Under the pieces are notes generated by a model. It had not been told where the DNA came from. It did not search any database and worked only from the letters and a program-made list of their open reading frames with translations. A stretch of 64,000 nucleotides of DNA from Mucilaginibacter gossypiicola. Lineage in GTDB: Bacteria > Bacteroidota > Bacteroidia > Sphingobacteriales > Sphingobacteriaceae. The stretch is taken from NCBI RefSeq assembly GCF_900110105.1, contig NZ_FOCL01000003.1, forward strand, positions 868,001 through 932,000, in the 5' to 3' direction. Both the position numbers and the translations under genes were made by a program. Positions 1-64,000 of this stretch are shown here, one piece after another; within the stretch, counting starts at the first letter, position 1, and every line of letters begins with the position of its first letter.

Positions 1-8779
<8,779 letters not shown>

Positions 8780-8781
8780 TT

Positions 8782-10383
8782 TTAATGTCCGTTGAAAATG
8801 AGGTATAAGGCAATCATCACTATGGTAAGCAGTGCCCAGGCAATTTTTACACGCCGGGTAGGTTTAGCGGTATTGTGTATTTCCGATAGGGTTGCCTGGT
8901 AAACCGTAGGCGCGTTATCAAGCAGCGAGATCAAAACAGCAGATATCGCCAGGAAAACAAATATGAAAAACGACAACATCAGGTAATGCGGCCAAAAGCT
9001 GTACTTAGCAGGTGGCAACACCCACAAATAAACCACACCTGTGCCCAAACTAAAAGCCGAACCAGCTGATAAGATGACATTAACAGCCTTGCGAGTGGTG
9101 CGTTTCCAGTAAACCGTAAGCAGGAAAACCACGGCCAGCGGCGGAGCGATGAAGCCCAATACCGATTGAAATACATCGAACAGGTTAAGCCCTTTAATGC
9201 TGTCAATAGCCAGCGCCATGCCTATCGCAAACAGGCAGCCGGCAATTACAGTGTAACGCCCTACCCTGATCAGGTCTTTGTTAGTGGCCATGGGGTTGAT
9301 CTTTTCTGCATAGATATCCATGGTAAAAACCGTGCTCAGCGAGTTGAGTGAGGAGCCGATAGTACCCACCAAAACCGCGATCAGCACGACGATAACTAAC
9401 CCGTTCATCCCCGGCGGGAAAAGGTTGGTGACCATAGTCATATAAGCCAATGCAGGATCGCTCAGATGCGGATAGAGGATAAAACAGAGGATACCGGTGA
9501 GTATAAACAGCGGCAGCGACAGTATTTTGAGCCAACCGATAAAGTTAACGCCAAGCTGCCCCTGCTCCAGATTTTTGGCACCCAATACCGATTGTACCAT
9601 GGCCTGATCTGTACAGAAAAAAGCCACAGCTGATACCGGGTAGCCTAACAAAATAGCATACCAGGGATATTTAACATCGCTTGCCGGGTGAATCAGGTTC
9701 CAGTAGTTTGCGGGCGTTTGAAGAAACACGGCTGATAACCCGCCGGCTTTGTTTACGCCCAGCACAGTCAAGGTTAATGAGACGCCAATGAGTAACAGCA
9801 TCTGGAAAACATTTACTTTAGCTATAGCTTTTAAGCCGCCTGTAAAGGCAAAAAGCCCGGCGAATGATACCAGTACAATAACCGATTGCCACATGGGGAT
9901 GCCCAGAATCTGCCTTACTAAAAACCCACCGGCAAACAACCCCAGTGAAAGCCATGAGATGAGCATTTTGATCAATGCGTACCATGCTAAAATGTTACGC
10001 GTAGAATCGCCATAGCGGTTACCCATAAACTCGGGCATAGTAGATACTTTGGCCGCGATGTACTTCGGCGCGAAAACCAACGCCAGCAGCATCAGGAACA
10101 CAAAGGCATACCAATCGAAATTTACGGCTACGATACCTGTACTGTAACCGATGCTTGCAAAAGCCAGCAGCATGGACGGCCCAACATTGGTGCCCCACAT
10201 GTTAAAACCGATGCTTGCCCAGCCCAATGATTTATTGGCCAGAAAAAGCGTTTCGTCCGTTTTATTTTTATTGCCGAAACTGGCGCGGTAACCGATCACC
10301 ATTAAAACAACCAGGTACACGGCCACTACCGAATAATCCAACAGCGTGAGGCGCGATACGATATTGCTCATGCCGAGGATCAT
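8782..10383 (-). CDS. Sodium:solute symporter (SSS family)
   Basis: A 533-aa integral membrane protein with about 13-14 hydrophobic segments and no signal peptide, as expected for the SSS/SLC5 family in the inner membrane. Family features include YRASFGNKNKTDETLFLANK after the first helix, GFNMWGTNVGPSMLLAF in the second, and GTIGSSLNSLSTVFTMDIY, which contains the conserved Ser/Thr pair near the Na+ site. The chosen ATG (10381-10383) overlaps the TGA of the oxidoreductase upstream; a second Met four codons in (MSNIVSRL) is equally possible. Co-transcription with rhamnosidases, a mutarotase and a dehydrogenase suggests it imports a released monosaccharide, perhaps L-rhamnose or another deoxysugar. 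Substrate not determined. Confidence 0.88.
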   Translation of the reverse strand: MILGMSNIVSRLTLLDYSVVAVYLVVLMVIGYRASFGNKNKTDETLFLANKSLGWASIGFNMWGTNVGPSMLLAFASIGYSTGIVAVNFDWYAFVFLMLLALVFAPKYIAAKVSTMPEFMGNRYGDSTRNILAWYALIKMLISWLSLGLFAGGFLVRQILGIPMWQSVIVLVSFAGLFAFTGGLKAIAKVNVFQMLLLIGVSLTLTVLGVNKAGGLSAVFLQTPANYWNLIHPASDVKYPWYAILLGYPVSAVAFFCTDQAMVQSVLGAKNLEQGQLGVNFIGWLKILSLPLFILTGILCFILYPHLSDPALAYMTMVTNLFPPGMNGLVIVVLIAVLVGTIGSSLNSLSTVFTMDIYAEKINPMATNKDLIRVGRYTVIAGCLFAIGMALAIDSIKGLNLFDVFQSVLGFIAPPLAVVFLLTVYWKRTTRKAVNVILSAGSAFSLGTGVVYLWVLPPAKYSFWPHYLMLSFFIFVFLAISAVLISLLDNAPTVYQATLSEIHNTAKPTRRVKIAWALLTIVMIALYLIFNGH

Positions 10384-11459
10384 GCGCTTAATTCGTTTAC
10401 GGTTAAATTAAATTCGGTGAGGATGTCATCAACCTTTACGGGTTTACCGCTTTGTAACGAGCGGTCCATAGCCTGAAGCAGGGCGATGGTGCCAATACCT
10501 TCTTTAATATCGGGGTAAGCGGTGTAACCTTCGGTGATGCTATCGGCAAAGTATTCGAGGTAATTTTGATACTCGCCGGCGTGGTGGCTTTTGCCCTCAA
10601 ACCTGAAGTAATGTTTAAGCTTATGTTCCCAGGTAATGATGCGTTCTTCGCCGGTATTATCGGTAATTGCATAGCGCAGGTCCATATAATCGCCCTGACT
10701 GCAGCCCTCGGTGCCGCGTAAAATGCAGCTCATTTCACTGTCGCGGGTAACGGGCTGTACCGGACCGGTATAACAGCCGCTCACACGTGCAATGCGGCCA
10801 TCCTTCGCTTTGAAAATAAAATGCATGGTATCCGGGTTCTTCAAGCCACCTTTAGCTCCGTTAGAACTTAGCATGCCGTAGCCCATCACCTCTTCAATAT
10901 CGGGCAGGTACCAGCGGATAAAATCAACCGGGTGGCTTAAGCCCCCGTACAACCACTTAAAAGCCTGCTGTAACGACCAGGGCTTCTCTAAAAACCAACG
11001 GTGGTCTGCATGATAATAGGCCTCTACGGTGATCAAATCTCCTATCAAACCTGCCTCATAATCTTTGCGCTGTTTTTTCATCGGCTCAAAAAAGCGGGAG
11101 CTTTGGCCTACAAATACCTTTTTGCCGCTTTGCTCAACCAGTTCAAGCAGCTCGGCGGCTTTGCTTAAGTCATCAATAAATGGCTTGGTACAAACCACAT
11201 GTTTGCCATGCAATAGAGCCTGTTTAACGTGTTCTGCATGCAGATGATCCGGCGTATAAATGGCAATGATTTCTATCTCAGCATCATTAAGCAGGTCGTC
11301 GTAGTTGGTTGTATAACTATGAAAGTTGAACTCCTCTGCGCGGTGTTTGCATAGTTCAATATTCCTGTCGCACACCATTTTCAGTTCAAGCTTCTCACTT
11401 TTCAATGCCGCCGACATGGTGCTGCGCCCTTCGCCTAATCCTAATATTCCTATTCTCAT
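10380..11459 (-). CDS. Gfo/Idh/MocA family oxidoreductase
   Basis: A 359-aa cytoplasmic NAD(P)-dependent dehydrogenase with no signal peptide. The N-terminal Rossmann fold starts at GILGLGEGRS (residues 4-13); CTKPFIDDLSKA corresponds to the conserved EKP motif, with T in place of E; the C-terminal alpha/beta domain contains GGLSHPVDFIRWYL, matching the family GxxxHxxD-type substrate motif. It lies one base after the mutarotase-like gene and overlaps the symporter start by ATGA, so it probably acts on the sugar that the symporter brings in. Which sugar or inositol is oxidised cannot be told from sequence. Confidence 0.85.
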   Translation of the reverse strand: MRIGILGLGEGRSTMSAALKSEKLELKMVCDRNIELCKHRAEEFNFHSYTTNYDDLLNDAEIEIIAIYTPDHLHAEHVKQALLHGKHVVCTKPFIDDLSKAAELLELVEQSGKKVFVGQSSRFFEPMKKQRKDYEAGLIGDLITVEAYYHADHRWFLEKPWSLQQAFKWLYGGLSHPVDFIRWYLPDIEEVMGYGMLSSNGAKGGLKNPDTMHFIFKAKDGRIARVSGCYTGPVQPVTRDSEMSCILRGTEGCSQGDYMDLRYAITDNTGEERIITWEHKLKHYFRFEGKSHHAGEYQNYLEYFADSITEGYTAYPDIKEGIGTIALLQAMDRSLQSGKPVKVDDILTEFNLTVNELSA

Positions 11460-11460
11460 T

Positions 11461-12174
11461 TTATAATGATCGTTTAGTGTCGCTGTTGTCTGTTACCTGT
11501 TTAAAAAACACCCATACCTCGCCCTTTCGCGTGCCGGGCACACCTTCCTGGTATTTTTTCATCAACCTGTTCCAATCGTTTACCCGCGGATTGTTTTCGA
11601 TGGTTTTAGGATTAAGGTCATCAAGCTTTTTGCCTTTCGGGATACTGATCACCAGCATCAGGCGGCGCCCGTTTCTGAACACCAGTAATTGCTGAAAACC
11701 TGCATTACAAAAACCTTTAGAAACCTCGGGCCAGTTTTTAAACTGGCTGGCGTGGTAATCAATATATTCCTGCTGCAGGCGTTCATCGGCAACCAGGTTT
11801 GCCGTTAGTATAATATTATCCCATTGCTTAGCAATGCCATTTGCACCGCAATGCTGCGTTCGGTTAAAATCATAAAAGGGGCTGCTATAAACCGTAACCT
11901 GGCATGAGGGATATGCTGCGCGAGCACTTTTTTGGATGAATGTTGCGTTTAAATGCTTACCGTAAACAATGAGATGGTTATCCCAACGGTAAACAGCCGA
12001 AGCCGGTAGCCCCTGCTTACGGGCAATATTCAATAACGCGGTATAATTGAGCTGTTTACCTTGCGGACCCGTCACTTCAACAATGGCATAAGGATTTGAA
12101 GTTGCCTCTACATGAAATGCAGGCAACAATAAAACTACCGTGAGCCAAACTATATATGCTTTTAATATTTTCAT
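11461..12174 (-). CDS. Secreted L-rhamnose mutarotase-like protein with extra N-terminal domain
   Basis: 237 aa. A signal peptide (about residues 1-25, ending HVEATS) is followed by an unfamiliar domain (about 27-115), then a C-terminal half that resembles the RhaM/DUF718 fold. The pattern EYIDYHASQFKNWPEV matches the EYxxRHxxIWPEL region of RhaM, so the His there is the candidate catalytic residue. LLVFRNGRRLMLVISIP, VNDWNRLMKKYQE and a C-terminal GEVWVFFKQV complete the dimeric alpha/beta-barrel pattern. Classical RhaM is about 104 aa and cytosolic, so this version is roughly doubled and exported. It overlaps the GH141 gene by ATGA, so it may interconvert anomers of freshly released deoxysugars in the periplasm. 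The N-terminal half may be a diverged second ferredoxin-like unit. Confidence 0.7.
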   Translation of the reverse strand: MKILKAYIVWLTVVLLLPAFHVEATSNPYAIVEVTGPQGKQLNYTALLNIARKQGLPASAVYRWDNHLIVYGKHLNATFIQKSARAAYPSCQVTVYSSPFYDFNRTQHCGANGIAKQWDNIILTANLVADERLQQEYIDYHASQFKNWPEVSKGFCNAGFQQLLVFRNGRRLMLVISIPKGKKLDDLNPKTIENNPRVNDWNRLMKKYQEGVPGTRKGEVWVFFKQVTDNSDTKRSL

Positions 12175-14093
12175 TCTGTTTTATGATTGATGGGCAGGTT
12201 ATCCGGGTTTACCTTACGATACTGAAATAGATAGCGATAAGGCCGTTCTATGCCTGCTGATAGTTTTACGCCATCATCAACCTGCGGACCGTTATTTTCC
12301 CAAACATTGCCGGGACCATTGGCGTTTTTCAGGAACTTATCTGCCGGACACCAGTTGTTTTTTATGGTGATGTATGACGAGCCCTCATCGGTATACAGGT
12401 AAAACCAATGCTGCGGGTCATGCGCGTAAGGAGCTTTATAAATACTATCGACATAGTTATTGCTGATCACCGAACCGGGCTGCGCGGATAGCGTATAGAT
12501 GCCGGCAACATCATACATATTGCGGGCGTAGTGGTGAATTTTGTTAGCCGTAATGCGGTTATCACTCATGGCGTTGACGGTCTTTGTCCAGCCCCAGCCC
12601 ATGCTGATGCCGGTGTAGTTTACATCGCAAACCTCGTTATGTGTTATGCTGATGCCTTTAACATAGCCCCCGCCAATGCCAACGCATCCCCAATCTTCAT
12701 TGGTAGCATCTGTAATTAAATTATTGGAGATAGTGTCATTGGTGCAGATCTCCCGTTTCTCAGTAGGGTTATAAGGCAGGTGAACTTCCTGCGCTTCGTC
12801 TGAATATACGCCGTCGAGAATTGCTGTGCCGCCGATATCTTTAAACAGGCTGCCTTTAATCACATTATCATGCGTGCCACGCTGAAAATCCAGCCCGGTT
12901 GAGGCCATGTGTTCAAAACCGCAGCCATCAAATGCGATGTGCGATGCATAAGCCACCTCAACCGCAGCTTTCGGTCTGCCCACCCATGCCTGGTTTTCCA
13001 GACCTTTTTTATCGGGCGTGCCAGGGATTTTCAATTTGTAAGCATCCAGCATGTACATCCCGGCCTGGTGCGGAACTAAACCCGCCTTTGACGGACGGAG
13101 CCAGCTGCTGTGCTCAAAACTGATATTTTTAAAGCTGACGTAGTTAACCAGGCGATCAAGAGTGCTTTCTATTTTCACCAATGTTTCCAATTGGGGAACG
13201 GTAACAACAGCTGTTTGCAGATCCTCACCTTTGCGTGGGATATAATATATTTTGTTAGCGATGCGGTCATGAAACCACTCGCCGGGCTTATTTAAAAAAC
13301 TGATCGCATTGCTGAGATAGAACCCTGAATTACCTGTTTTTTTGGAAATCCAGGGCGCTGGCCATGGATGCTCGGACTGGATGCGGCTTTCGGGCTGATA
13401 GAAAGATAAGCGGGCACTATCCCCCATTACCTTGACAGCTTTAACCCGTAAAATGGCAATTGCCCACCATTGATGAATAAACACTTCCATACCCTTAAGA
13501 TGGGAGGTCTCAATAGAGGCAGACCATGGAATTACACAGGTTTCGGTTTTGTGATCCCAGGAAAGAATGCGGTTCATCAACGGGGCTTCAGTATTGCGGG
13601 TACGAACCGCCTTTTCATTATTCACCCACAGCTGCCTGAATTGTAAAGGCTCATCTCCGATCATTGGTGCATCAGCTTCCCAAACACTGCCTTTAGCCTC
13701 TGCCGGTAAACCGGGAATCTCTGAAGTTGCTTTACGCCATCCTGTTACGGTAACGCCGCCGCTTAGGATAGTTTTGCCCATGCCTTCGCCCTCAATAAAG
13801 GTCGGACTCTCGGCTGTACCTGAATCTTCGGGGCGGATAAATAAAGGTTCTGCTAACTGGTAAACTCCCGCTAATACTTTGATATGGATACCGCCTTTTA
13901 TCGATGCATCATTTAACCGCCTCAGTTCACGGGCTTTCCGGATTGCCATTGCTACGCTTGCCAGTGGTTGTTGCTGGGTTCCGGCATTGTTATCGGAGCC
14001 CTTTGGTGCTACCCAAATCTCGGCCGCAAAAGCGCCACCTGTCAAAACAACATTTAACAGCATCAACAAAACAACTACGCGGCGGATGTTCAT
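12171..14093 (-). CDS. GH141 right-handed beta-helix glycosidase (alpha-L-fucosidase candidate)
   Basis: 640 aa with signal peptide (residues 1-24) then IWVAPKGSDNNAGTQQQPLA, the usual opening of secreted parallel beta-helix enzymes. The segment ARELRRLNDASIKGGIHI and FIRPEDSGTAESP match what I know of GH141. Helical coils run from about 320 to 590. Two acidic residues, D528 (NMYDVAGIYTL) and D569 (YTDEGSSY), are 41 residues apart, the same spacing I recall for the two catalytic Asp of the founder BT_1002, an alpha-L-fucosidase acting on RG-II. It lies between the TIM-barrel isomerase (10 bp) and the mutarotase-like gene (ATGA overlap). An alternative is another beta-helix glycosidase or lyase, but full-length agreement favours GH141. 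Confidence 0.78.
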   Translation of the reverse strand: MNIRRVVVLLMLLNVVLTGGAFAAEIWVAPKGSDNNAGTQQQPLASVAMAIRKARELRRLNDASIKGGIHIKVLAGVYQLAEPLFIRPEDSGTAESPTFIEGEGMGKTILSGGVTVTGWRKATSEIPGLPAEAKGSVWEADAPMIGDEPLQFRQLWVNNEKAVRTRNTEAPLMNRILSWDHKTETCVIPWSASIETSHLKGMEVFIHQWWAIAILRVKAVKVMGDSARLSFYQPESRIQSEHPWPAPWISKKTGNSGFYLSNAISFLNKPGEWFHDRIANKIYYIPRKGEDLQTAVVTVPQLETLVKIESTLDRLVNYVSFKNISFEHSSWLRPSKAGLVPHQAGMYMLDAYKLKIPGTPDKKGLENQAWVGRPKAAVEVAYASHIAFDGCGFEHMASTGLDFQRGTHDNVIKGSLFKDIGGTAILDGVYSDEAQEVHLPYNPTEKREICTNDTISNNLITDATNEDWGCVGIGGGYVKGISITHNEVCDVNYTGISMGWGWTKTVNAMSDNRITANKIHHYARNMYDVAGIYTLSAQPGSVISNNYVDSIYKAPYAHDPQHWFYLYTDEGSSYITIKNNWCPADKFLKNANGPGNVWENNGPQVDDGVKLSAGIERPYRYLFQYRKVNPDNLPINHKTE

Positions 14094-14103
14094 TTACGTT
14101 TTT

Positions 14104-14988
14104 TTACTTAGCTTGGAATATTGATTTCACATATGTGGTATTAGCGCTGAAATTCCACTTTACATTGCGTGGATCTTTGGCATCGCGCGAGCGCTCGATG
14201 ACCAGCCAACCTGTCCAGCCCATTTTATCCAATGTGGCCTTTACCTGCTTCATGTTTATTTTAGGATCGTTTTGCAGCCAAACACCATCATCATTGGTAC
14301 AGTGGATCTGCACGATATAATTTTTGCCCAATATTTGAAGTTCGCTATCCAAATCGCGCCCGTTCCTGATGACGTTTTCAAAATTGAAATAGCTTTTAAT
14401 AGCCGGCGAGCCTATATCCTTCAATAACTGCAACTCGCCTTTGGCATCCAATGCGGTTTCAATGCCTATTACCACCCCGGCCTTTTCCGCTATCTTGCCA
14501 ACCTCTTTTAAGCGGGAAACAATAGCCGGGCGCAGTTCAGGAAATTTTACCAGGTCGCCTTTTACACCCATCGGCAAGAAGCCAACTTTAACACGCATTT
14601 GTTTCATGGTGTTGATACAATCGGTAACGGCCTTAACCGCTGTTGGGCGTTCGGCAAATGACTGGGCGAAAAAGCCGGTCATCCCCATGGATGGGATTTC
14701 CAGGTTCAGCTCTTTCGCCTTGTTCAGGAATACATTCCTTATCGAATCATTGGCCAGCTGGTTATCAAAAGTTTCGCGGTCGCCAAGGCCACCCATATCT
14801 ACTTCAACGCCATCCGCACCGATATCTTTAGCCAACTGAAATGCACCTAACTTTTGCCGTTTAAGGATCATCAGATCAACAACTGCTACTTTATAGCGCT
14901 GCTTTGATGCGGTTTGGGCAACCGACGGTGCGCCAAAAGCACACATCATCAACCCTATCCAAAAACCTGAGATCAACCTGTATTTCAT
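14104..14988 (-). CDS. Secreted sugar isomerase/epimerase-like TIM barrel
   Basis: 294 aa, xylose-isomerase-like/AP-endonuclease-2-type TIM barrel (IolE/Hyi-like superfamily). It has an export signal, MKYRLISGFWIGLMMCAFGAPSVAQ. Metal-site elements are recognisable: GADGVEVDMGG on strand 2, GVVIGIETALDA (Glu ligand), SYFNFENVIRNG, VQIHCTNDDG (His) and GWLVIERSRD (Glu). The product is therefore probably a metal-dependent periplasmic enzyme acting on a free sugar or keto-sugar, but the substrate is unknown. It sits in the operon with 3 bp and 10 bp spacing to its neighbours, next to the secreted mutarotase-like gene. Confidence 0.75.
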   Translation of the reverse strand: MKYRLISGFWIGLMMCAFGAPSVAQTASKQRYKVAVVDLMILKRQKLGAFQLAKDIGADGVEVDMGGLGDRETFDNQLANDSIRNVFLNKAKELNLEIPSMGMTGFFAQSFAERPTAVKAVTDCINTMKQMRVKVGFLPMGVKGDLVKFPELRPAIVSRLKEVGKIAEKAGVVIGIETALDAKGELQLLKDIGSPAIKSYFNFENVIRNGRDLDSELQILGKNYIVQIHCTNDDGVWLQNDPKINMKQVKATLDKMGWTGWLVIERSRDAKDPRNVKWNFSANTTYVKSIFQAK

Positions 14989-14991
14989 AAC

Positions 14992-16392
14992 TTATTTTTT
15001 TGTTGCCTGCGCAAATACTTTCTCTAATTGTTCAAAGCCCTTTATGGCATTGGCCGGGAGCTTTTCGCCTTTGTCACCAAACACATACATAGCGGGTTCT
15101 TTTTCGATGGTTACCTTTTCATCATCGAAACCGCCCTTATTGTCTTTTATCTTATTAATATCGAGATGAAAATTCTTGGCGATAAAGAGGTACAATGCCG
15201 CCCGTTTTGAAGAACCGAAATCATGCCCTTCGTTAGGTAAATGCACATTCTCTACTTTATCGGCAGCATCGTAATAGCCATACATTTTTTGGAGATAAGG
15301 AAAATCATGCTCCGGCATGTTGGCTGTCCAGTCCTGCCCGTCGGAGATCAGTAGTTGAGGCCGGGGTGCGGCCATGGCAGCCAGTTCTACATTATCTGTT
15401 CCGTTGCCGCATTGATGGATAGGCATGCCACTTTCGCAAGGGCATCCCCCATAAAAGTAAGATGACACCGACACCACGGGGGCGCTGAGTTTGATCCGGT
15501 CATCCATGGCAGTCATTAAAACGGTATGACTTCCGCCACCCGAGCCGCCGCTAATACCAACGCGTTCCGGGTCGGTTTCTTTAAGTGAAAGCACATAATC
15601 CAGGATCCGGATAGCGCCAAGTGCCTGAATGGTTTGCGCCAGGCTTCGGCGATGATCTTCATCCTTAAATTGCAACAAGGACTCACCCCAGGCAAAAAGG
15701 TCATAACTGTAAGCCATTGCCCCCATCCGCGCCAGCGAGGCACAACGGATCTGGCAATCGGCCCGGTAACGCTGGTGTTCCCAGTGCCCGTCAGGGCTTA
15801 AGATCACCGGAATCTTCCCTTTTATTTTAGATGGTTTATATAGTGAACCGTTAATGTACAAACCTGGCAAAATTTCAATAGCGATATTCTCAACCGTGTA
15901 ACCGTCATAAGTCCGTTTAGGGGTGATGATTGGTTTAGAGGCAGGTTTGGCAGGCAGCGGTGATAGCTCCAAGGCTTTGTAAAGCTCAGGCTTTAGTATA
16001 GTCTTGCGTTGTTCCCAGGTATCACGATCGTGATATTGGGCGGCAATCCTGTCAAGCTCCTTCCAGCCATCGCTTATCGACCAGCGGAAGTATTCATATT
16101 CTTTGAGTTTATACCTGCCGGAGGCTTCTTTGTTTACTTTAAGATCGAGCGGGGTAAGGATGTTGGTCAGCGTGGTATCTACATTTGGCCTGAAACGCCA
16201 TTGCGCATAGTTAACCCATCTACCCTCAACTTGGGCAGCCGTGTATTTGATCTTTACGTGGTATTTGTCCTGCACCTCATCAAGTACCTCCTTCAGGGTT
16301 TTCCTGTACATAGCATCGGTAGTTTGCTGCGCACGGGCGGCAAAACTCACAGCTGTAAAGTAGGTTATCAGTATGTAAATCAGTTTTTTCAT
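14992..16392 (-). CDS. Alpha/beta-hydrolase esterase with N-terminal STN-like domain
   Basis: 466 aa with signal peptide (residues 1-21). Residues about 27-97 (TLKEVLDEVQDKYHVKIKY to GRYKLK) look like a secretin/TonB short N-terminal (STN) or FecR-C-type fold. The rest is an acetyl-xylan-esterase-like alpha/beta-hydrolase: nucleophile elbow GISGGSGGGSH, acid in LISDGQDWT, and catalytic His in PNEGHDFG. Around GGCPCESGMPIHQCG there is a cysteine-rich insert. A function as O-acetyl or methyl esterase on pectic sugars is plausible. A palindrome-filled 216-bp gap separates it from the sialidase-fold gene upstream. Confidence 0.72.
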   Translation of the reverse strand: MKKLIYILITYFTAVSFAARAQQTTDAMYRKTLKEVLDEVQDKYHVKIKYTAAQVEGRWVNYAQWRFRPNVDTTLTNILTPLDLKVNKEASGRYKLKEYEYFRWSISDGWKELDRIAAQYHDRDTWEQRKTILKPELYKALELSPLPAKPASKPIITPKRTYDGYTVENIAIEILPGLYINGSLYKPSKIKGKIPVILSPDGHWEHQRYRADCQIRCASLARMGAMAYSYDLFAWGESLLQFKDEDHRRSLAQTIQALGAIRILDYVLSLKETDPERVGISGGSGGGSHTVLMTAMDDRIKLSAPVVSVSSYFYGGCPCESGMPIHQCGNGTDNVELAAMAAPRPQLLISDGQDWTANMPEHDFPYLQKMYGYYDAADKVENVHLPNEGHDFGSSKRAALYLFIAKNFHLDINKIKDNKGGFDDEKVTIEKEPAMYVFGDKGEKLPANAIKGFEQLEKVFAQATKK

Positions 16393-16404
16393 TGTTTTAT
16401 TTGT

Positions 16405-16492
16405 TGTAGAGACGCATCACATGCATCTCCCGCGAGCAAGTTCATTGTAAAGCCGCTTGTCCTAAAGGAGACGCATGTGATGCGTCTCTACA
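16405..16492. repeat. Long palindrome, type B (GAGACGCAT)
   Basis: Arms 16405-16424 and 16473-16492 are perfect 20-bp reverse complements. With one mismatch the pairing extends to about 27 bp (16405-16431 with 16466-16492). The core word is GTAGAGACGCAT. The same word forms a tighter hairpin at 62903-62940. It lies in the gap between the sialidase-fold gene and the esterase. Confidence 0.9.
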
Positions 16493-16509
16493 TTTAAACA
16501 AAAAGAAAG

Positions 16510-16591
16510 CGTCATTGCGAGGTACGAAGCAATCCCCGATTAGCAAATCCGCCCTGTACAGTTTGGGATTGCTTCGTACCTCGCAATGACG
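16510..16591. repeat. Long palindrome, type A (GTCATTGCGAGG), copy 1
   Basis: Perfect 27-bp inverted arms at 16510-16536 and 16565-16591 with a 28-bp spacer. Arm core is GTCATTGCGAGGTACGAAGC. It is directly beside the type B palindrome, and the two fill nearly the whole gap 16393-16608. The same class occurs at 42273-42366, 45057-45148 and 62794-62888. It resembles REP/MITE-like intergenic repeats common in Bacteroidota. Confidence 0.95.
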
Positions 16592-16608
16592 GTTGGATAT
16601 AAATTTAA

Positions 16609-17739
16609 TTACAAATCCTTAGTCTCCCCAGTTGGCACCGGCGGCGTATACCCCTCCACCTTCGGCCAAACACCATCCTTTATTTCTTTCATCTCCAGTT
16701 TTGAAGGATCAATAACCACATGTTTTATCTTTTGCCTGCGCCAGGTGTAAACCACATGCACCATCCCGTCCGAAGTTTGAATAACCGATGGATAAGAATA
16801 TTGACTGATAGGCGAATCCTCCAAAATCAAAGCCGCATACCACGTAATACCATCTTTGGATACAGCCACGTTCAACGGCGTACGTGCGCCCTTGGCCAAA
16901 TTTCCAGGTGGCAAAACATGATTATAAACCAATAACTGGCGACCGTCTTTCAAAGTCACCGCATCGGTACCCGAGTTATTATTGGGCAATAAAGTTTTCT
17001 CCAAAGCAGACCATGTTTGCCCGCCATCTTTAGACCAGGTGCTTAATATCGCCCTGTTCTGACTGCGGCAAAGCGCCTGCAGCCTGCCATCTTTATAAGT
17101 TAAAATACTTGGCTGTATCGCTTTCATCTCTTTACCATCGCCGATAGGGCCTATCATTGTCCAGTTTTTACCGAAATCTTTAGTAGCTTCAAAATGTACC
17201 TGCCATGCTTTGCCTTCAGTACTTACAGGGCTAAGCAGGGTGCCATTTTTCAACAACACCGGCTTGTTTTTGATAGGTCCTAAAAAACCTTCAGGCAAAG
17301 CTTTTTGCTCCGACCAGCTAATACCGCCGTCTTTAGATGTTTTTACAAAACCTTTCCATTTTGCCGGACTCGGGCCTATTTTATAATAAAGCTGCAATTC
17401 GCCTTTAGGCACCTGGTACAGTACCGGGTTCCAGCAGGCATAGCGTAAAGTATCGTTTTGTATGCCGTTGGCGACATTAACCCCTTCTGTCCATTTACCA
17501 CCAACAAATCGGCTTACCCAGATGCATACATCAGGGTTGCGCTCTTTAGTACCGCCAAACCATGAGGCTACAAGTCCGGTTGGTGTTTCGGCGATGGTAG
17601 CGGCGTGACACTCGGGGTACGGCGCTTTATCGTATATAAATTCGTCTTTCACAATGCCTTTACGCCATGGATTTTGAGCAAAGACATTGGTTATTAATAG
17701 ACAAGCTACTACACCGGTAAGTAAAATCCTTTTTAACAT
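16609..17739 (-). CDS. Sialidase-fold (BNR/Asp-box) exo-hydrolase candidate
   Basis: 376 aa starting at ATG 17737-17739, chosen because it begins a clear signal peptide (MLKRILLTGVVACLLITNVFAQ) 7 bp after the stop of the previous gene. The open frame extends 51 codons further upstream, but that part lies inside the DUF3826 gene. Four Asp-box motifs are visible: SKDGGISW, TKDFGKNW, SKDGGQTW and SKDGITW. The pattern YPECHAATIAETPTGLVASW then WFGGTKERNPDV is typical of the short sialidase-superfamily proteins of plant-polysaccharide loci. Sialic acid is unlikely here. In RG-II loci this fold removes 2-keto-3-deoxy sugars (Kdo or Dha), so that is my preferred but unproven role. Confidence 0.7.
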   Translation of the reverse strand: MLKRILLTGVVACLLITNVFAQNPWRKGIVKDEFIYDKAPYPECHAATIAETPTGLVASWFGGTKERNPDVCIWVSRFVGGKWTEGVNVANGIQNDTLRYACWNPVLYQVPKGELQLYYKIGPSPAKWKGFVKTSKDGGISWSEQKALPEGFLGPIKNKPVLLKNGTLLSPVSTEGKAWQVHFEATKDFGKNWTMIGPIGDGKEMKAIQPSILTYKDGRLQALCRSQNRAILSTWSKDGGQTWSALEKTLLPNNNSGTDAVTLKDGRQLLVYNHVLPPGNLAKGARTPLNVAVSKDGITWYAALILEDSPISQYSYPSVIQTSDGMVHVVYTWRRQKIKHVVIDPSKLEMKEIKDGVWPKVEGYTPPVPTGETKDL

Positions 17740-17746
17740 CGTAATA

Positions 17747-18472
17747 TTATTTTTGAGTAGCAGCCTTATCCTTTGCAGCCTTATCAGCGGCTTTTTTTGC
17801 GATGATGGCTTTGGTATAATCGCCGTATAGTTTGTGCCAGTTACGGCCGTTACTGTTGAGGTATTGCTCGTTTTTGGTTTTGTAGATTTCAAAAATGGCC
17901 GATACCTGTTTGATGTTTTTAAAATCGACAGCCTGTTCGCGGGCCAGCTTCAGGTTAGCAAGAATTGCAGCTTCTTCAACGGGAGTCAGATCGGGGATGA
18001 TGGATTTGTAACCGGCTAACGTAAAAGCCACTTTGCCGATGGTGTATTTATCCAATACAGTTTCAACCTGATCTTCGGTTAAATCTGCATGTAAACCGGT
18101 CATCAGGTTTTCGTGTACCGATTTTGGCAGCGAAGAGTTAATGATGATCTGCCTGTCCATGGTGCTCAAAGCTTTGCCCGTAGCCGGATCAATACCTGCC
18201 GGAACTGATTCATACGAATGGTTGTTGTTCCAATCGCGGATGGCTTTGAGGTGGGTTGCTATCACATTTTTTACGCGGGTAGCTTTTGCCGTATCAGTAA
18301 GGGATAGTGAGGTTACCCAGTCAGTAGCTTTTTTATCAACTTCCGCATCGACTTTGGCCTGAGCCTCGGGGGATGGGGCCGATTTAGTTGCCTGTTGTTC
18401 CTGGGCTTTCAACGTGCCTGACAGCGATAGTAAGGCTATCAGCATAGCACCCGCCATGTTTAGTTTTTTCAT
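17747..18472 (-). CDS. DUF3826 family secreted protein, copy 2
   Basis: 241 aa, signal peptide ending TLKAQEQQ, then an all-helical protein: ADKKATDW-like VDKKATDWVTSLSLTDTAKA, RVKNVIATHLKAIRDWNN, LTEDQVETVLDKYTIGKV, IPDLTPVEEAAILANLKLA, and a charged Lys/Ala-rich tail (KKAADKAAKDKAATQK). The arrangement matches DUF3826, a family of unknown function found in Bacteroidota pectin loci. A second copy (40188-40853) opens the operon before susC. No catalytic motif is apparent; a binding, scaffolding or stabilising role is possible. Confidence 0.7.
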   Translation of the reverse strand: MKKLNMAGAMLIALLSLSGTLKAQEQQATKSAPSPEAQAKVDAEVDKKATDWVTSLSLTDTAKATRVKNVIATHLKAIRDWNNNHSYESVPAGIDPATGKALSTMDRQIIINSSLPKSVHENLMTGLHADLTEDQVETVLDKYTIGKVAFTLAGYKSIIPDLTPVEEAAILANLKLAREQAVDFKNIKQVSAIFEIYKTKNEQYLNSNGRNWHKLYGDYTKAIIAKKAADKAAKDKAATQK

Positions 18473-18484
18473 ATCAATGTTGCT

Positions 18485-21241
18485 TTAATATTTTACTTCA
18501 AAATCATAATCACCAGAGCAAATGCTGAGCACCGCTCTCCCATTCTCCATTTTCACCGGTTTGATATCTTTTATTGCTGATATTTTCTTCCCGCCCTCGG
18601 TTACTTCATCCATGTTTTTTGCCGGTACATAAACCAGTGCCGAACTATTTGGCGGTATAGTAACATGCCAGTTAAAACTGTCCTTAGTCCTGGTGTAATT
18701 GCTTTTCACAGGGCCATAAGCCGTTTGGTAAGAAGCATTAATGTTATCCAACCCGTTGATAATTGCGGGTTGCATAATCAATTGCTTAAAACCGGCGTTA
18801 ACCGTTTTTATCCCGGCCACGTCTTGGTAAAACCAGGCAATCAGATCGCCCAGCAGCATGATGTGATTGCGGGAGTTCATAGCCGGATTGGCGGTATCGC
18901 CGTTCCATAATTCCCAGATGGTGGTGGCACCCCGGTTAGCCATATAACCCCAGCTTGGGTAAGTTGTATTGGAGGCTATTTTCCAGGCCAGGTCGGGGCG
19001 ACCAAATTCAGTAAGGCCACGCATCAGCCATTGGGTACCGATAACGCCCGTGCTGATATGATCATGTGCCTCGTTGATCTTAGCGACTATGTTTTTAAAT
19101 ACAGCTCGTGTATTGGCGGCCGGCGTGATCCCGAAATACAATGGCAACAGGTTGGCGGTAACTGTATTATTGCTGTATTTCGATGTGACTTTATCAAAGT
19201 ATTTATCGTTAAATGCTTTGCCTACATTTTGTTGCATGGCGGCAAAAACCCGTACATCAGCCGGTTTGTGCAGCATGACAGCGAACTTTTGCATCAAACC
19301 CGAAAGGTGATAATAGTAAGCTGTCGCGATCAGTTGTCCATCAGTATTAAGCGAAGAATCTTTAGCGTGGATCAGCTCCGGCGATTCGGGGGGCACGCAC
19401 CAGTCGCCATATTTATCTTTGGTGACGATGTTATTTTTCATGTATTTGACACGCATGTAGTCCATCCATTTTTTCATAGATGTATAATGCTTTTCGATAG
19501 GAGTCTTATCAGCAAACTGGCGGTAAAGCATATCGGCCACCAGGATATACGTACCGGGCCAGGTCATGTTATCGCTGTAATAATTCCAATAAGCGGGGGC
19601 AACATCCGGGATAGAACCGTCGGTTTTTTGCGATTGCGCGATATCGTCCAGCCATTTGGCGTAGAAGTTACCATTGGCAAACACAAAACTTTCACCCAAC
19701 GAACCTACCGCTCTATCACCCAGCCATGGCATCCGTTCGTTACGCTGAGGGCAGTCGACCGGCATACCTTTATAATTGCTCAGGATCCCCCAATAAGCAT
19801 TATGATAAATCTTGTTGACGATATCGTTGGATGTTTCAAAATGGCCAATGGTTGGCAAGGCATCATAAACCACCTGTCCCTCAAAATCTGCTAATTCAGG
19901 CTTGCCGGGATAGCCGCTGATCTCCACATACCGGAAACCGTGGTATACAAATACCGGGTGCCAGATCTCTTCTGCCCCGCCTTTCAGCGTATATACATCG
20001 GTTACCTTGGCATCGCGCAGGTTGGCTATATAAAGTTCATTGTTGGCCTGCAAAGTCTCGGCATAACGAAGGGTTACTTTATCTCCCCGGTTTCCTTTCA
20101 CATGCATTTGGATCCAGCCCGCCATATTTTGCCCCAGATCCAAAATCCACGTATCTTTTTTAAGTAGACTGATGCTGATGGGTTTGATGGTATCCATTAT
20201 CCTGATGGGCTCGTTCATCTGCGCATCAAGCTTGCCGCCTGGTGCTTGTACTAATTCGGCTTTAAGCCAGTTGCTATCGTCAAAACCAGGCTTGTTCCAT
20301 CCCGGAAACTCTTTGGCAGCATCGTATTCTTCGCCATCATACTCATTATTGGTACGGATAGGGCCATCTGCTGTAAAATGCCAGTTGTTATCGCTAATGA
20401 TGATTTGCTTTGTTCCGTCAGTATACTCAACCTCCAGTTGCAGCAGCATTTTTGGAAAGCCAAATTCCTTGATCTTTTTGGGCTTGTACTTTGGCCGCAT
20501 GGTAAAATACCGGCCGTTACCCAACACCGTTCCGATGGCATTACCACCTTGCTTGAGGTAACCGGTAACATCAAAAGTGTTGTATTTAACTGATTGGGTA
20601 TAGTCGGTAGGCGGACCGGCCAAAACCTGGTCGCCAATCATTTGACCGTTCACATATAACTCGTAATGTCCAAGACCAACGATATAAGCCGTAGCTTTTT
20701 TAATACCCGGCTTCAAATCAAACTGGCGACGATAGTATCGCGCCGAAAGACGGGAAAACTTCGATACACTATCCCAGGCAAAACCATGGTCGCAGCCTAT
20801 CCATTTGGCTTTCCAGTCTGTTGGGTTTAAAAGACCTACGCTCCATGCCGCGGATTTGCTCCAGGTTGTTGTGCCATTGTTAGTCCACACCCTAACTTTC
20901 CAGTAACATGCTGCACGGCTGCCCAGTGGCTTGCCCGCGTAGTTGATCATAATGGATTCAGTAGAATTTACTTTATGCGAATCCCACAGATCACCCTGCC
21001 CTGCTGTTAACTTTTCGGGAGTTGACGCTACGAGGATTTGATAGGCTACCTGGTTTGTATTCCGGGCATCGCTGGAGATCTGCCAACTTAGCCGAGGCTT
21101 TATTGTGCCGATACCTAAAGGATTGCTCAGCATTTCGCATTTCAGGTTTTGTAAACCGATGCGGGCATCCGCATAGCAATTGCCCGAGCAGTTTAAAATA
21201 AAACCCGCTAACAAAATGAGATATGTGAACAGCCTCTTCAT
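18485..21241 (-). CDS. GH78 alpha-L-rhamnosidase, full length (918 aa)
   Basis: Complete multidomain GH78. Signal peptide about 1-24; N-terminal fibronectin-like module (LQNLKCEMLSNPLGI to about 145); two jelly-rolls (about 150-460); the (alpha/alpha)6 catalytic domain from about 470; C-terminal beta-sandwich. The catalytic loop is PVDCPQRNERMPWLGD, with general acid E502. The second acidic motif, TTIWELWNGDT, supplies the base. Spacing is 3 bp from the GH2 gene upstream and 12 bp to DUF3826. Expected to remove terminal alpha-L-rhamnose in the periplasm. Confidence 0.92.
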   Translation of the reverse strand: MKRLFTYLILLAGFILNCSGNCYADARIGLQNLKCEMLSNPLGIGTIKPRLSWQISSDARNTNQVAYQILVASTPEKLTAGQGDLWDSHKVNSTESIMINYAGKPLGSRAACYWKVRVWTNNGTTTWSKSAAWSVGLLNPTDWKAKWIGCDHGFAWDSVSKFSRLSARYYRRQFDLKPGIKKATAYIVGLGHYELYVNGQMIGDQVLAGPPTDYTQSVKYNTFDVTGYLKQGGNAIGTVLGNGRYFTMRPKYKPKKIKEFGFPKMLLQLEVEYTDGTKQIIISDNNWHFTADGPIRTNNEYDGEEYDAAKEFPGWNKPGFDDSNWLKAELVQAPGGKLDAQMNEPIRIMDTIKPISISLLKKDTWILDLGQNMAGWIQMHVKGNRGDKVTLRYAETLQANNELYIANLRDAKVTDVYTLKGGAEEIWHPVFVYHGFRYVEISGYPGKPELADFEGQVVYDALPTIGHFETSNDIVNKIYHNAYWGILSNYKGMPVDCPQRNERMPWLGDRAVGSLGESFVFANGNFYAKWLDDIAQSQKTDGSIPDVAPAYWNYYSDNMTWPGTYILVADMLYRQFADKTPIEKHYTSMKKWMDYMRVKYMKNNIVTKDKYGDWCVPPESPELIHAKDSSLNTDGQLIATAYYYHLSGLMQKFAVMLHKPADVRVFAAMQQNVGKAFNDKYFDKVTSKYSNNTVTANLLPLYFGITPAANTRAVFKNIVAKINEAHDHISTGVIGTQWLMRGLTEFGRPDLAWKIASNTTYPSWGYMANRGATTIWELWNGDTANPAMNSRNHIMLLGDLIAWFYQDVAGIKTVNAGFKQLIMQPAIINGLDNINASYQTAYGPVKSNYTRTKDSFNWHVTIPPNSSALVYVPAKNMDEVTEGGKKISAIKDIKPVKMENGRAVLSICSGDYDFEVKY

Positions 21242-21244
21242 CCT

Positions 21245-24031
21245 TTATTTGCCCGAAAAATCGAAATACAGGTTTAGCGTCAGTGCGTCTTCTATATTCC
21301 TGTCGTAATTAAAATATTGGTTCTTTTGGCCGCCGGGCCCCAGTTTTTCAGGCTTTTGCGATTTGGTACCTATCGGGGTTATGCCGTGCATAAACGAGAT
21401 ATCGCCCGAAGGAAAAGCCGGGGCCGTGTTGTACACATTTTTAGGATTAGCCGGGGTAAACAACCTCATAAACACATCCCGGCTATTACAAACAATGGTT
21501 ACCGGTTGCCCGGTGGTTTGCAGTTTCATCCAATACAGGTTGGAGTAATAACCCTTAAACTCGGGGTAAACAACCTTGCCCTGCCCGGTTATGGTATTGT
21601 TGTAAGTTTTGTCCCACACACCAAGTGAAGTACCTTTCATCCGGTTTTTCCATACCCGGTAAGGACCATCGCCCATGTAAGTAACGCCTTTGATCTCTTT
21701 TTCGGGGAAAGAGAAATTGACACCCATCAAGGTCGCTTCCTCGCCAATAGGCCAGTATTTAACATCAAGCTGTACCCAGCCCGATGGATAGATCGTCCAC
21801 TTTAATAAAGGCTCCGATTTTTTGGGTGGGAATACCGCTTCCACAACCAAGTTATCGCCCTCATAACGGTAAGTAAGCTTTTGAAAACCTGTTTGATCCT
21901 GCCCTTCTACTAATATTGGCCCGTTGTTAAAAGGAATATTCCCTTTTGCATTTTTCACACTAACCAATATGCCCGAATTACGGTTAAACGCCAGTTCGAT
22001 CCCGTTGCCGGTTTTTACGTTGTACAGCGAATCTGTTTCGGTAATTGCTGCTTTGCTTCCGCCTGTTTTGGAAATGATCCGGTTAGTGATCTGATCATGA
22101 TTGCTTACTTGGAAACTCCAGGTAAACAGCTCATGTTTGTTTATGTCAAATGCCGATACATACAATACATCGAAATTTTGCCAGTCTTTTGGTAGCTGCA
22201 ACTGCAGGTTTCCGTACTGCCCCGGCGCAACATCCGGCGAAGCAATAGTGCCGGCTTTAGTTTTTGAACCGGCACCATTGAGCGTAGCCAGTTTATAGCT
22301 GAAAGTGCACTGTTTGAGATTAGTGTATGAGAACCTGTTCTCTAAACGCAGTGTACCGTTAAATGCAGAAGTTATTTCACGCGGTTCGAGATATACCGGG
22401 CTCCAGATTTCTTTGATTGCATAATAGCTGCCTTCTTTTTCATGATAGGGGCCGATGATGCCGTCGGGGCCATGGTCGCCATCGCTGTCCAATTCTCCGT
22501 TTTTGTCGGTGCGAACCACAGCTTCATCTGCAAAATCCCAGATAAAACCACCCGCCGAAATCGGGGTGTGCCACATCTGTTTCCAGAAATCATCCAGTCC
22601 GGCACCGCCACCACCATCATATAAACCGTGTAAAAACTCGGTTGGGAAAAATATGTCATGCCCGTTGATGCCGGTATTGGTACCGTAATCGTAGTTAATG
22701 TAGTGCTGTGTATTTGTCCCCCGGAAGATGCCCCATGGGTGGATGAGCGGGCGTTTTTGAATGTCGAGCTCATCAAACCAATGATCGAGGTTAAAGTTGA
22801 AGCCGCCCTCGTTGCCGTTATCCCAGATCACAATGGATGGGTGATTGATGTCTTTTTCGATCAGTTCCTTAGTTAGCTTTGAGCCTACCACATCATCATA
22901 AGCATGATGCCAGCCGGTGAGTTCGTCCAACACAAAAAGACCTAATGAGTCGCATACATCCAGGAAATGATTATCGGGCGGGTAATGCGACATGCGCACC
23001 GCGTTCATGTTCATATCTTTCATCAGCTGCACATCTTCAATACTGATCTTTTTATTTAGCGCCCTGCCTGTTGCCGGCCAAAACGAATGACGGTTTACGC
23101 CTTTAAATTTGATCTTTGCATTGTTTACATAAATACCATCATGCTCCCTTAATTCAACCGTACGGAAACCGATGCGCTGTTTTACCGTGTGAACAGCTTT
23201 ACCATTCTCATTCAACGTAAACACCACATGATAAAGGTTAGGAAACTCCGGCGACCATAATTTAGGCGAAGCAATATGCGTACTGATATTAGCAAGGCTA
23301 TCCCCGGCATTAATCTTCACAGAAAACGGGGTGCCAAACTTTTGTCCAGCCAGCGTATACACCTGCCCTGTTACCGAGCCGGCCTTTACAGATGCCAGCC
23401 TGAGTTGCGCTTTTAAATTACCATTGGCTTTGGCATCAACCGCATAATAACTGATATGAGATTTAGGCAACGCCTCCAAAAATACCGGCCTGAAAATCCC
23501 GCCGAATACCCAGAAGTCCCCCTTACGTTCGGCTGCGTTTACTGATGCATTGGCCGAATGTTTGGATACCGTTACCTCCAACAGGTTTGATTTACCATAG
23601 TTAAGTAAAGCGCTAACATCATACTTAAAACGGTAAAATGCCCCCTGGTGAATTGGCCCGGCCGATTTACCGTTTAACTTCACCTCGGTATCGGTCATGG
23701 AGCCATCAAAAACAATATTGATAGCTTTGCCCTGCCATGATGCCGGTACATTAAACTCATATTTATAAAGCCCTTGTTCCTTACCCTTTAAACTATCCTT
23801 TGCAAGCCCGTAATTGTATTTGCCAAAGCCCTGAAATTCCCAGTTTGATGGCACCGGGATGGTTGTCCATTTGCCTGAATTATTACCCGCTGTACAGAAG
23901 AATTGCCAGTTTGCGGTATGGTCGCTCCCTGTACCCGACAGGAACAGCTTTTGTGTTTCCTGGGTGCGAGCTGTTAACCCGCTTATCACAAACAGTAAAA
24001 CAATCCATATTTTAAAACAGGCAGATCTCAT
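21245..24031 (-). CDS. GH2 family glycosidase (928 aa)
   Basis: Secreted GH2 with jelly-roll (about 40-190), Ig-like domain (about 195-295) and TIM barrel (from about 300). Acid/base is E408 in IVIWDNGNEGG; the probable nucleophile is E465 in FFPTEFLHGLYDGGG. The glycine-rich loop after the nucleophile and the poorly similar C-terminal half (residues 570-928, all beta) separate it from LacZ-type enzymes. Substrate may be beta-galactosyl, beta-glucuronosyl or arabinosyl; the sequence does not settle this. It is 8 bp after the esterase gene. Confidence 0.82.
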   Translation of the reverse strand: MRSACFKIWIVLLFVISGLTARTQETQKLFLSGTGSDHTANWQFFCTAGNNSGKWTTIPVPSNWEFQGFGKYNYGLAKDSLKGKEQGLYKYEFNVPASWQGKAINIVFDGSMTDTEVKLNGKSAGPIHQGAFYRFKYDVSALLNYGKSNLLEVTVSKHSANASVNAAERKGDFWVFGGIFRPVFLEALPKSHISYYAVDAKANGNLKAQLRLASVKAGSVTGQVYTLAGQKFGTPFSVKINAGDSLANISTHIASPKLWSPEFPNLYHVVFTLNENGKAVHTVKQRIGFRTVELREHDGIYVNNAKIKFKGVNRHSFWPATGRALNKKISIEDVQLMKDMNMNAVRMSHYPPDNHFLDVCDSLGLFVLDELTGWHHAYDDVVGSKLTKELIEKDINHPSIVIWDNGNEGGFNFNLDHWFDELDIQKRPLIHPWGIFRGTNTQHYINYDYGTNTGINGHDIFFPTEFLHGLYDGGGGAGLDDFWKQMWHTPISAGGFIWDFADEAVVRTDKNGELDSDGDHGPDGIIGPYHEKEGSYYAIKEIWSPVYLEPREITSAFNGTLRLENRFSYTNLKQCTFSYKLATLNGAGSKTKAGTIASPDVAPGQYGNLQLQLPKDWQNFDVLYVSAFDINKHELFTWSFQVSNHDQITNRIISKTGGSKAAITETDSLYNVKTGNGIELAFNRNSGILVSVKNAKGNIPFNNGPILVEGQDQTGFQKLTYRYEGDNLVVEAVFPPKKSEPLLKWTIYPSGWVQLDVKYWPIGEEATLMGVNFSFPEKEIKGVTYMGDGPYRVWKNRMKGTSLGVWDKTYNNTITGQGKVVYPEFKGYYSNLYWMKLQTTGQPVTIVCNSRDVFMRLFTPANPKNVYNTAPAFPSGDISFMHGITPIGTKSQKPEKLGPGGQKNQYFNYDRNIEDALTLNLYFDFSGK

Positions 24032-24039
24032 CAGTATAT

Positions 24040-25494
24040 TCAGTTAGCAGTTAAGGTAAATTTCAAAGGGTTATCTGTGCGGAAGGGCGCAGCGGGCAAG
24101 CCATCCTTGTTATAAAAATTGGGCTGTGCGGTTTCTGACCAGGCAAAACGCGCGGCTACTGGTTTGGCAACCGATGCGGCAGATACTTCAACCGTATTGC
24201 CTTTTATTGTAGCATCGGCGTTAACAAAGTTTCCATCAGCACCGGCAATGGTAAAATCAGTAAGTGGTTTGCCGTCATGGCTTACCAATCCGGCACCTGC
24301 GTGATCAAACTCAAGGATGATCTTGTTGCCGCTTATTTTCATGCTTTTATACACCGGGCCCGAAAAAACTATCGGTTGCTTGTAGGTATTTGCCAAGGCC
24401 TGTAGTTCTAAACGCCGGCCTATCTCCCATTTAAATGGCGGATGGATATTTTTAAGATCATCGTTCAGATCAGTAGTGATGATCATGCCCGTATAGGGGA
24501 TCTGCAGGGCAGCGGCTTGGGCCTCGCGCAATTCCGGCTCGGTGAATGGAGTATAGGTTACCGGGCCTTTTCCCTGGGTATAGTAATAAGGCGCTATCTG
24601 CACGTAATAAAATGGCAGTGTTTTATCGCCCCAAAGCTTACGCCAGTTATTGATCAGCGCTTCCATTTTGTAGGTATAGCTGATGGTTTCACCTAAAAAG
24701 CAGGCGCTTTCGCCCTGGTACCATAAAAAGCCCTTCAACGCAAACGGTGCTACCGGCTCAATCATTTTGGCATAAAACTTACCGGGATCACCGTCAATCT
24801 TAATATTGTTTGCCTTGAAATACGGAATAGCATCAAAACCCTCCTGCGATACCCAGGGCTCGATCCGGCTTCCGCTTACTGCCGATGAAATAATACCCAC
24901 CGGGACTTTCAGGTCATGCTGCAGGTTTTTAGCGAAGAAATACCCCGCAGCCGAAAAAGCCCTCAAAGCCGAATCTTCAGCAACACTCCATCCCGAATGG
25001 GTAGAATCGGGCTTTAACAGATTTTTTTGAGTAGCCAAAAAAATCCTGATCTGCGGGTTATGTGCACGTTCAAGCTCATCAACCGGCGAGTTTGCCGTGC
25101 TGGTATCTGGCTTTTTCACTTTGCTGTTCTTGCGCATTTCGTACTGCATGTTAGATTGACCAGAACAGAGCCACACCTCTCCTACCAAAATATTTTCCAG
25201 CTTGATCGTGTTGGTACCAGATATCGTTAATGTTGACGGTTTGGCGGAAGCCGGCATCGGATCCAACTTTACCATCCATTTGCCCGATGCATCCGCCGTA
25301 GTTGTTTTTGTTTGTTTAGCAAACTTTACCGTCACCTTTTCGCCGGGCGATGCGGTGCCCCAAACGGGTACGGGAGAATTGCGCTGCAATACAATATTGT
25401 TGCCCAATATTTTAGGCAAAACCACCTGTGCCCCGGCAATTCCGGAGCTCAGCAGGCAGATAGTCAACCAACAATATTTTATGAGGCGCAGCAT
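24040..25494 (-). CDS. Sialate O-acetylesterase-type carbohydrate esterase (SASA/GDSL fold)
   Basis: 484 aa with signal peptide (residues 1-22), then the family start VVLPKILGNNIVLQRN and a short beta-domain. The SGNH-hydrolase domain starts at VGEVWLCSGQSNMQYEM with nucleophile Ser in GQSNMQ. The block LKGFLWYQGESACF follows, and the catalytic Asp/His region is NDDLKNIHPPFKWEIGRR. Such enzymes in plant-polysaccharide loci remove acetyl groups from diverse sugars; RG-II carries O-acetyl on several side-chain residues, which fits. It starts 2 bp after the propeller gene. Confidence 0.85.
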   Translation of the reverse strand: MLRLIKYCWLTICLLSSGIAGAQVVLPKILGNNIVLQRNSPVPVWGTASPGEKVTVKFAKQTKTTTADASGKWMVKLDPMPASAKPSTLTISGTNTIKLENILVGEVWLCSGQSNMQYEMRKNSKVKKPDTSTANSPVDELERAHNPQIRIFLATQKNLLKPDSTHSGWSVAEDSALRAFSAAGYFFAKNLQHDLKVPVGIISSAVSGSRIEPWVSQEGFDAIPYFKANNIKIDGDPGKFYAKMIEPVAPFALKGFLWYQGESACFLGETISYTYKMEALINNWRKLWGDKTLPFYYVQIAPYYYTQGKGPVTYTPFTEPELREAQAAALQIPYTGMIITTDLNDDLKNIHPPFKWEIGRRLELQALANTYKQPIVFSGPVYKSMKISGNKIILEFDHAGAGLVSHDGKPLTDFTIAGADGNFVNADATIKGNTVEVSAASVAKPVAARFAWSETAQPNFYNKDGLPAAPFRTDNPLKFTLTAN

Positions 25495-25496
25495 TA

Positions 25497-27332
25497 TTAG
25501 TAATTACTTGTTTTAAATGATTTGATATAGAAAACGGCTTGCTTTGCGGCTTCCCCGGCGTTTGGCCGGTCGAAATCCTGATCCGTAGGTGTATCTGCAT
25601 CCGGGAACCTTCTGATATCCCCGGTACGGAATACCACCCTGTTTACGCTCAGCACCGGGGCAAAAAACAACCCGGTAAGCACATCCTTGCCGTTTACATT
25701 CACAGTGTAAAAGCGGGTATCGGTATTCAGCTTGATCACTATATGATACTGGATACCTGCCTCGTACTTCATAAAGTTTTTGTTGCGATACCCGGCTTTG
25801 GTCCTGAATTGCCCTGCCGAATCAAGCGTAAGCCTGATAGCGGCTGTACCTTTTTCGTCCTGAAATTCGATATCCAGCATACCGGTGTTGTTTTGTCCGG
25901 CTGTGATGGTGAAATCGGTCATTATTTTTTTTGAAACAGGTACAACACGCTCAGCTTTGGCAAAATCAAATGGGTCGTTGTCTTTTAGGGTTAAAGCGCG
26001 TTCGCCGTTGGAATCTTTATCGATACCTGCGGGTGCCCATTGCGGGCTGTAGGTGTTCCATTTCTCCAGTTCTTTACCGGCAGGCAGTTGATTAAAAACC
26101 TCGTTAGCATGCGCATCCGCTTTTTCGGTGACCGGTACCGGGATCGATGATACCCAGATATCCTCCTTATTCATGCTGTAGGTTACCCAAAGTTTACCAT
26201 CGGGCGGTATACCGTTCCCTTCTTCGATACCGCGTGTATATTGCGGCCCGTACGATTTATAAGCCCCGCCATAACGCATGGTCGTGATCTCGCCATTAAC
26301 TAAAAGCAGGTTGGTATAATCCAATCCATCTTTACTTACTGACAAAGCCAGCGGCCAGCGGAACTCCGAAGGGTTGTACACCGTAGCATATTTACCGTCG
26401 GATGTGCGCTGCCCCCAGATCTTGGCATTGGCAGTTACAAAACGTGGTGCACGGGCTGCGTTTGCAGGCCATGTCTTGCCGTTATCGGTACTGATGGCGG
26501 TAAGCGCGTATTTCCATAAACCAACCACGCGACCATCGGGCAGGTGATAAAAGTTGAATGCTTTGTAATCCTTATGCAGCGGGATCAAGGGATCTTTCCT
26601 GTCGGTTTCCTCAACCCATTGCATCATCATCAGCGGATTGGCCATCAGTTCATCACAAGCCTGTACAAAACCTTTATCCTTACTTGTTTTATAAAAAGGA
26701 TATGAGGTATTCTTTTCGTTCCATTTTGGGTTATAGTGGATGAAGTAGACCGGCCCGAATTTGCCGTTTGGTAAAACTTCACGTACCACGCGACCAATGC
26801 CCAAGCCATCATTCGGGTCATCATGACCATCTAAACAAATACCATAAAAACCCAATACCAATAAGCGTTTTGATTTGGAAGTGTAAAAACCCATCCGCTG
26901 GTGCATCACCGAATACAGGTCTTTCGCCACGCCGGGATGCCCCTCTTTAGTAGTACCATCGGGTATTTTATATTGAGGAAAAACCACGGTAGGTTTTGAC
27001 CATACTTCTCCATCTTTTGAATTCATGAGCAGGGTTTGGCCTGGTGGCACGCTTTCGCCCACTTTATCGCTCAGGTACTCAACATAAAATGTATTGTTCC
27101 AGTAAACCAGCATGGGCGCATGGTTGTAGGTAAAACCAAAGCCATCGGCCAGTTCAGGGTGTTCACGGTTAGCCCTGAAGATCTGCTCGCTGTGCACACC
27201 GATTACCGGGGTTAATTGCCCGTGATGATAATCGACATTGGCAACCGTATTGCCGCTGTAATGCACGGTATCCTGTGCATGGGCGCTATAGGCCATCGAT
27301 ATAAAAAACAATATGCTGATGAACTTATTCAT
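25497..27332 (-). CDS. Beta-propeller glycan-active protein with C-terminal LamG-like domain
   Basis: 611 aa, signal peptide MNKFISILFFISMAYSAHAQ. Residues about 45-410 form a propeller with BNR-like turns (NSKDGEVWSKPTVVF, STDNGKTWP, SKDGLDYTN). His-rich or acidic conserved-looking blocks are FTYNHAPMLVYW and ICLDGHDDPNDGLGIGR. Residues about 430-605 form a concanavalin-like jelly-roll (FTITAGQNNTGMLDIEFQD, FDRPNAGEAAKQAVFYIKSF). Databases usually label such proteins exo-sialidase. The propeller families GH145 and PL42, which act on rhamnose-capped glucuronate, are real alternatives, and I cannot separate these from sequence alone. The start codon lies inside the end of the GH43-like gene's neighbour region: the two frames overlap by 8 bp (27325-27332). 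Confidence 0.6.
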   Translation of the reverse strand: MNKFISILFFISMAYSAHAQDTVHYSGNTVANVDYHHGQLTPVIGVHSEQIFRANREHPELADGFGFTYNHAPMLVYWNNTFYVEYLSDKVGESVPPGQTLLMNSKDGEVWSKPTVVFPQYKIPDGTTKEGHPGVAKDLYSVMHQRMGFYTSKSKRLLVLGFYGICLDGHDDPNDGLGIGRVVREVLPNGKFGPVYFIHYNPKWNEKNTSYPFYKTSKDKGFVQACDELMANPLMMMQWVEETDRKDPLIPLHKDYKAFNFYHLPDGRVVGLWKYALTAISTDNGKTWPANAARAPRFVTANAKIWGQRTSDGKYATVYNPSEFRWPLALSVSKDGLDYTNLLLVNGEITTMRYGGAYKSYGPQYTRGIEEGNGIPPDGKLWVTYSMNKEDIWVSSIPVPVTEKADAHANEVFNQLPAGKELEKWNTYSPQWAPAGIDKDSNGERALTLKDNDPFDFAKAERVVPVSKKIMTDFTITAGQNNTGMLDIEFQDEKGTAAIRLTLDSAGQFRTKAGYRNKNFMKYEAGIQYHIVIKLNTDTRFYTVNVNGKDVLTGLFFAPVLSVNRVVFRTGDIRRFPDADTPTDQDFDRPNAGEAAKQAVFYIKSFKTSNY

Positions 27333-28275
27333 GTTTAGCTCCTTCGATTTGCCCGGCTGCCTTTAAAAGCTGCGCAAGCTGTTTCTTAGTGACTTTAAAT
27401 ATGGTACCGTGCTTATGCCCTACGGGTACACTCACGCTATCGGCCAGGTCTGTAAAAGTTTTAAAGTCGGTTGTGCGCATAGCGCCATATCTTTTTAAGC
27501 GGTACGAATCATAATAGATGAGCCAGTTATCGCCTGCTTTGGTCATGCTCGGGCCTTCGCTATAGGGTTCGGTAAACCTTGGCGTATAGTTACTGTAAGG
27601 GCCTAAAGGATTGTTGCTGAAGGCCACAAGGATATTGCGGTTTGGCCGGGTGTTATCCTTCATTACCAGCACGTAATCATTTTTGGCCCGCTTCACAATC
27701 TCAGCATCAATCACACTAAAACCCGGATCAAGGAAAAGCTTTGAGGGACTGAAAGTTTTAAAATCTTTAGTAGTAGTGTAGTACAGGCGATGGTTATTGT
27801 TCTCATCTTCCTGCCCCTTCGGAAAACGAAAAGGTACAGTAGAAGCCCAAACGATGATAAAATAGTTATTTTCATCATCATAAAATAACTCCGGTGCCCA
27901 GGCATTCACCGCGGTAGGCTCGTTAGCCATTACTTCAATATGCTCTTCGGCCGACCAATGGATCAGGTCTTTTGAACTGGCATAACCAATGCCTTTATCG
28001 TTTTTCCAGCCGGTTGTCCATACCAAATGATACGTACCATCAGGTCCCTGAGCAATGGATGGGTCGCGCATTATCTTTGCATCGCCAACTTCGGGTTTAA
28101 TGAAAATGTGGTCGATAGCATTCCAGTGATAAGCATCATTGCTATACAAAAAGCGCAACCCCTCATTTGCCGGTTCATGAAACGACGTAAAAAGGTACAC
28201 GCTTTTGCTGACCCTGCATGAAAACATCAACGCAATAGCTAATAATAGGGTGATATGTTTAATTGTCCTTTTCAC
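27325..28275 (-). CDS. GH43-like five-bladed propeller lipoprotein
   Basis: 316 aa with a lipobox-type signal (LLLAIALMFSC, Cys about residue 20), so probably an outer-membrane lipoprotein. The five-bladed propeller carries the three acidic positions expected of clan GH-F: RDPSIAQGPDG (base Asp), FSVIDAEIV (modulating Asp) and PYSEGPSMTKAG (acid Glu). VWTTGWKNDKGIGYASSKD is typical of one GH43 subgroup. Likely alpha-L-arabinofuranosidase or beta-galactosidase type activity, not resolvable here. Starts directly after the GH140 stop codon with no gap. Confidence 0.75.
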   Translation of the reverse strand: MKRTIKHITLLLAIALMFSCRVSKSVYLFTSFHEPANEGLRFLYSNDAYHWNAIDHIFIKPEVGDAKIMRDPSIAQGPDGTYHLVWTTGWKNDKGIGYASSKDLIHWSAEEHIEVMANEPTAVNAWAPELFYDDENNYFIIVWASTVPFRFPKGQEDENNNHRLYYTTTKDFKTFSPSKLFLDPGFSVIDAEIVKRAKNDYVLVMKDNTRPNRNILVAFSNNPLGPYSNYTPRFTEPYSEGPSMTKAGDNWLIYYDSYRLKRYGAMRTTDFKTFTDLADSVSVPVGHKHGTIFKVTKKQLAQLLKAAGQIEGAKHE

Positions 28276-29661
28276 TTATATCGCGTCAATAATGAGCACC
28301 CAGTCGTTACCGTTTGATACTTTACCGGGTGGTTTAAATTTGATTGTTTTAGCTTTCGCGAAGGTTCCGATAGCGGTAGTTTGCCCGTTGCGCGGGTTAT
28401 ACCAGGATGCTTTTAGTTTTGAACCCTCCAGTTTATCGGCATTAATATTGATCTGCACACCGGTATAGGTATATACAAACGCGTAGTTTTTGCCTCGGGT
28501 GGCGATCAGCCTGTTATATTTCTCGCCATTGTTACCTGCAATTAATGATTGGTCAGGTACACGATCCAAATACGGGCGTGATAGCATCAGTTTTTTCAAA
28601 TAAACCATCTGTTTTGCACCCGGATCGTTAACCGAATTGTACCAGTAGCCTTTTGAGCCGTAAGCACTGCCTTTATCTGTTGGCTTGTGCATTTGCATTA
28701 CGTCGTTATCGCCATAAGTATATCCGCAGGCACCTGCAAAAACCGACCAGTATCCATATCGCCTTACGTCGGCGGCAGTCCAGCGGGGCAATTTAATGTT
28801 GTGCAGGCCGTGAGGGATTTTTTCGTAAGATGGCTCGGCATCAAGTGTTGGTTTTATGGGAGATAGGTTGTAATCCGTTTGCACATAGCGCCAATTGTCT
28901 TCGCCATACTTTAAGTCTTTCTTCGAGGTGTCCTGCGCATAGGTGCGATGGCCCGACTGAAAGCAATTAAAATCTAACCAGCTTTCATTATGAAACCATT
29001 TTGATGATTGTGTACGGCCGCGGGGATGATAGGTAATGAGGTGTGTTCCGTCCACATCGTGCAGCGTATTACCTATAGCATTCCAGGTTTTTAACGAATC
29101 TGAACCGGCTATATCACCGCCATTCATCCAGATCACATTCGGACGGTCGCGGTATCTTTTCGCTAAAAATTCGGCGTATGCTTTCGCTTTTTCCGCACCG
29201 ATATGGCTTTCTTTTACTACCGATCCCCAAACGGGTACCAGTGCAACGTATAATCCTTTTTCAGCGGCTTTGGTAATGATCCAGTCGATATGATCCCAAT
29301 AATCATACTCGTTTCCTTCACCAAAAGTATTGCCAGGGGTTGTTTTAGGTTGAGCGATATTCTTATTGCTCAAGGCCGAGTCACCATAAGCATTGGTTTC
29401 TTTAATACTATGCACCACCATCACCTGGATCACGTTGAAACCCTGTTTACTGCGGATATCGAGGTATTGCTCGGCTTCTTCCCTTTTCAATTTAGAGAAC
29501 AGCAGCCAGCCGGTATCGCCAAGCCAAAAAAATGGCTTATCACCGGCCATGAAATAGCGATGGTTGTTGGATATGCTTAAATGGGGCATGGTTGTTTCAT
29601 TGCTTTTAAATGCAAAAAACAAACAGGCAATGGCAATTAGTATGGTAGATTTTTTAAGCAT
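28276..29661 (-). CDS. GH140 apiosidase (DUF4038-type TIM barrel)
   Basis: 461 aa, signal peptide about residues 1-19, then the characteristic opening HRYFMAGDKPFFWLGDTGW. Catalytic candidates are D183 in NVIWMNGGDIAG and E276 in KPTLDAEPSYE; in the characterised family member BT_1012 the catalytic pair is an Asp and a Glu in the same blocks. A further family block is YWSVFAGACGYTYGDN, and the C-terminal beta-domain ends WVLIIDAI. GH140 hydrolyses the linkage between apiose and the galacturonan backbone of RG-II. It is the strongest single indicator of an RG-II-type substrate in the window. It starts after a repeat-filled 327-bp gap, so internal transcription start or processing is possible. 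Confidence 0.88.
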   Translation of the reverse strand: MLKKSTILIAIACLFFAFKSNETTMPHLSISNNHRYFMAGDKPFFWLGDTGWLLFSKLKREEAEQYLDIRSKQGFNVIQVMVVHSIKETNAYGDSALSNKNIAQPKTTPGNTFGEGNEYDYWDHIDWIITKAAEKGLYVALVPVWGSVVKESHIGAEKAKAYAEFLAKRYRDRPNVIWMNGGDIAGSDSLKTWNAIGNTLHDVDGTHLITYHPRGRTQSSKWFHNESWLDFNCFQSGHRTYAQDTSKKDLKYGEDNWRYVQTDYNLSPIKPTLDAEPSYEKIPHGLHNIKLPRWTAADVRRYGYWSVFAGACGYTYGDNDVMQMHKPTDKGSAYGSKGYWYNSVNDPGAKQMVYLKKLMLSRPYLDRVPDQSLIAGNNGEKYNRLIATRGKNYAFVYTYTGVQININADKLEGSKLKASWYNPRNGQTTAIGTFAKAKTIKFKPPGKVSNGNDWVLIIDAI

Positions 29662-29732
29662 AATTATAATAACTAATTCCTCTTTAATTTAGAAGCGTGG
29701 ATTCCTAAAACTACAGCATTGCTGTATATCTA

Positions 29733-29867
29733 CTCACCCCGACTTCGCTGCGCTTGTCACCCCTCTCTACGCAAGCGTAAAGAGGGGATTTGATCCTTAT
29801 TTTTTCTTTACCCTCTTTCCGCCAAAGGCGAAGAGAGGGTGGTCCAGCGTAGCGTAGACCGGGTGAG
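29733..29867. repeat. Imperfect long palindrome, type D (CTCACCC...GGGTGAG)
   Basis: Outer arms CTCACCC at 29733-29739 and GGGTGAG at 29861-29867. Inside, a second pairing joins the CCCTCTCTACGC and AAGAGGGG region with CCCTCTTTCC and GAAGAGAGGG. GC-rich in contrast to flanks. The type is seen once in this window. Confidence 0.75.
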
Positions 29868-29893
29868 TCAACTCTGCGACATGCTTTGCAGGC

Positions 29894-29976
29894 TCAAGCG
29901 TCCACGCTTACATTCCACATATTTTACAGGAGCGTGGACGCTCCGATTAAGCCAACACTCAAGCGTGGACGCTTGA
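29894..29976. repeat. Palindrome cluster, type C (AGCGTGGACGCT)
   Basis: Perfect 16-bp arms at 29894-29909 and 29961-29976, and a third copy of the core at 29929-29944. Each copy is itself nearly self-complementary (AAGCGT-CC-ACGCTT), so several alternative hairpins can form. It ends 13 bp before the stop codon of the beta-helix/barrel gene. Confidence 0.88.
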
Positions 29977-29988
29977 CCATGCGCGGCA

Positions 29989-32900
29989 TCAATTACGGCT
30001 CAACCACAAAATAGCGGCCCCGCTTCCCTGTCCTTTAATTTCCGTATTAACTGCACCTTTTACCGTTTCTGTACCGGGTAAAAGCTCACCCGTTTTAGGG
30101 TCTATCCATTGTGCTTTGTAGCTGATACCAGTTGATAGATCAAGGTGGATCCCACCGCCGTTGCTGTAAACTATGTATCCTTTTGATGAAGCCAGCCCCC
30201 ATTGATCTTTAGGCGAGCCAGGCAGATCAGTTGGTTTCATGCTGCTTGCATCTGCCAGGAAAGCTTTATTGGTGTTAGCTGGCAGCACAGGTAATGAACC
30301 ACCGGCTATGAATACCGCCCAGCCAAAATGGTCATAATCATCGGCAGAAAACAGTACTGCTTTATCCGGGTATTTGGTGCGATATTCGTGTACCGCACGG
30401 TAAACCTGTTCAAATGACGCTGCCTTTGGTTTAAAGATGCGTGCTTGCTGGCGCGGAGCCAGACTTTGGCCACCGATTGGTTCATAAGCCGTTCCGTTGG
30501 CCTGGTAATACCAGTAACGGATATCGATGACGTTAATCACCGAAGCCGTTGCAGGGTTAGCAAGAATAGCATCCTGCACATCCTTGGTGGCACTCAAACC
30601 TATGATCTGTTTCTTTTTATGGGTGGTTTCCCACTGTTTAATAGTTTCAACCCAAAACTTCATAAAGTGCAGCGGACCGGTAAATTCTGCCCCTATCTGC
30701 TGGATCACCCCGGTATTACCGGCGAAGTTGTCCATACATTTATTGATGTAGGCAATATGCAGCTTGCGCCTTGCCGGGTCGGTTTCGTCATAAAACTGCT
30801 CGGCCATAAACTGGCGCTTATCGCCGGCGTAAGGTACAGGCTCGGGGAAACCCGTGCCGTTGATATTGTTTGCCGTGCGCCACGGAAAATCGGTGTAATG
30901 CGCACCTGCTTCAATAATGTTATGCTGAAAATAGTTTTGGTGGACCAGAACCAGGCCTTTCTGATCGGCCAGATCGGCAAACTGTTTCAGGCGGTTCCAG
31001 TACCAGGTGTTGTATTTGGTCAAATCGTATTTGCTCAATCCATCGTAGGCCAGTTCCTTACCGCTGCGGGCGAATGGCAGCTCGTAAAATGGTGCCCAAA
31101 CATCGCCATCCATCCTGCGAATACGCTCGTGATCATCACGGCGGCGATCATACCATAAACCGTAATTATGCTCAAATACCACGATATTATCTTTTCGCAT
31201 CCAATCGGTAACTGAATTTAAATCGTCAGTTAAACCGGTACCTGTTTGACCGGGTACCCAGCGGGAGATGGCCGGTTTGGCTTCCTTTTCTGTATAATCG
31301 GGATGTACGGTGCCGCTCCACCATGGGGTTTCAAAATGCCTGCCTGTTAATACCACATTGCCACGGGTTAACCAACCGTTGGTAACGGCCATCTTTGGAG
31401 CTAATGCAGCAGTTGTAGTATTTTTATATCCTATTTCGTCAATATTTTTAGCATTTGCAGATGAAGTATTAATCGAATTTCTTTTAGATGCTTGATCTAT
31501 CCAGTTGCTGATAGTTACTGCCGGTTTACGTGCAGCGGCCATTAACTCTGCTGCCTGCTCAACTGTCGGGCTGCTTGAAGGTTCAGTAGCCGGATATAAG
31601 ATATCGGCTTGTTTGCTTACATCTTTATCTAATCGGTTAGCCAGTTGCGCATAGTAAAAACTTCTTGGGCTTATGGTGCTGTTGGGTGTGCTCCAATAGC
31701 CATCGCCTGCAAATTGCGCCCATGTACCAAAAGCCCAGTTTTGAGCAGTTGGCGGCTGGTAATTATCAACCCGCGCTGCGGTACAATTCCAAAACATACT
31801 GTTGGCAGCGCTCCATCCGGCACCCTGCCCGTCCTGTCCGCGATTCATATAGCTTAGTGGCTGACCATCTATGTTTGCGATATCAAATAAAACACCTGAG
31901 GCCCAGCTATCAATGCCGCCACTAAAACCCAGCGAACCTACCGACATACATTGCACAAAGGCATTTGGCCCCGGTGCGCAATAACCAGTGGCAAAATCAT
32001 GAAAGCCCTGCTCAGAATATAAACGCTGAAAAAGATTTTGTCCGCCCATAGTAAGGAATGTATTACGGCGTTGCCCCCCTATTTCCGAAACCGGCGCAAG
32101 CGATTTACAATCCTCAACTGTAACGCGGTTTCCGGTAGTACCAACAAATACCGCCGAACCTGCAAAATGCTCAAATGTTATCTGGCGTACCCAGGCATCA
32201 CTCACATTTTCTATGGTGATTGCCATCCAGCGATGGGCTTCATCTTTGGCATTAGCAGTGTTATATGCAGATTGTAGTTTTAAGTTTTCGACACCTACCT
32301 GGGCAATTCTTCCAGGCCATTGGTAGGTTGCTATTAAGCCACCGCCATAAGTGGTATCCAAAGCGGTAGTTAAAGGCGCGTCAAGGGTTATCTTATTGCC
32401 ATCTATCGATATTACTTTGCGATCCCAGTAAATGTCGCGTTCTCCGGGTTTCCAGGCTAAGGCGGTTAGGTCGCCGCCAAAATGATCAGTTTTGATGGTA
32501 CTGATCCATACCTGCGTACTTGGGCGATGGATAAAAACCAGATCACCGGTTTTAATATTTGCGCCATCTGCAATATGCAGCGTATTGGCATTTACCGGTA
32601 CATAAGCATCGGTAATTTTAATTTCTTTGGATGTTTGCCGGTCATTTTTTCCGGTTACATGTATAAAAGTCTCTCTGTCTGTTCCTGCAGCGAATAATAT
32701 GGTGCCATTAGCAGCCATCCCGCTTCCTCGTAAAACCACGCCCGAAGCATTAATTTTAAGGCTACCGTTTACCTGGTATGTGCCTTTGTCAAGCAATACC
32801 GCTCCGCGAAAACCATCTTTGTCGGCAGGTAAACCAGCCACATAATCTAAAGCAGCCTGGATCCTCAATGTTGCGTCACCTGCTTTTACTGGCACTACAA

Positions 32901-33144
32901 CTTTTACGGGCACAAATGGGATAGGCTTTTCGGATGCCATATATCCGCAATATGAATAATCAGGAATGCGGTCGCCATTGGGGGCTACCGCGTAAGTCAG
33001 TTTGCCGTTTTTATCGGCGGCAACAGGCGGTTGTGGTTTAGGGGCTTTTTTCTTATCCTGTGCAAATAAGGGGGAATGCATAAGCATCCCCCCAGTCATT
33101 AAACCAACCCAAATATAAATCCTTGTAAACCTCAATTCCCGCAT
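29989..33144 (-). CDS. Beta-helix plus barrel protein, DUF6298-like, uncharacterised
   Basis: 1051 aa with signal peptide ending SPLFAQ. Residues about 85-500 look like a pectate-lyase-type right-handed beta-helix: GAVLLDKGTYQVNGSLKI, ITIENVSDAWVRQITFEHFA, NRVTVEDCKSLAP. A linker follows, and from about residue 600 there is a (beta/alpha)-rich domain with acidic residues (WMRKDNIVVFEHNYGLWYDR, IQQIGAEFTGPLHFMKFW, VLFSADDYDHFGW), then a small beta-sandwich end (AQWIDPKTGELLPG). I recall the C-terminal half as DUF6298. The combination of a polysaccharide-binding or cleaving helix with a possible glycosidase barrel is unusual. No function is known to me; it is one of the best candidates for a new pectin enzyme here. 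Confidence 0.65.
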   Translation of the reverse strand: MRELRFTRIYIWVGLMTGGMLMHSPLFAQDKKKAPKPQPPVAADKNGKLTYAVAPNGDRIPDYSYCGYMASEKPIPFVPVKVVVPVKAGDATLRIQAALDYVAGLPADKDGFRGAVLLDKGTYQVNGSLKINASGVVLRGSGMAANGTILFAAGTDRETFIHVTGKNDRQTSKEIKITDAYVPVNANTLHIADGANIKTGDLVFIHRPSTQVWISTIKTDHFGGDLTALAWKPGERDIYWDRKVISIDGNKITLDAPLTTALDTTYGGGLIATYQWPGRIAQVGVENLKLQSAYNTANAKDEAHRWMAITIENVSDAWVRQITFEHFAGSAVFVGTTGNRVTVEDCKSLAPVSEIGGQRRNTFLTMGGQNLFQRLYSEQGFHDFATGYCAPGPNAFVQCMSVGSLGFSGGIDSWASGVLFDIANIDGQPLSYMNRGQDGQGAGWSAANSMFWNCTAARVDNYQPPTAQNWAFGTWAQFAGDGYWSTPNSTISPRSFYYAQLANRLDKDVSKQADILYPATEPSSSPTVEQAAELMAAARKPAVTISNWIDQASKRNSINTSSANAKNIDEIGYKNTTTAALAPKMAVTNGWLTRGNVVLTGRHFETPWWSGTVHPDYTEKEAKPAISRWVPGQTGTGLTDDLNSVTDWMRKDNIVVFEHNYGLWYDRRRDDHERIRRMDGDVWAPFYELPFARSGKELAYDGLSKYDLTKYNTWYWNRLKQFADLADQKGLVLVHQNYFQHNIIEAGAHYTDFPWRTANNINGTGFPEPVPYAGDKRQFMAEQFYDETDPARRKLHIAYINKCMDNFAGNTGVIQQIGAEFTGPLHFMKFWVETIKQWETTHKKKQIIGLSATKDVQDAILANPATASVINVIDIRYWYYQANGTAYEPIGGQSLAPRQQARIFKPKAASFEQVYRAVHEYRTKYPDKAVLFSADDYDHFGWAVFIAGGSLPVLPANTNKAFLADASSMKPTDLPGSPKDQWGLASSKGYIVYSNGGGIHLDLSTGISYKAQWIDPKTGELLPGTETVKGAVNTEIKGQGSGAAILWLSRN

Positions 33145-33174
33145 TATAGCAGTTGTTTAAAAATCTATTTTTTT

Positions 33175-33306
33175 CATTGCCGTTGGTTTTAACCAACGGT
33201 TATAGAAGCCAAAAAATCCGGGCTTCAGCCAAATTATGTAAGTGGCATTTGGGCTAAAGCCCTTTGTTTCCATTTATTATTCCGTTGGTTAAAACCAACG
33301 GCAATG
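33175..33306. repeat. Long palindrome, type E (CCGTTGGTTTTAACCAACGG)
   Basis: Perfect 25-bp arms at 33175-33199 and 33282-33306; each arm is itself a hairpin (CCGTTGGTT-TT-AACCAACGG). An inner imperfect pair (GGGCTTCAGCC with GGGCTAAAGCCC) fills the centre. It occupies the 206-bp gap between the PL1 gene and the beta-helix/barrel gene. Confidence 0.95.
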
Positions 33307-33350
33307 ATTTTTATAAACGATACAAATGACTTCAAGCTTCTAATATTTCT

Positions 33351-35012
33351 TTATTTTAAAGTAGCCAGTTTCTTTTCGCCTTTAGCGGCTACTGTATTTA
33401 AATATACTTCGATATTGGTATAACCGCCGCCATTTTTTGCAGGTAGCGCCGAGTCTTTACCATCTTTAGGGTTAAGGCCGTGAGCCAGTTCCCAATCGTC
33501 AGGCAAACCGTCATTGTCCGAATCTTTGTAAGGCGTGCCTTTATATTCAGGATAGCCGCCAACCTGCCATGGAGCAGTGATGATACCCAGTTTGTATGAG
33601 TCTTTAGGTAATTTACGCACTTTAAACTGGTACGCAGTATCGGTTTCCATGTCTTTGTAAGTGATTTTACCGGTACGTACCTGCTCGGTGATGCGAACGT
33701 CAACCGGGTCGCGTTTCGGCAATGTTGCACCGGCGTTTGCCACAACAAATTTGAAAGCATCTTTTGCCGATAGGATCGTCATTGAAGGCATCGGGAACGG
33801 AACATCTGATTTCATATAATCCTTGTACTGGCCGGCATCAGGTAATTCTTTACCACCCGGGCCTTCAACCTGGATACCACCGTTCCAAGCATCTTTGGTT
33901 ACTTCAGGATAGCCTTCCATGATGTTACCTGATGCATAAACACGACCGAATACTTTTTCTTTCAACTTGCTCCTGCCCGATTCCGGTTTCAGGATGCGGT
34001 GACCCACCGGTTCATCTTTTGGTGTAACCGGACCTGGTTTAAAGTAGTTATTGATCACATTGTAATTGGTAGTATAATCGCCGCCATCCATTGAACGGTG
34101 GTGCCAGTTAAATACCACGTTATTTACAAAGTTGTATACACCATTCCAACCAACTGATGGGTTACGGCCGGTGTTATCTGCCCAAAGGTTACGCATCAAT
34201 GAGCTGTTTTCGCCGCCGGTAGTTGAACCGAAAGCGTGGTTCCAGTAATCCAATGATTCGGAGTAGATACAGTTTTGGATGGTGATATTCACAGTACCCA
34301 GTTTCTCTTCTTTTGAGCCATCGCCCGGATCAAACATGTGACGGTACATCGAAAAGTTTTCGTCCAGGCCCCAGCTTGCAGATACGTGATCGGCAATAAT
34401 GTTACCAACAGGATTACCGCCCAAAGCATCATCCCTGCGACCAACATTGGTTTCGCCACGGCGGAAACGCATGTAGCGGATCACAACGTCATGCGTGTTA
34501 ACCCAAAATGATTCGCCGGCAACGCAAACACCATCGCCCGGTGCTGTTTGTCCTTCAATGGAAATATACGGAGCCCTTACAATGATCGGCGTTTTGATCC
34601 GGATGATACCAGAAACATTGAATACTACGATACGGGCACCGCCTTTTTCGCAGGCTTCGCGTAGTGTACCCGGGCCATTATCAGCCAAACTGGTAACTAC
34701 ATATACCTTACCACCACGACCACCAAAAGTAAATTTACCTCCGCCTTCTGCACCAGGGAATGCCGGGATCTTAGCCTGCGGCAAATCTGTTGGGCGCGCA
34801 GCCCATGGTACGTATACTTTGCCACGCCTTTGATCGGCCTGGATAATCGGCAGGGCAACAGCCCATGCCGAATCTGAACGACGGGTAGCCTCTTTCATCA
34901 AAGCTTCACTCTCTGCTTTAACCTTTTCCGGCACTTCAGGGTATTGGGCAAAAGCCGGTTTAGCTAAACCCAATGCCGCTGCTACTAAAAATAAAGCTGT
35001 GTGTTTTTTCAT
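33351..35012 (-). CDS. Pectate lyase, PL1 family
   Basis: 553 aa with signal peptide MKKHTALFLVAAALGLAKPAFAQ. The Pel-C-type beta-helix starts at AFPGAEGGGKFTFGGRGGKV and continues with VTSLADNGPGTLREA, ISIEGQTAPG and VVIRYMRFRRGE. The Ca2+-binding Asp residues are in RRDDALGG and IADHVSASWGLDENFS. A C-terminal thrombospondin-3/EF-like calcium loop, DSDNDGLPDDWELAHGLNP, follows the helix. It should cut the homogalacturonan part of the substrate by beta-elimination. It lies 64 bp after susD, consistent with a role as the initiating endo-enzyme of the locus. Whether surface or periplasmic is unclear; no lipobox. Confidence 0.9.
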   Translation of the reverse strand: MKKHTALFLVAAALGLAKPAFAQYPEVPEKVKAESEALMKEATRRSDSAWAVALPIIQADQRRGKVYVPWAARPTDLPQAKIPAFPGAEGGGKFTFGGRGGKVYVVTSLADNGPGTLREACEKGGARIVVFNVSGIIRIKTPIIVRAPYISIEGQTAPGDGVCVAGESFWVNTHDVVIRYMRFRRGETNVGRRDDALGGNPVGNIIADHVSASWGLDENFSMYRHMFDPGDGSKEEKLGTVNITIQNCIYSESLDYWNHAFGSTTGGENSSLMRNLWADNTGRNPSVGWNGVYNFVNNVVFNWHHRSMDGGDYTTNYNVINNYFKPGPVTPKDEPVGHRILKPESGRSKLKEKVFGRVYASGNIMEGYPEVTKDAWNGGIQVEGPGGKELPDAGQYKDYMKSDVPFPMPSMTILSAKDAFKFVVANAGATLPKRDPVDVRITEQVRTGKITYKDMETDTAYQFKVRKLPKDSYKLGIITAPWQVGGYPEYKGTPYKDSDNDGLPDDWELAHGLNPKDGKDSALPAKNGGGYTNIEVYLNTVAAKGEKKLATLK

Positions 35013-35076
35013 ATTCTATATTGGTAATTTTCTTTCTGTTGATTGGTTAGCAGGTACCCATCGTTCAATTAATTTA

Positions 35077-36894
35077 TTATTGAAGCGGATCAAACGGCCC
35101 ACCCCAGGTGTTGTTTTGCTGTAAATTGACATTGTTTAACAATGCAGCCGCAGGGATGCCGAAAAAGTAATCGCCCGCCTGAACTGCGATATTGTATGAA
35201 TCCAGCGTTTTGGTTTTAACGGTGAACGATGCACTGTACAGTGCATCCAATGACGCAGCTGCAGAAGCATCCCTTGTGCCGGTGATATAATCTTTAGCGC
35301 TTGCATTATTGTTAAGCGTAACGGTGAGGCCTGTTCTTTTTGAGCCGTTTAATGTGCTTTCAAGCAGTTTACGGCGGCGAAGGTCCCAATAGCGTTTACC
35401 TTCAAAAGCAAACTCAATTTTGCGCTCATTCATGATAGCCGTGATCATCTGATCGGGGCTCATGCCTGCATCTAAACCGTACTGGTTATCGGCACCGGCC
35501 TCAATCCCGGCACGTTTCCTGATAGCTGCAATATTGGTATAGCCTGTAGTAACATTACCCAATGCAGCAGCACATTCGGCCTGGTTTAATAACACCTCTG
35601 CATAGCGGATCTCCATCCAATCGGTACCAACATAAGGCGCGTTTGCTACGCTAACATTTGGGTCGATAGCTTTACGCAGATAAAACCCGGAGTTGGTTGC
35701 TGATGCCGGCTCAGTAGTTTTAACACCCGAGCCGTCTGCCTTGTTGTAGTAGAAGTAAGTCCACAGGCGGTACGAGGTGTTACCGTTTATAGGCCAGTTA
35801 CAACCGTTATAGGCAATAGTTTTGTTAAACCTTGGGTCGCGATTGTCAAAAAACTTAGAATCGTCATAAGCATATTTTGTTGATGCGCCAGGTGCTTTAC
35901 CATCAAGCATAGGGTATGATTTTACAATATCCCAGGTAGGCTGGTTTGAACCGCCCTTAGTACCTAAATAAGCGGGACGGGTTGCATTGTCATAAGTGTT
36001 GTTGTTTTGGTTTTGATCGGTTGTTGATGTGTTATAACCAGTAACCAAAATAGCTTCCGGGTTACTGCTGCTTTCGGTAAACCACATGTTATCATATGAA
36101 GGATTTAAACCGTAATTATTGGCAGTAAGTATCTGCATTGCCTTATCATTGGCATCAGCAGCAGTTTGCCAGCGGGCGGCATCGTTGCTGGGATTAAACT
36201 GAGGACTTGCATAGGTTAACAATACCCTACCTTTAAAAGCAGCAGCGGCAGCTGACGAAATACGGCCATAGTCACTTCCGCTCCATTTAGCAGGCAAATA
36301 TTTTATACAGCTGTCCAAATCGCTTACAATTTGTTTAAAGCACTCTGAAGTTTTGTTACGAGGCAGTAAAGCCGCGTTCTTGGCGTCCTGGCCTATAGCA
36401 TCTAACGGCTTTAATACCAGCGGAACCCCGCCATACAACCTTACTAAATCAAAATACCTGAAAGCCCGCCAAAAATAAGCCTGCGCTTTATACCTGTTTT
36501 TTGTTCCTGCCGGTAAAGTACTGGCATCAAGGTCCTGCAGGGTTTGATTGATATTACGGATCCGCCCGTAATTATTGCTGATGTTTACTGATGTACCGAT
36601 ATCACCAACAGTTTCGATAGTAACTGTTCCTTTTACGTAGGCGTTATCGCTGTAAAATTCGTCGCATTTATCGCCGCCGCCGCCAATAGCGCCGCCGGTG
36701 TCGCCAAACCAACCGGGTTGGTTAGCTGTGTACAGGTAATTGATATTTAAGATAGCTACCGTTGAGTCATTAAATACCTGGCTGGGGGTGCTATGGGTAA
36801 GATCCTCTTTATCGAGCACCTTTTTACAGTTCGTAAACAGGGCTGATACGATCAAAGCTGCAAATATGGTTTTAAATAATTTCATGTCTTTCAA
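35077..36894 (-). CDS. SusD/RagB family surface glycan-binding lipoprotein
   Basis: 605 aa with a lipobox at IVSALFTNC (Cys about residue 23). Tetratricopeptide-like helices are seen in KNRYKAQAYFWRAFRYFDLV and GGVPLVLKPL, and the C-terminal signature is MNERKIEFAFEGKRYWDLRR. Length is in the upper range of the family. A glycine-rich loop (GGAIGGGGDKCDEF) is distinctive. It would sit over the SusC channel at the cell surface and bind pectic oligosaccharide. Start: Met1 is used here, though Met4 (MKLFKTIF) is equally likely. 3 bp after susC. Confidence 0.95.
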   Translation of the reverse strand: MKDMKLFKTIFAALIVSALFTNCKKVLDKEDLTHSTPSQVFNDSTVAILNINYLYTANQPGWFGDTGGAIGGGGDKCDEFYSDNAYVKGTVTIETVGDIGTSVNISNNYGRIRNINQTLQDLDASTLPAGTKNRYKAQAYFWRAFRYFDLVRLYGGVPLVLKPLDAIGQDAKNAALLPRNKTSECFKQIVSDLDSCIKYLPAKWSGSDYGRISSAAAAAFKGRVLLTYASPQFNPSNDAARWQTAADANDKAMQILTANNYGLNPSYDNMWFTESSSNPEAILVTGYNTSTTDQNQNNNTYDNATRPAYLGTKGGSNQPTWDIVKSYPMLDGKAPGASTKYAYDDSKFFDNRDPRFNKTIAYNGCNWPINGNTSYRLWTYFYYNKADGSGVKTTEPASATNSGFYLRKAIDPNVSVANAPYVGTDWMEIRYAEVLLNQAECAAALGNVTTGYTNIAAIRKRAGIEAGADNQYGLDAGMSPDQMITAIMNERKIEFAFEGKRYWDLRRRKLLESTLNGSKRTGLTVTLNNNASAKDYITGTRDASAAASLDALYSASFTVKTKTLDSYNIAVQAGDYFFGIPAAALLNNVNLQQNNTWGGPFDPLQ

Positions 36895-36897
36895 AGT

Positions 36898-39800
36898 TTA
36901 GAAGCCTAAGTTTAAACCAAAAGATACTGTACGTAAGTTGGGATACACCCCAAATGGTGATGAAATATCACGATAATGATCAGGGAACGGGTTTACAAAG
37001 TTGATAGGGTTTGTAGCTACCACATAGGCCCTGATGCTTGACATGCCCAGCCTTTTGGTTAAACCGGCAGGCAAGGTGTAACTTAAGTTAGCGCTGGAGA
37101 TATTCCAGGTGAACGGACTAACAAACCAGAAATCACTTGTAACGCTTACGTCATCTGAGTAATACGGATCGGGATATTTAGCATTTGTGTTAGTTGGCGT
37201 CCAGTGATCGGCCCAAAAAACCGGCCTGTTCTGATTAGCTGTGGCCTGTTTAATAGCTGCGCTCTCAATTGATTGCGTACCACCCCAACTCATGCCCATT
37301 ACCACATTTAAACTCAAAGTTTTATATGCGCCGCCAAAGTTTAAACCAAGATTGTAGTGGTTTGATGCTTTATGGCCTAAATAAAACTGATCGTTAATAT
37401 CGTTTTGTTTGATGATACCGTCGCCGTTTTTATCAACATAGTTGATCATGCCCGGAGCAGGTGTATAACCGAAGATCTTAACATTTTGAGCACCGCCTGC
37501 CGCTGCAGCCCTCTGGGCTATGATCGCATCGGCATCTGCTTGTGTACGGATAATACCAAGCGATTTGTAACCCAGTGTACCGGGATCGCCTGATTTACCT
37601 GTAAGGTCCTGAATAGTACCAACCTGGGCTGCAGCTATATCATACTTGATGTATTTATTATCGCTCCATGAAAAGAACGGGCTGAAACTATAGCTAAAAT
37701 TTGATCCGATCTTATCTTTCCAGCTTGCAGAGATCTCATAACCGAAAGTATTGATAATACCATAGTTTTCGGCAGATGGTGCTGCACCGATAGTTACCGG
37801 AACAGAAGTATTTAATGAAGCAAGCATGTCATAACGGTGCTCCCAGAAATAATCTGCAGAAATTGATAAGCGATTATTCAGGAAAGCAGCATCCAGACCG
37901 TAGTTTGTTTTTAAGTCATGGTCCCAGGTTAAATTAGCATTAGGAATGGCGATATTTAACAACGCACCAAGGCCCCTGTCGCCATTGCCACCGAAAACCG
38001 CCCCGCCTTTATTACCGGTACCAAACTGGTAGTTAACTGCATATAGATATGATGGCGTGTTATCAGAGCCCAACAAACCAACCGAACCCCTGAATTTCAA
38101 CATATCCACAAAGCTCACTGATTTAAAGAAGTTCTCTTTTGAAACTACCCAACCTGCCGAAGCCGAAGGGAAATATCCCCATTGATGGCCCGGTGCAAAG
38201 TTGGTATTGGCATCGGCCCTCATGGCCAGTTCAACCAGGTATTTATCAGCATAAGCATAATTCACCCTGCCTGCAACAGCCTTACGACCGTATTCTTTTA
38301 CCAGCGTGGCCTGGTTTGATGACTGATCGCCTGTAGTAAAGGTTTGGTTATCTTTTCCGCCTACAATCACACCGTCGGCTTCTGCTGCCACACCTTCGCT
38401 GTATGATTCATACTGCTCATACAATGCAAGGGCCGTAATTTCATGCGCACCAAACCGTTTGTGGTAGCTAAGGTTGGCGTTAAACTGGTAGTTATCGGCC
38501 AATGACGGTGTAAGACGAACCTTATCACCATTTTTTATAGCTTTTACACTTACCACAGTTCCTCCCGGAATGTGATTATTGTCGCCTTCACCCGAATATT
38601 GGTTATAATAGAATGTTGAGCCATATTGCTTGTTAAAAGCATTATTAATGTTACGGTTATAGCTTACATTGGCAGTTAAGCCGCTAATGCCCGGAATTTC
38701 GTAACTCAAATTGGCTAAACCATTAAATACAGTATTATTGTTACCTGTGTAGTTGTTAGAATTTTGAACGGCAAAGAAGTTAAGGTTATCGTTATTGCTG
38801 GTTCCTAAATATACAGGGTGCCCGTCGATAAAATATTTTTGCCATGGTGGTGCCTGGTTAAGCGACAGAAAGTCGTTGTCCGGGCTTTCGGTGGTGCTTG
38901 AAAGCTTGTACCAGTAAATTTTGCTTTTGGCAAGGTCTTCGCTCAATGACAATGACAATTTTAAACCTTTTGCCACCTTTGCATCAACACTGGCCCTAAA
39001 GCCGAAACGGTTGGTATTTACCCCTTTAAAGTTTGAGTTTTGGTTTACATAGTTTGCACCTGCAAAATAAGTAACCTTATCATTACCACCTGTTATGCTA
39101 AGCGCATTCCTGCTCGTTACCGCCGGCTTAAATGCCTGCTCCAGGAAATTTTGATTATTGTTTTTAAAGTACTCAAGCTCATCAGGCGTATAATATTTTA
39201 AGTCTTTATTGCTTAAATCGCCGTTGATGTAACCTTCGGGAGTAATAGTATGGTTATATCGTGTTTGCTCAATATCATTAAGATAAGTAGCCATTTGAAC
39301 GCCCGACATCATTTTAGGCAATTGAATGGCATCAGCAACACCTACTGATGAACTGAAACTCACCTTTGGCCCACCTGCCTGGCCACGTTTAGTTGTTACA
39401 ACGATAACACCGTTTGCACCTAAAATACCATAAATGGCTGCGGCAGCATCTTTCAATATCGAAATGTTTTCCACCTCGCTTTGGTCAAGCAGGTTAAAAT
39501 CGGCTTCGGTACGTTGTACACCGTCAATGACATATAATGGTGTTGTACTACCGCCATTCTTTGCCAGGAAAACAGGGTTACGGATAGTGATGGTTCCGCT
39601 TTGGCCTGGCCTTGCAATACCACCGGTAACACTTACCGCAGCATTGGTACCGCGAAGCGCAGCGGCAAGGTTAGTTGTAGGTATATCCTGGATAGTTTTC
39701 ATATCCACCGCGGCAACCGCACCTGTTAAGTGAACTTTCTTTTGTGTGCCGTAACCTACCACCACAACCTCATCAAGGGCATTTTGTGATGGTAACATTT

Positions 39801-40083
39801 TGAAATCGGCATTCATTTCGCCAATTTTCAGCGTTTTTTCCTGGTAGTTGTATCCAAGAAATTTAGCACCAACTACAATGGATTGCAGGTTAGTAGCTTT
39901 AATAGAGTATTTACCATCGGCATTGGTAATAGTACCTGTGTTGCTGCCTTTTACCTGTATGGCAACTCCCGGCAAAGGGGCACCTTTTTCGTCCACAACG
40001 GAACCCGTTATGTTACGATCCTGGGCTTTTAGCGCACTGCCCAAACACAGCAACACCGAAAGTAAGAGGAAAAGTTTTCTCAT
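36898..40083 (-). CDS. SusC/RagA TonB-dependent outer-membrane transporter
   Basis: 1061 aa. Signal peptide (1-20), carboxypeptidase-D-like regulatory domain (GSVVDEKGAPLPGVAIQVKG), TonB box region (NALDEVVVVGYGTQKK), plug (GAVAAVDMKTIQDIPTTNLA, VDGVQRTEADFNLL, SILKDAAAAIYGILGANGVI) and a 22-stranded barrel ending NLRTVSFGLNLGF with the usual aromatic C-terminus. It lacks an N-terminal STN domain, so it is not of the sigma/anti-sigma signalling type; this agrees with AraC control of the locus. It imports the oligosaccharides captured by SusD. Confidence 0.96.
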   Translation of the reverse strand: MRKLFLLLSVLLCLGSALKAQDRNITGSVVDEKGAPLPGVAIQVKGSNTGTITNADGKYSIKATNLQSIVVGAKFLGYNYQEKTLKIGEMNADFKMLPSQNALDEVVVVGYGTQKKVHLTGAVAAVDMKTIQDIPTTNLAAALRGTNAAVSVTGGIARPGQSGTITIRNPVFLAKNGGSTTPLYVIDGVQRTEADFNLLDQSEVENISILKDAAAAIYGILGANGVIVVTTKRGQAGGPKVSFSSSVGVADAIQLPKMMSGVQMATYLNDIEQTRYNHTITPEGYINGDLSNKDLKYYTPDELEYFKNNNQNFLEQAFKPAVTSRNALSITGGNDKVTYFAGANYVNQNSNFKGVNTNRFGFRASVDAKVAKGLKLSLSLSEDLAKSKIYWYKLSSTTESPDNDFLSLNQAPPWQKYFIDGHPVYLGTSNNDNLNFFAVQNSNNYTGNNNTVFNGLANLSYEIPGISGLTANVSYNRNINNAFNKQYGSTFYYNQYSGEGDNNHIPGGTVVSVKAIKNGDKVRLTPSLADNYQFNANLSYHKRFGAHEITALALYEQYESYSEGVAAEADGVIVGGKDNQTFTTGDQSSNQATLVKEYGRKAVAGRVNYAYADKYLVELAMRADANTNFAPGHQWGYFPSASAGWVVSKENFFKSVSFVDMLKFRGSVGLLGSDNTPSYLYAVNYQFGTGNKGGAVFGGNGDRGLGALLNIAIPNANLTWDHDLKTNYGLDAAFLNNRLSISADYFWEHRYDMLASLNTSVPVTIGAAPSAENYGIINTFGYEISASWKDKIGSNFSYSFSPFFSWSDNKYIKYDIAAAQVGTIQDLTGKSGDPGTLGYKSLGIIRTQADADAIIAQRAAAAGGAQNVKIFGYTPAPGMINYVDKNGDGIIKQNDINDQFYLGHKASNHYNLGLNFGGAYKTLSLNVVMGMSWGGTQSIESAAIKQATANQNRPVFWADHWTPTNTNAKYPDPYYSDDVSVTSDFWFVSPFTWNISSANLSYTLPAGLTKRLGMSSIRAYVVATNPINFVNPFPDHYRDISSPFGVYPNLRTVSFGLNLGF

Positions 40084-40187
40084 AAACTTGATAATTTAAT
40101 TTTCATGATCAGGTTAATTAATTGGTATAATTGGTTTGCCCGGCTAAAGCTTATATCATGATACCGGGAATATTAGGTTAGTTCAAA

Positions 40188-40853
40188 TTATTGCTTTGCG
40201 GCCTGCCGTTCCTTGATCCGTTTCTGCCATTCTTCCCCCTCCTTTTTCATATCATAGCCCTGTGCAGACAGATAGTTATTAATGCGGCCTTTAAACTTGC
40301 CAAACCAGGCATGTTTTTTCTCTGATGATTCGGCGTCTATTGCGTTCTCCCTTGCCTCCAGCAGCCAGCCTTTTATTTTGCCTTTTTGTTCGTCGGTAAG
40401 GTTGGGGATTTCGTCCTGGTAAGCAGTGTAAGTGATAGGATAAATGCGATAGGTCATGCCGTCTTTTATCTTATCAACTTCATCGGCACTTAATTCTTTG
40501 TTCAGCTTTTTGATATATGATGCGTGTAATACTTTAACCTGCTTTACCACGTCGCTGTCAACAAGGGCAATTTTAGCATTGGCACCCGCCTTATCATCGG
40601 CCATTTGCGTTTTGATATCGTTTACTTTTGTTTTACGTGCATCGTAAACAGTGTTCAGATCGTTGTACTGGGCTACCACAATATCACGTACTTTCTTAAA
40701 TTTTACCGAGTCGGTAATGCCGGCTCCGGTAACAATTTTGTTCGAGCGTTCGGTGATCACCTTTATATAGTTGTTATCGGTTGTGGTTTGTGCAAAAGCG
40801 GCATTCCCTGCTACTGATAATAACAATATGGCTATGTATTTAAAGTGCTTCAT
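40188..40853 (-). CDS. DUF3826 family secreted protein, copy 1 (operon leader)
   Basis: 221 aa, signal peptide MKHFKYIAILLLSVAGNAAFAQ, then a helical charged protein: ERSNKIVTGAGITDSVKFKK, VRDIVVAQYNDLNTVYDA, KELSADEVDKIKDGMTY, IPNLTDEQKGKIKGWLLEA, and a basic C-terminus. It shares the domain layout of the copy at 17747-18472 (helix, LSADEV/LTEDQV, IPNLTDEQ/IPDLTPVEE) but with low identity. It is the first gene of the core operon, 104 bp before susC. DUF3826 is a family without known function that is often found in pectin loci. Confidence 0.75.
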   Translation of the reverse strand: MKHFKYIAILLLSVAGNAAFAQTTTDNNYIKVITERSNKIVTGAGITDSVKFKKVRDIVVAQYNDLNTVYDARKTKVNDIKTQMADDKAGANAKIALVDSDVVKQVKVLHASYIKKLNKELSADEVDKIKDGMTYRIYPITYTAYQDEIPNLTDEQKGKIKGWLLEARENAIDAESSEKKHAWFGKFKGRINNYLSAQGYDMKKEGEEWQKRIKERQAAKQ

Positions 40854-40935
40854 GAGTGTTTTAATTGGTTAAATTCTTTATACAGCTTATGCAAAAGCCC
40901 TCAAAAAGTTTATAGTATCCTGCCATTTTTTTAAG

Positions 40936-40964
40936 CAATTAATTGTTTATATCACAATTAATTA
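40936..40964. promoter_or_regulatory. Direct repeat CAATTAATT, possible regulator site
   Basis: CAATTAATTG at 40936-40945 and CAATTAATTA at 40955-40964, start-to-start distance 19 bp, close to two helical turns, which is a spacing seen for AraC-family half sites. A third AATTAATT is at 41008-41015. The words are AT-rich and could occur by chance. Confidence 0.25.
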
Positions 40965-41149
40965 AGTATTAAAATCTTGTCAGTTCTAAAAGCCTGCTAA
41001 AAAGTATAATTAATTTATTGGTTTATATTTCCTGGTATCCCGCAGCCTGATTAACAAGTTGCTTTAACAAATATCAATGGTTAGCCTTTGCGTTTCCTGT
41101 TTGTATTTATCTATTTATTATACAATCTTAGCATAACCCATTTTTCCCG

Positions 41150-41157
41150 CAAAGCTA
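41150..41157 (-). promoter_or_regulatory. Candidate -7 element for the core PUL operon
   Basis: On the minus strand this reads TAGCTTTG, an exact match to the Bacteroidota TAnnTTTG -7 element. No TTG lies at the expected 17-19 bp upstream, as may be the case for an activator-dependent promoter. It would give a leader of about 290 nt before the DUF3826 start. Confidence 0.3.
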
Positions 41158-41191
41158 ATTTTTTGTCAAAAGAAAATTACATTACTGCAAA

Positions 41192-41220
41192 TTGGGTTTA
41201 ATTAAAAATTGCTACTTTTA
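41192..41220 (+). promoter_or_regulatory. Candidate promoter of the AraC-type regulator
   Basis: TTG at 41192-41194, an 18-bp spacer, and TACTTTTA at 41213-41220. This matches the Bacteroidota TTG-N17-19-TAnnTTTG pattern except for the last base. It would start transcription about 60 bp before the ATG at 41290. Confidence 0.5.
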
Positions 41221-41289
41221 AAAATATAAACCAACACGGCACATACATAAATATAGGCCGGCCCGCTAACCTTTATTGATTTTCATAAA

Positions 41290-42183
41290 ATGAAGCCCCA
41301 TTTTCTCAAGGTTGCGGTAAAACCGCAAAATTCATTCAGTATACGGCATGATATTTTGCCCACCTTCCGGGGCATCTGGCACTACCATCCCGAGCTTGAA
41401 TTGCACTACGTAATAAAGGGCGAAGGGGTTAGGTTTATTGGTGATAATATCAGCAATTTTTCGCCCGGCGAAATTACACTGCTTGGTGAAGCCCTGCCAC
41501 ACTGCTGGCGCTGCAAGGACGAATACTTTTTACCAGATTCGGGATTGAATGTTGAAGTGATCGTGATCCACTTTTTACCCGACTGCCTTGGCCGTTACTT
41601 GTTAAATTTACCCGAAGCTTTCATGCTGCCCAAGCTTTTTGAAAAAGCTAAAAGTGGCATGGTCATCAAGGGCGAAGCAAAGACCGAGCTGGCCAAACTG
41701 ATGCGCCAGGCAGCCGAAGCTACCAACCTCGACAGGATCATTATCCTGCTTTCAATATTGAAGGTGTTAGCCGAAAATGAGGACTTTGAACCGATCACGC
41801 TATCGCACAGCGACTTTCACCAATCCAACGAGTCGGACACTATTCGCCTTAATAAGGTATGTTCATATACACTGGCCAATTATAAACAGGAGATCAGTCT
41901 GGAGAAAATAGCCGCCATCGGCAACCTGAGTGTTACCTCCTTTTGCCGTTATTTTAAGCTGATGACCAAGAAAACGTATTTTGATTTTTTAACCGAGATC
42001 AGGATCAGTCATGCCTGCCGATTTTTGATTGAGGATAAATTGCCTACCGAGGTTTTGTGCTTTGAATGCGGTTACAATAATATTTCAAACTTTTATCGGC
42101 ACTTTAAAAGGGTCACCGGCATGACCCCGCTTGAGTATAAACGCCGTTATATTAAAGGGCAAAAGCAGGCAATTTCTGCTTAA
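41290..42183 (+). CDS. AraC-family transcriptional regulator (cupin + HTH)
   Basis: 297 aa, the only convincing plus-strand gene. N-terminal cupin: WHYHPELELHYVIKGEGVRF, FSPGEITLLGEALPHCWRC. C-terminal double HTH (about 195-290): EISLEKIAAIGNLSVTSFCR and VLCFECGYNNISNFYRHFKR, then the family ending VTGMTPLEYKRRY. It is divergent from the core operon and convergent with the aldolase/symporter pair, so it is the likely ligand-responsive regulator of the whole locus. A sugar such as rhamnose or a pectic product would bind the cupin. No hybrid two-component sensor or ECF sigma/anti-sigma pair is present in the window. Confidence 0.92.
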   Translation: MKPHFLKVAVKPQNSFSIRHDILPTFRGIWHYHPELELHYVIKGEGVRFIGDNISNFSPGEITLLGEALPHCWRCKDEYFLPDSGLNVEVIVIHFLPDCLGRYLLNLPEAFMLPKLFEKAKSGMVIKGEAKTELAKLMRQAAEATNLDRIIILLSILKVLAENEDFEPITLSHSDFHQSNESDTIRLNKVCSYTLANYKQEISLEKIAAIGNLSVTSFCRYFKLMTKKTYFDFLTEIRISHACRFLIEDKLPTEVLCFECGYNNISNFYRHFKRVTGMTPLEYKRRYIKGQKQAISA

Positions 42184-42227
42184 TTTTGCTAAATCTTAAG
42201 TCCTTAGCCTGAAGTCCAAAGTAAAAT

Positions 42228-42366
42228 TAGAAGCCGTTTAAAAACGATTCAAGAAAACTGGTATATCCCCAACGTCATTGCGAGGCACGAAGCAATCCTC
42301 TACTTTACAGAGTAACCAGACAAGTGCCCTGTACAGTTCGCGATTGCTTCGTTCCTCGCAATGACG
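42228..42366. repeat. Type A palindrome, copy 2, with conserved 5' leader
   Basis: Arms 42273-42297 and 42342-42366 (25 bp, a few mismatches), core GTCATTGCGAGG. The 45 bp in front (42228-42272, beginning TAGAAGCCGTTTAAAAACGA) match the DNA in front of copy 4 (from 62750) at about 37 of 44 positions, so the repeat unit is longer than the palindrome. Confidence 0.85.
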
Positions 42367-42378
42367 TTTTTTTTCATT
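42273..42378 (+). terminator. Probable intrinsic terminator of the regulator gene
   Basis: The type A palindrome between two convergent genes is followed on the plus strand by GTTTTTTTTCATTTTT (42366-42380). A long stem followed at once by eight T residues is the form of a rho-independent terminator for the AraC gene. On the minus strand no T-tract follows the stem. Confidence 0.55.
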
Positions 42379-42379
42379 T

Positions 42380-43303
42380 TTAAATACCTATCTCGCTTTG
42401 AAGCGTGGTATAGTTACTATAAAGATCTTCTATTTTATTACGGATGGCCGGCGAAAAATAGCCAACATCCCGGCGGGTGGTGGTAGTTATTTTCAAACCG
42501 CGTTTGGTAAGATAATATTTAGCAATAATCGGGTAAACATTATGCATCACATCCATGTTTTCGGTTAAAAACTCCTGTACCATGGCAACCTCATGCTGGC
42601 GTGATGCATCATCGTAATGATCACATAACCAAACAATAAGTTCCGGGAAGAAATTCCCCTGAATACATGATAACCCCGCCGAGCCAGCTTTCAGCGATTC
42701 AACCGCATGAACCATGTAAGCATCGTACAAACCAAACGCCTTATTAATTTTACTCGCCTCCAGTTTCTGTTTTACTATCTCCAGGTTAAGGCAAGTATCT
42801 TTATGATATATTACCCTGCCGGTTGCTGCAAAATGTTGAATCTGTTCTGGCGATAATAACCTTTTGTATGGCACGGGGCATTCGTAAAATCCTAAAGGAA
42901 TATTTTCAGTTTGATCAAAAAGGTCAAATACGCGATCGTTAAGTGCAGTATCCGGCTCATTGACATCGGCCAGTAAACTTGTAATGGCTATTACCGCCGA
43001 AGTGCCTGTGTCATACACTCTTTTTATAAAATCGGCTTGCTTTTCAATCGGCCCGCCAAAGGTACCGGTAGCTACAACAGGAACAGCACCGTCAACAGTT
43101 TCAACTACGTGTTTGATGATCGATAACCGCTCTTCGCCAGTCAGTTCAAACATTTCGCTCGAGAGGCAATTGGCAAACACTCCTGCGGCACCTGCATGCA
43201 GGTACATCTCGGTTAAACGGGTTAGTGCTACGTAATCAACCGCACCGTTATCTTTAAAAGGCGTTAACATTACCGGGATAAAACCCTTTTTTGATTGTTC
43301 CAT
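42380..43303 (-). CDS. DHDPS/N-acetylneuraminate-lyase family aldolase
   Basis: 307 aa, cytosolic class I aldolase fold. It has Schiff-base Lys168 in VIYHKDTCL and the conserved Tyr140 in LGFYECPVPYK. The usual GTTGE loop is replaced by NCLSSEMFELTGEER (46-60), so it is not a true dihydrodipicolinate synthase. Members act on 2-keto-3-deoxy acids, releasing pyruvate. It follows the symporter by 12 bp, and the two form a transport-plus-aldolase unit. Given the pectin setting, Kdo, Dha or 2-keto-3-deoxy-rhamnonate or galactonate are candidate substrates. The assignment to a particular one is inference. Confidence 0.8.
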   Translation of the reverse strand: MEQSKKGFIPVMLTPFKDNGAVDYVALTRLTEMYLHAGAAGVFANCLSSEMFELTGEERLSIIKHVVETVDGAVPVVATGTFGGPIEKQADFIKRVYDTGTSAVIAITSLLADVNEPDTALNDRVFDLFDQTENIPLGFYECPVPYKRLLSPEQIQHFAATGRVIYHKDTCLNLEIVKQKLEASKINKAFGLYDAYMVHAVESLKAGSAGLSCIQGNFFPELIVWLCDHYDDASRQHEVAMVQEFLTENMDVMHNVYPIIAKYYLTKRGLKITTTTRRDVGYFSPAIRNKIEDLYSNYTTLQSEIGI

Positions 43304-43315
43304 TTGATGATTAAA

Positions 43316-44872
43316 TTAAACTGTTAACTGCCTCGTTTTGGTTAAAAAGATCCCTGTTAAAAATATAGCGAGCGTACCCGCAACAATGATCATATTGGTA
43401 TTGAGCGTGCTGCGAAGAGCTGCATATTGTTCGGGAATGAGGGCCGGAAAAGTAAGCCAAAGGATCACTAAAACACCAATGATGCTGGCGATAATAGCCT
43501 CGTGGTTACGGGTTTGCCTGCTGATGATACCCAACAAAAATAGGCCGAGCATACCTGCTGCAAAAATACCCGAAAGCTGCCACCATAAATCGAGGATGCT
43601 CTTTACCCCTATCATAGCTATGCCTGCTGCCATACCTGCGAACCCAAAAACCACAGTGCCTATATGCAATGCATTCAGGGTGTTTTTTTCGCTGAGCTGT
43701 GGTTTAAAATATCTTTTGTAGATATCGATAGTGAAAACTGTAGCCGAAGAGTTCATGCCCGAGCTAATGGTGCTCATGGCTGCCGATAAAATGGCTGCCA
43801 CGATAATACCAACCAAACCTGCCGGGATTTTGGTAACCATAAAATGCGGCATGATCTTATCGCCATAATCGGCAGGTGTAAGTTTGCCCATGAACGCAGC
43901 AACCTCATTTGCCGAAGCTGTTGCAGGCAGGCGTTCGATAGCTACCTGGTGTTTAAGGCTTAAGATCAGATCAGGATGCTGGCTATAGTAAGCATATAGG
44001 CATGAGCCTATTACAAAAAACAGGAACGATGCAGGCACATAAATGCCAACACAAAGCCATACCGATTTGGCTGCCTGTTTGGTAGATGCAGCTGCATGAT
44101 AACGCTGGATATAATTCTGATCCATCCCGAAGTTGTTGAGATTGATGAAAAAACCATAGAACAGGATCACCCAAAATGTTGGCTCAGTTAAGTTAAGTGA
44201 GAAACTGCCCAGGCTGAATTTATGATCGGCTTTGCCAATTTCTACGATCTTATCAAAGCCGCCGGGAATATTGCTTACCACGAGATAAATGATGAGCAAG
44301 GCTCCTAATGTTTTGATGATGGCCTGTACTACTTCTGTCCAGATCACAGCTTTAATTCCGCCGGATACGGTATACAGGATAATGGATATGCCCATTACGA
44401 TCATGATGATCTTCATAGACAAGCCGGTAAGCGCCTGTAAGCTCAGTGCTATTCCAAAAAACACGGAACCCATGCGGGCAATCTGCGTTAGCAAAAAGCA
44501 AATAACCGCATAAACCCTTGCCCAGGGACCAAAGCGTTTTTCAAAGTGCGTATAAGCGGATATGTTGCCGGTATTACGATAAAATGGTATAAAATATTTA
44601 ACCGCTATCCAGGCTGCAAATGGCATGGATAAGCTAAATACAAAAGCGTTCCAGTTGCCGCCGTAGGCTTTGCCCGGAACACCCAAAAAGGTGTTGCTGC
44701 TTAAAAAAGTGGCATAAATGGACAATCCGATGGCCCAACCCGGTATCAACCCAGATGCAACGGTGAACTGTTCGGCATTTTTATTTTTACGCGAAAAATA
44801 AAATCCAACCAGCACCATGGCTATAAGGTAAATACCTATAATGGTAAAATCTAACACAGGCAACACTCTCAT
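43316..44872 (-). CDS. Sodium:solute symporter (SSS family), second copy
   Basis: 518 aa, about 13 transmembrane segments. Family marks: FYFSRKNKNAEQFTVASGLI, SIYATFLSSNTFLGVPGKAY, NLNNFGMDQNYIQRYHAA, AAILSAAMSTISSGMNSSAT (with conserved Ser/Thr for Na+) and VFTIDIYKRYF. It is clearly different from the symporter at 8782-10383. Coupled to the NAL-type aldolase 12 bp downstream, as sialic-acid SSS transporters are in other Bacteroidota, so an acidic keto-deoxysugar is a reasonable cargo. Confidence 0.88.
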   Translation of the reverse strand: MRVLPVLDFTIIGIYLIAMVLVGFYFSRKNKNAEQFTVASGLIPGWAIGLSIYATFLSSNTFLGVPGKAYGGNWNAFVFSLSMPFAAWIAVKYFIPFYRNTGNISAYTHFEKRFGPWARVYAVICFLLTQIARMGSVFFGIALSLQALTGLSMKIIMIVMGISIILYTVSGGIKAVIWTEVVQAIIKTLGALLIIYLVVSNIPGGFDKIVEIGKADHKFSLGSFSLNLTEPTFWVILFYGFFINLNNFGMDQNYIQRYHAAASTKQAAKSVWLCVGIYVPASFLFFVIGSCLYAYYSQHPDLILSLKHQVAIERLPATASANEVAAFMGKLTPADYGDKIMPHFMVTKIPAGLVGIIVAAILSAAMSTISSGMNSSATVFTIDIYKRYFKPQLSEKNTLNALHIGTVVFGFAGMAAGIAMIGVKSILDLWWQLSGIFAAGMLGLFLLGIISRQTRNHEAIIASIIGVLVILWLTFPALIPEQYAALRSTLNTNMIIVAGTLAIFLTGIFLTKTRQLTV

Positions 44873-44924
44873 GCGTTAATCGGGTGGTACAGTAAATTTA
44901 GTATTATGGTTTAAAATTGTATAA

Positions 44925-44932
44925 CAAATGTA
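44925..44932 (-). promoter_or_regulatory. Candidate -7 element for the symporter/aldolase operon
   Basis: Reads TACATTTG on the minus strand, an exact TAnnTTTG match about 53 bp before the symporter ATG. No clear TTG at -33. Confidence 0.35.
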
Positions 44933-45056
44933 ACGTACCGGTGTTAGCCTTTACTGTAATATTTTCGCCGGCTATTGTAGGATATTATCACTAACGGAAT
45001 GAATACACAAACAGGAGAGGTACCTGTCTTCTAACCGTGATATTATTAAAAGATAT

Positions 45057-45148
45057 GTCATTGCGAGGAGGAACGACGAAGCAATCTCGTAGCTATGCAA
45101 GTCAAATATGCATTGGCTACGAGATTGCCACGCTGCGCTCGCAATGAC
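45057..45148. repeat. Type A palindrome, copy 3
   Basis: Outer ends GTCATTGCGAG at 45057-45067 and the reverse complement ending 45148. Inside, CAATCTCGTAGC and GCTACGAGATTG pair well. Arm middle (GAACGACGAAGC against CCACGCTGCGC) is diverged from copies 1 and 4. No conserved leader in front. Confidence 0.85.
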
Positions 45149-45229
45149 ATTGTTTATTATTTACCAGCACCTCTCGTCTTCGCAACACATTTGCCGCCTG
45201 GCGGGTGATCGCTGGAAATTGATTAATTG

Positions 45230-47629
45230 TTAACGCAAACTTTCAATCACAACACTACCCGCCTGCAACCCATCGGCAGCAGCAGTAACAGTAATCTTCC
45301 CACCAACAGCTTTAGATTGAATAATAGCCAGCCCCAAACCATTAAACAAATGGTGCTGATCAGATACAAACGGATCCAGATCCGTTTGCGAACCATTGTC
45401 TACAGCTTTCAGCACGCCTTGCCCGGTTACTTTAAACTTTACCAGTTGATTAGCATCAGGCACAGGAACGTTGTTTTTATCCAGAACAGATACGGTGATA
45501 TACGACAGGTCTTTACCATCGGCTTTAATTTTACTCCTATCGGCCTTAAGCTGTATTTTGTAAGGCTCGCCTGCTGTAACTACCTGCGTGGTCATAACCA
45601 CTTTGCCATTACGACGGGATACCGCTTTTAATACCCCCGGCTCATATTTAACACGCCACATCACATGCAGGTCATCGCCGGTTTTCTTTCTTACCCCTAT
45701 TGATTTACCGTTTAAAAATGCTTCTACTTCATCCGCATTATTGTAATAGGCCCAAACATCAATCAGCTGCCCGGGTTTCCAGTTCCAGTGCGGTAAAAGG
45801 TGCAAAACGGATTTGTTTGTCCATTCGCTTTGGTACATGTAATAAACATCCTTGGGGAAACCGGCCAAATCAACAATACCAAAGTATGAGCTTCGGGCCG
45901 GCCACAGGTACGGGGTGGGTTCACCAATGTAGTCGAAGCCGGTCCACACAAAAAGGCCCGAAAGAAAATCATGCGTCTTGATGATCTTCCATGTTTCCTC
46001 GTGCGTAGAGCCCCAGTAGGCAGATACGTTATCGTATGATGATACCGTAAAATCGGCATTGCCATCCTTCAACGGGGTTTTACCATCCTTTGGCCAGCGC
46101 CTGATGCTGTCTGACGGCATATCATAATGCCCCCTTGTTGCCAATGCCGACATGTTTTCGGTTCCGATAAACTTTTGGCCGGGATAGTTTTTCTGAAAAT
46201 CGGCGTATACTTCCTGGTGATAATTTAAGCCAACCAGATCAAGCGCGCCCGACTGGTAAATGAAGTTCTTTTTAGGGTCGGCATCGCTCAGGGCCGATGT
46301 AACTGGTCGTGTGTTATCCAGTTGCTTTACAATTTTTACCAATTCGCGACCAATGCTCACGCCTGTGCTGTCAAACTGTTCCCTGATCTCGTTGCCAATG
46401 CTCCAGGCAAAAATGGACGGATGGTTCCGGTCGCGCAAAACCTGGTCTTGCAGATCTTTCACATGCCACTCGTCCCAGTCCTCGTGGTAATCGTGTTTGC
46501 TTTTTTTCTTCTTCCACATATCAAAAGCTTCGTCCATCACCAGGAAACCCATTTTATCGCACAGGTCAAGCAGTTCGGGTGCCGGTGGATTGTGTGATGT
46601 ACGGATGGCATTGCAGCCCATATTTTTTAAGATCTGCAATTGGCGCTCAATAGCACGTGTATTTACAGCCGTACCTAAAGCACCCTGGTCATGATGCAGA
46701 CAAACGCCAAGAATTTTCATCGGCTCGCCATTCAGTCTAAATCCTTTATCGGCATCGAAGTTGAAATAACGGATACCTGTGGTGGTCGTATAATCATCTA
46801 TAACTTTATTACCAGCAATTAACTGCAGCTTTACTTTGTACAGGTTAGGATGATTTATTGACCATAGCTTAGGGTTCATAACCCTAATGTTCTGTTGAAT
46901 TACAGTATCAATTACTGAAGATGTAACTGTACCCACAACCTTACCCTGATCATCCAAAACCGAAGCCCTGAGCGTTAATTTTGAACCTACCAAACCCGCT
47001 AATACCGTACGAATATTAATCGCTGCTTTTTGATGATCAACCTGCGGCGTAGTTATAAATGATGACCATTGCGGCAGATGGATTTTATTGGCAGTGGTTA
47101 ACCAAACATTGCGGTAAATGCCCGACCCGGTGTACCAGCGTGAATTAGGCTGATCGCTGTTGTCAACCCTAACTGCGATCACATTTTGCTGCGCTCCAAA
47201 TTTGAGGTAAGGCGTCAAATCATACCTGAAAGAGATATAACCGTTAGGCCGCTTGCCTAAATAATGGCCATTGATCCAAACTTCGCTGTTGTGAAAAACG
47301 CCGTCAAAATCAATCAAAATAGTTTTAGTTTTTGACGATGCAGGGATCATAAAACTTTTACGATACCAACCGATACCGGCAGGCAGCCCGCCCTCGGCCT
47401 GCGTGGTGGGATTTTTACTGTCGAATTCCCCTTCGATACTCCAATCATGCGGAAGATCAAGTTTTCGCCAACGATTGTCATCAAATTTCACCTGGCTCGC
47501 AGCCGTGTCATCGCCTAAAAAAAACTTCCAGTCTGCGTTAAAACTTTCTGTTTTGCGGACGTTTTGGGCGGATGCAAAACCCGCCGTAAAAAGTACTAAA
47601 CACAACGTATATAAATAACGGAGCCTCAT
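45230..47629 (-). CDS. GH2 beta-galactosidase-type enzyme with DUF4982 region (799 aa)
   Basis: Signal peptide MRLRYLYTLCLVLFTAGFASA; jelly-roll about 30-180, Ig-like 185-290, TIM barrel 295-600. Acid/base E414 in FAWSIGNEIRE; nucleophile E491 in KFIGTENMSALATRG. After the barrel comes the DUF4982 segment (LLPHWNWKPGQLIDVWAYYN) and a C-terminal Ig-like domain (LKADRSKIKADGKDLSYITV). This architecture is the standard exo-GH2 of Bacteroidota loci, typically beta-galactosidase. Its start overlaps the stop of the propeller gene upstream (ATGA, 47626-47629). Confidence 0.9.
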   Translation of the reverse strand: MRLRYLYTLCLVLFTAGFASAQNVRKTESFNADWKFFLGDDTAASQVKFDDNRWRKLDLPHDWSIEGEFDSKNPTTQAEGGLPAGIGWYRKSFMIPASSKTKTILIDFDGVFHNSEVWINGHYLGKRPNGYISFRYDLTPYLKFGAQQNVIAVRVDNSDQPNSRWYTGSGIYRNVWLTTANKIHLPQWSSFITTPQVDHQKAAINIRTVLAGLVGSKLTLRASVLDDQGKVVGTVTSSVIDTVIQQNIRVMNPKLWSINHPNLYKVKLQLIAGNKVIDDYTTTTGIRYFNFDADKGFRLNGEPMKILGVCLHHDQGALGTAVNTRAIERQLQILKNMGCNAIRTSHNPPAPELLDLCDKMGFLVMDEAFDMWKKKKSKHDYHEDWDEWHVKDLQDQVLRDRNHPSIFAWSIGNEIREQFDSTGVSIGRELVKIVKQLDNTRPVTSALSDADPKKNFIYQSGALDLVGLNYHQEVYADFQKNYPGQKFIGTENMSALATRGHYDMPSDSIRRWPKDGKTPLKDGNADFTVSSYDNVSAYWGSTHEETWKIIKTHDFLSGLFVWTGFDYIGEPTPYLWPARSSYFGIVDLAGFPKDVYYMYQSEWTNKSVLHLLPHWNWKPGQLIDVWAYYNNADEVEAFLNGKSIGVRKKTGDDLHVMWRVKYEPGVLKAVSRRNGKVVMTTQVVTAGEPYKIQLKADRSKIKADGKDLSYITVSVLDKNNVPVPDANQLVKFKVTGQGVLKAVDNGSQTDLDPFVSDQHHLFNGLGLAIIQSKAVGGKITVTAAADGLQAGSVVIESLR

Positions 47630-48747
47630 TTTGTTTTACTTTTCTTAACAGGCGGAGCAACAAAGTTCAGCTCGCTTTTACCCAGATCTTTTGACACAGC
47701 AACCGCTATACCGCGCTGATCGGCTTTGTTTACGGCGCAATAAAAGTGATAAACTATGCCTTTATACTTCACCACGCATGATTTGTGGGCGAACATATGA
47801 TCATAAGGCTCAGATGATTGGATGAGCTTCTCTCCTATCCAGTCTGTCCAGTGCACCAGATCATACGAGCAGGCAAAGCGGTTAAACACGCCCGAATCGC
47901 CGGTTTTCCAAAATGCTCCGAAATAAAACATGACATACACATTCCCTATCTGCTGAATATATGGATCGCCGGTAATGCCATCGCCGTGATTCAATACCGG
48001 GTCTTTGCCGAAACGTTTCCAATGCAGCATATCGTCAGATACGGCCATACCAATCCGTTCGGCACCGCGTTTTTTGTTTACACTATCGCCATTGGCATTA
48101 TAATACATAATAAAAGGGTGACCGGTCAGCTTCTTTTTATCCCAGATAATCGTTTGCTTGTATTGCGTATGGTTATCCCACCAGCTAACATCTTTATCGA
48201 TGCTTGACAGTACGGGATGATCCAATCCTCGCCATTCATGCGCAGTACCCGGATCCTGATCGGTAGAAGCTACGCTTATGGATAACAAACCTTTTTCATA
48301 CCCCTTACTTTGTCCGCCGAAATACGACAGCCAATACTTGCCATCATATTGCTGTAATTTGTACGAGCCTCCCCATTTATAATCCTGCAAGCCAACATAA
48401 CCAGCCTTTTGGTTATTATCCCAGCGTGTGGTATCATCAGAAAATGAGAGGATCCGGCCGCGGGTTTTCCAGTGCAGCAGATCTTTGCTATCGGCCAGCC
48501 ATGTTTCATAACCACGACCGTTAAAAATAATATAGCTCATATACCAGCTATCCCCCTGCCGAAAAACCATAGGACAATCGGCCTTCTGGCTATTATCATC
48601 GGACGATATCACCAGTCCGTACTTATACGGGGTTTTTACTTGCTCATAAATGTCTTTCATCACCTTTTCGGGCACCTCCTGTGCCTGCACCTTCAGCATT
48701 AAAAAAACATAAACTAAGAATGTGGATGATTTGAAAATGTATTTCAT
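47626..48747 (-). CDS. Five-bladed propeller glycosidase (GH43/GH32 clan-like)
   Basis: 373 aa, signal peptide ending LKVQAQ. Five-bladed-propeller signatures: KADCPMVFRQGDSWYMSYI, GYETWLADSKDLLHWKTRG, GKYWLSYFGGQSKG, GMAVSDDMLHWKRFG, DPYIQQIGNVYVMFYFG and SYDLVHWTDW. Acidic residues at the strand starts (Asp in ADCPMV, Asp in GDGITGDPY, Glu in SSEPYDHM) could form the catalytic triad. I could not place it in one CAZy family: GH43-, GH130- and GH32-like proteins share this look. It is translationally coupled to the GH2 gene downstream, so the two probably act in sequence. Confidence 0.6.
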   Translation of the reverse strand: MKYIFKSSTFLVYVFLMLKVQAQEVPEKVMKDIYEQVKTPYKYGLVISSDDNSQKADCPMVFRQGDSWYMSYIIFNGRGYETWLADSKDLLHWKTRGRILSFSDDTTRWDNNQKAGYVGLQDYKWGGSYKLQQYDGKYWLSYFGGQSKGYEKGLLSISVASTDQDPGTAHEWRGLDHPVLSSIDKDVSWWDNHTQYKQTIIWDKKKLTGHPFIMYYNANGDSVNKKRGAERIGMAVSDDMLHWKRFGKDPVLNHGDGITGDPYIQQIGNVYVMFYFGAFWKTGDSGVFNRFACSYDLVHWTDWIGEKLIQSSEPYDHMFAHKSCVVKYKGIVYHFYCAVNKADQRGIAVAVSKDLGKSELNFVAPPVKKSKTK

Positions 48748-49069
48748 GGTTTGTATATATAGTCCATTAATAAGTCTACTGATTAAGCTATTATAAAACT
48801 GAAAACCAATTCATTAGATTTCAGAAAAATTGCTTTTAAAACTTGTAATGAAAAGGAGACACCTACGGAGCCAATACATATATCTTGTTTTTTGCTATAA
48901 ACATGTTACTCCTACGGAGTTATAATCATACACTTTTTAAACTCCGTAGGAGTAACATGTTTGTAGAAACGAAAATCAAGAGAATTGGCTCCGTAGGCGC
49001 CTCCTGTTTAAAAGCGATTCTCCTGTTTCAGCTTTATGCATTTGGTTTTTAGCTTGTTCATATAATATT
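48748..49069. other. Intergenic region dominated by a nested palindrome
   Basis: 322 bp between the GH78 stop and the propeller gene start. About half is the type F nested palindrome (48854-49005). The remainder is AT-rich; no promoter match that I trust. Confidence 0.75.
48854..49005. repeat. Nested palindrome, type F (CCTACGGAG)
   Basis: Inner arms 48900-48921 and 48940-48961 are perfect 22-bp complements (core ACTCCTACGGAGT). Outer arms 48854-48875 and 48984-49005 are 22 bp with two mismatches. The word CCTACGGAG or its complement occurs four times, so several alternative stems are possible. Confidence 0.93.
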
Positions 49070-51832
49070 TTATTTGGCGATGAATGTATAGTTACCCGAT
49101 CCTACTTTTACTTCGGCCTTTCCATCGTGATAACCGACGAACTTAAGATCATGCCTTGCTTTGATGTTTTGCCCATCCACCGTAATGGCAGCATTACTTT
49201 TAACAGGCAAATAGATACTTGCCGTAGTATTAGCGGGGATACTTACTTCGAGCTTAAACTGCCCCTTATCTTTTTTCCAGCTGCTTACGATATTTCCATA
49301 CGGTGATTTGTAGTTAGCCTTTGCCCAGGTTACATCCCCCACGGTTTCGGGCCTGATCTCTATTTTATTAAAAGCAATAGCATCATCCGCAGGGCGGATG
49401 CCAGCCAAACCGCTGTAAAACCACTCCATTAAATGGCCTAACATAAAGTGGTTATTAGATACCGAAGTCAACGCCGCCCATGATTCGGTTAAGGCCGTAG
49501 CACCATGAGCAAGCTGGTAACCATAGCCCGGTACATCGGCACGGCTGTTCATATCATAGATCACATCTGAGCGGCTTTCATCATCCAGCACACGAAGCAG
49601 GTAACGGTAACCGATATCACCGGCGGTAAGGGCATTACCACGGTCGCGAATGTCTTTTACAATATTGTTCACTACGGCCGCTTTGTATTGCGGCTCAACC
49701 AGTCCGGCATAAACAGACATGGCATTAGCGGCCTGACTGCCGGTACCGTATTGTTTGGTTTCGGCATTAAAAAACTTTTGATTGTATGCCTGTTTAACTT
49801 CGGCAGCCAGCTTTTTATATGATGCGGCATCGTCGCTTTTACCCAGCAGACTTGCTATTTTAACCGCTATATCCAGGTCATAATAGTAAAGCGAAGTAGC
49901 CGTAATCCCTTGCGGCGTTAACTGTGAAACACCCGGAGGATTTGGACCGAGGTCATACCAATCGCCCAGACCCTGGTACAATAAATGGTTTTGAGATTTT
50001 TTATCAAGGTAGGCCAAATATCGTTTGATCATCTCATAGTTTTGAGCAAGCACCTCTTTATCGCCATACCACTGGTATACATACCAGGGTAGGATCACAG
50101 CATTGCTTCCCCATTCAGGCGAATCGCGGAAAGGCTCATCAAACTTTACATATTCGGGCGAGATCTCGGGGATCAGCCCGTCTTCGGTTTGAGAGATGCG
50201 CATATCATTGATACACTTGCGCGCCAGGCCCACAATGTCATAGTTATAATGCAGGGAACTGCCAACCAGGTGCGCTTCTTCCAGCCAGCCCAATTTTTCG
50301 CGGTGAGGACAATCGGTAAACACGCTGGCCATATTGCTTTTCATGGCCCAGTCAATCAGTTTAAAGGTTTTGTTGAACAGCTCGTTGGAGCAGGCGAAAC
50401 TGCCCACTGTTTCAGCAGCGTTACGGGTGTGCAGGCCTTTGATGTCAGCAATGACGGGCAATTGCTGGCTGTTAGCTTCATTTTGAGGAACAACACCCTG
50501 AACCTGTAAATACCTGAAACCATAATAGGTAAATAATGGATGCCAGGTTTCAATTCCATCGCCCTTTAAAACGTAATCATAATAATGCGGACTGCCCGAG
50601 GCTTTCTGATTGGCGCTACCATCCTCATTTACCAATTCGGCAGGGATAATACGTATAGTATCACCCTTTTTACCACGCACAGTAATCTGCGGGATTCCCG
50701 AAAAATTTTGGCCGAGATCATACACCCATGCCTCATTAGTGAGCTGTTTTTTGCTTTTGGGAGCAAGCTCCTGCATGATCTTTAAAGGCTCGGCCATTTG
50801 CGCGTTAAGCTGCGGCACATCATCTACCTTAACCACACTTCGCCATTTTGAATCATCAAAGTTGTTGGTATCCCAATCCGGTTGTTTAAGGTTAGCATTA
50901 TAATCTTCGCCCCCATAAATACTACTGAAAGTAACCGGCGAAGGAGCTGTTTTCCATGAACCATCACTCACCACATTATCCACACGGCCATTATCATACT
51001 CCAACATTAAACGACAGATCATCTTAGGGTAACCAAAAGCACCGGTAAGCTTGCGGTAACGCCTATCGCGCGGGATGTAATAAAAGCCGTTGCCCAACAT
51101 TACGCCAATGGTATTTTTACCGGCAATCAGTTGACTGGTCACATCAAAAGGCACATATAAGGCCTGTTTATCATATTTTGTCCAGCCGGGATCAAGGAAA
51201 TGATCGCCTACTTTTTTACCATTCAAACTCAATTCAAAATGCCCTAATCCGCATAAATAAAGCGTGGCTTTTTTTAGCTTACCTTCCACGTTAAATGCCT
51301 TACGCATCAAAGGCAAAACATCATTAGCAGTACCCAGTTTTTTGGGCCCTTTGCCATGATAAAACGGCACAATGGCCGACGAATCGGGCAATTTATCGTA
51401 GGCTATCCAGTCGGCACCGTGCCAGTCGGCTTTTGTGAGCAAACCCATTTGCCAGCTGGCAACACTGCTCCATGCAGATGCTTTGCCATGATTGTCCCAA
51501 ACCATTACCTTCCAATAATACGTTTTGGCGGCTTGCATCCCCTTGCCATTGCAAGCTATTTGTAATGATCTGTTGGATGGTACCTTTCCCGAATCCCAGA
51601 TATCGGCATTGTTATTTGTGAGCTTGGCAGCGTCATCAGCAACCAAAACCCGGTAAGCCGTTTGCGTTGTATTACGGGCATCGCTTTGCATTTGCCAGCT
51701 AAGCTTCGGCTTAGCCGATTCGATACCTAATGGGTTTGTTTTGTACTCGCATTGCAGGTTAAGCACCTTCAGATTTTGAGAAAAAGCGCCGAAGGGCAGC
51801 AGTAGAAATAACAGGCAGATCTTTCTTTTCAT
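49070..51832 (-). CDS. GH78 alpha-L-rhamnosidase (920 aa)
   Basis: Full-length GH78 with signal peptide MKRKICLLFLLLPFGAFSQ, N-terminal fibronectin-like module (LQCEYKTNPLGIESAKPKL), two jelly-rolls, the six-hairpin domain from about 480 and a C-terminal sandwich. Catalytic loop TDCPHREKLGWLEEA with acid E512, which differs from the NERMPWLGD type of the copy at 18485-21241 and marks another subgroup. Base motif: ATALTESWAAL. It lies 9 bp after the large GH2. Two different full-length GH78 subtypes suggest two rhamnosyl linkages in the substrate. Confidence 0.92.
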   Translation of the reverse strand: MKRKICLLFLLLPFGAFSQNLKVLNLQCEYKTNPLGIESAKPKLSWQMQSDARNTTQTAYRVLVADDAAKLTNNNADIWDSGKVPSNRSLQIACNGKGMQAAKTYYWKVMVWDNHGKASAWSSVASWQMGLLTKADWHGADWIAYDKLPDSSAIVPFYHGKGPKKLGTANDVLPLMRKAFNVEGKLKKATLYLCGLGHFELSLNGKKVGDHFLDPGWTKYDKQALYVPFDVTSQLIAGKNTIGVMLGNGFYYIPRDRRYRKLTGAFGYPKMICRLMLEYDNGRVDNVVSDGSWKTAPSPVTFSSIYGGEDYNANLKQPDWDTNNFDDSKWRSVVKVDDVPQLNAQMAEPLKIMQELAPKSKKQLTNEAWVYDLGQNFSGIPQITVRGKKGDTIRIIPAELVNEDGSANQKASGSPHYYDYVLKGDGIETWHPLFTYYGFRYLQVQGVVPQNEANSQQLPVIADIKGLHTRNAAETVGSFACSNELFNKTFKLIDWAMKSNMASVFTDCPHREKLGWLEEAHLVGSSLHYNYDIVGLARKCINDMRISQTEDGLIPEISPEYVKFDEPFRDSPEWGSNAVILPWYVYQWYGDKEVLAQNYEMIKRYLAYLDKKSQNHLLYQGLGDWYDLGPNPPGVSQLTPQGITATSLYYYDLDIAVKIASLLGKSDDAASYKKLAAEVKQAYNQKFFNAETKQYGTGSQAANAMSVYAGLVEPQYKAAVVNNIVKDIRDRGNALTAGDIGYRYLLRVLDDESRSDVIYDMNSRADVPGYGYQLAHGATALTESWAALTSVSNNHFMLGHLMEWFYSGLAGIRPADDAIAFNKIEIRPETVGDVTWAKANYKSPYGNIVSSWKKDKGQFKLEVSIPANTTASIYLPVKSNAAITVDGQNIKARHDLKFVGYHDGKAEVKVGSGNYTFIAK

Positions 51833-51841
51833 GTTAATATT

Positions 51842-54800
51842 TTATTGCATTTCAATGCCCGAAACAGCCAAACCATCAGCTTTAATGCCCGTGATCACCA
51901 GTTTATAATTACCCGCGTTGATACTCGTGCCCGTATTGGTTGCAACCGTACCCGACTTATTTTTGGCAACCGGTTTAAAACTCAGTTCTTCCTCCTTCAT
52001 CACCGTACGATCGGCAGCCAGTAGCTGCATTTTTGCTGTAAAAGTTTGATTGCTTTGGTTATAATATTTGATGCGCAGGGCATACAGATCCGCAACTCCC
52101 GGTGTTATCGCGAATATCACACTGCCGACCGCACCGCTGCTAAATTTAACTACTTTTTTGCCGTTCAAGGTATCGCTGCTTGCGCCACTTCCTTTTAATT
52201 CGGCAGCTTCAGCTTTATAACTGATGGTTTTGCGAAGATCAGTTGCGGGTTGCAGCGAAGTAACAGGCAATACCACCACGGTGTACATGAACTTACCTTT
52301 ATTTTCGCCTAAAGTAACTACATCCGCTTTCTTGAAGCGTTTCCTGTAAACGGGTAATTGATGCCCACAATCAGCATCAGTTTTTACAAATAAGCCGGTG
52401 TTTTCATAATCCGAAAGCCAGGCCGGCCTTTGCGATGCCGGTACATCCATAACTACATAAACATCGGCATCAGCATTTAAAATAAATGAGCCTGTTTGTG
52501 CTTGGGCCGAATTGCTTGTACTCATCCAATCAGCACCATAAAATACCGGTGGAAGATCGTTAAAGGTTACCCCGGCATCGGTGTATTGTTTTTGGCCGAT
52601 GTCCATCCAGCTTTTTGTCGTCCATTTATTATTGCCTTGTAATTGGCTAATTATTCCCGAACCCACCGATTGTGGTTTTGTGGTTTTGTTTAAAGTACTG
52701 ATTGCTATCGCAGATATGATGGCTTCACCTGCTGCGGCATTTGGAAAAGAAATCGTTAGCATCCCACCGGTAACATGCGCGGTAATACTTTTTTTAAGCG
52801 CTTTTGCATATCCCGCTTCTTTCCAGATATCGAGATCATGGATCATAGTTTTACCATTCACCGCTACATCAAACAAACGCCAGCCTGAACAATCCATCCC
52901 CCCTCCGGTACCGTACCAGGGTTCGGTAAAATATAGCTCGATACGGTAATCCCCATCAGGCACCGGGAAATTGAATTTTAATTTATCTAAGCCATACCTG
53001 AACGTTTGGAAGAGTTCGCCATCAGCCGTTTCGCTAACCCTGTCAAAAGTGCGTTGCTGGCTGGCGAAGAAGGATGGCATGCCGGGGTAATCATCCGTCC
53101 ATGATGTGGATCCGGGTTGCTGTTTATTGTCCTGATGCCTGTCGGCCATCCAGATGTTTCCGTAGCTGTCGGTATAATCCGAGCCGCCGCAATTAAGGCG
53201 GTATAAATAATTGTAACCAGCTTGCGGTTGCAGTATAGTGGAATTTTCTTTTGATAAATGAGGGGCAGATGGCAAGTGATTCAGCATGATCTCATCGTGA
53301 GTTACCTGCTTACCATTAACATACCCCACTGCATATAATACATTGTATTTAATATCCGCGCCATCCCATTGAAAATGCGTGCCGATACCTTGTCGTTTTC
53401 TCCGGCCTAATGACTCATGGTTGAGATCATTAAAAAGCTCCACTTCATCGCAATTGGAATAAACAATGATGCTATCCTTTTTACCCGGAATAAGCCAGCG
53501 GTTTGGCCAGGTATGCGATACGATGTAAACCATAGGCTCTTTATCCTTTGGCGCATAGTTGGCCCTGTACATGTAAAAAGCATCGGTAGGTTGGCCCCAG
53601 GGTGTAAACAGCCCTTTGTAATTGACAGGGCCTACCCTATCGAGCTCCCGTTGGCCTTCGCCGCCCTGCGTTCTTCCGGGGTTTTCATGTGAATACAGCA
53701 GCCATTGAAAATGCCCGGCAACCTGATCTTTAACAGACTCCGCCAGGCGGACTTTAGTTTCCATGAGTTGGGTCATGCGGTCTTCGCTTAGTGGACCATT
53801 TGCATTAAAAGGGCCTTCTGTATGTAAGCCGAGGCTTCGCCACGCGCCGTACTCGCCAACTAATATTTGCTTTTTCAGGTCATCGCCATAAGTAAGTGGG
53901 TTGCCTCCATAAGTGCCTGTCCAGTTTTGGGGCACATCCCAATCGGTGCCTTCTCCGCCATTACAGGTTGTTATTTTGCGTTGAGATGAAGCAGTAGGGT
54001 CAAGCTTACGAATGATCGTGCTGCACTCACGGGCAAAATCGGCAGGTAATTTACTTTCATTCTGTAATCCCCATAATATAACCGAGGGACTATTGCGGCG
54101 TTCCTTTACCCAATCAACCAGTAAAGCCTTATAATTAGCCCTGAACTCCGGCGAATCGTACCAGATATGCGCCGAGTATTGCGGCCACCATAAAATGCCC
54201 AGCTTATCCCAGTATTGCTGATAAGCGAGGTTATGAGGCTGGTGCGCATCCCTGAAAGCATTAAAACCGGCAGCTTTTACCTGCATCACCCGTGCTTTAA
54301 TTTCCTGGGCTTCAAAAGCCTGACTTTTGCCCAACAGGTGTTCATACTCGGCAATACCATTGATAAAAACGGGCTTTCCATTGAGGTAAAAACGATTATC
54401 ATGATTATTCCTGCCAATGGGCCAACTGATCCAGTGAATACCATAAGGCGTTTGAATTCTGTCGATCAATTTCCCATCGGCCCAAACCTCTGTTGCTACA
54501 TTGTACAAGTACGGTTTTTCCAGCGACCATAAATGCACATTTTTAACATCTGCAAATTGTTGACTTATTACGTTAGTCTCCCCTGCACTTAGTGTTTTAT
54601 TTGTTTTTGTTTGGGCGATAGTTTTGCCGTTAACATCAATCAATCTATTGGTGACGATTACTTTAGATGGCCTCCCACTGTAGTTTTTAACTTCAGTTTC
54701 AAGATTAAGCGTAGCTGATTTTTCACGAACAGTAGTATCATTCCAGATGTGTACGCCAAAGGGTTCAATTCTAATGGCATTGGTAACTATCAAATGAACC

Positions 54801-55408
54801 GGCCTGAAAATACCCATTGGTTGCGATCCTTCCGAAAAACCCGGATCATCAGAGCAGGCGCCACAAACCCAGGGCAGGTCTTTGATGAAAGAAGGATGAT
54901 CTGCCCTTACGCACACCAGGTTTTTCTTACCTGCTTTAATAGCTTCCGTTACATCAAGAGTAAACGATGTGCGACCACCTGCATGATAACCAACCCGTTT
55001 GCCATTGAGCCATACTGTAGCGTAAGAACTAACGCCCTCAAACCACAAGAAATAGCGTTTATCATTTTTCTTGTTTTCAAGTGCGAATATTTTACGATAC
55101 CACGCGGTGCCATGCCTGTTACCATGTTTCAGGCGGCGATAGCCCTCATAGGTGTCCCAATTATGGGGTACGTTTACCGTTTGCCATTTAGTGTCGTTAA
55201 AGGCAGCTTGTTCAAAACCTGTATTAGCCTTGGGGTTGTTATCGTCGGCGATACTTTTCCAATTGGTATTTAATGAGGTCTCCCTGCGGATGTTTTGCTG
55301 GGCAATGCCTTTGCTTAAATTGAAGCCAAACAGAAAGATAAAAAACACAAAAACAAATCGAAATACCGACCTGCATTTTTGAGTATGATTAATTCTCCCT
55401 GCCTGCAT
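51842..55408 (-). CDS. Large GH2 glycosidase with malectin-like tail (1188 aa)
   Basis: Signal peptide of about 37 residues. GH2 jelly-roll (45-210), Ig-like (215-325), barrel (330-600) with acid/base E451 in VILWGLQNESK and nucleophile E519 in ILVGEYGAWRSLG. C-terminal additions are a malectin/di-glucose-binding-like domain (YLYRLNCGGSDYTDSYGNIW, about 755-930) and more beta-domains to 1188, ending in a carbohydrate-binding-like module (LYALRIKYYNQSNQTFTAKM). The unusual hydrophobic opening (FRFVFVFFIFLFGF) is still compatible with secretion. Substrate not determinable; RG-II loci use such GH2s for glucuronosyl, galactosyl and arabinopyranosyl units. 1 bp after GH95. Confidence 0.85.
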   Translation of the reverse strand: MQAGRINHTQKCRSVFRFVFVFFIFLFGFNLSKGIAQQNIRRETSLNTNWKSIADDNNPKANTGFEQAAFNDTKWQTVNVPHNWDTYEGYRRLKHGNRHGTAWYRKIFALENKKNDKRYFLWFEGVSSYATVWLNGKRVGYHAGGRTSFTLDVTEAIKAGKKNLVCVRADHPSFIKDLPWVCGACSDDPGFSEGSQPMGIFRPVHLIVTNAIRIEPFGVHIWNDTTVREKSATLNLETEVKNYSGRPSKVIVTNRLIDVNGKTIAQTKTNKTLSAGETNVISQQFADVKNVHLWSLEKPYLYNVATEVWADGKLIDRIQTPYGIHWISWPIGRNNHDNRFYLNGKPVFINGIAEYEHLLGKSQAFEAQEIKARVMQVKAAGFNAFRDAHQPHNLAYQQYWDKLGILWWPQYSAHIWYDSPEFRANYKALLVDWVKERRNSPSVILWGLQNESKLPADFARECSTIIRKLDPTASSQRKITTCNGGEGTDWDVPQNWTGTYGGNPLTYGDDLKKQILVGEYGAWRSLGLHTEGPFNANGPLSEDRMTQLMETKVRLAESVKDQVAGHFQWLLYSHENPGRTQGGEGQRELDRVGPVNYKGLFTPWGQPTDAFYMYRANYAPKDKEPMVYIVSHTWPNRWLIPGKKDSIIVYSNCDEVELFNDLNHESLGRRKRQGIGTHFQWDGADIKYNVLYAVGYVNGKQVTHDEIMLNHLPSAPHLSKENSTILQPQAGYNYLYRLNCGGSDYTDSYGNIWMADRHQDNKQQPGSTSWTDDYPGMPSFFASQQRTFDRVSETADGELFQTFRYGLDKLKFNFPVPDGDYRIELYFTEPWYGTGGGMDCSGWRLFDVAVNGKTMIHDLDIWKEAGYAKALKKSITAHVTGGMLTISFPNAAAGEAIISAIAISTLNKTTKPQSVGSGIISQLQGNNKWTTKSWMDIGQKQYTDAGVTFNDLPPVFYGADWMSTSNSAQAQTGSFILNADADVYVVMDVPASQRPAWLSDYENTGLFVKTDADCGHQLPVYRKRFKKADVVTLGENKGKFMYTVVVLPVTSLQPATDLRKTISYKAEAAELKGSGASSDTLNGKKVVKFSSGAVGSVIFAITPGVADLYALRIKYYNQSNQTFTAKMQLLAADRTVMKEEELSFKPVAKNKSGTVATNTGTSINAGNYKLVITGIKADGLAVSGIEMQ

Positions 55409-55409
55409 T

Positions 55410-58208
55410 TTACAATTGTTTCAAATCAGCATTAAACCGATAGCTTTTACCTTTTTGAGTCTCAATATCTACTGTCTTTCCAGCGTAGCTTAAACGACAT
55501 GTTTTGCCCAATTTGGAAAACACCTCCACATTTTTCAACTGGCCATTTTGCCATTCAAAATCCAGCACAAAACCGCCTCTTGCACAAATACCTTTAATAT
55601 TTCCCTGCGGTAAAGCAGTTGGTAAAGCGGGCAATAACTCAATCGCATCGCCCTGGCTTTGGAGCAGCATTTCGGCCAAACCGGCAGCGCCGCCAAAATT
55701 CCCGTCGATCTGGAACGGTGGGTGTGCATCGAACAGGTTGTGGTAAACCCCACCCTTCTCCTTGCCGGAACTTACATCGGCAGGTGAAAGCAACTTGCTT
55801 AGCATCAAATAAGCATGATCGCCCTGGTGCATCCGCGCCCAGATATTTACCTTCCAGGCAATGCTCCAGCCGGTACCCTCGTCGCCCCGGTATTTCATGG
55901 ATTGTTCGGCAGCTTTCAGCAGTTCAGGAGTTTTGAAGGTGATATCCGTTCCTGGATAAACGCCCCACATGTGCGAAATATGGCGGTGGGTATCCGTAGT
56001 ATCGTCTTTATCTTCCAGCCACTCTTGTAACTGACCATATTTACCTATTTTATTTGGTGCTATCTGACTGTATTTGAGTTTCAGCGTATCGGCAAAAGCC
56101 CGATCAATATTCAGCACTTTGGCTGCTTCAATACAGTTTTTAAACAGATCACGGATGATCTGATGATCCATTGTTGGCCCTGCAACCAAACCGCCATGTT
56201 CGGGCGAGTTGGATGGCGTGCTGATGAGGCAGCCTGTTTTAGGGTTTTTCACCAAAAAATGCACAAAGAACTCCGCGGCACCTTTCATTTCTGGGTATGC
56301 CCGTTTTTGCAGAAAACCCTTGTCGCCCGAGTACAAATAATGCTCCCACAACTGGTGGCAAAGCCAGGCTGCCCCGCTAACCCAAATGCCATGATTGGAA
56401 GCATTAACCGGTGCCGTCCCTCGCCATAAATCTGTATTATGGTGCAATACCCATCCAGGTGCGCCGTAATGCTCAACAGCGGTTTCATGCCCGGTTTTGG
56501 CGAGGTCATCGACTATGCTAAAAAACGGCTCGCTGCAAGTTGACAGGTTAAGCAGCTCGGCGGGCCAGTAATTCATTTCGAGGTTGATATTAGTGGTGAA
56601 CTTGCTACCCCATGGAGGTGTAAGCAGGTTATTCCATAAACCCTGCAAATTTGCCGGACCACCACCCGGCCTTGACGACGAAATCAGCAAATACCTGCCA
56701 AACTGCATATATAAGCTAATAAATGAAGGATCAGGAGATTTTCCAAACTTCAAAATGCGTTCATCTGTAGGCAGATCAGCATTTTCGCCCTTTCCTAAAT
56801 CGATAGAAAACGTATTGAAATACTTTTGATAATCCCTTATATGAGCAGCTTTGATAGTTGCATAGCTCTTAGTAGTTATAGCTGCAATTTGTTTTTTACA
56901 GATGGCCTCCGGGTTGCCCGATACATCGTGATAGTTTTTAAAATTGGTAGCGGCTGTGAGATAAAACGTCGCTTCATTAGCTCCGGTAACCGATATACTT
57001 TTCGGGCTTACTACAACCTTGCCACCTATAGATTGCACATGCAGATAACTTACGCCACGTAAAACACCGTCTTTTACTTTTAAAGATATCGCCAGCGTGT
57101 GATCATCAATTTTACGGATGACATAGTTTTTATGCAGACTGCTCAATAAAGCCTCCAATGTGATTTTACCGGGTTTATCAGCGGTGAGATGTACGGCCAT
57201 TACCTGATCGGGGGCACTGCTGAAATATTCGCGGGCATAGTTAACGCCATCGGCTTTGTAAGTTACATGAACCGTGGCATTGGTAAGATCGAGATCGCGT
57301 TTATAATCTGTTATTTCCTGCTTAGGAAATTGCAGGTACAAATCGGCAAAAGGCTGGTAATCGGCATTGTAACGGGGATATGCAGGCGGGTTATCATCCT
57401 GCACATGGTAATGCCATGCCCCGGCAAGACTAATCACATCGCTTTCACGTCCTTCGGGATAAACTGATAAAGTTTTAGTGTTGCTTGTAAATCCACCTTT
57501 ATCGTAAAAATTAACTACCAAAACAGATAGCTGGTTGCTACCTAAATGTACATCGGCAGCCGGGATGGTATATTTGCGGTAGGCAGTGCCATTGGTGGAG
57601 CCAATGCGCTTTCCGTTAACGTAAGTGAAGTCAATATCGCGAATGCGCCCAAGATTTAAAACCAGGTTTTTCCCTTGCCAATCAGGGGGGACGTTAACGG
57701 TCGTTGTGAACCAAACCGCACCATCCAGGCCCTCCAAACCGGGCGCTGTTTCCCAGCCCTGCTCGGTTGGCAATGTAATGGGTGTCCATTCCTTACTCTT
57801 AAGCGGCGGGCGAATGTCCTTCATAGCGTTAAACCACTTTGCCGAATCAGCAGCATAGTTCAACTCATTGCTCTTCATGCCCATAAAATGCTGCTGGGCC
57901 ATCGCCTCCGCTTCGGCTTGTTTACCTTCGGAAAGTAGTTTGCGGATAGGTTCCAGATATTTCACGGCTCCTTTACGGTTATAGTCGCGGGGGCCGCCTG
58001 TCCATAGGGTTTGTTCGTTGTATTGGATATGGTCTTCGACAACGCCACCGTAGACCATGCCCCCTATACGGCCATTACCAACAGGTAAGGCATCAGTCCA
58101 TTTTTGGGCGGGTTGTTTATACCAAAGCTTTAGTGGTTGCGATTGGGCAAATACCCGCACAACCCCAAACATGAATATCACAATAAATAAACTCTTCCGG
58201 ATTTTCAT
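55410..58208 (-). CDS. GH95 alpha-L-fucosidase/alpha-L-galactosidase with inserted jelly-roll
   Basis: 932 aa, signal peptide ending RVFAQ. GH95 N-terminal domain begins KLWYKQPAQKWTDALPVGNG and IQYNEQTLWTGGPRDYN. Residues about 130-270 interrupt it with a galactose-binding-type jelly-roll (LPTEQGWETAPGLEG, LNLGRIRDIDFTYVNGKRIG). The (alpha/alpha)6 domain carries the GH95 catalytic set: N540 and N542 in TTNINLEMNYW, E670 in TPSNSPEHGG and D835 in FQIDGNFGGA. GH95 cleaves alpha-1,2-L-fucose or L-galactose; in RG-II an L-galactose cap is the known target. Spacing 1 bp and 5 bp to neighbours. Confidence 0.9.
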   Translation of the reverse strand: MKIRKSLFIVIFMFGVVRVFAQSQPLKLWYKQPAQKWTDALPVGNGRIGGMVYGGVVEDHIQYNEQTLWTGGPRDYNRKGAVKYLEPIRKLLSEGKQAEAEAMAQQHFMGMKSNELNYAADSAKWFNAMKDIRPPLKSKEWTPITLPTEQGWETAPGLEGLDGAVWFTTTVNVPPDWQGKNLVLNLGRIRDIDFTYVNGKRIGSTNGTAYRKYTIPAADVHLGSNQLSVLVVNFYDKGGFTSNTKTLSVYPEGRESDVISLAGAWHYHVQDDNPPAYPRYNADYQPFADLYLQFPKQEITDYKRDLDLTNATVHVTYKADGVNYAREYFSSAPDQVMAVHLTADKPGKITLEALLSSLHKNYVIRKIDDHTLAISLKVKDGVLRGVSYLHVQSIGGKVVVSPKSISVTGANEATFYLTAATNFKNYHDVSGNPEAICKKQIAAITTKSYATIKAAHIRDYQKYFNTFSIDLGKGENADLPTDERILKFGKSPDPSFISLYMQFGRYLLISSSRPGGGPANLQGLWNNLLTPPWGSKFTTNINLEMNYWPAELLNLSTCSEPFFSIVDDLAKTGHETAVEHYGAPGWVLHHNTDLWRGTAPVNASNHGIWVSGAAWLCHQLWEHYLYSGDKGFLQKRAYPEMKGAAEFFVHFLVKNPKTGCLISTPSNSPEHGGLVAGPTMDHQIIRDLFKNCIEAAKVLNIDRAFADTLKLKYSQIAPNKIGKYGQLQEWLEDKDDTTDTHRHISHMWGVYPGTDITFKTPELLKAAEQSMKYRGDEGTGWSIAWKVNIWARMHQGDHAYLMLSKLLSPADVSSGKEKGGVYHNLFDAHPPFQIDGNFGGAAGLAEMLLQSQGDAIELLPALPTALPQGNIKGICARGGFVLDFEWQNGQLKNVEVFSKLGKTCRLSYAGKTVDIETQKGKSYRFNADLKQL

Positions 58209-58213
58209 AGATT

Positions 58214-60982
58214 TCAGTTAAAAAGCCAGCGTAAATCTTTGATATTACCTTCATTGCTTAAGCCGGCATCGTAAACCGGCACATTGGCATCTGCATCAAC
58301 AATACCCAAAACCAAGGCGGATCCTTTACCTAAGGTAAGGGTATTTGACCCGGCTTTAAAAGTGTATGTATGGATATTTACAGGCGGCAGGCCATCAATT
58401 TGAATAGCATTGGCAATCTTAATATCAGCCTGGCCATAGTCATTGGCACTGGCATCTGTTTCCAGTTGCGGCTCGGGCAGATATTGCGGCAGCTTGCTAT
58501 TGAAAAAACCGACCAGCACTTTTACCGGCTTATCATTTTTAAAGCTGATGGTTGTACCATTCTTCTGCTGATCTGCTTTGGATAGCTTAATCCCTTTTAA
58601 ACCTGCCAACTCTTTTGCTATGTTTTTTATCAGCGCGGCGGTATCGGCATAAACCGCTTCGCCTGAATTTATCTGATAACTGCTACTACCACTGCCACTA
58701 TTTTCAAGCTTCACCGGCTCATTCTTCAAAACCGTAACCTCCTTTTGTTTTTGCTGCGTTTGGGGCGATTTCAGCGAATCGATATTCCGTTTAAAGTTGT
58801 CAAGCTCCTTTTGATAAACCGGTAAAAGCTCGACCCAGGTTTTCATTTTGGCATCATTACCACCAACCGGGATTTTGCGCTGCTTGGTCTGCATGCTGTT
58901 GGCATACAGGTAAGTATTTTCGGTTAGTTTTACCAGTTGTTTATAATACTCCAGACTGGTTTGCAACTCGGGTAGTGCCTTTTCCAGATCAGCAACATTA
59001 TCCGAATATTTATAACGCAGTACCCACAAAGCTGCCTTTGCCTTGTAAGCATAGCTATTAGCCATAGCATTATAGCAATACATGTCATTTTTTAAACGGG
59101 CAAACTCGGCATTGTCTTTTTTTATCCCCGCCGATGCTTTATCGATAGCACCAACAGCTCTTTTCCCTTGAAGTATCACACTGTCAATAACCTTAACCGG
59201 TGTTTCGCCTACATGCGGTTGGTGCTTCCACTCCTTTTCGGCGTACTCACTCATCATTTCGCCAACAGGCCCTTCCGAATTATACAACAAAGAGAACAGA
59301 CCGTATTTTTCGGGATTAACCAATTGGCTCATCAACATGCCCAAAGTCATGGTTTGGCGGTTACCATCGGTGATCCCGAAACGGCGCAACAGTTCGGGCG
59401 AGATATTGCCCGACTCTTCATAAGCTTTTAAAATTGCTTCCCCATTTGCCTGATCGCATCCATATTTATCGGCCAGTTGCTTTGCCCAATAGCTTATCTC
59501 ACCAGCCCTGTCCCTTTTACTATCCCAGGCATAGCGCGCCCATGCTTTGTACCAGATCCAGTCCCTGTCCAACTGCAGCAAACGTTTTCCGCCTGTGTTA
59601 TCAGCAGTGTAAGGCCAGTCCCAATATGATGCCTGCGGATACAAGTGCAAGGCGTTTGCCCCATAAATAGTATGCATGGCCTGTACGCATTTCTGTATAA
59701 AATCAGCCGAACCATAGCGGAAAGGCTCCAGGTTGGCCATGATGTGCACGTTCTCTATCTGCACGGTGCCAATGCTGCTCAGCGTACGGTGCAAATCGGC
59801 CCAGGGACCATGCGGCTCATAGGTTGTTAGCGCCTCGCCATTGTATTTTGCTTCGGTATATAGATTTGAATAAAGTGGTTTGGCGTATTTCATTACATTG
59901 GGCGCGTCGGTATCATGTGCCCGAAGAACGATCGGCGGTTCATCGGTACGGCCTAAAGCTTTCAAGCCATCCTTTACTCCGGGAATTATAGTTTGGGTAA
60001 ACCAGTCTACATCGTCCTGCCCAACACCTTCCATGGCCTCGCCCAGCGTAACCAGCAAACCTACATTAGGATACTTTTGCACAAAAGCGGCGATAGATTT
60101 ACGGGTATAATCGGCAATGATGGGTACAATGTGCCGGTTCCTGTCCTGCGTTTTCAGGTTATTTTTTTCGGCGAATGGTTTGGATACAATGATATTATAA
60201 AAACCCTGAATAAGCCAGATGCCGCGTTTATCGGCTTCATCAGCCAAAAAACTGTAGATCTCTTCGTTTTTCTTAAAGGTGGCATCATCAACCTCCACGG
60301 CATAAGGATATTCTTTTACCCTTACCAATGATGCAAAAGGGTGACCATTCCATAAATATAAGGAGTTCATGCGGTTATGGGCCAACGAATCCAGGTAGCG
60401 GATCCATAAAGCCTTATCATAAAACCAGGGGAAATTCTGCGGCGTATAAGGGTACTCATAAGTACCGCGACCAGGAAGTAAGGCAGGCTTTTGCACACCG
60501 ATACAGGTACCCCTCAAAACCATTTCGGGCTGGTCATGCAGATTAATGTTTACGGGAATTTTTTTATTCAGGCCGATCCTATCCGCCAGTTCAAGGCAGC
60601 CATACAGCGCACCGGAATTATCGGCACCTGCTATCAATAGTTTATTTTTGAGGCCGTTATCACTGATGATAAAACCTTCTTTTCCCGGGCGATTATTTGT
60701 AGCGCCAACCAGTTTCTTAACCGGGGCATCCGCGAGCAAACCAACAACTATGGCATTACCTGAAGGCATTACGCCTTTATAAGATTGTTCGGCAATTGAA
60801 TACCCGGCGTGTTGCAGGGCCAGCGTTAACTTTTGCACACCATAGCTTATCCTTGCATGGTGTTTAGGCAGGGTAATAATGGTGATTTTTTTTGAAGGTT
60901 TTTGCGCGTGTAAGCTTGAATGAAAAGAAAAGATCAGCGCGAATAACAGCAGGAGATAACGATTGGACATCTTCATTTTCAT
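58214..60982 (-). CDS. Alpha-D-galacturonidase candidate (GH138-like)
   Basis: 922 aa, signal peptide about 1-26. N-terminal GH67N/GH115-like alpha/beta domain (HARISYGVQKLTLALQHAGY, NSGALYGCLELADRIG) followed by a TIM barrel (about 155-500) and a helical C-terminal region with many Lys. Block MVLRGTCIGVQKPALLPGRG and RMNSLYLWNGHPFASLV are typical of proteins labelled alpha-D-galacturonidase. Candidate acids are E315 (VTLGEAMEGVG) and E377 or E383 (LYTEAKYNGEAL). GH138 removes alpha-GalA from RG-II chain A; I place it there with moderate confidence. GH115-like alpha-glucuronidase is the alternative. It opens the 60982-49070 enzyme block. Confidence 0.6.
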   Translation of the reverse strand: MKMKMSNRYLLLLFALIFSFHSSLHAQKPSKKITIITLPKHHARISYGVQKLTLALQHAGYSIAEQSYKGVMPSGNAIVVGLLADAPVKKLVGATNNRPGKEGFIISDNGLKNKLLIAGADNSGALYGCLELADRIGLNKKIPVNINLHDQPEMVLRGTCIGVQKPALLPGRGTYEYPYTPQNFPWFYDKALWIRYLDSLAHNRMNSLYLWNGHPFASLVRVKEYPYAVEVDDATFKKNEEIYSFLADEADKRGIWLIQGFYNIIVSKPFAEKNNLKTQDRNRHIVPIIADYTRKSIAAFVQKYPNVGLLVTLGEAMEGVGQDDVDWFTQTIIPGVKDGLKALGRTDEPPIVLRAHDTDAPNVMKYAKPLYSNLYTEAKYNGEALTTYEPHGPWADLHRTLSSIGTVQIENVHIMANLEPFRYGSADFIQKCVQAMHTIYGANALHLYPQASYWDWPYTADNTGGKRLLQLDRDWIWYKAWARYAWDSKRDRAGEISYWAKQLADKYGCDQANGEAILKAYEESGNISPELLRRFGITDGNRQTMTLGMLMSQLVNPEKYGLFSLLYNSEGPVGEMMSEYAEKEWKHQPHVGETPVKVIDSVILQGKRAVGAIDKASAGIKKDNAEFARLKNDMYCYNAMANSYAYKAKAALWVLRYKYSDNVADLEKALPELQTSLEYYKQLVKLTENTYLYANSMQTKQRKIPVGGNDAKMKTWVELLPVYQKELDNFKRNIDSLKSPQTQQKQKEVTVLKNEPVKLENSGSGSSSYQINSGEAVYADTAALIKNIAKELAGLKGIKLSKADQQKNGTTISFKNDKPVKVLVGFFNSKLPQYLPEPQLETDASANDYGQADIKIANAIQIDGLPPVNIHTYTFKAGSNTLTLGKGSALVLGIVDADANVPVYDAGLSNEGNIKDLRWLFN

Positions 60983-61003
60983 TCGTATTAAACAGGCTTA
61001 CCA

Positions 61004-61034
61004 AAGCCCGTTTCTTTGATTTGAAAGAAGGCTT
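61004..61034. other. Small hairpin in the leader of the galacturonidase gene
   Basis: AAGCC (61004-61008) pairs with GGCTT (61030-61034) and TTCTTT (61012-61017) with AAAGAA (61024-61029), separated by a 3-nt bulge. It is 21 bp upstream of the start codon. It could affect leader folding, but a chance hairpin is possible. Confidence 0.3.
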
Positions 61035-61197
61035 CAGTATCTCAAATGATACCTTTGGTTGTGAACTTAATTGGTTGTATAGTATTCAAAAATATCAGTA
61101 CGCTGCTGCAATTTCATCTGATATTTTCTCTATCTACTATACGATATTATCATCATTAAAGCCAGCAAGCCAATAAAAGAGAGAAAATGAGTCAGGA

Positions 61198-62745
61198 TTA
61201 AGCCGGAAGTTTTACCAGTACATGTTTTAGATGTATGCTCCGGGAAATTACCTTACCATCGGCATAAATGATAAAACCTTTGCCTTTGTGGTATTTTGTA
61301 CCGGTTTTATCCCAAACCACGCTGATCGTGTGCCCATGATAAAGTACATTATCCAGTGCAAACCATTTCCATTGGTTTTGAGGGATAAGCGGGAAGATTT
61401 CGAGTATATTGTCTTCACGCGGTTTCAGGCCAAGAAGATCGCTGATGACCAAATCACAAAAACCGGAGTGGTTGTAGTAGCTGCTCCTCGGATTATCGCC
61501 TTTAAGCCAGTAGCCAGTTTTTTCATCCTGGTATTCGCCTAAATAAGGCTGCCCGCGTTTGATATGCGAAAGGGCATATTTGTGCAATTCGTTATAAAAA
61601 ACACCCGGCGTCATAGTGCCTTTGTTTTGATAAGCAGTAAGCAAATTGGCTAACCCTTTCAAGGTTTGGGTTGTAGCAAAAGGCCATACCGCGCCGTCCC
61701 ACTCGCAGCCATGCCCGGTACCATGGGTGCGGAACAAGGGGTGCCTGCGTTCGGCTGTGGTGATACCCCAGGGCGCGTTAAAACCTTTAGTGTCGGTTAG
61801 CTGATCCCATTGCTTGGCGTATGCCGGCTTATCATCGGGCAGGTTGAAATACCAGGGGATAAAGCCGAGTTCCTCGCGGGCCCCGGCAAAATGCCCGTCG
61901 GGTTTACGTACTTCAAAAAAAGATGCGCTATCATTCCACAAACTGTCCTGCACCAGTTTTTTCAGGTCGATAGCTTTTTGCGTATATTTTGTTTTCAGTG
62001 AATCATTGCCGGTTAGTGCCGCCATTTTTGACAGGGCTACGGCATTACCATACATATAGCTGTTAATGGTAGGCCGGATGTTTTTGATCTTACGCCCCCC
62101 GCTGATACTTTCCTCCATCGCATCACGCACATCAAACTGCCAAAACAATTTGGAAGGTAACTGCTTTTCCGTTTCCCATACATTGTAATCGGCATTGAGC
62201 GGAAGCAAGGCCTGCTCAACAAAATGTGTATCAAGGTTTACGAGGTAATAATTATACACCGCGTCATCAATCCAACTGCTGAAAGCATGCAGGTGCGGCT
62301 TCTTCTGTTTAGGGTCAACATAAAGCCAAAAATTGATATACTGGTTGATGTATCGCGGGTCATGCAGCCAGCGCCCCTCATATACCTGGTGACCAAGAGC
62401 ACTGCTTGAACTGTTATATACACCGGTGAAACTAACCGGGGTTATAAATTCTGTAAAAATGAAGCCATCCGGTGTTTGTTTCAAATGTTTCCTGAATGTC
62501 CACCAGCGGTAATAATAGATCTTTTGAATGGCTGAATCCGGGCACTCAAACAAAGGGACATTTTTGGCAAGCCAGTCGTAAGCATGGTCATTCGTGATGT
62601 AGTTTTTAACCGTTTCGGTATCTGTTTTATTAAAGCTATCCACATAAGTTTTCAGCTTTTCAAAACCTAATACACGCTTTTGCTGCGCGAAAGCATTGCC
62701 TGCTACACAAAAAAACAAACTGATTAAAAATGCCCTTTTTATCAT
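61198..62745 (-). CDS. Six-hairpin glycosidase, GH142/MGH1-like
   Basis: 515 aa, signal peptide MIKRAFLISLFFCVAGNAFAQ, then a single (alpha/alpha)6 barrel. Blocks: KIYYYRWWTFRKHLKQTPDG, VYEGRWLHDPRYINQYINFW, SSWIDDAVYNYYL, DGAVWPFATTQTLKGL, YLGEYQDEKTGYW. Overall like the MGH1/GH63-type clan; the RWWTFRKH segment reminds me of GH142, the beta-L-arabinofuranosidase that in B. thetaiotaomicron is fused to a sialidase-fold GH143 domain. Here it stands alone. Candidate acids are the Asp pair in SWIDDAVYN and Glu in REELGFIPW or CEWDGAVW. The element at 62750 begins only 5 bp before its start codon. Confidence 0.5.
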   Translation of the reverse strand: MIKRAFLISLFFCVAGNAFAQQKRVLGFEKLKTYVDSFNKTDTETVKNYITNDHAYDWLAKNVPLFECPDSAIQKIYYYRWWTFRKHLKQTPDGFIFTEFITPVSFTGVYNSSSSALGHQVYEGRWLHDPRYINQYINFWLYVDPKQKKPHLHAFSSWIDDAVYNYYLVNLDTHFVEQALLPLNADYNVWETEKQLPSKLFWQFDVRDAMEESISGGRKIKNIRPTINSYMYGNAVALSKMAALTGNDSLKTKYTQKAIDLKKLVQDSLWNDSASFFEVRKPDGHFAGAREELGFIPWYFNLPDDKPAYAKQWDQLTDTKGFNAPWGITTAERRHPLFRTHGTGHGCEWDGAVWPFATTQTLKGLANLLTAYQNKGTMTPGVFYNELHKYALSHIKRGQPYLGEYQDEKTGYWLKGDNPRSSYYNHSGFCDLVISDLLGLKPREDNILEIFPLIPQNQWKWFALDNVLYHGHTISVVWDKTGTKYHKGKGFIIYADGKVISRSIHLKHVLVKLPA

Positions 62746-62749
62746 CTCT

Positions 62750-62888
62750 TAGAAGCTGTTAAAAACGATTAAATAAAACTGCTATATCCCGCCCGTCATT
62801 GCGAGGTACGAAGCAATCCCCTACTCTACAGGGCGGACTTGCATAGCCCCTCTGCCTATTGGGGATTGCTTCGTACCTCGCAATGACG
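62750..62888. repeat. Type A palindrome, copy 4, with conserved 5' leader
   Basis: Perfect 27-bp arms at 62794-62820 and 62862-62888 around a 41-bp spacer. The arm sequence is identical to copy 1 (16510-16591). The 44 bp in front (62750-62793, beginning TAGAAGCTGTTAAAAACGA) match the leader of copy 2. The element starts 5 bp before the GH142-like start codon. Confidence 0.92.
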
Positions 62889-62902
62889 GCTTTTATATGT
62901 TG

Positions 62903-62940
62903 ATGACTGTAGAGACGCAATTATGCGTCTCTACAGTCAT
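62903..62940. repeat. Tight hairpin, type B core (GTAGAGACGCA)
   Basis: Perfect 17-bp arms 62903-62919 and 62924-62940 with a 4-nt loop (ATTA). It shares the word GTAGAGACGCA with the palindrome at 16405-16492. It begins 12 bp beyond the dehydrogenase stop codon and could act as a 3' stem or terminator for that gene, though no T-tract follows. Confidence 0.88.
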
Positions 62941-62951
62941 TGAACAGCCTC

Positions 62952-63965
62952 TTATACCTCCACAATAGCTTTAATAACTCCGTTAGCCGGGTTAAGCCAG
63001 CTTTCAAACTGATCTTTTACTTCGTCAAAAGTTACCCGGTGAGTGATATACGTTTGCGGGTTTACCAGTCCGCTTTTCATAGACCCGATCACATGCTCAA
63101 AATCCTCACGGGTAGCGTTACGACTGCTCATTAAAGTAGATTCGCGTTTATGAAATTCGGGGTGACTTACAATAATCTCATCCCGCTGCAAGCCGACCAA
63201 CACATACCTGCCGCCATGCGCCAAATACAGGAACGCCCCGTTGATGGCTTTTTGATTGCCGGTAGCATCGATAATCACAGTTGGCATGTCGCTATTGGTG
63301 ATCTCTTTCAAGCGTTCGGTTACGTCTTCATTTTTCACGTTGATGGTATAGTCAACCTTCAGGTTTTCACGGCAAAAGTTTAGGCGCTGCTCGTTCACGT
63401 CGGCAGCTATAACCTTTGCTCCGGCAATACGGGCAAACTCCATAATACCTAAGCCGATGGGTCCCGCGCCGATGACCAGTACAAATTCGTCCGCCTTTAC
63501 GTCGGCTCGCCGCACACCATGGGCACCGATAGCCAAAGGTTCAACCAATGCCAGTTCATCAAAACTTAATCCCTCACCATGAACCAGTAAGTGTGACGGA
63601 ACCTGCAGATATTCGGCCATGCCGCCATCCGTATGCACGCCGCAAACCTGGATATTTACACAGCAGTTTGCTTTACCCGAACGACAGGCGATGCAATGCC
63701 CGCAATTGAAATACGGGATAAAAGTAACAGCTTCTCCCTTTTGAAAACCTTCGGCATCGCCGGCTTCAACCAGTTCGGCTGCAAGCTCATGGCCTAAAAT
63801 TCTTGGATAGCTGAAAAAAGGTTGTGTTCCTTCAAAGGCGTGCAGATCGGTACCGCAAATGCCTATGCGTTTTATTTTGAGCAGTGAATAACCCGGTTTT
63901 AATTGCGGAGTTTCGGCAATGCCATATTCCAGCTGACCGGGTGTGGTACAGGTTAGTATTTTCAT
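62952..63965 (-). CDS. Zinc-dependent medium-chain alcohol/polyol dehydrogenase
   Basis: 337 aa, cytosolic MDR family. Catalytic zinc site: GICGTDLHAFEG with Cys, and ILGHELAAELVEAGD with His-Glu. Structural zinc lobe: CGHCIACRSGKANCC (four Cys). Rossmann motif VIGAGPIGLG near residue 165. The best relatives are sorbitol, threonine or L-galactonate-type dehydrogenases. An L-galactonate or L-fuconate oxidoreductase role would suit a locus that frees L-galactose, but specificity is not visible. It is probably a separate transcript because 206 bp with two palindromes separate it from the next gene. Confidence 0.85.
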   Translation of the reverse strand: MKILTCTTPGQLEYGIAETPQLKPGYSLLKIKRIGICGTDLHAFEGTQPFFSYPRILGHELAAELVEAGDAEGFQKGEAVTFIPYFNCGHCIACRSGKANCCVNIQVCGVHTDGGMAEYLQVPSHLLVHGEGLSFDELALVEPLAIGAHGVRRADVKADEFVLVIGAGPIGLGIMEFARIAGAKVIAADVNEQRLNFCRENLKVDYTINVKNEDVTERLKEITNSDMPTVIIDATGNQKAINGAFLYLAHGGRYVLVGLQRDEIIVSHPEFHKRESTLMSSRNATREDFEHVIGSMKSGLVNPQTYITHRVTFDEVKDQFESWLNPANGVIKAIVEV

Positions 63966-64000
63966 TGGTTTTTCGTCATGTTTTTCTCTCCCGTTTCCGT

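Follow-up and report, generated by a model that had tools for sequence, protein, structure and literature searches.

DUF6298, a helix-plus-barrel protein of rhamnogalacturonan II loci and a strong candidate for a pectin-digesting step not yet described

Rhamnogalacturonan II (RG-II) is the most complex plant pectin; its digestion is a benchmark for complex glycan breakdown, and the enzymes involved founded several CAZy families. In a 64,000-nucleotide stretch of Mucilaginibacter gossypiicola DNA (the window), a gene lying among RG-II enzymes encodes a large protein whose C-terminal half belongs to Pfam family DUF6298. Pfam gives no function for the family, and our literature search found no paper on it, raising the question of what the protein does in RG-II digestion. 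A sequence-only reading had proposed that a pectate-lyase-like helix and a glycosidase-like domain could make up a bifunctional enzyme for a linkage without an assigned family.

Architecture and neighbourhood of the DUF6298 protein

The open reading frame is real and not a chance frame. It has >577 relatives in species-level genomes, its dN/dS is 0.02–0.05 across both halves (0.03–0.05 in the N-half), as calculated from closer pairs because several dS values were saturated in another set of pairs, and residues 482–969 match PF19815 (DUF6298) over model positions 1–487 of 487 (E 2.6e-244), with 811.9 bits against a Pfam gathering cut-off of 28.1 bits. The N-half has no Pfam match. An AlphaFold2 model of the whole protein (pLDDT 81, pTM 0.82; 56 sequences) comprises a beta-helix, a linker, a TIM barrel, and a beta-sandwich (Table 1), and the C-half modelled alone gives a pLDDT of 84 and a pTM of 0.88. 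The model and the VIA fold matches bear out the helix and glycosidase-like barrel read from the sequence; the split guessed there (residues 1–560 and 600–1051) was nearly right, with the helix now at 48–504 and the barrel starting at 578. The barrel occurs together with the helix: apart from contig-edge and broken copies, every strong intact-frame DUF6298 match sits in a frame of ~1000 aa or longer. The signal-peptide-like segment ends near ...LFAQ, and a lipobox is found in 4 of 56 homologues. Mucilaginibacter sp. SMC90 shows 95–96% protein identity to the window, and the closest relative (L036:10001–13174) carries an in-frame 21-bp tandem duplication in the helix (AYNTANA repeated).

Table 1. 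Features of the DUF6298 protein and its locus, in window coordinates
Feature	Position	Strand	Remarks
DUF6298 helix-plus-barrel protein, whole CDS	29989..33144	-	ATG start, 1051 aa
Signal-peptide-like N-terminus, residues 1-29, without lipobox	33058..33144	-	sequence; putative periplasmic export
N-half right-handed parallel beta-helix, residues 48-504, PL29-like superfamily	31633..33003	-	AlphaFold2 model, fold and profile matches
Glu354	32083..32085	-	139/139 fusions; helix-only relatives mostly Ile/Thr/Pro
Ile411	31912..31914	-	site of His kept in 27/27 helix-only relatives, 0/139 fusions
Linker, residues 505-577	31414..31632	-	weaker constraint, dN/dS about 0.06-0.17
C-half TIM barrel, residues 578-969, DUF6298 core, GH140/clan GH-A-like	30238..31413	-	
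Glu820	30685..30687	-	end of beta4, clan GH-A acid/base position; 137/138
C-terminal beta-sandwich, residues 970-1051	29992..30237	-	resembles PF12904 domain that follows GH140 barrels
PL1-type pectate lyase	33351..35012	-	adjoins DUF6298 in 78/80 related loci
GH140 apiosidase	28276..29661	-	BT_1012-like, 3kzs E 3.9e-132
GH43-type glycosidase	27325..28275	-	
BT_1020-type propeller enzyme, RG-II marker	25497..27332	-	matches 5mqr residues 23-611, E 4.7e-240
Alpha-D-galacturonidase equivalog	58214..60982	-	NF049878, above cut-off
GH137-type part of NF049877 (beta-L-arabinofuranosidase)	47626..48747	-	
GH141-type protein	12171..14093	-	PF21231
SusD and SusC glycan importer pair	35077..40083	-	

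Judged by the co-localised RG-II-specific enzymes, the gene sits in a locus for RG-II utilisation. In particular, the window encodes GH141, GH78, GH2, GH95, a BT1020-type propeller, GH43, GH140, PL1, and SusCD, and the DUF6298 gene does lie between the PL1 and GH140 apiosidase genes, as had been noted. The propeller half of BT1020 is a separate 611-aa protein in Mucilaginibacter and part of a single ~1100-aa protein in Bacteroides-like genomes. Two DUF3826 proteins are encoded in the locus (17747–18472 and 40188–40853); BT1022, a DUF3826 protein, showed no RG-II binding in a published test (PMC7939467). An ORF with a TTG start (16609–17892) overlaps a DUF3826 gene by ~145 bases, and the BNR protein that it encodes probably starts further in. 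Beside the locus, a DHDPS-type aldolase adjoins a sodium:solute symporter (42380–44872), the pair being a candidate for the catabolism of 3-deoxy-2-keto acids (Kdo, Dha) released from RG-II.

Association with RG-II loci across genomes

DUF6298 is near-exclusively associated with RG-II loci. The marker used was the BT1020-type propeller, which we take to indicate RG-II utilisation from its match to 5mqr and the action of BT1020 on RG-II side chains; BT1020 is GH142/GH143 in CAZy. Of the 151 genomes in the family, the 40 with DUF6298 are also the 40 with the propeller (Fisher 1.7e-37, calculated without phylogeny correction, so that independence is overstated for related genomes), and GH28, a general pectinase family, occurs in 85 of the 151. 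A phylum-wide draw of 395 genomes contains 19 with DUF6298 and 21 with the propeller, with an overlap of 19. The genomes that have a propeller and no DUF6298 (G335 and G180) hold diverged propellers (43% and 37% identity, respectively) outside any RG-II cluster. For 60 genomes of a Bacteroides-like genus, the corresponding numbers are 18, 17 and 17. The co-occurrence is not operon linkage alone, because the two genes often lie far apart in this genus, frequently by tens of kb or more, in several cases by >70 kb, and by up to 150 kb. The RG-II context, which the sequence-only reading took from gene position, is now statistical as well.

The extra DUF6298 genome of the Bacteroides-like genus (G543), which lacks the BT1020 propeller, carries a 1176-aa ORF (L262:4264–7791) in which the N-terminal part of an RG-II alpha-D-galacturonidase is joined to the DUF6298 C-half; this fusion ORF is a natural deletion relic. 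In G585, where the propeller is present, both the DUF6298 gene and the regulator upstream of it are split into several frames (L263:1–11000), representing either a pseudogene or a sequencing error.

Across 80 related loci, including Planctomycetota MAGs (L074 and L092), the neighbours of DUF6298 are PL1 in 78, GH140 in 64, the BT1020 propeller in 63, and GH43 in 62. With PL1 so nearly constant beside it, DUF6298 may have its task at or close to the galacturonan backbone. In most Bacteroides-like genomes the order is regulator–PL1–DUF6298; in the published B. thetaiotaomicron RG-II locus, the first gene is BT0977 and the regulator is BT0981. A Bacteroides finegoldii record labelled as a plasmid (L032; NZ_OY725888.1) holds PL1–DUF6298 together with proS and other housekeeping genes and may be a chromosomal fragment.

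Folds and conservation of the barrel and the helix

The best VIA match of the C-half is GH140 8t9w (Z 19.3, 3.7 Å over 328, spanning 7–474 of the C-half), followed by BT1012 5msy (Z 18.6), with GH5 mannanases lower (Z 16–17.6). The C-half has the GH140-type layout, a TIM barrel followed by a PF12904-type beta-sandwich, and PF12904 itself is matched in the paralogue L120. GH140 (BT_1012, 3kzs/5msy; 8t9w) is thus similar in barrel and sandwich, with Z 18–19 over ~330, and is found in the same loci. The shared two-domain fold, the top VIA rank and the frequent GH140 neighbour could suggest that the C-half is a GH140 beta-apiosidase that has diverged but shares its Api linkage with the enzyme next door, but we consider this highly improbable: identity in the structural match is ~13%, the GH140 apiosidase profile PF13204 gives no match, DUF6298 being the sole Pfam match of the C-half at E up to 1, and a true GH140 next door would make the activity redundant. 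PDB sequence searches gave no match to the C-half, and hhalign of the C-half against 64 GH140 neighbours aligned the terminal sandwich exclusively. The link between barrel and glycosidases therefore runs through structure and an intermediate family, L137–L147 (about 480–570 aa, GH-A-like), rather than through direct GH140 profile comparison. Members of this family match the C-half over 375 columns with 98.8% probability, and their invariant NNE glutamate aligns with E820 in the profile comparison. The NNE follows beta4, beta7 carries no acid, and similarity to DUF6298 in Pfam is weak; from its sequences, L137–L147 looks like an unclassified glycosidase family.

Clan GH-A enzymes carry a Glu acid/base after beta4, where the DUF6298 barrel has E820; among 138 proteins, only the divergent paralogue L120 departs from this, having Gln instead. 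Retaining enzymes of the clan also carry a Glu nucleophile after beta7. At this strand, the alignment of the 138 proteins shows no invariant acid: D935 is present in 106, and position 938 is Asp in 91 and Glu in 9. Barrel conservation does not support a standard retaining mechanism, because beta7 lacks an invariant acid; an inverting mechanism, or a base placed elsewhere, is possible. The catalytic pair of GH140 is Asp187 (beta4) and Glu284 (beta7) (PMC4032388), whereas the C-half has E820 in place of Asp187 and no counterpart of Glu284, a further point against a diverged apiosidase; Glu replaces Asp at the beta4 site in 17% of PF13204 members (PMC4032388). Invariant residues line the C-terminal strand ends at beta1 (W608, W609), beta2 (W664, Y665, R668, D671, H672), beta3 (H741, N742, E745), beta5 (D858), and beta6 (W878), and D874 (beta6) is kept in 135 of 138. 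The C-half also differs from GH140 by the large loops, themselves conserved, that follow beta2 and beta3. Loops 662–685 and 744–776 show the highest conservation and are the least confident parts of the model (pLDDT <50), for which reason the putative barrel pocket is absent from the model.

The VIA matches of the helix are headed by alginate epimerase/lyases, with polygalacturonase, K1 capsule lyase, and BT1002 ranking below. Specifically, the AlgE mannuronan C5-epimerase/lyases (8ja4, 5lw3, 2pyg) include the best structural match (8ja4; Z 25.6, 2.8 Å, 263 residues), with 14–16% identity to the helix. PDB sequence searches gave weak helix matches (7chu, E 2.4e-4). Helix-only proteins of Bacteroidota, Paenibacillus, and Streptomyces are homologous along the entire N-half. 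A remote profile match links the N-half with these proteins and with PL29/BT3328 (E 1.6e-6 here, 1.6e-11 in L074), and an N-terminal PDFSYxGY motif and an HDF/GPN region are common to them. The NCBIfam match to the BT3328 hyaluronan lyase family is weak, however, at 26.7 bits against an NF058554 cut-off of 1100 bits. Furthermore, all 27 aligned helix-only relatives, PL29-like proteins among them, have His at position 411, where the 139 DUF6298 fusions have Ile (109), Val (17), Leu (6), Thr (6), or Tyr (1). Since this signature His is lost and Glu354 is invariant instead, the helix, as read from the alignments, does not appear to retain an intact PL29-type lyase site and would be a binding module or a seat of new chemistry. 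D412 was considered as a replacement catalyst and dropped, being Gly in 15 of 139 fusions.

A truly bifunctional protein, in which the helix is a second catalyst (a lyase or hydrolase on the uronate backbone) beside the glycosidase barrel, would use a re-tooled helix site of E354, R359/R360, H382, and E302/H304. E302, H304, R359, and R360, like E354, are present in 139/139 fusions and H382 in 134/139, the N-half is under the low dN/dS given above, and the top fold neighbours of the helix are polyuronate-acting lyases and epimerases and GH28 enzymes. We nevertheless consider this reading unlikely and do not favour it: the His of every helix-only relative is missing from all fusions, and conservation alone fits a binding surface too. 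The alignments bear out the conserved-looking acidic residues of the sequence-only reading with invariant ones, but its bifunctional enzyme, which would call for two independent active sites, gains no such support, as the helix lacks the His of its relatives and no beta7 nucleophile is conserved in the barrel.

The same two losses could instead be read as signs that both halves are non-catalytic and form a periplasmic binding or chaperone-like RG-II protein. This is improbable, since E820, near-invariant and located where a catalytic residue would be, and the dense invariant set of polar strand-end residues listed above, from W664 to W878, go beyond what binding would require.

Proposed role of the DUF6298 protein

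We favour a periplasmic RG-II enzyme in which the barrel is the catalyst and the retooled helix holds the galacturonan backbone, and give this reading a probability of about one in two, with true bifunctionality next. In B. thetaiotaomicron, RG-II breakdown has been placed in the periplasm (PMC9843283), and we infer that the DUF6298 protein, exported by a signal peptide free of a lipobox, would act there as well. The N-half, PL29-like and without its signature His, would bind and position the alpha-1,4-galacturonan backbone of RG-II, which the adjacent PL1 would cut. The C-half, in which a GH140-type beta-sandwich follows a glycosidase barrel resembling clan GH-A, would cleave one backbone-proximal linkage, with Glu820 as the probable general acid/base. 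The beta7 variability, the low-confidence conserved loops and the constraint on the N-half, which is as strong as in an enzyme, weigh against this reading.

The nearest characterised families are GH140 and PL29, and the protein lacks defining features of each. No close characterised relative emerged from the PDB, Pfam, NCBIfam, or the literature searched, in keeping with the sequence-only reading; its description of the protein as the clearest uncharacterised component of the operon is fair, except that the C-half already carries a Pfam family name. The RG-II association, the GH140-like fold, and the constant helix fusion of DUF6298 were not found in the literature searched. A tentative proposition, to which we give less than even odds, is that DUF6298 is a new GH family, GH-A-like and without the usual beta7 nucleophile, joined to a helix with its own altered chemistry and carrying out an as yet unassigned RG-II step that nearly all RG-II users share.

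All this makes the DUF6298 protein a strong candidate for a hitherto undescribed step of pectin breakdown. The helix swap, in which His is lost and Glu354 gained, and E820 of the barrel point to residues worth mutating. DUF6298 accompanies RG-II loci from one Bacteroidota family to another and lies beside PL1 even in Planctomycetota, which makes it a concrete and testable gap.
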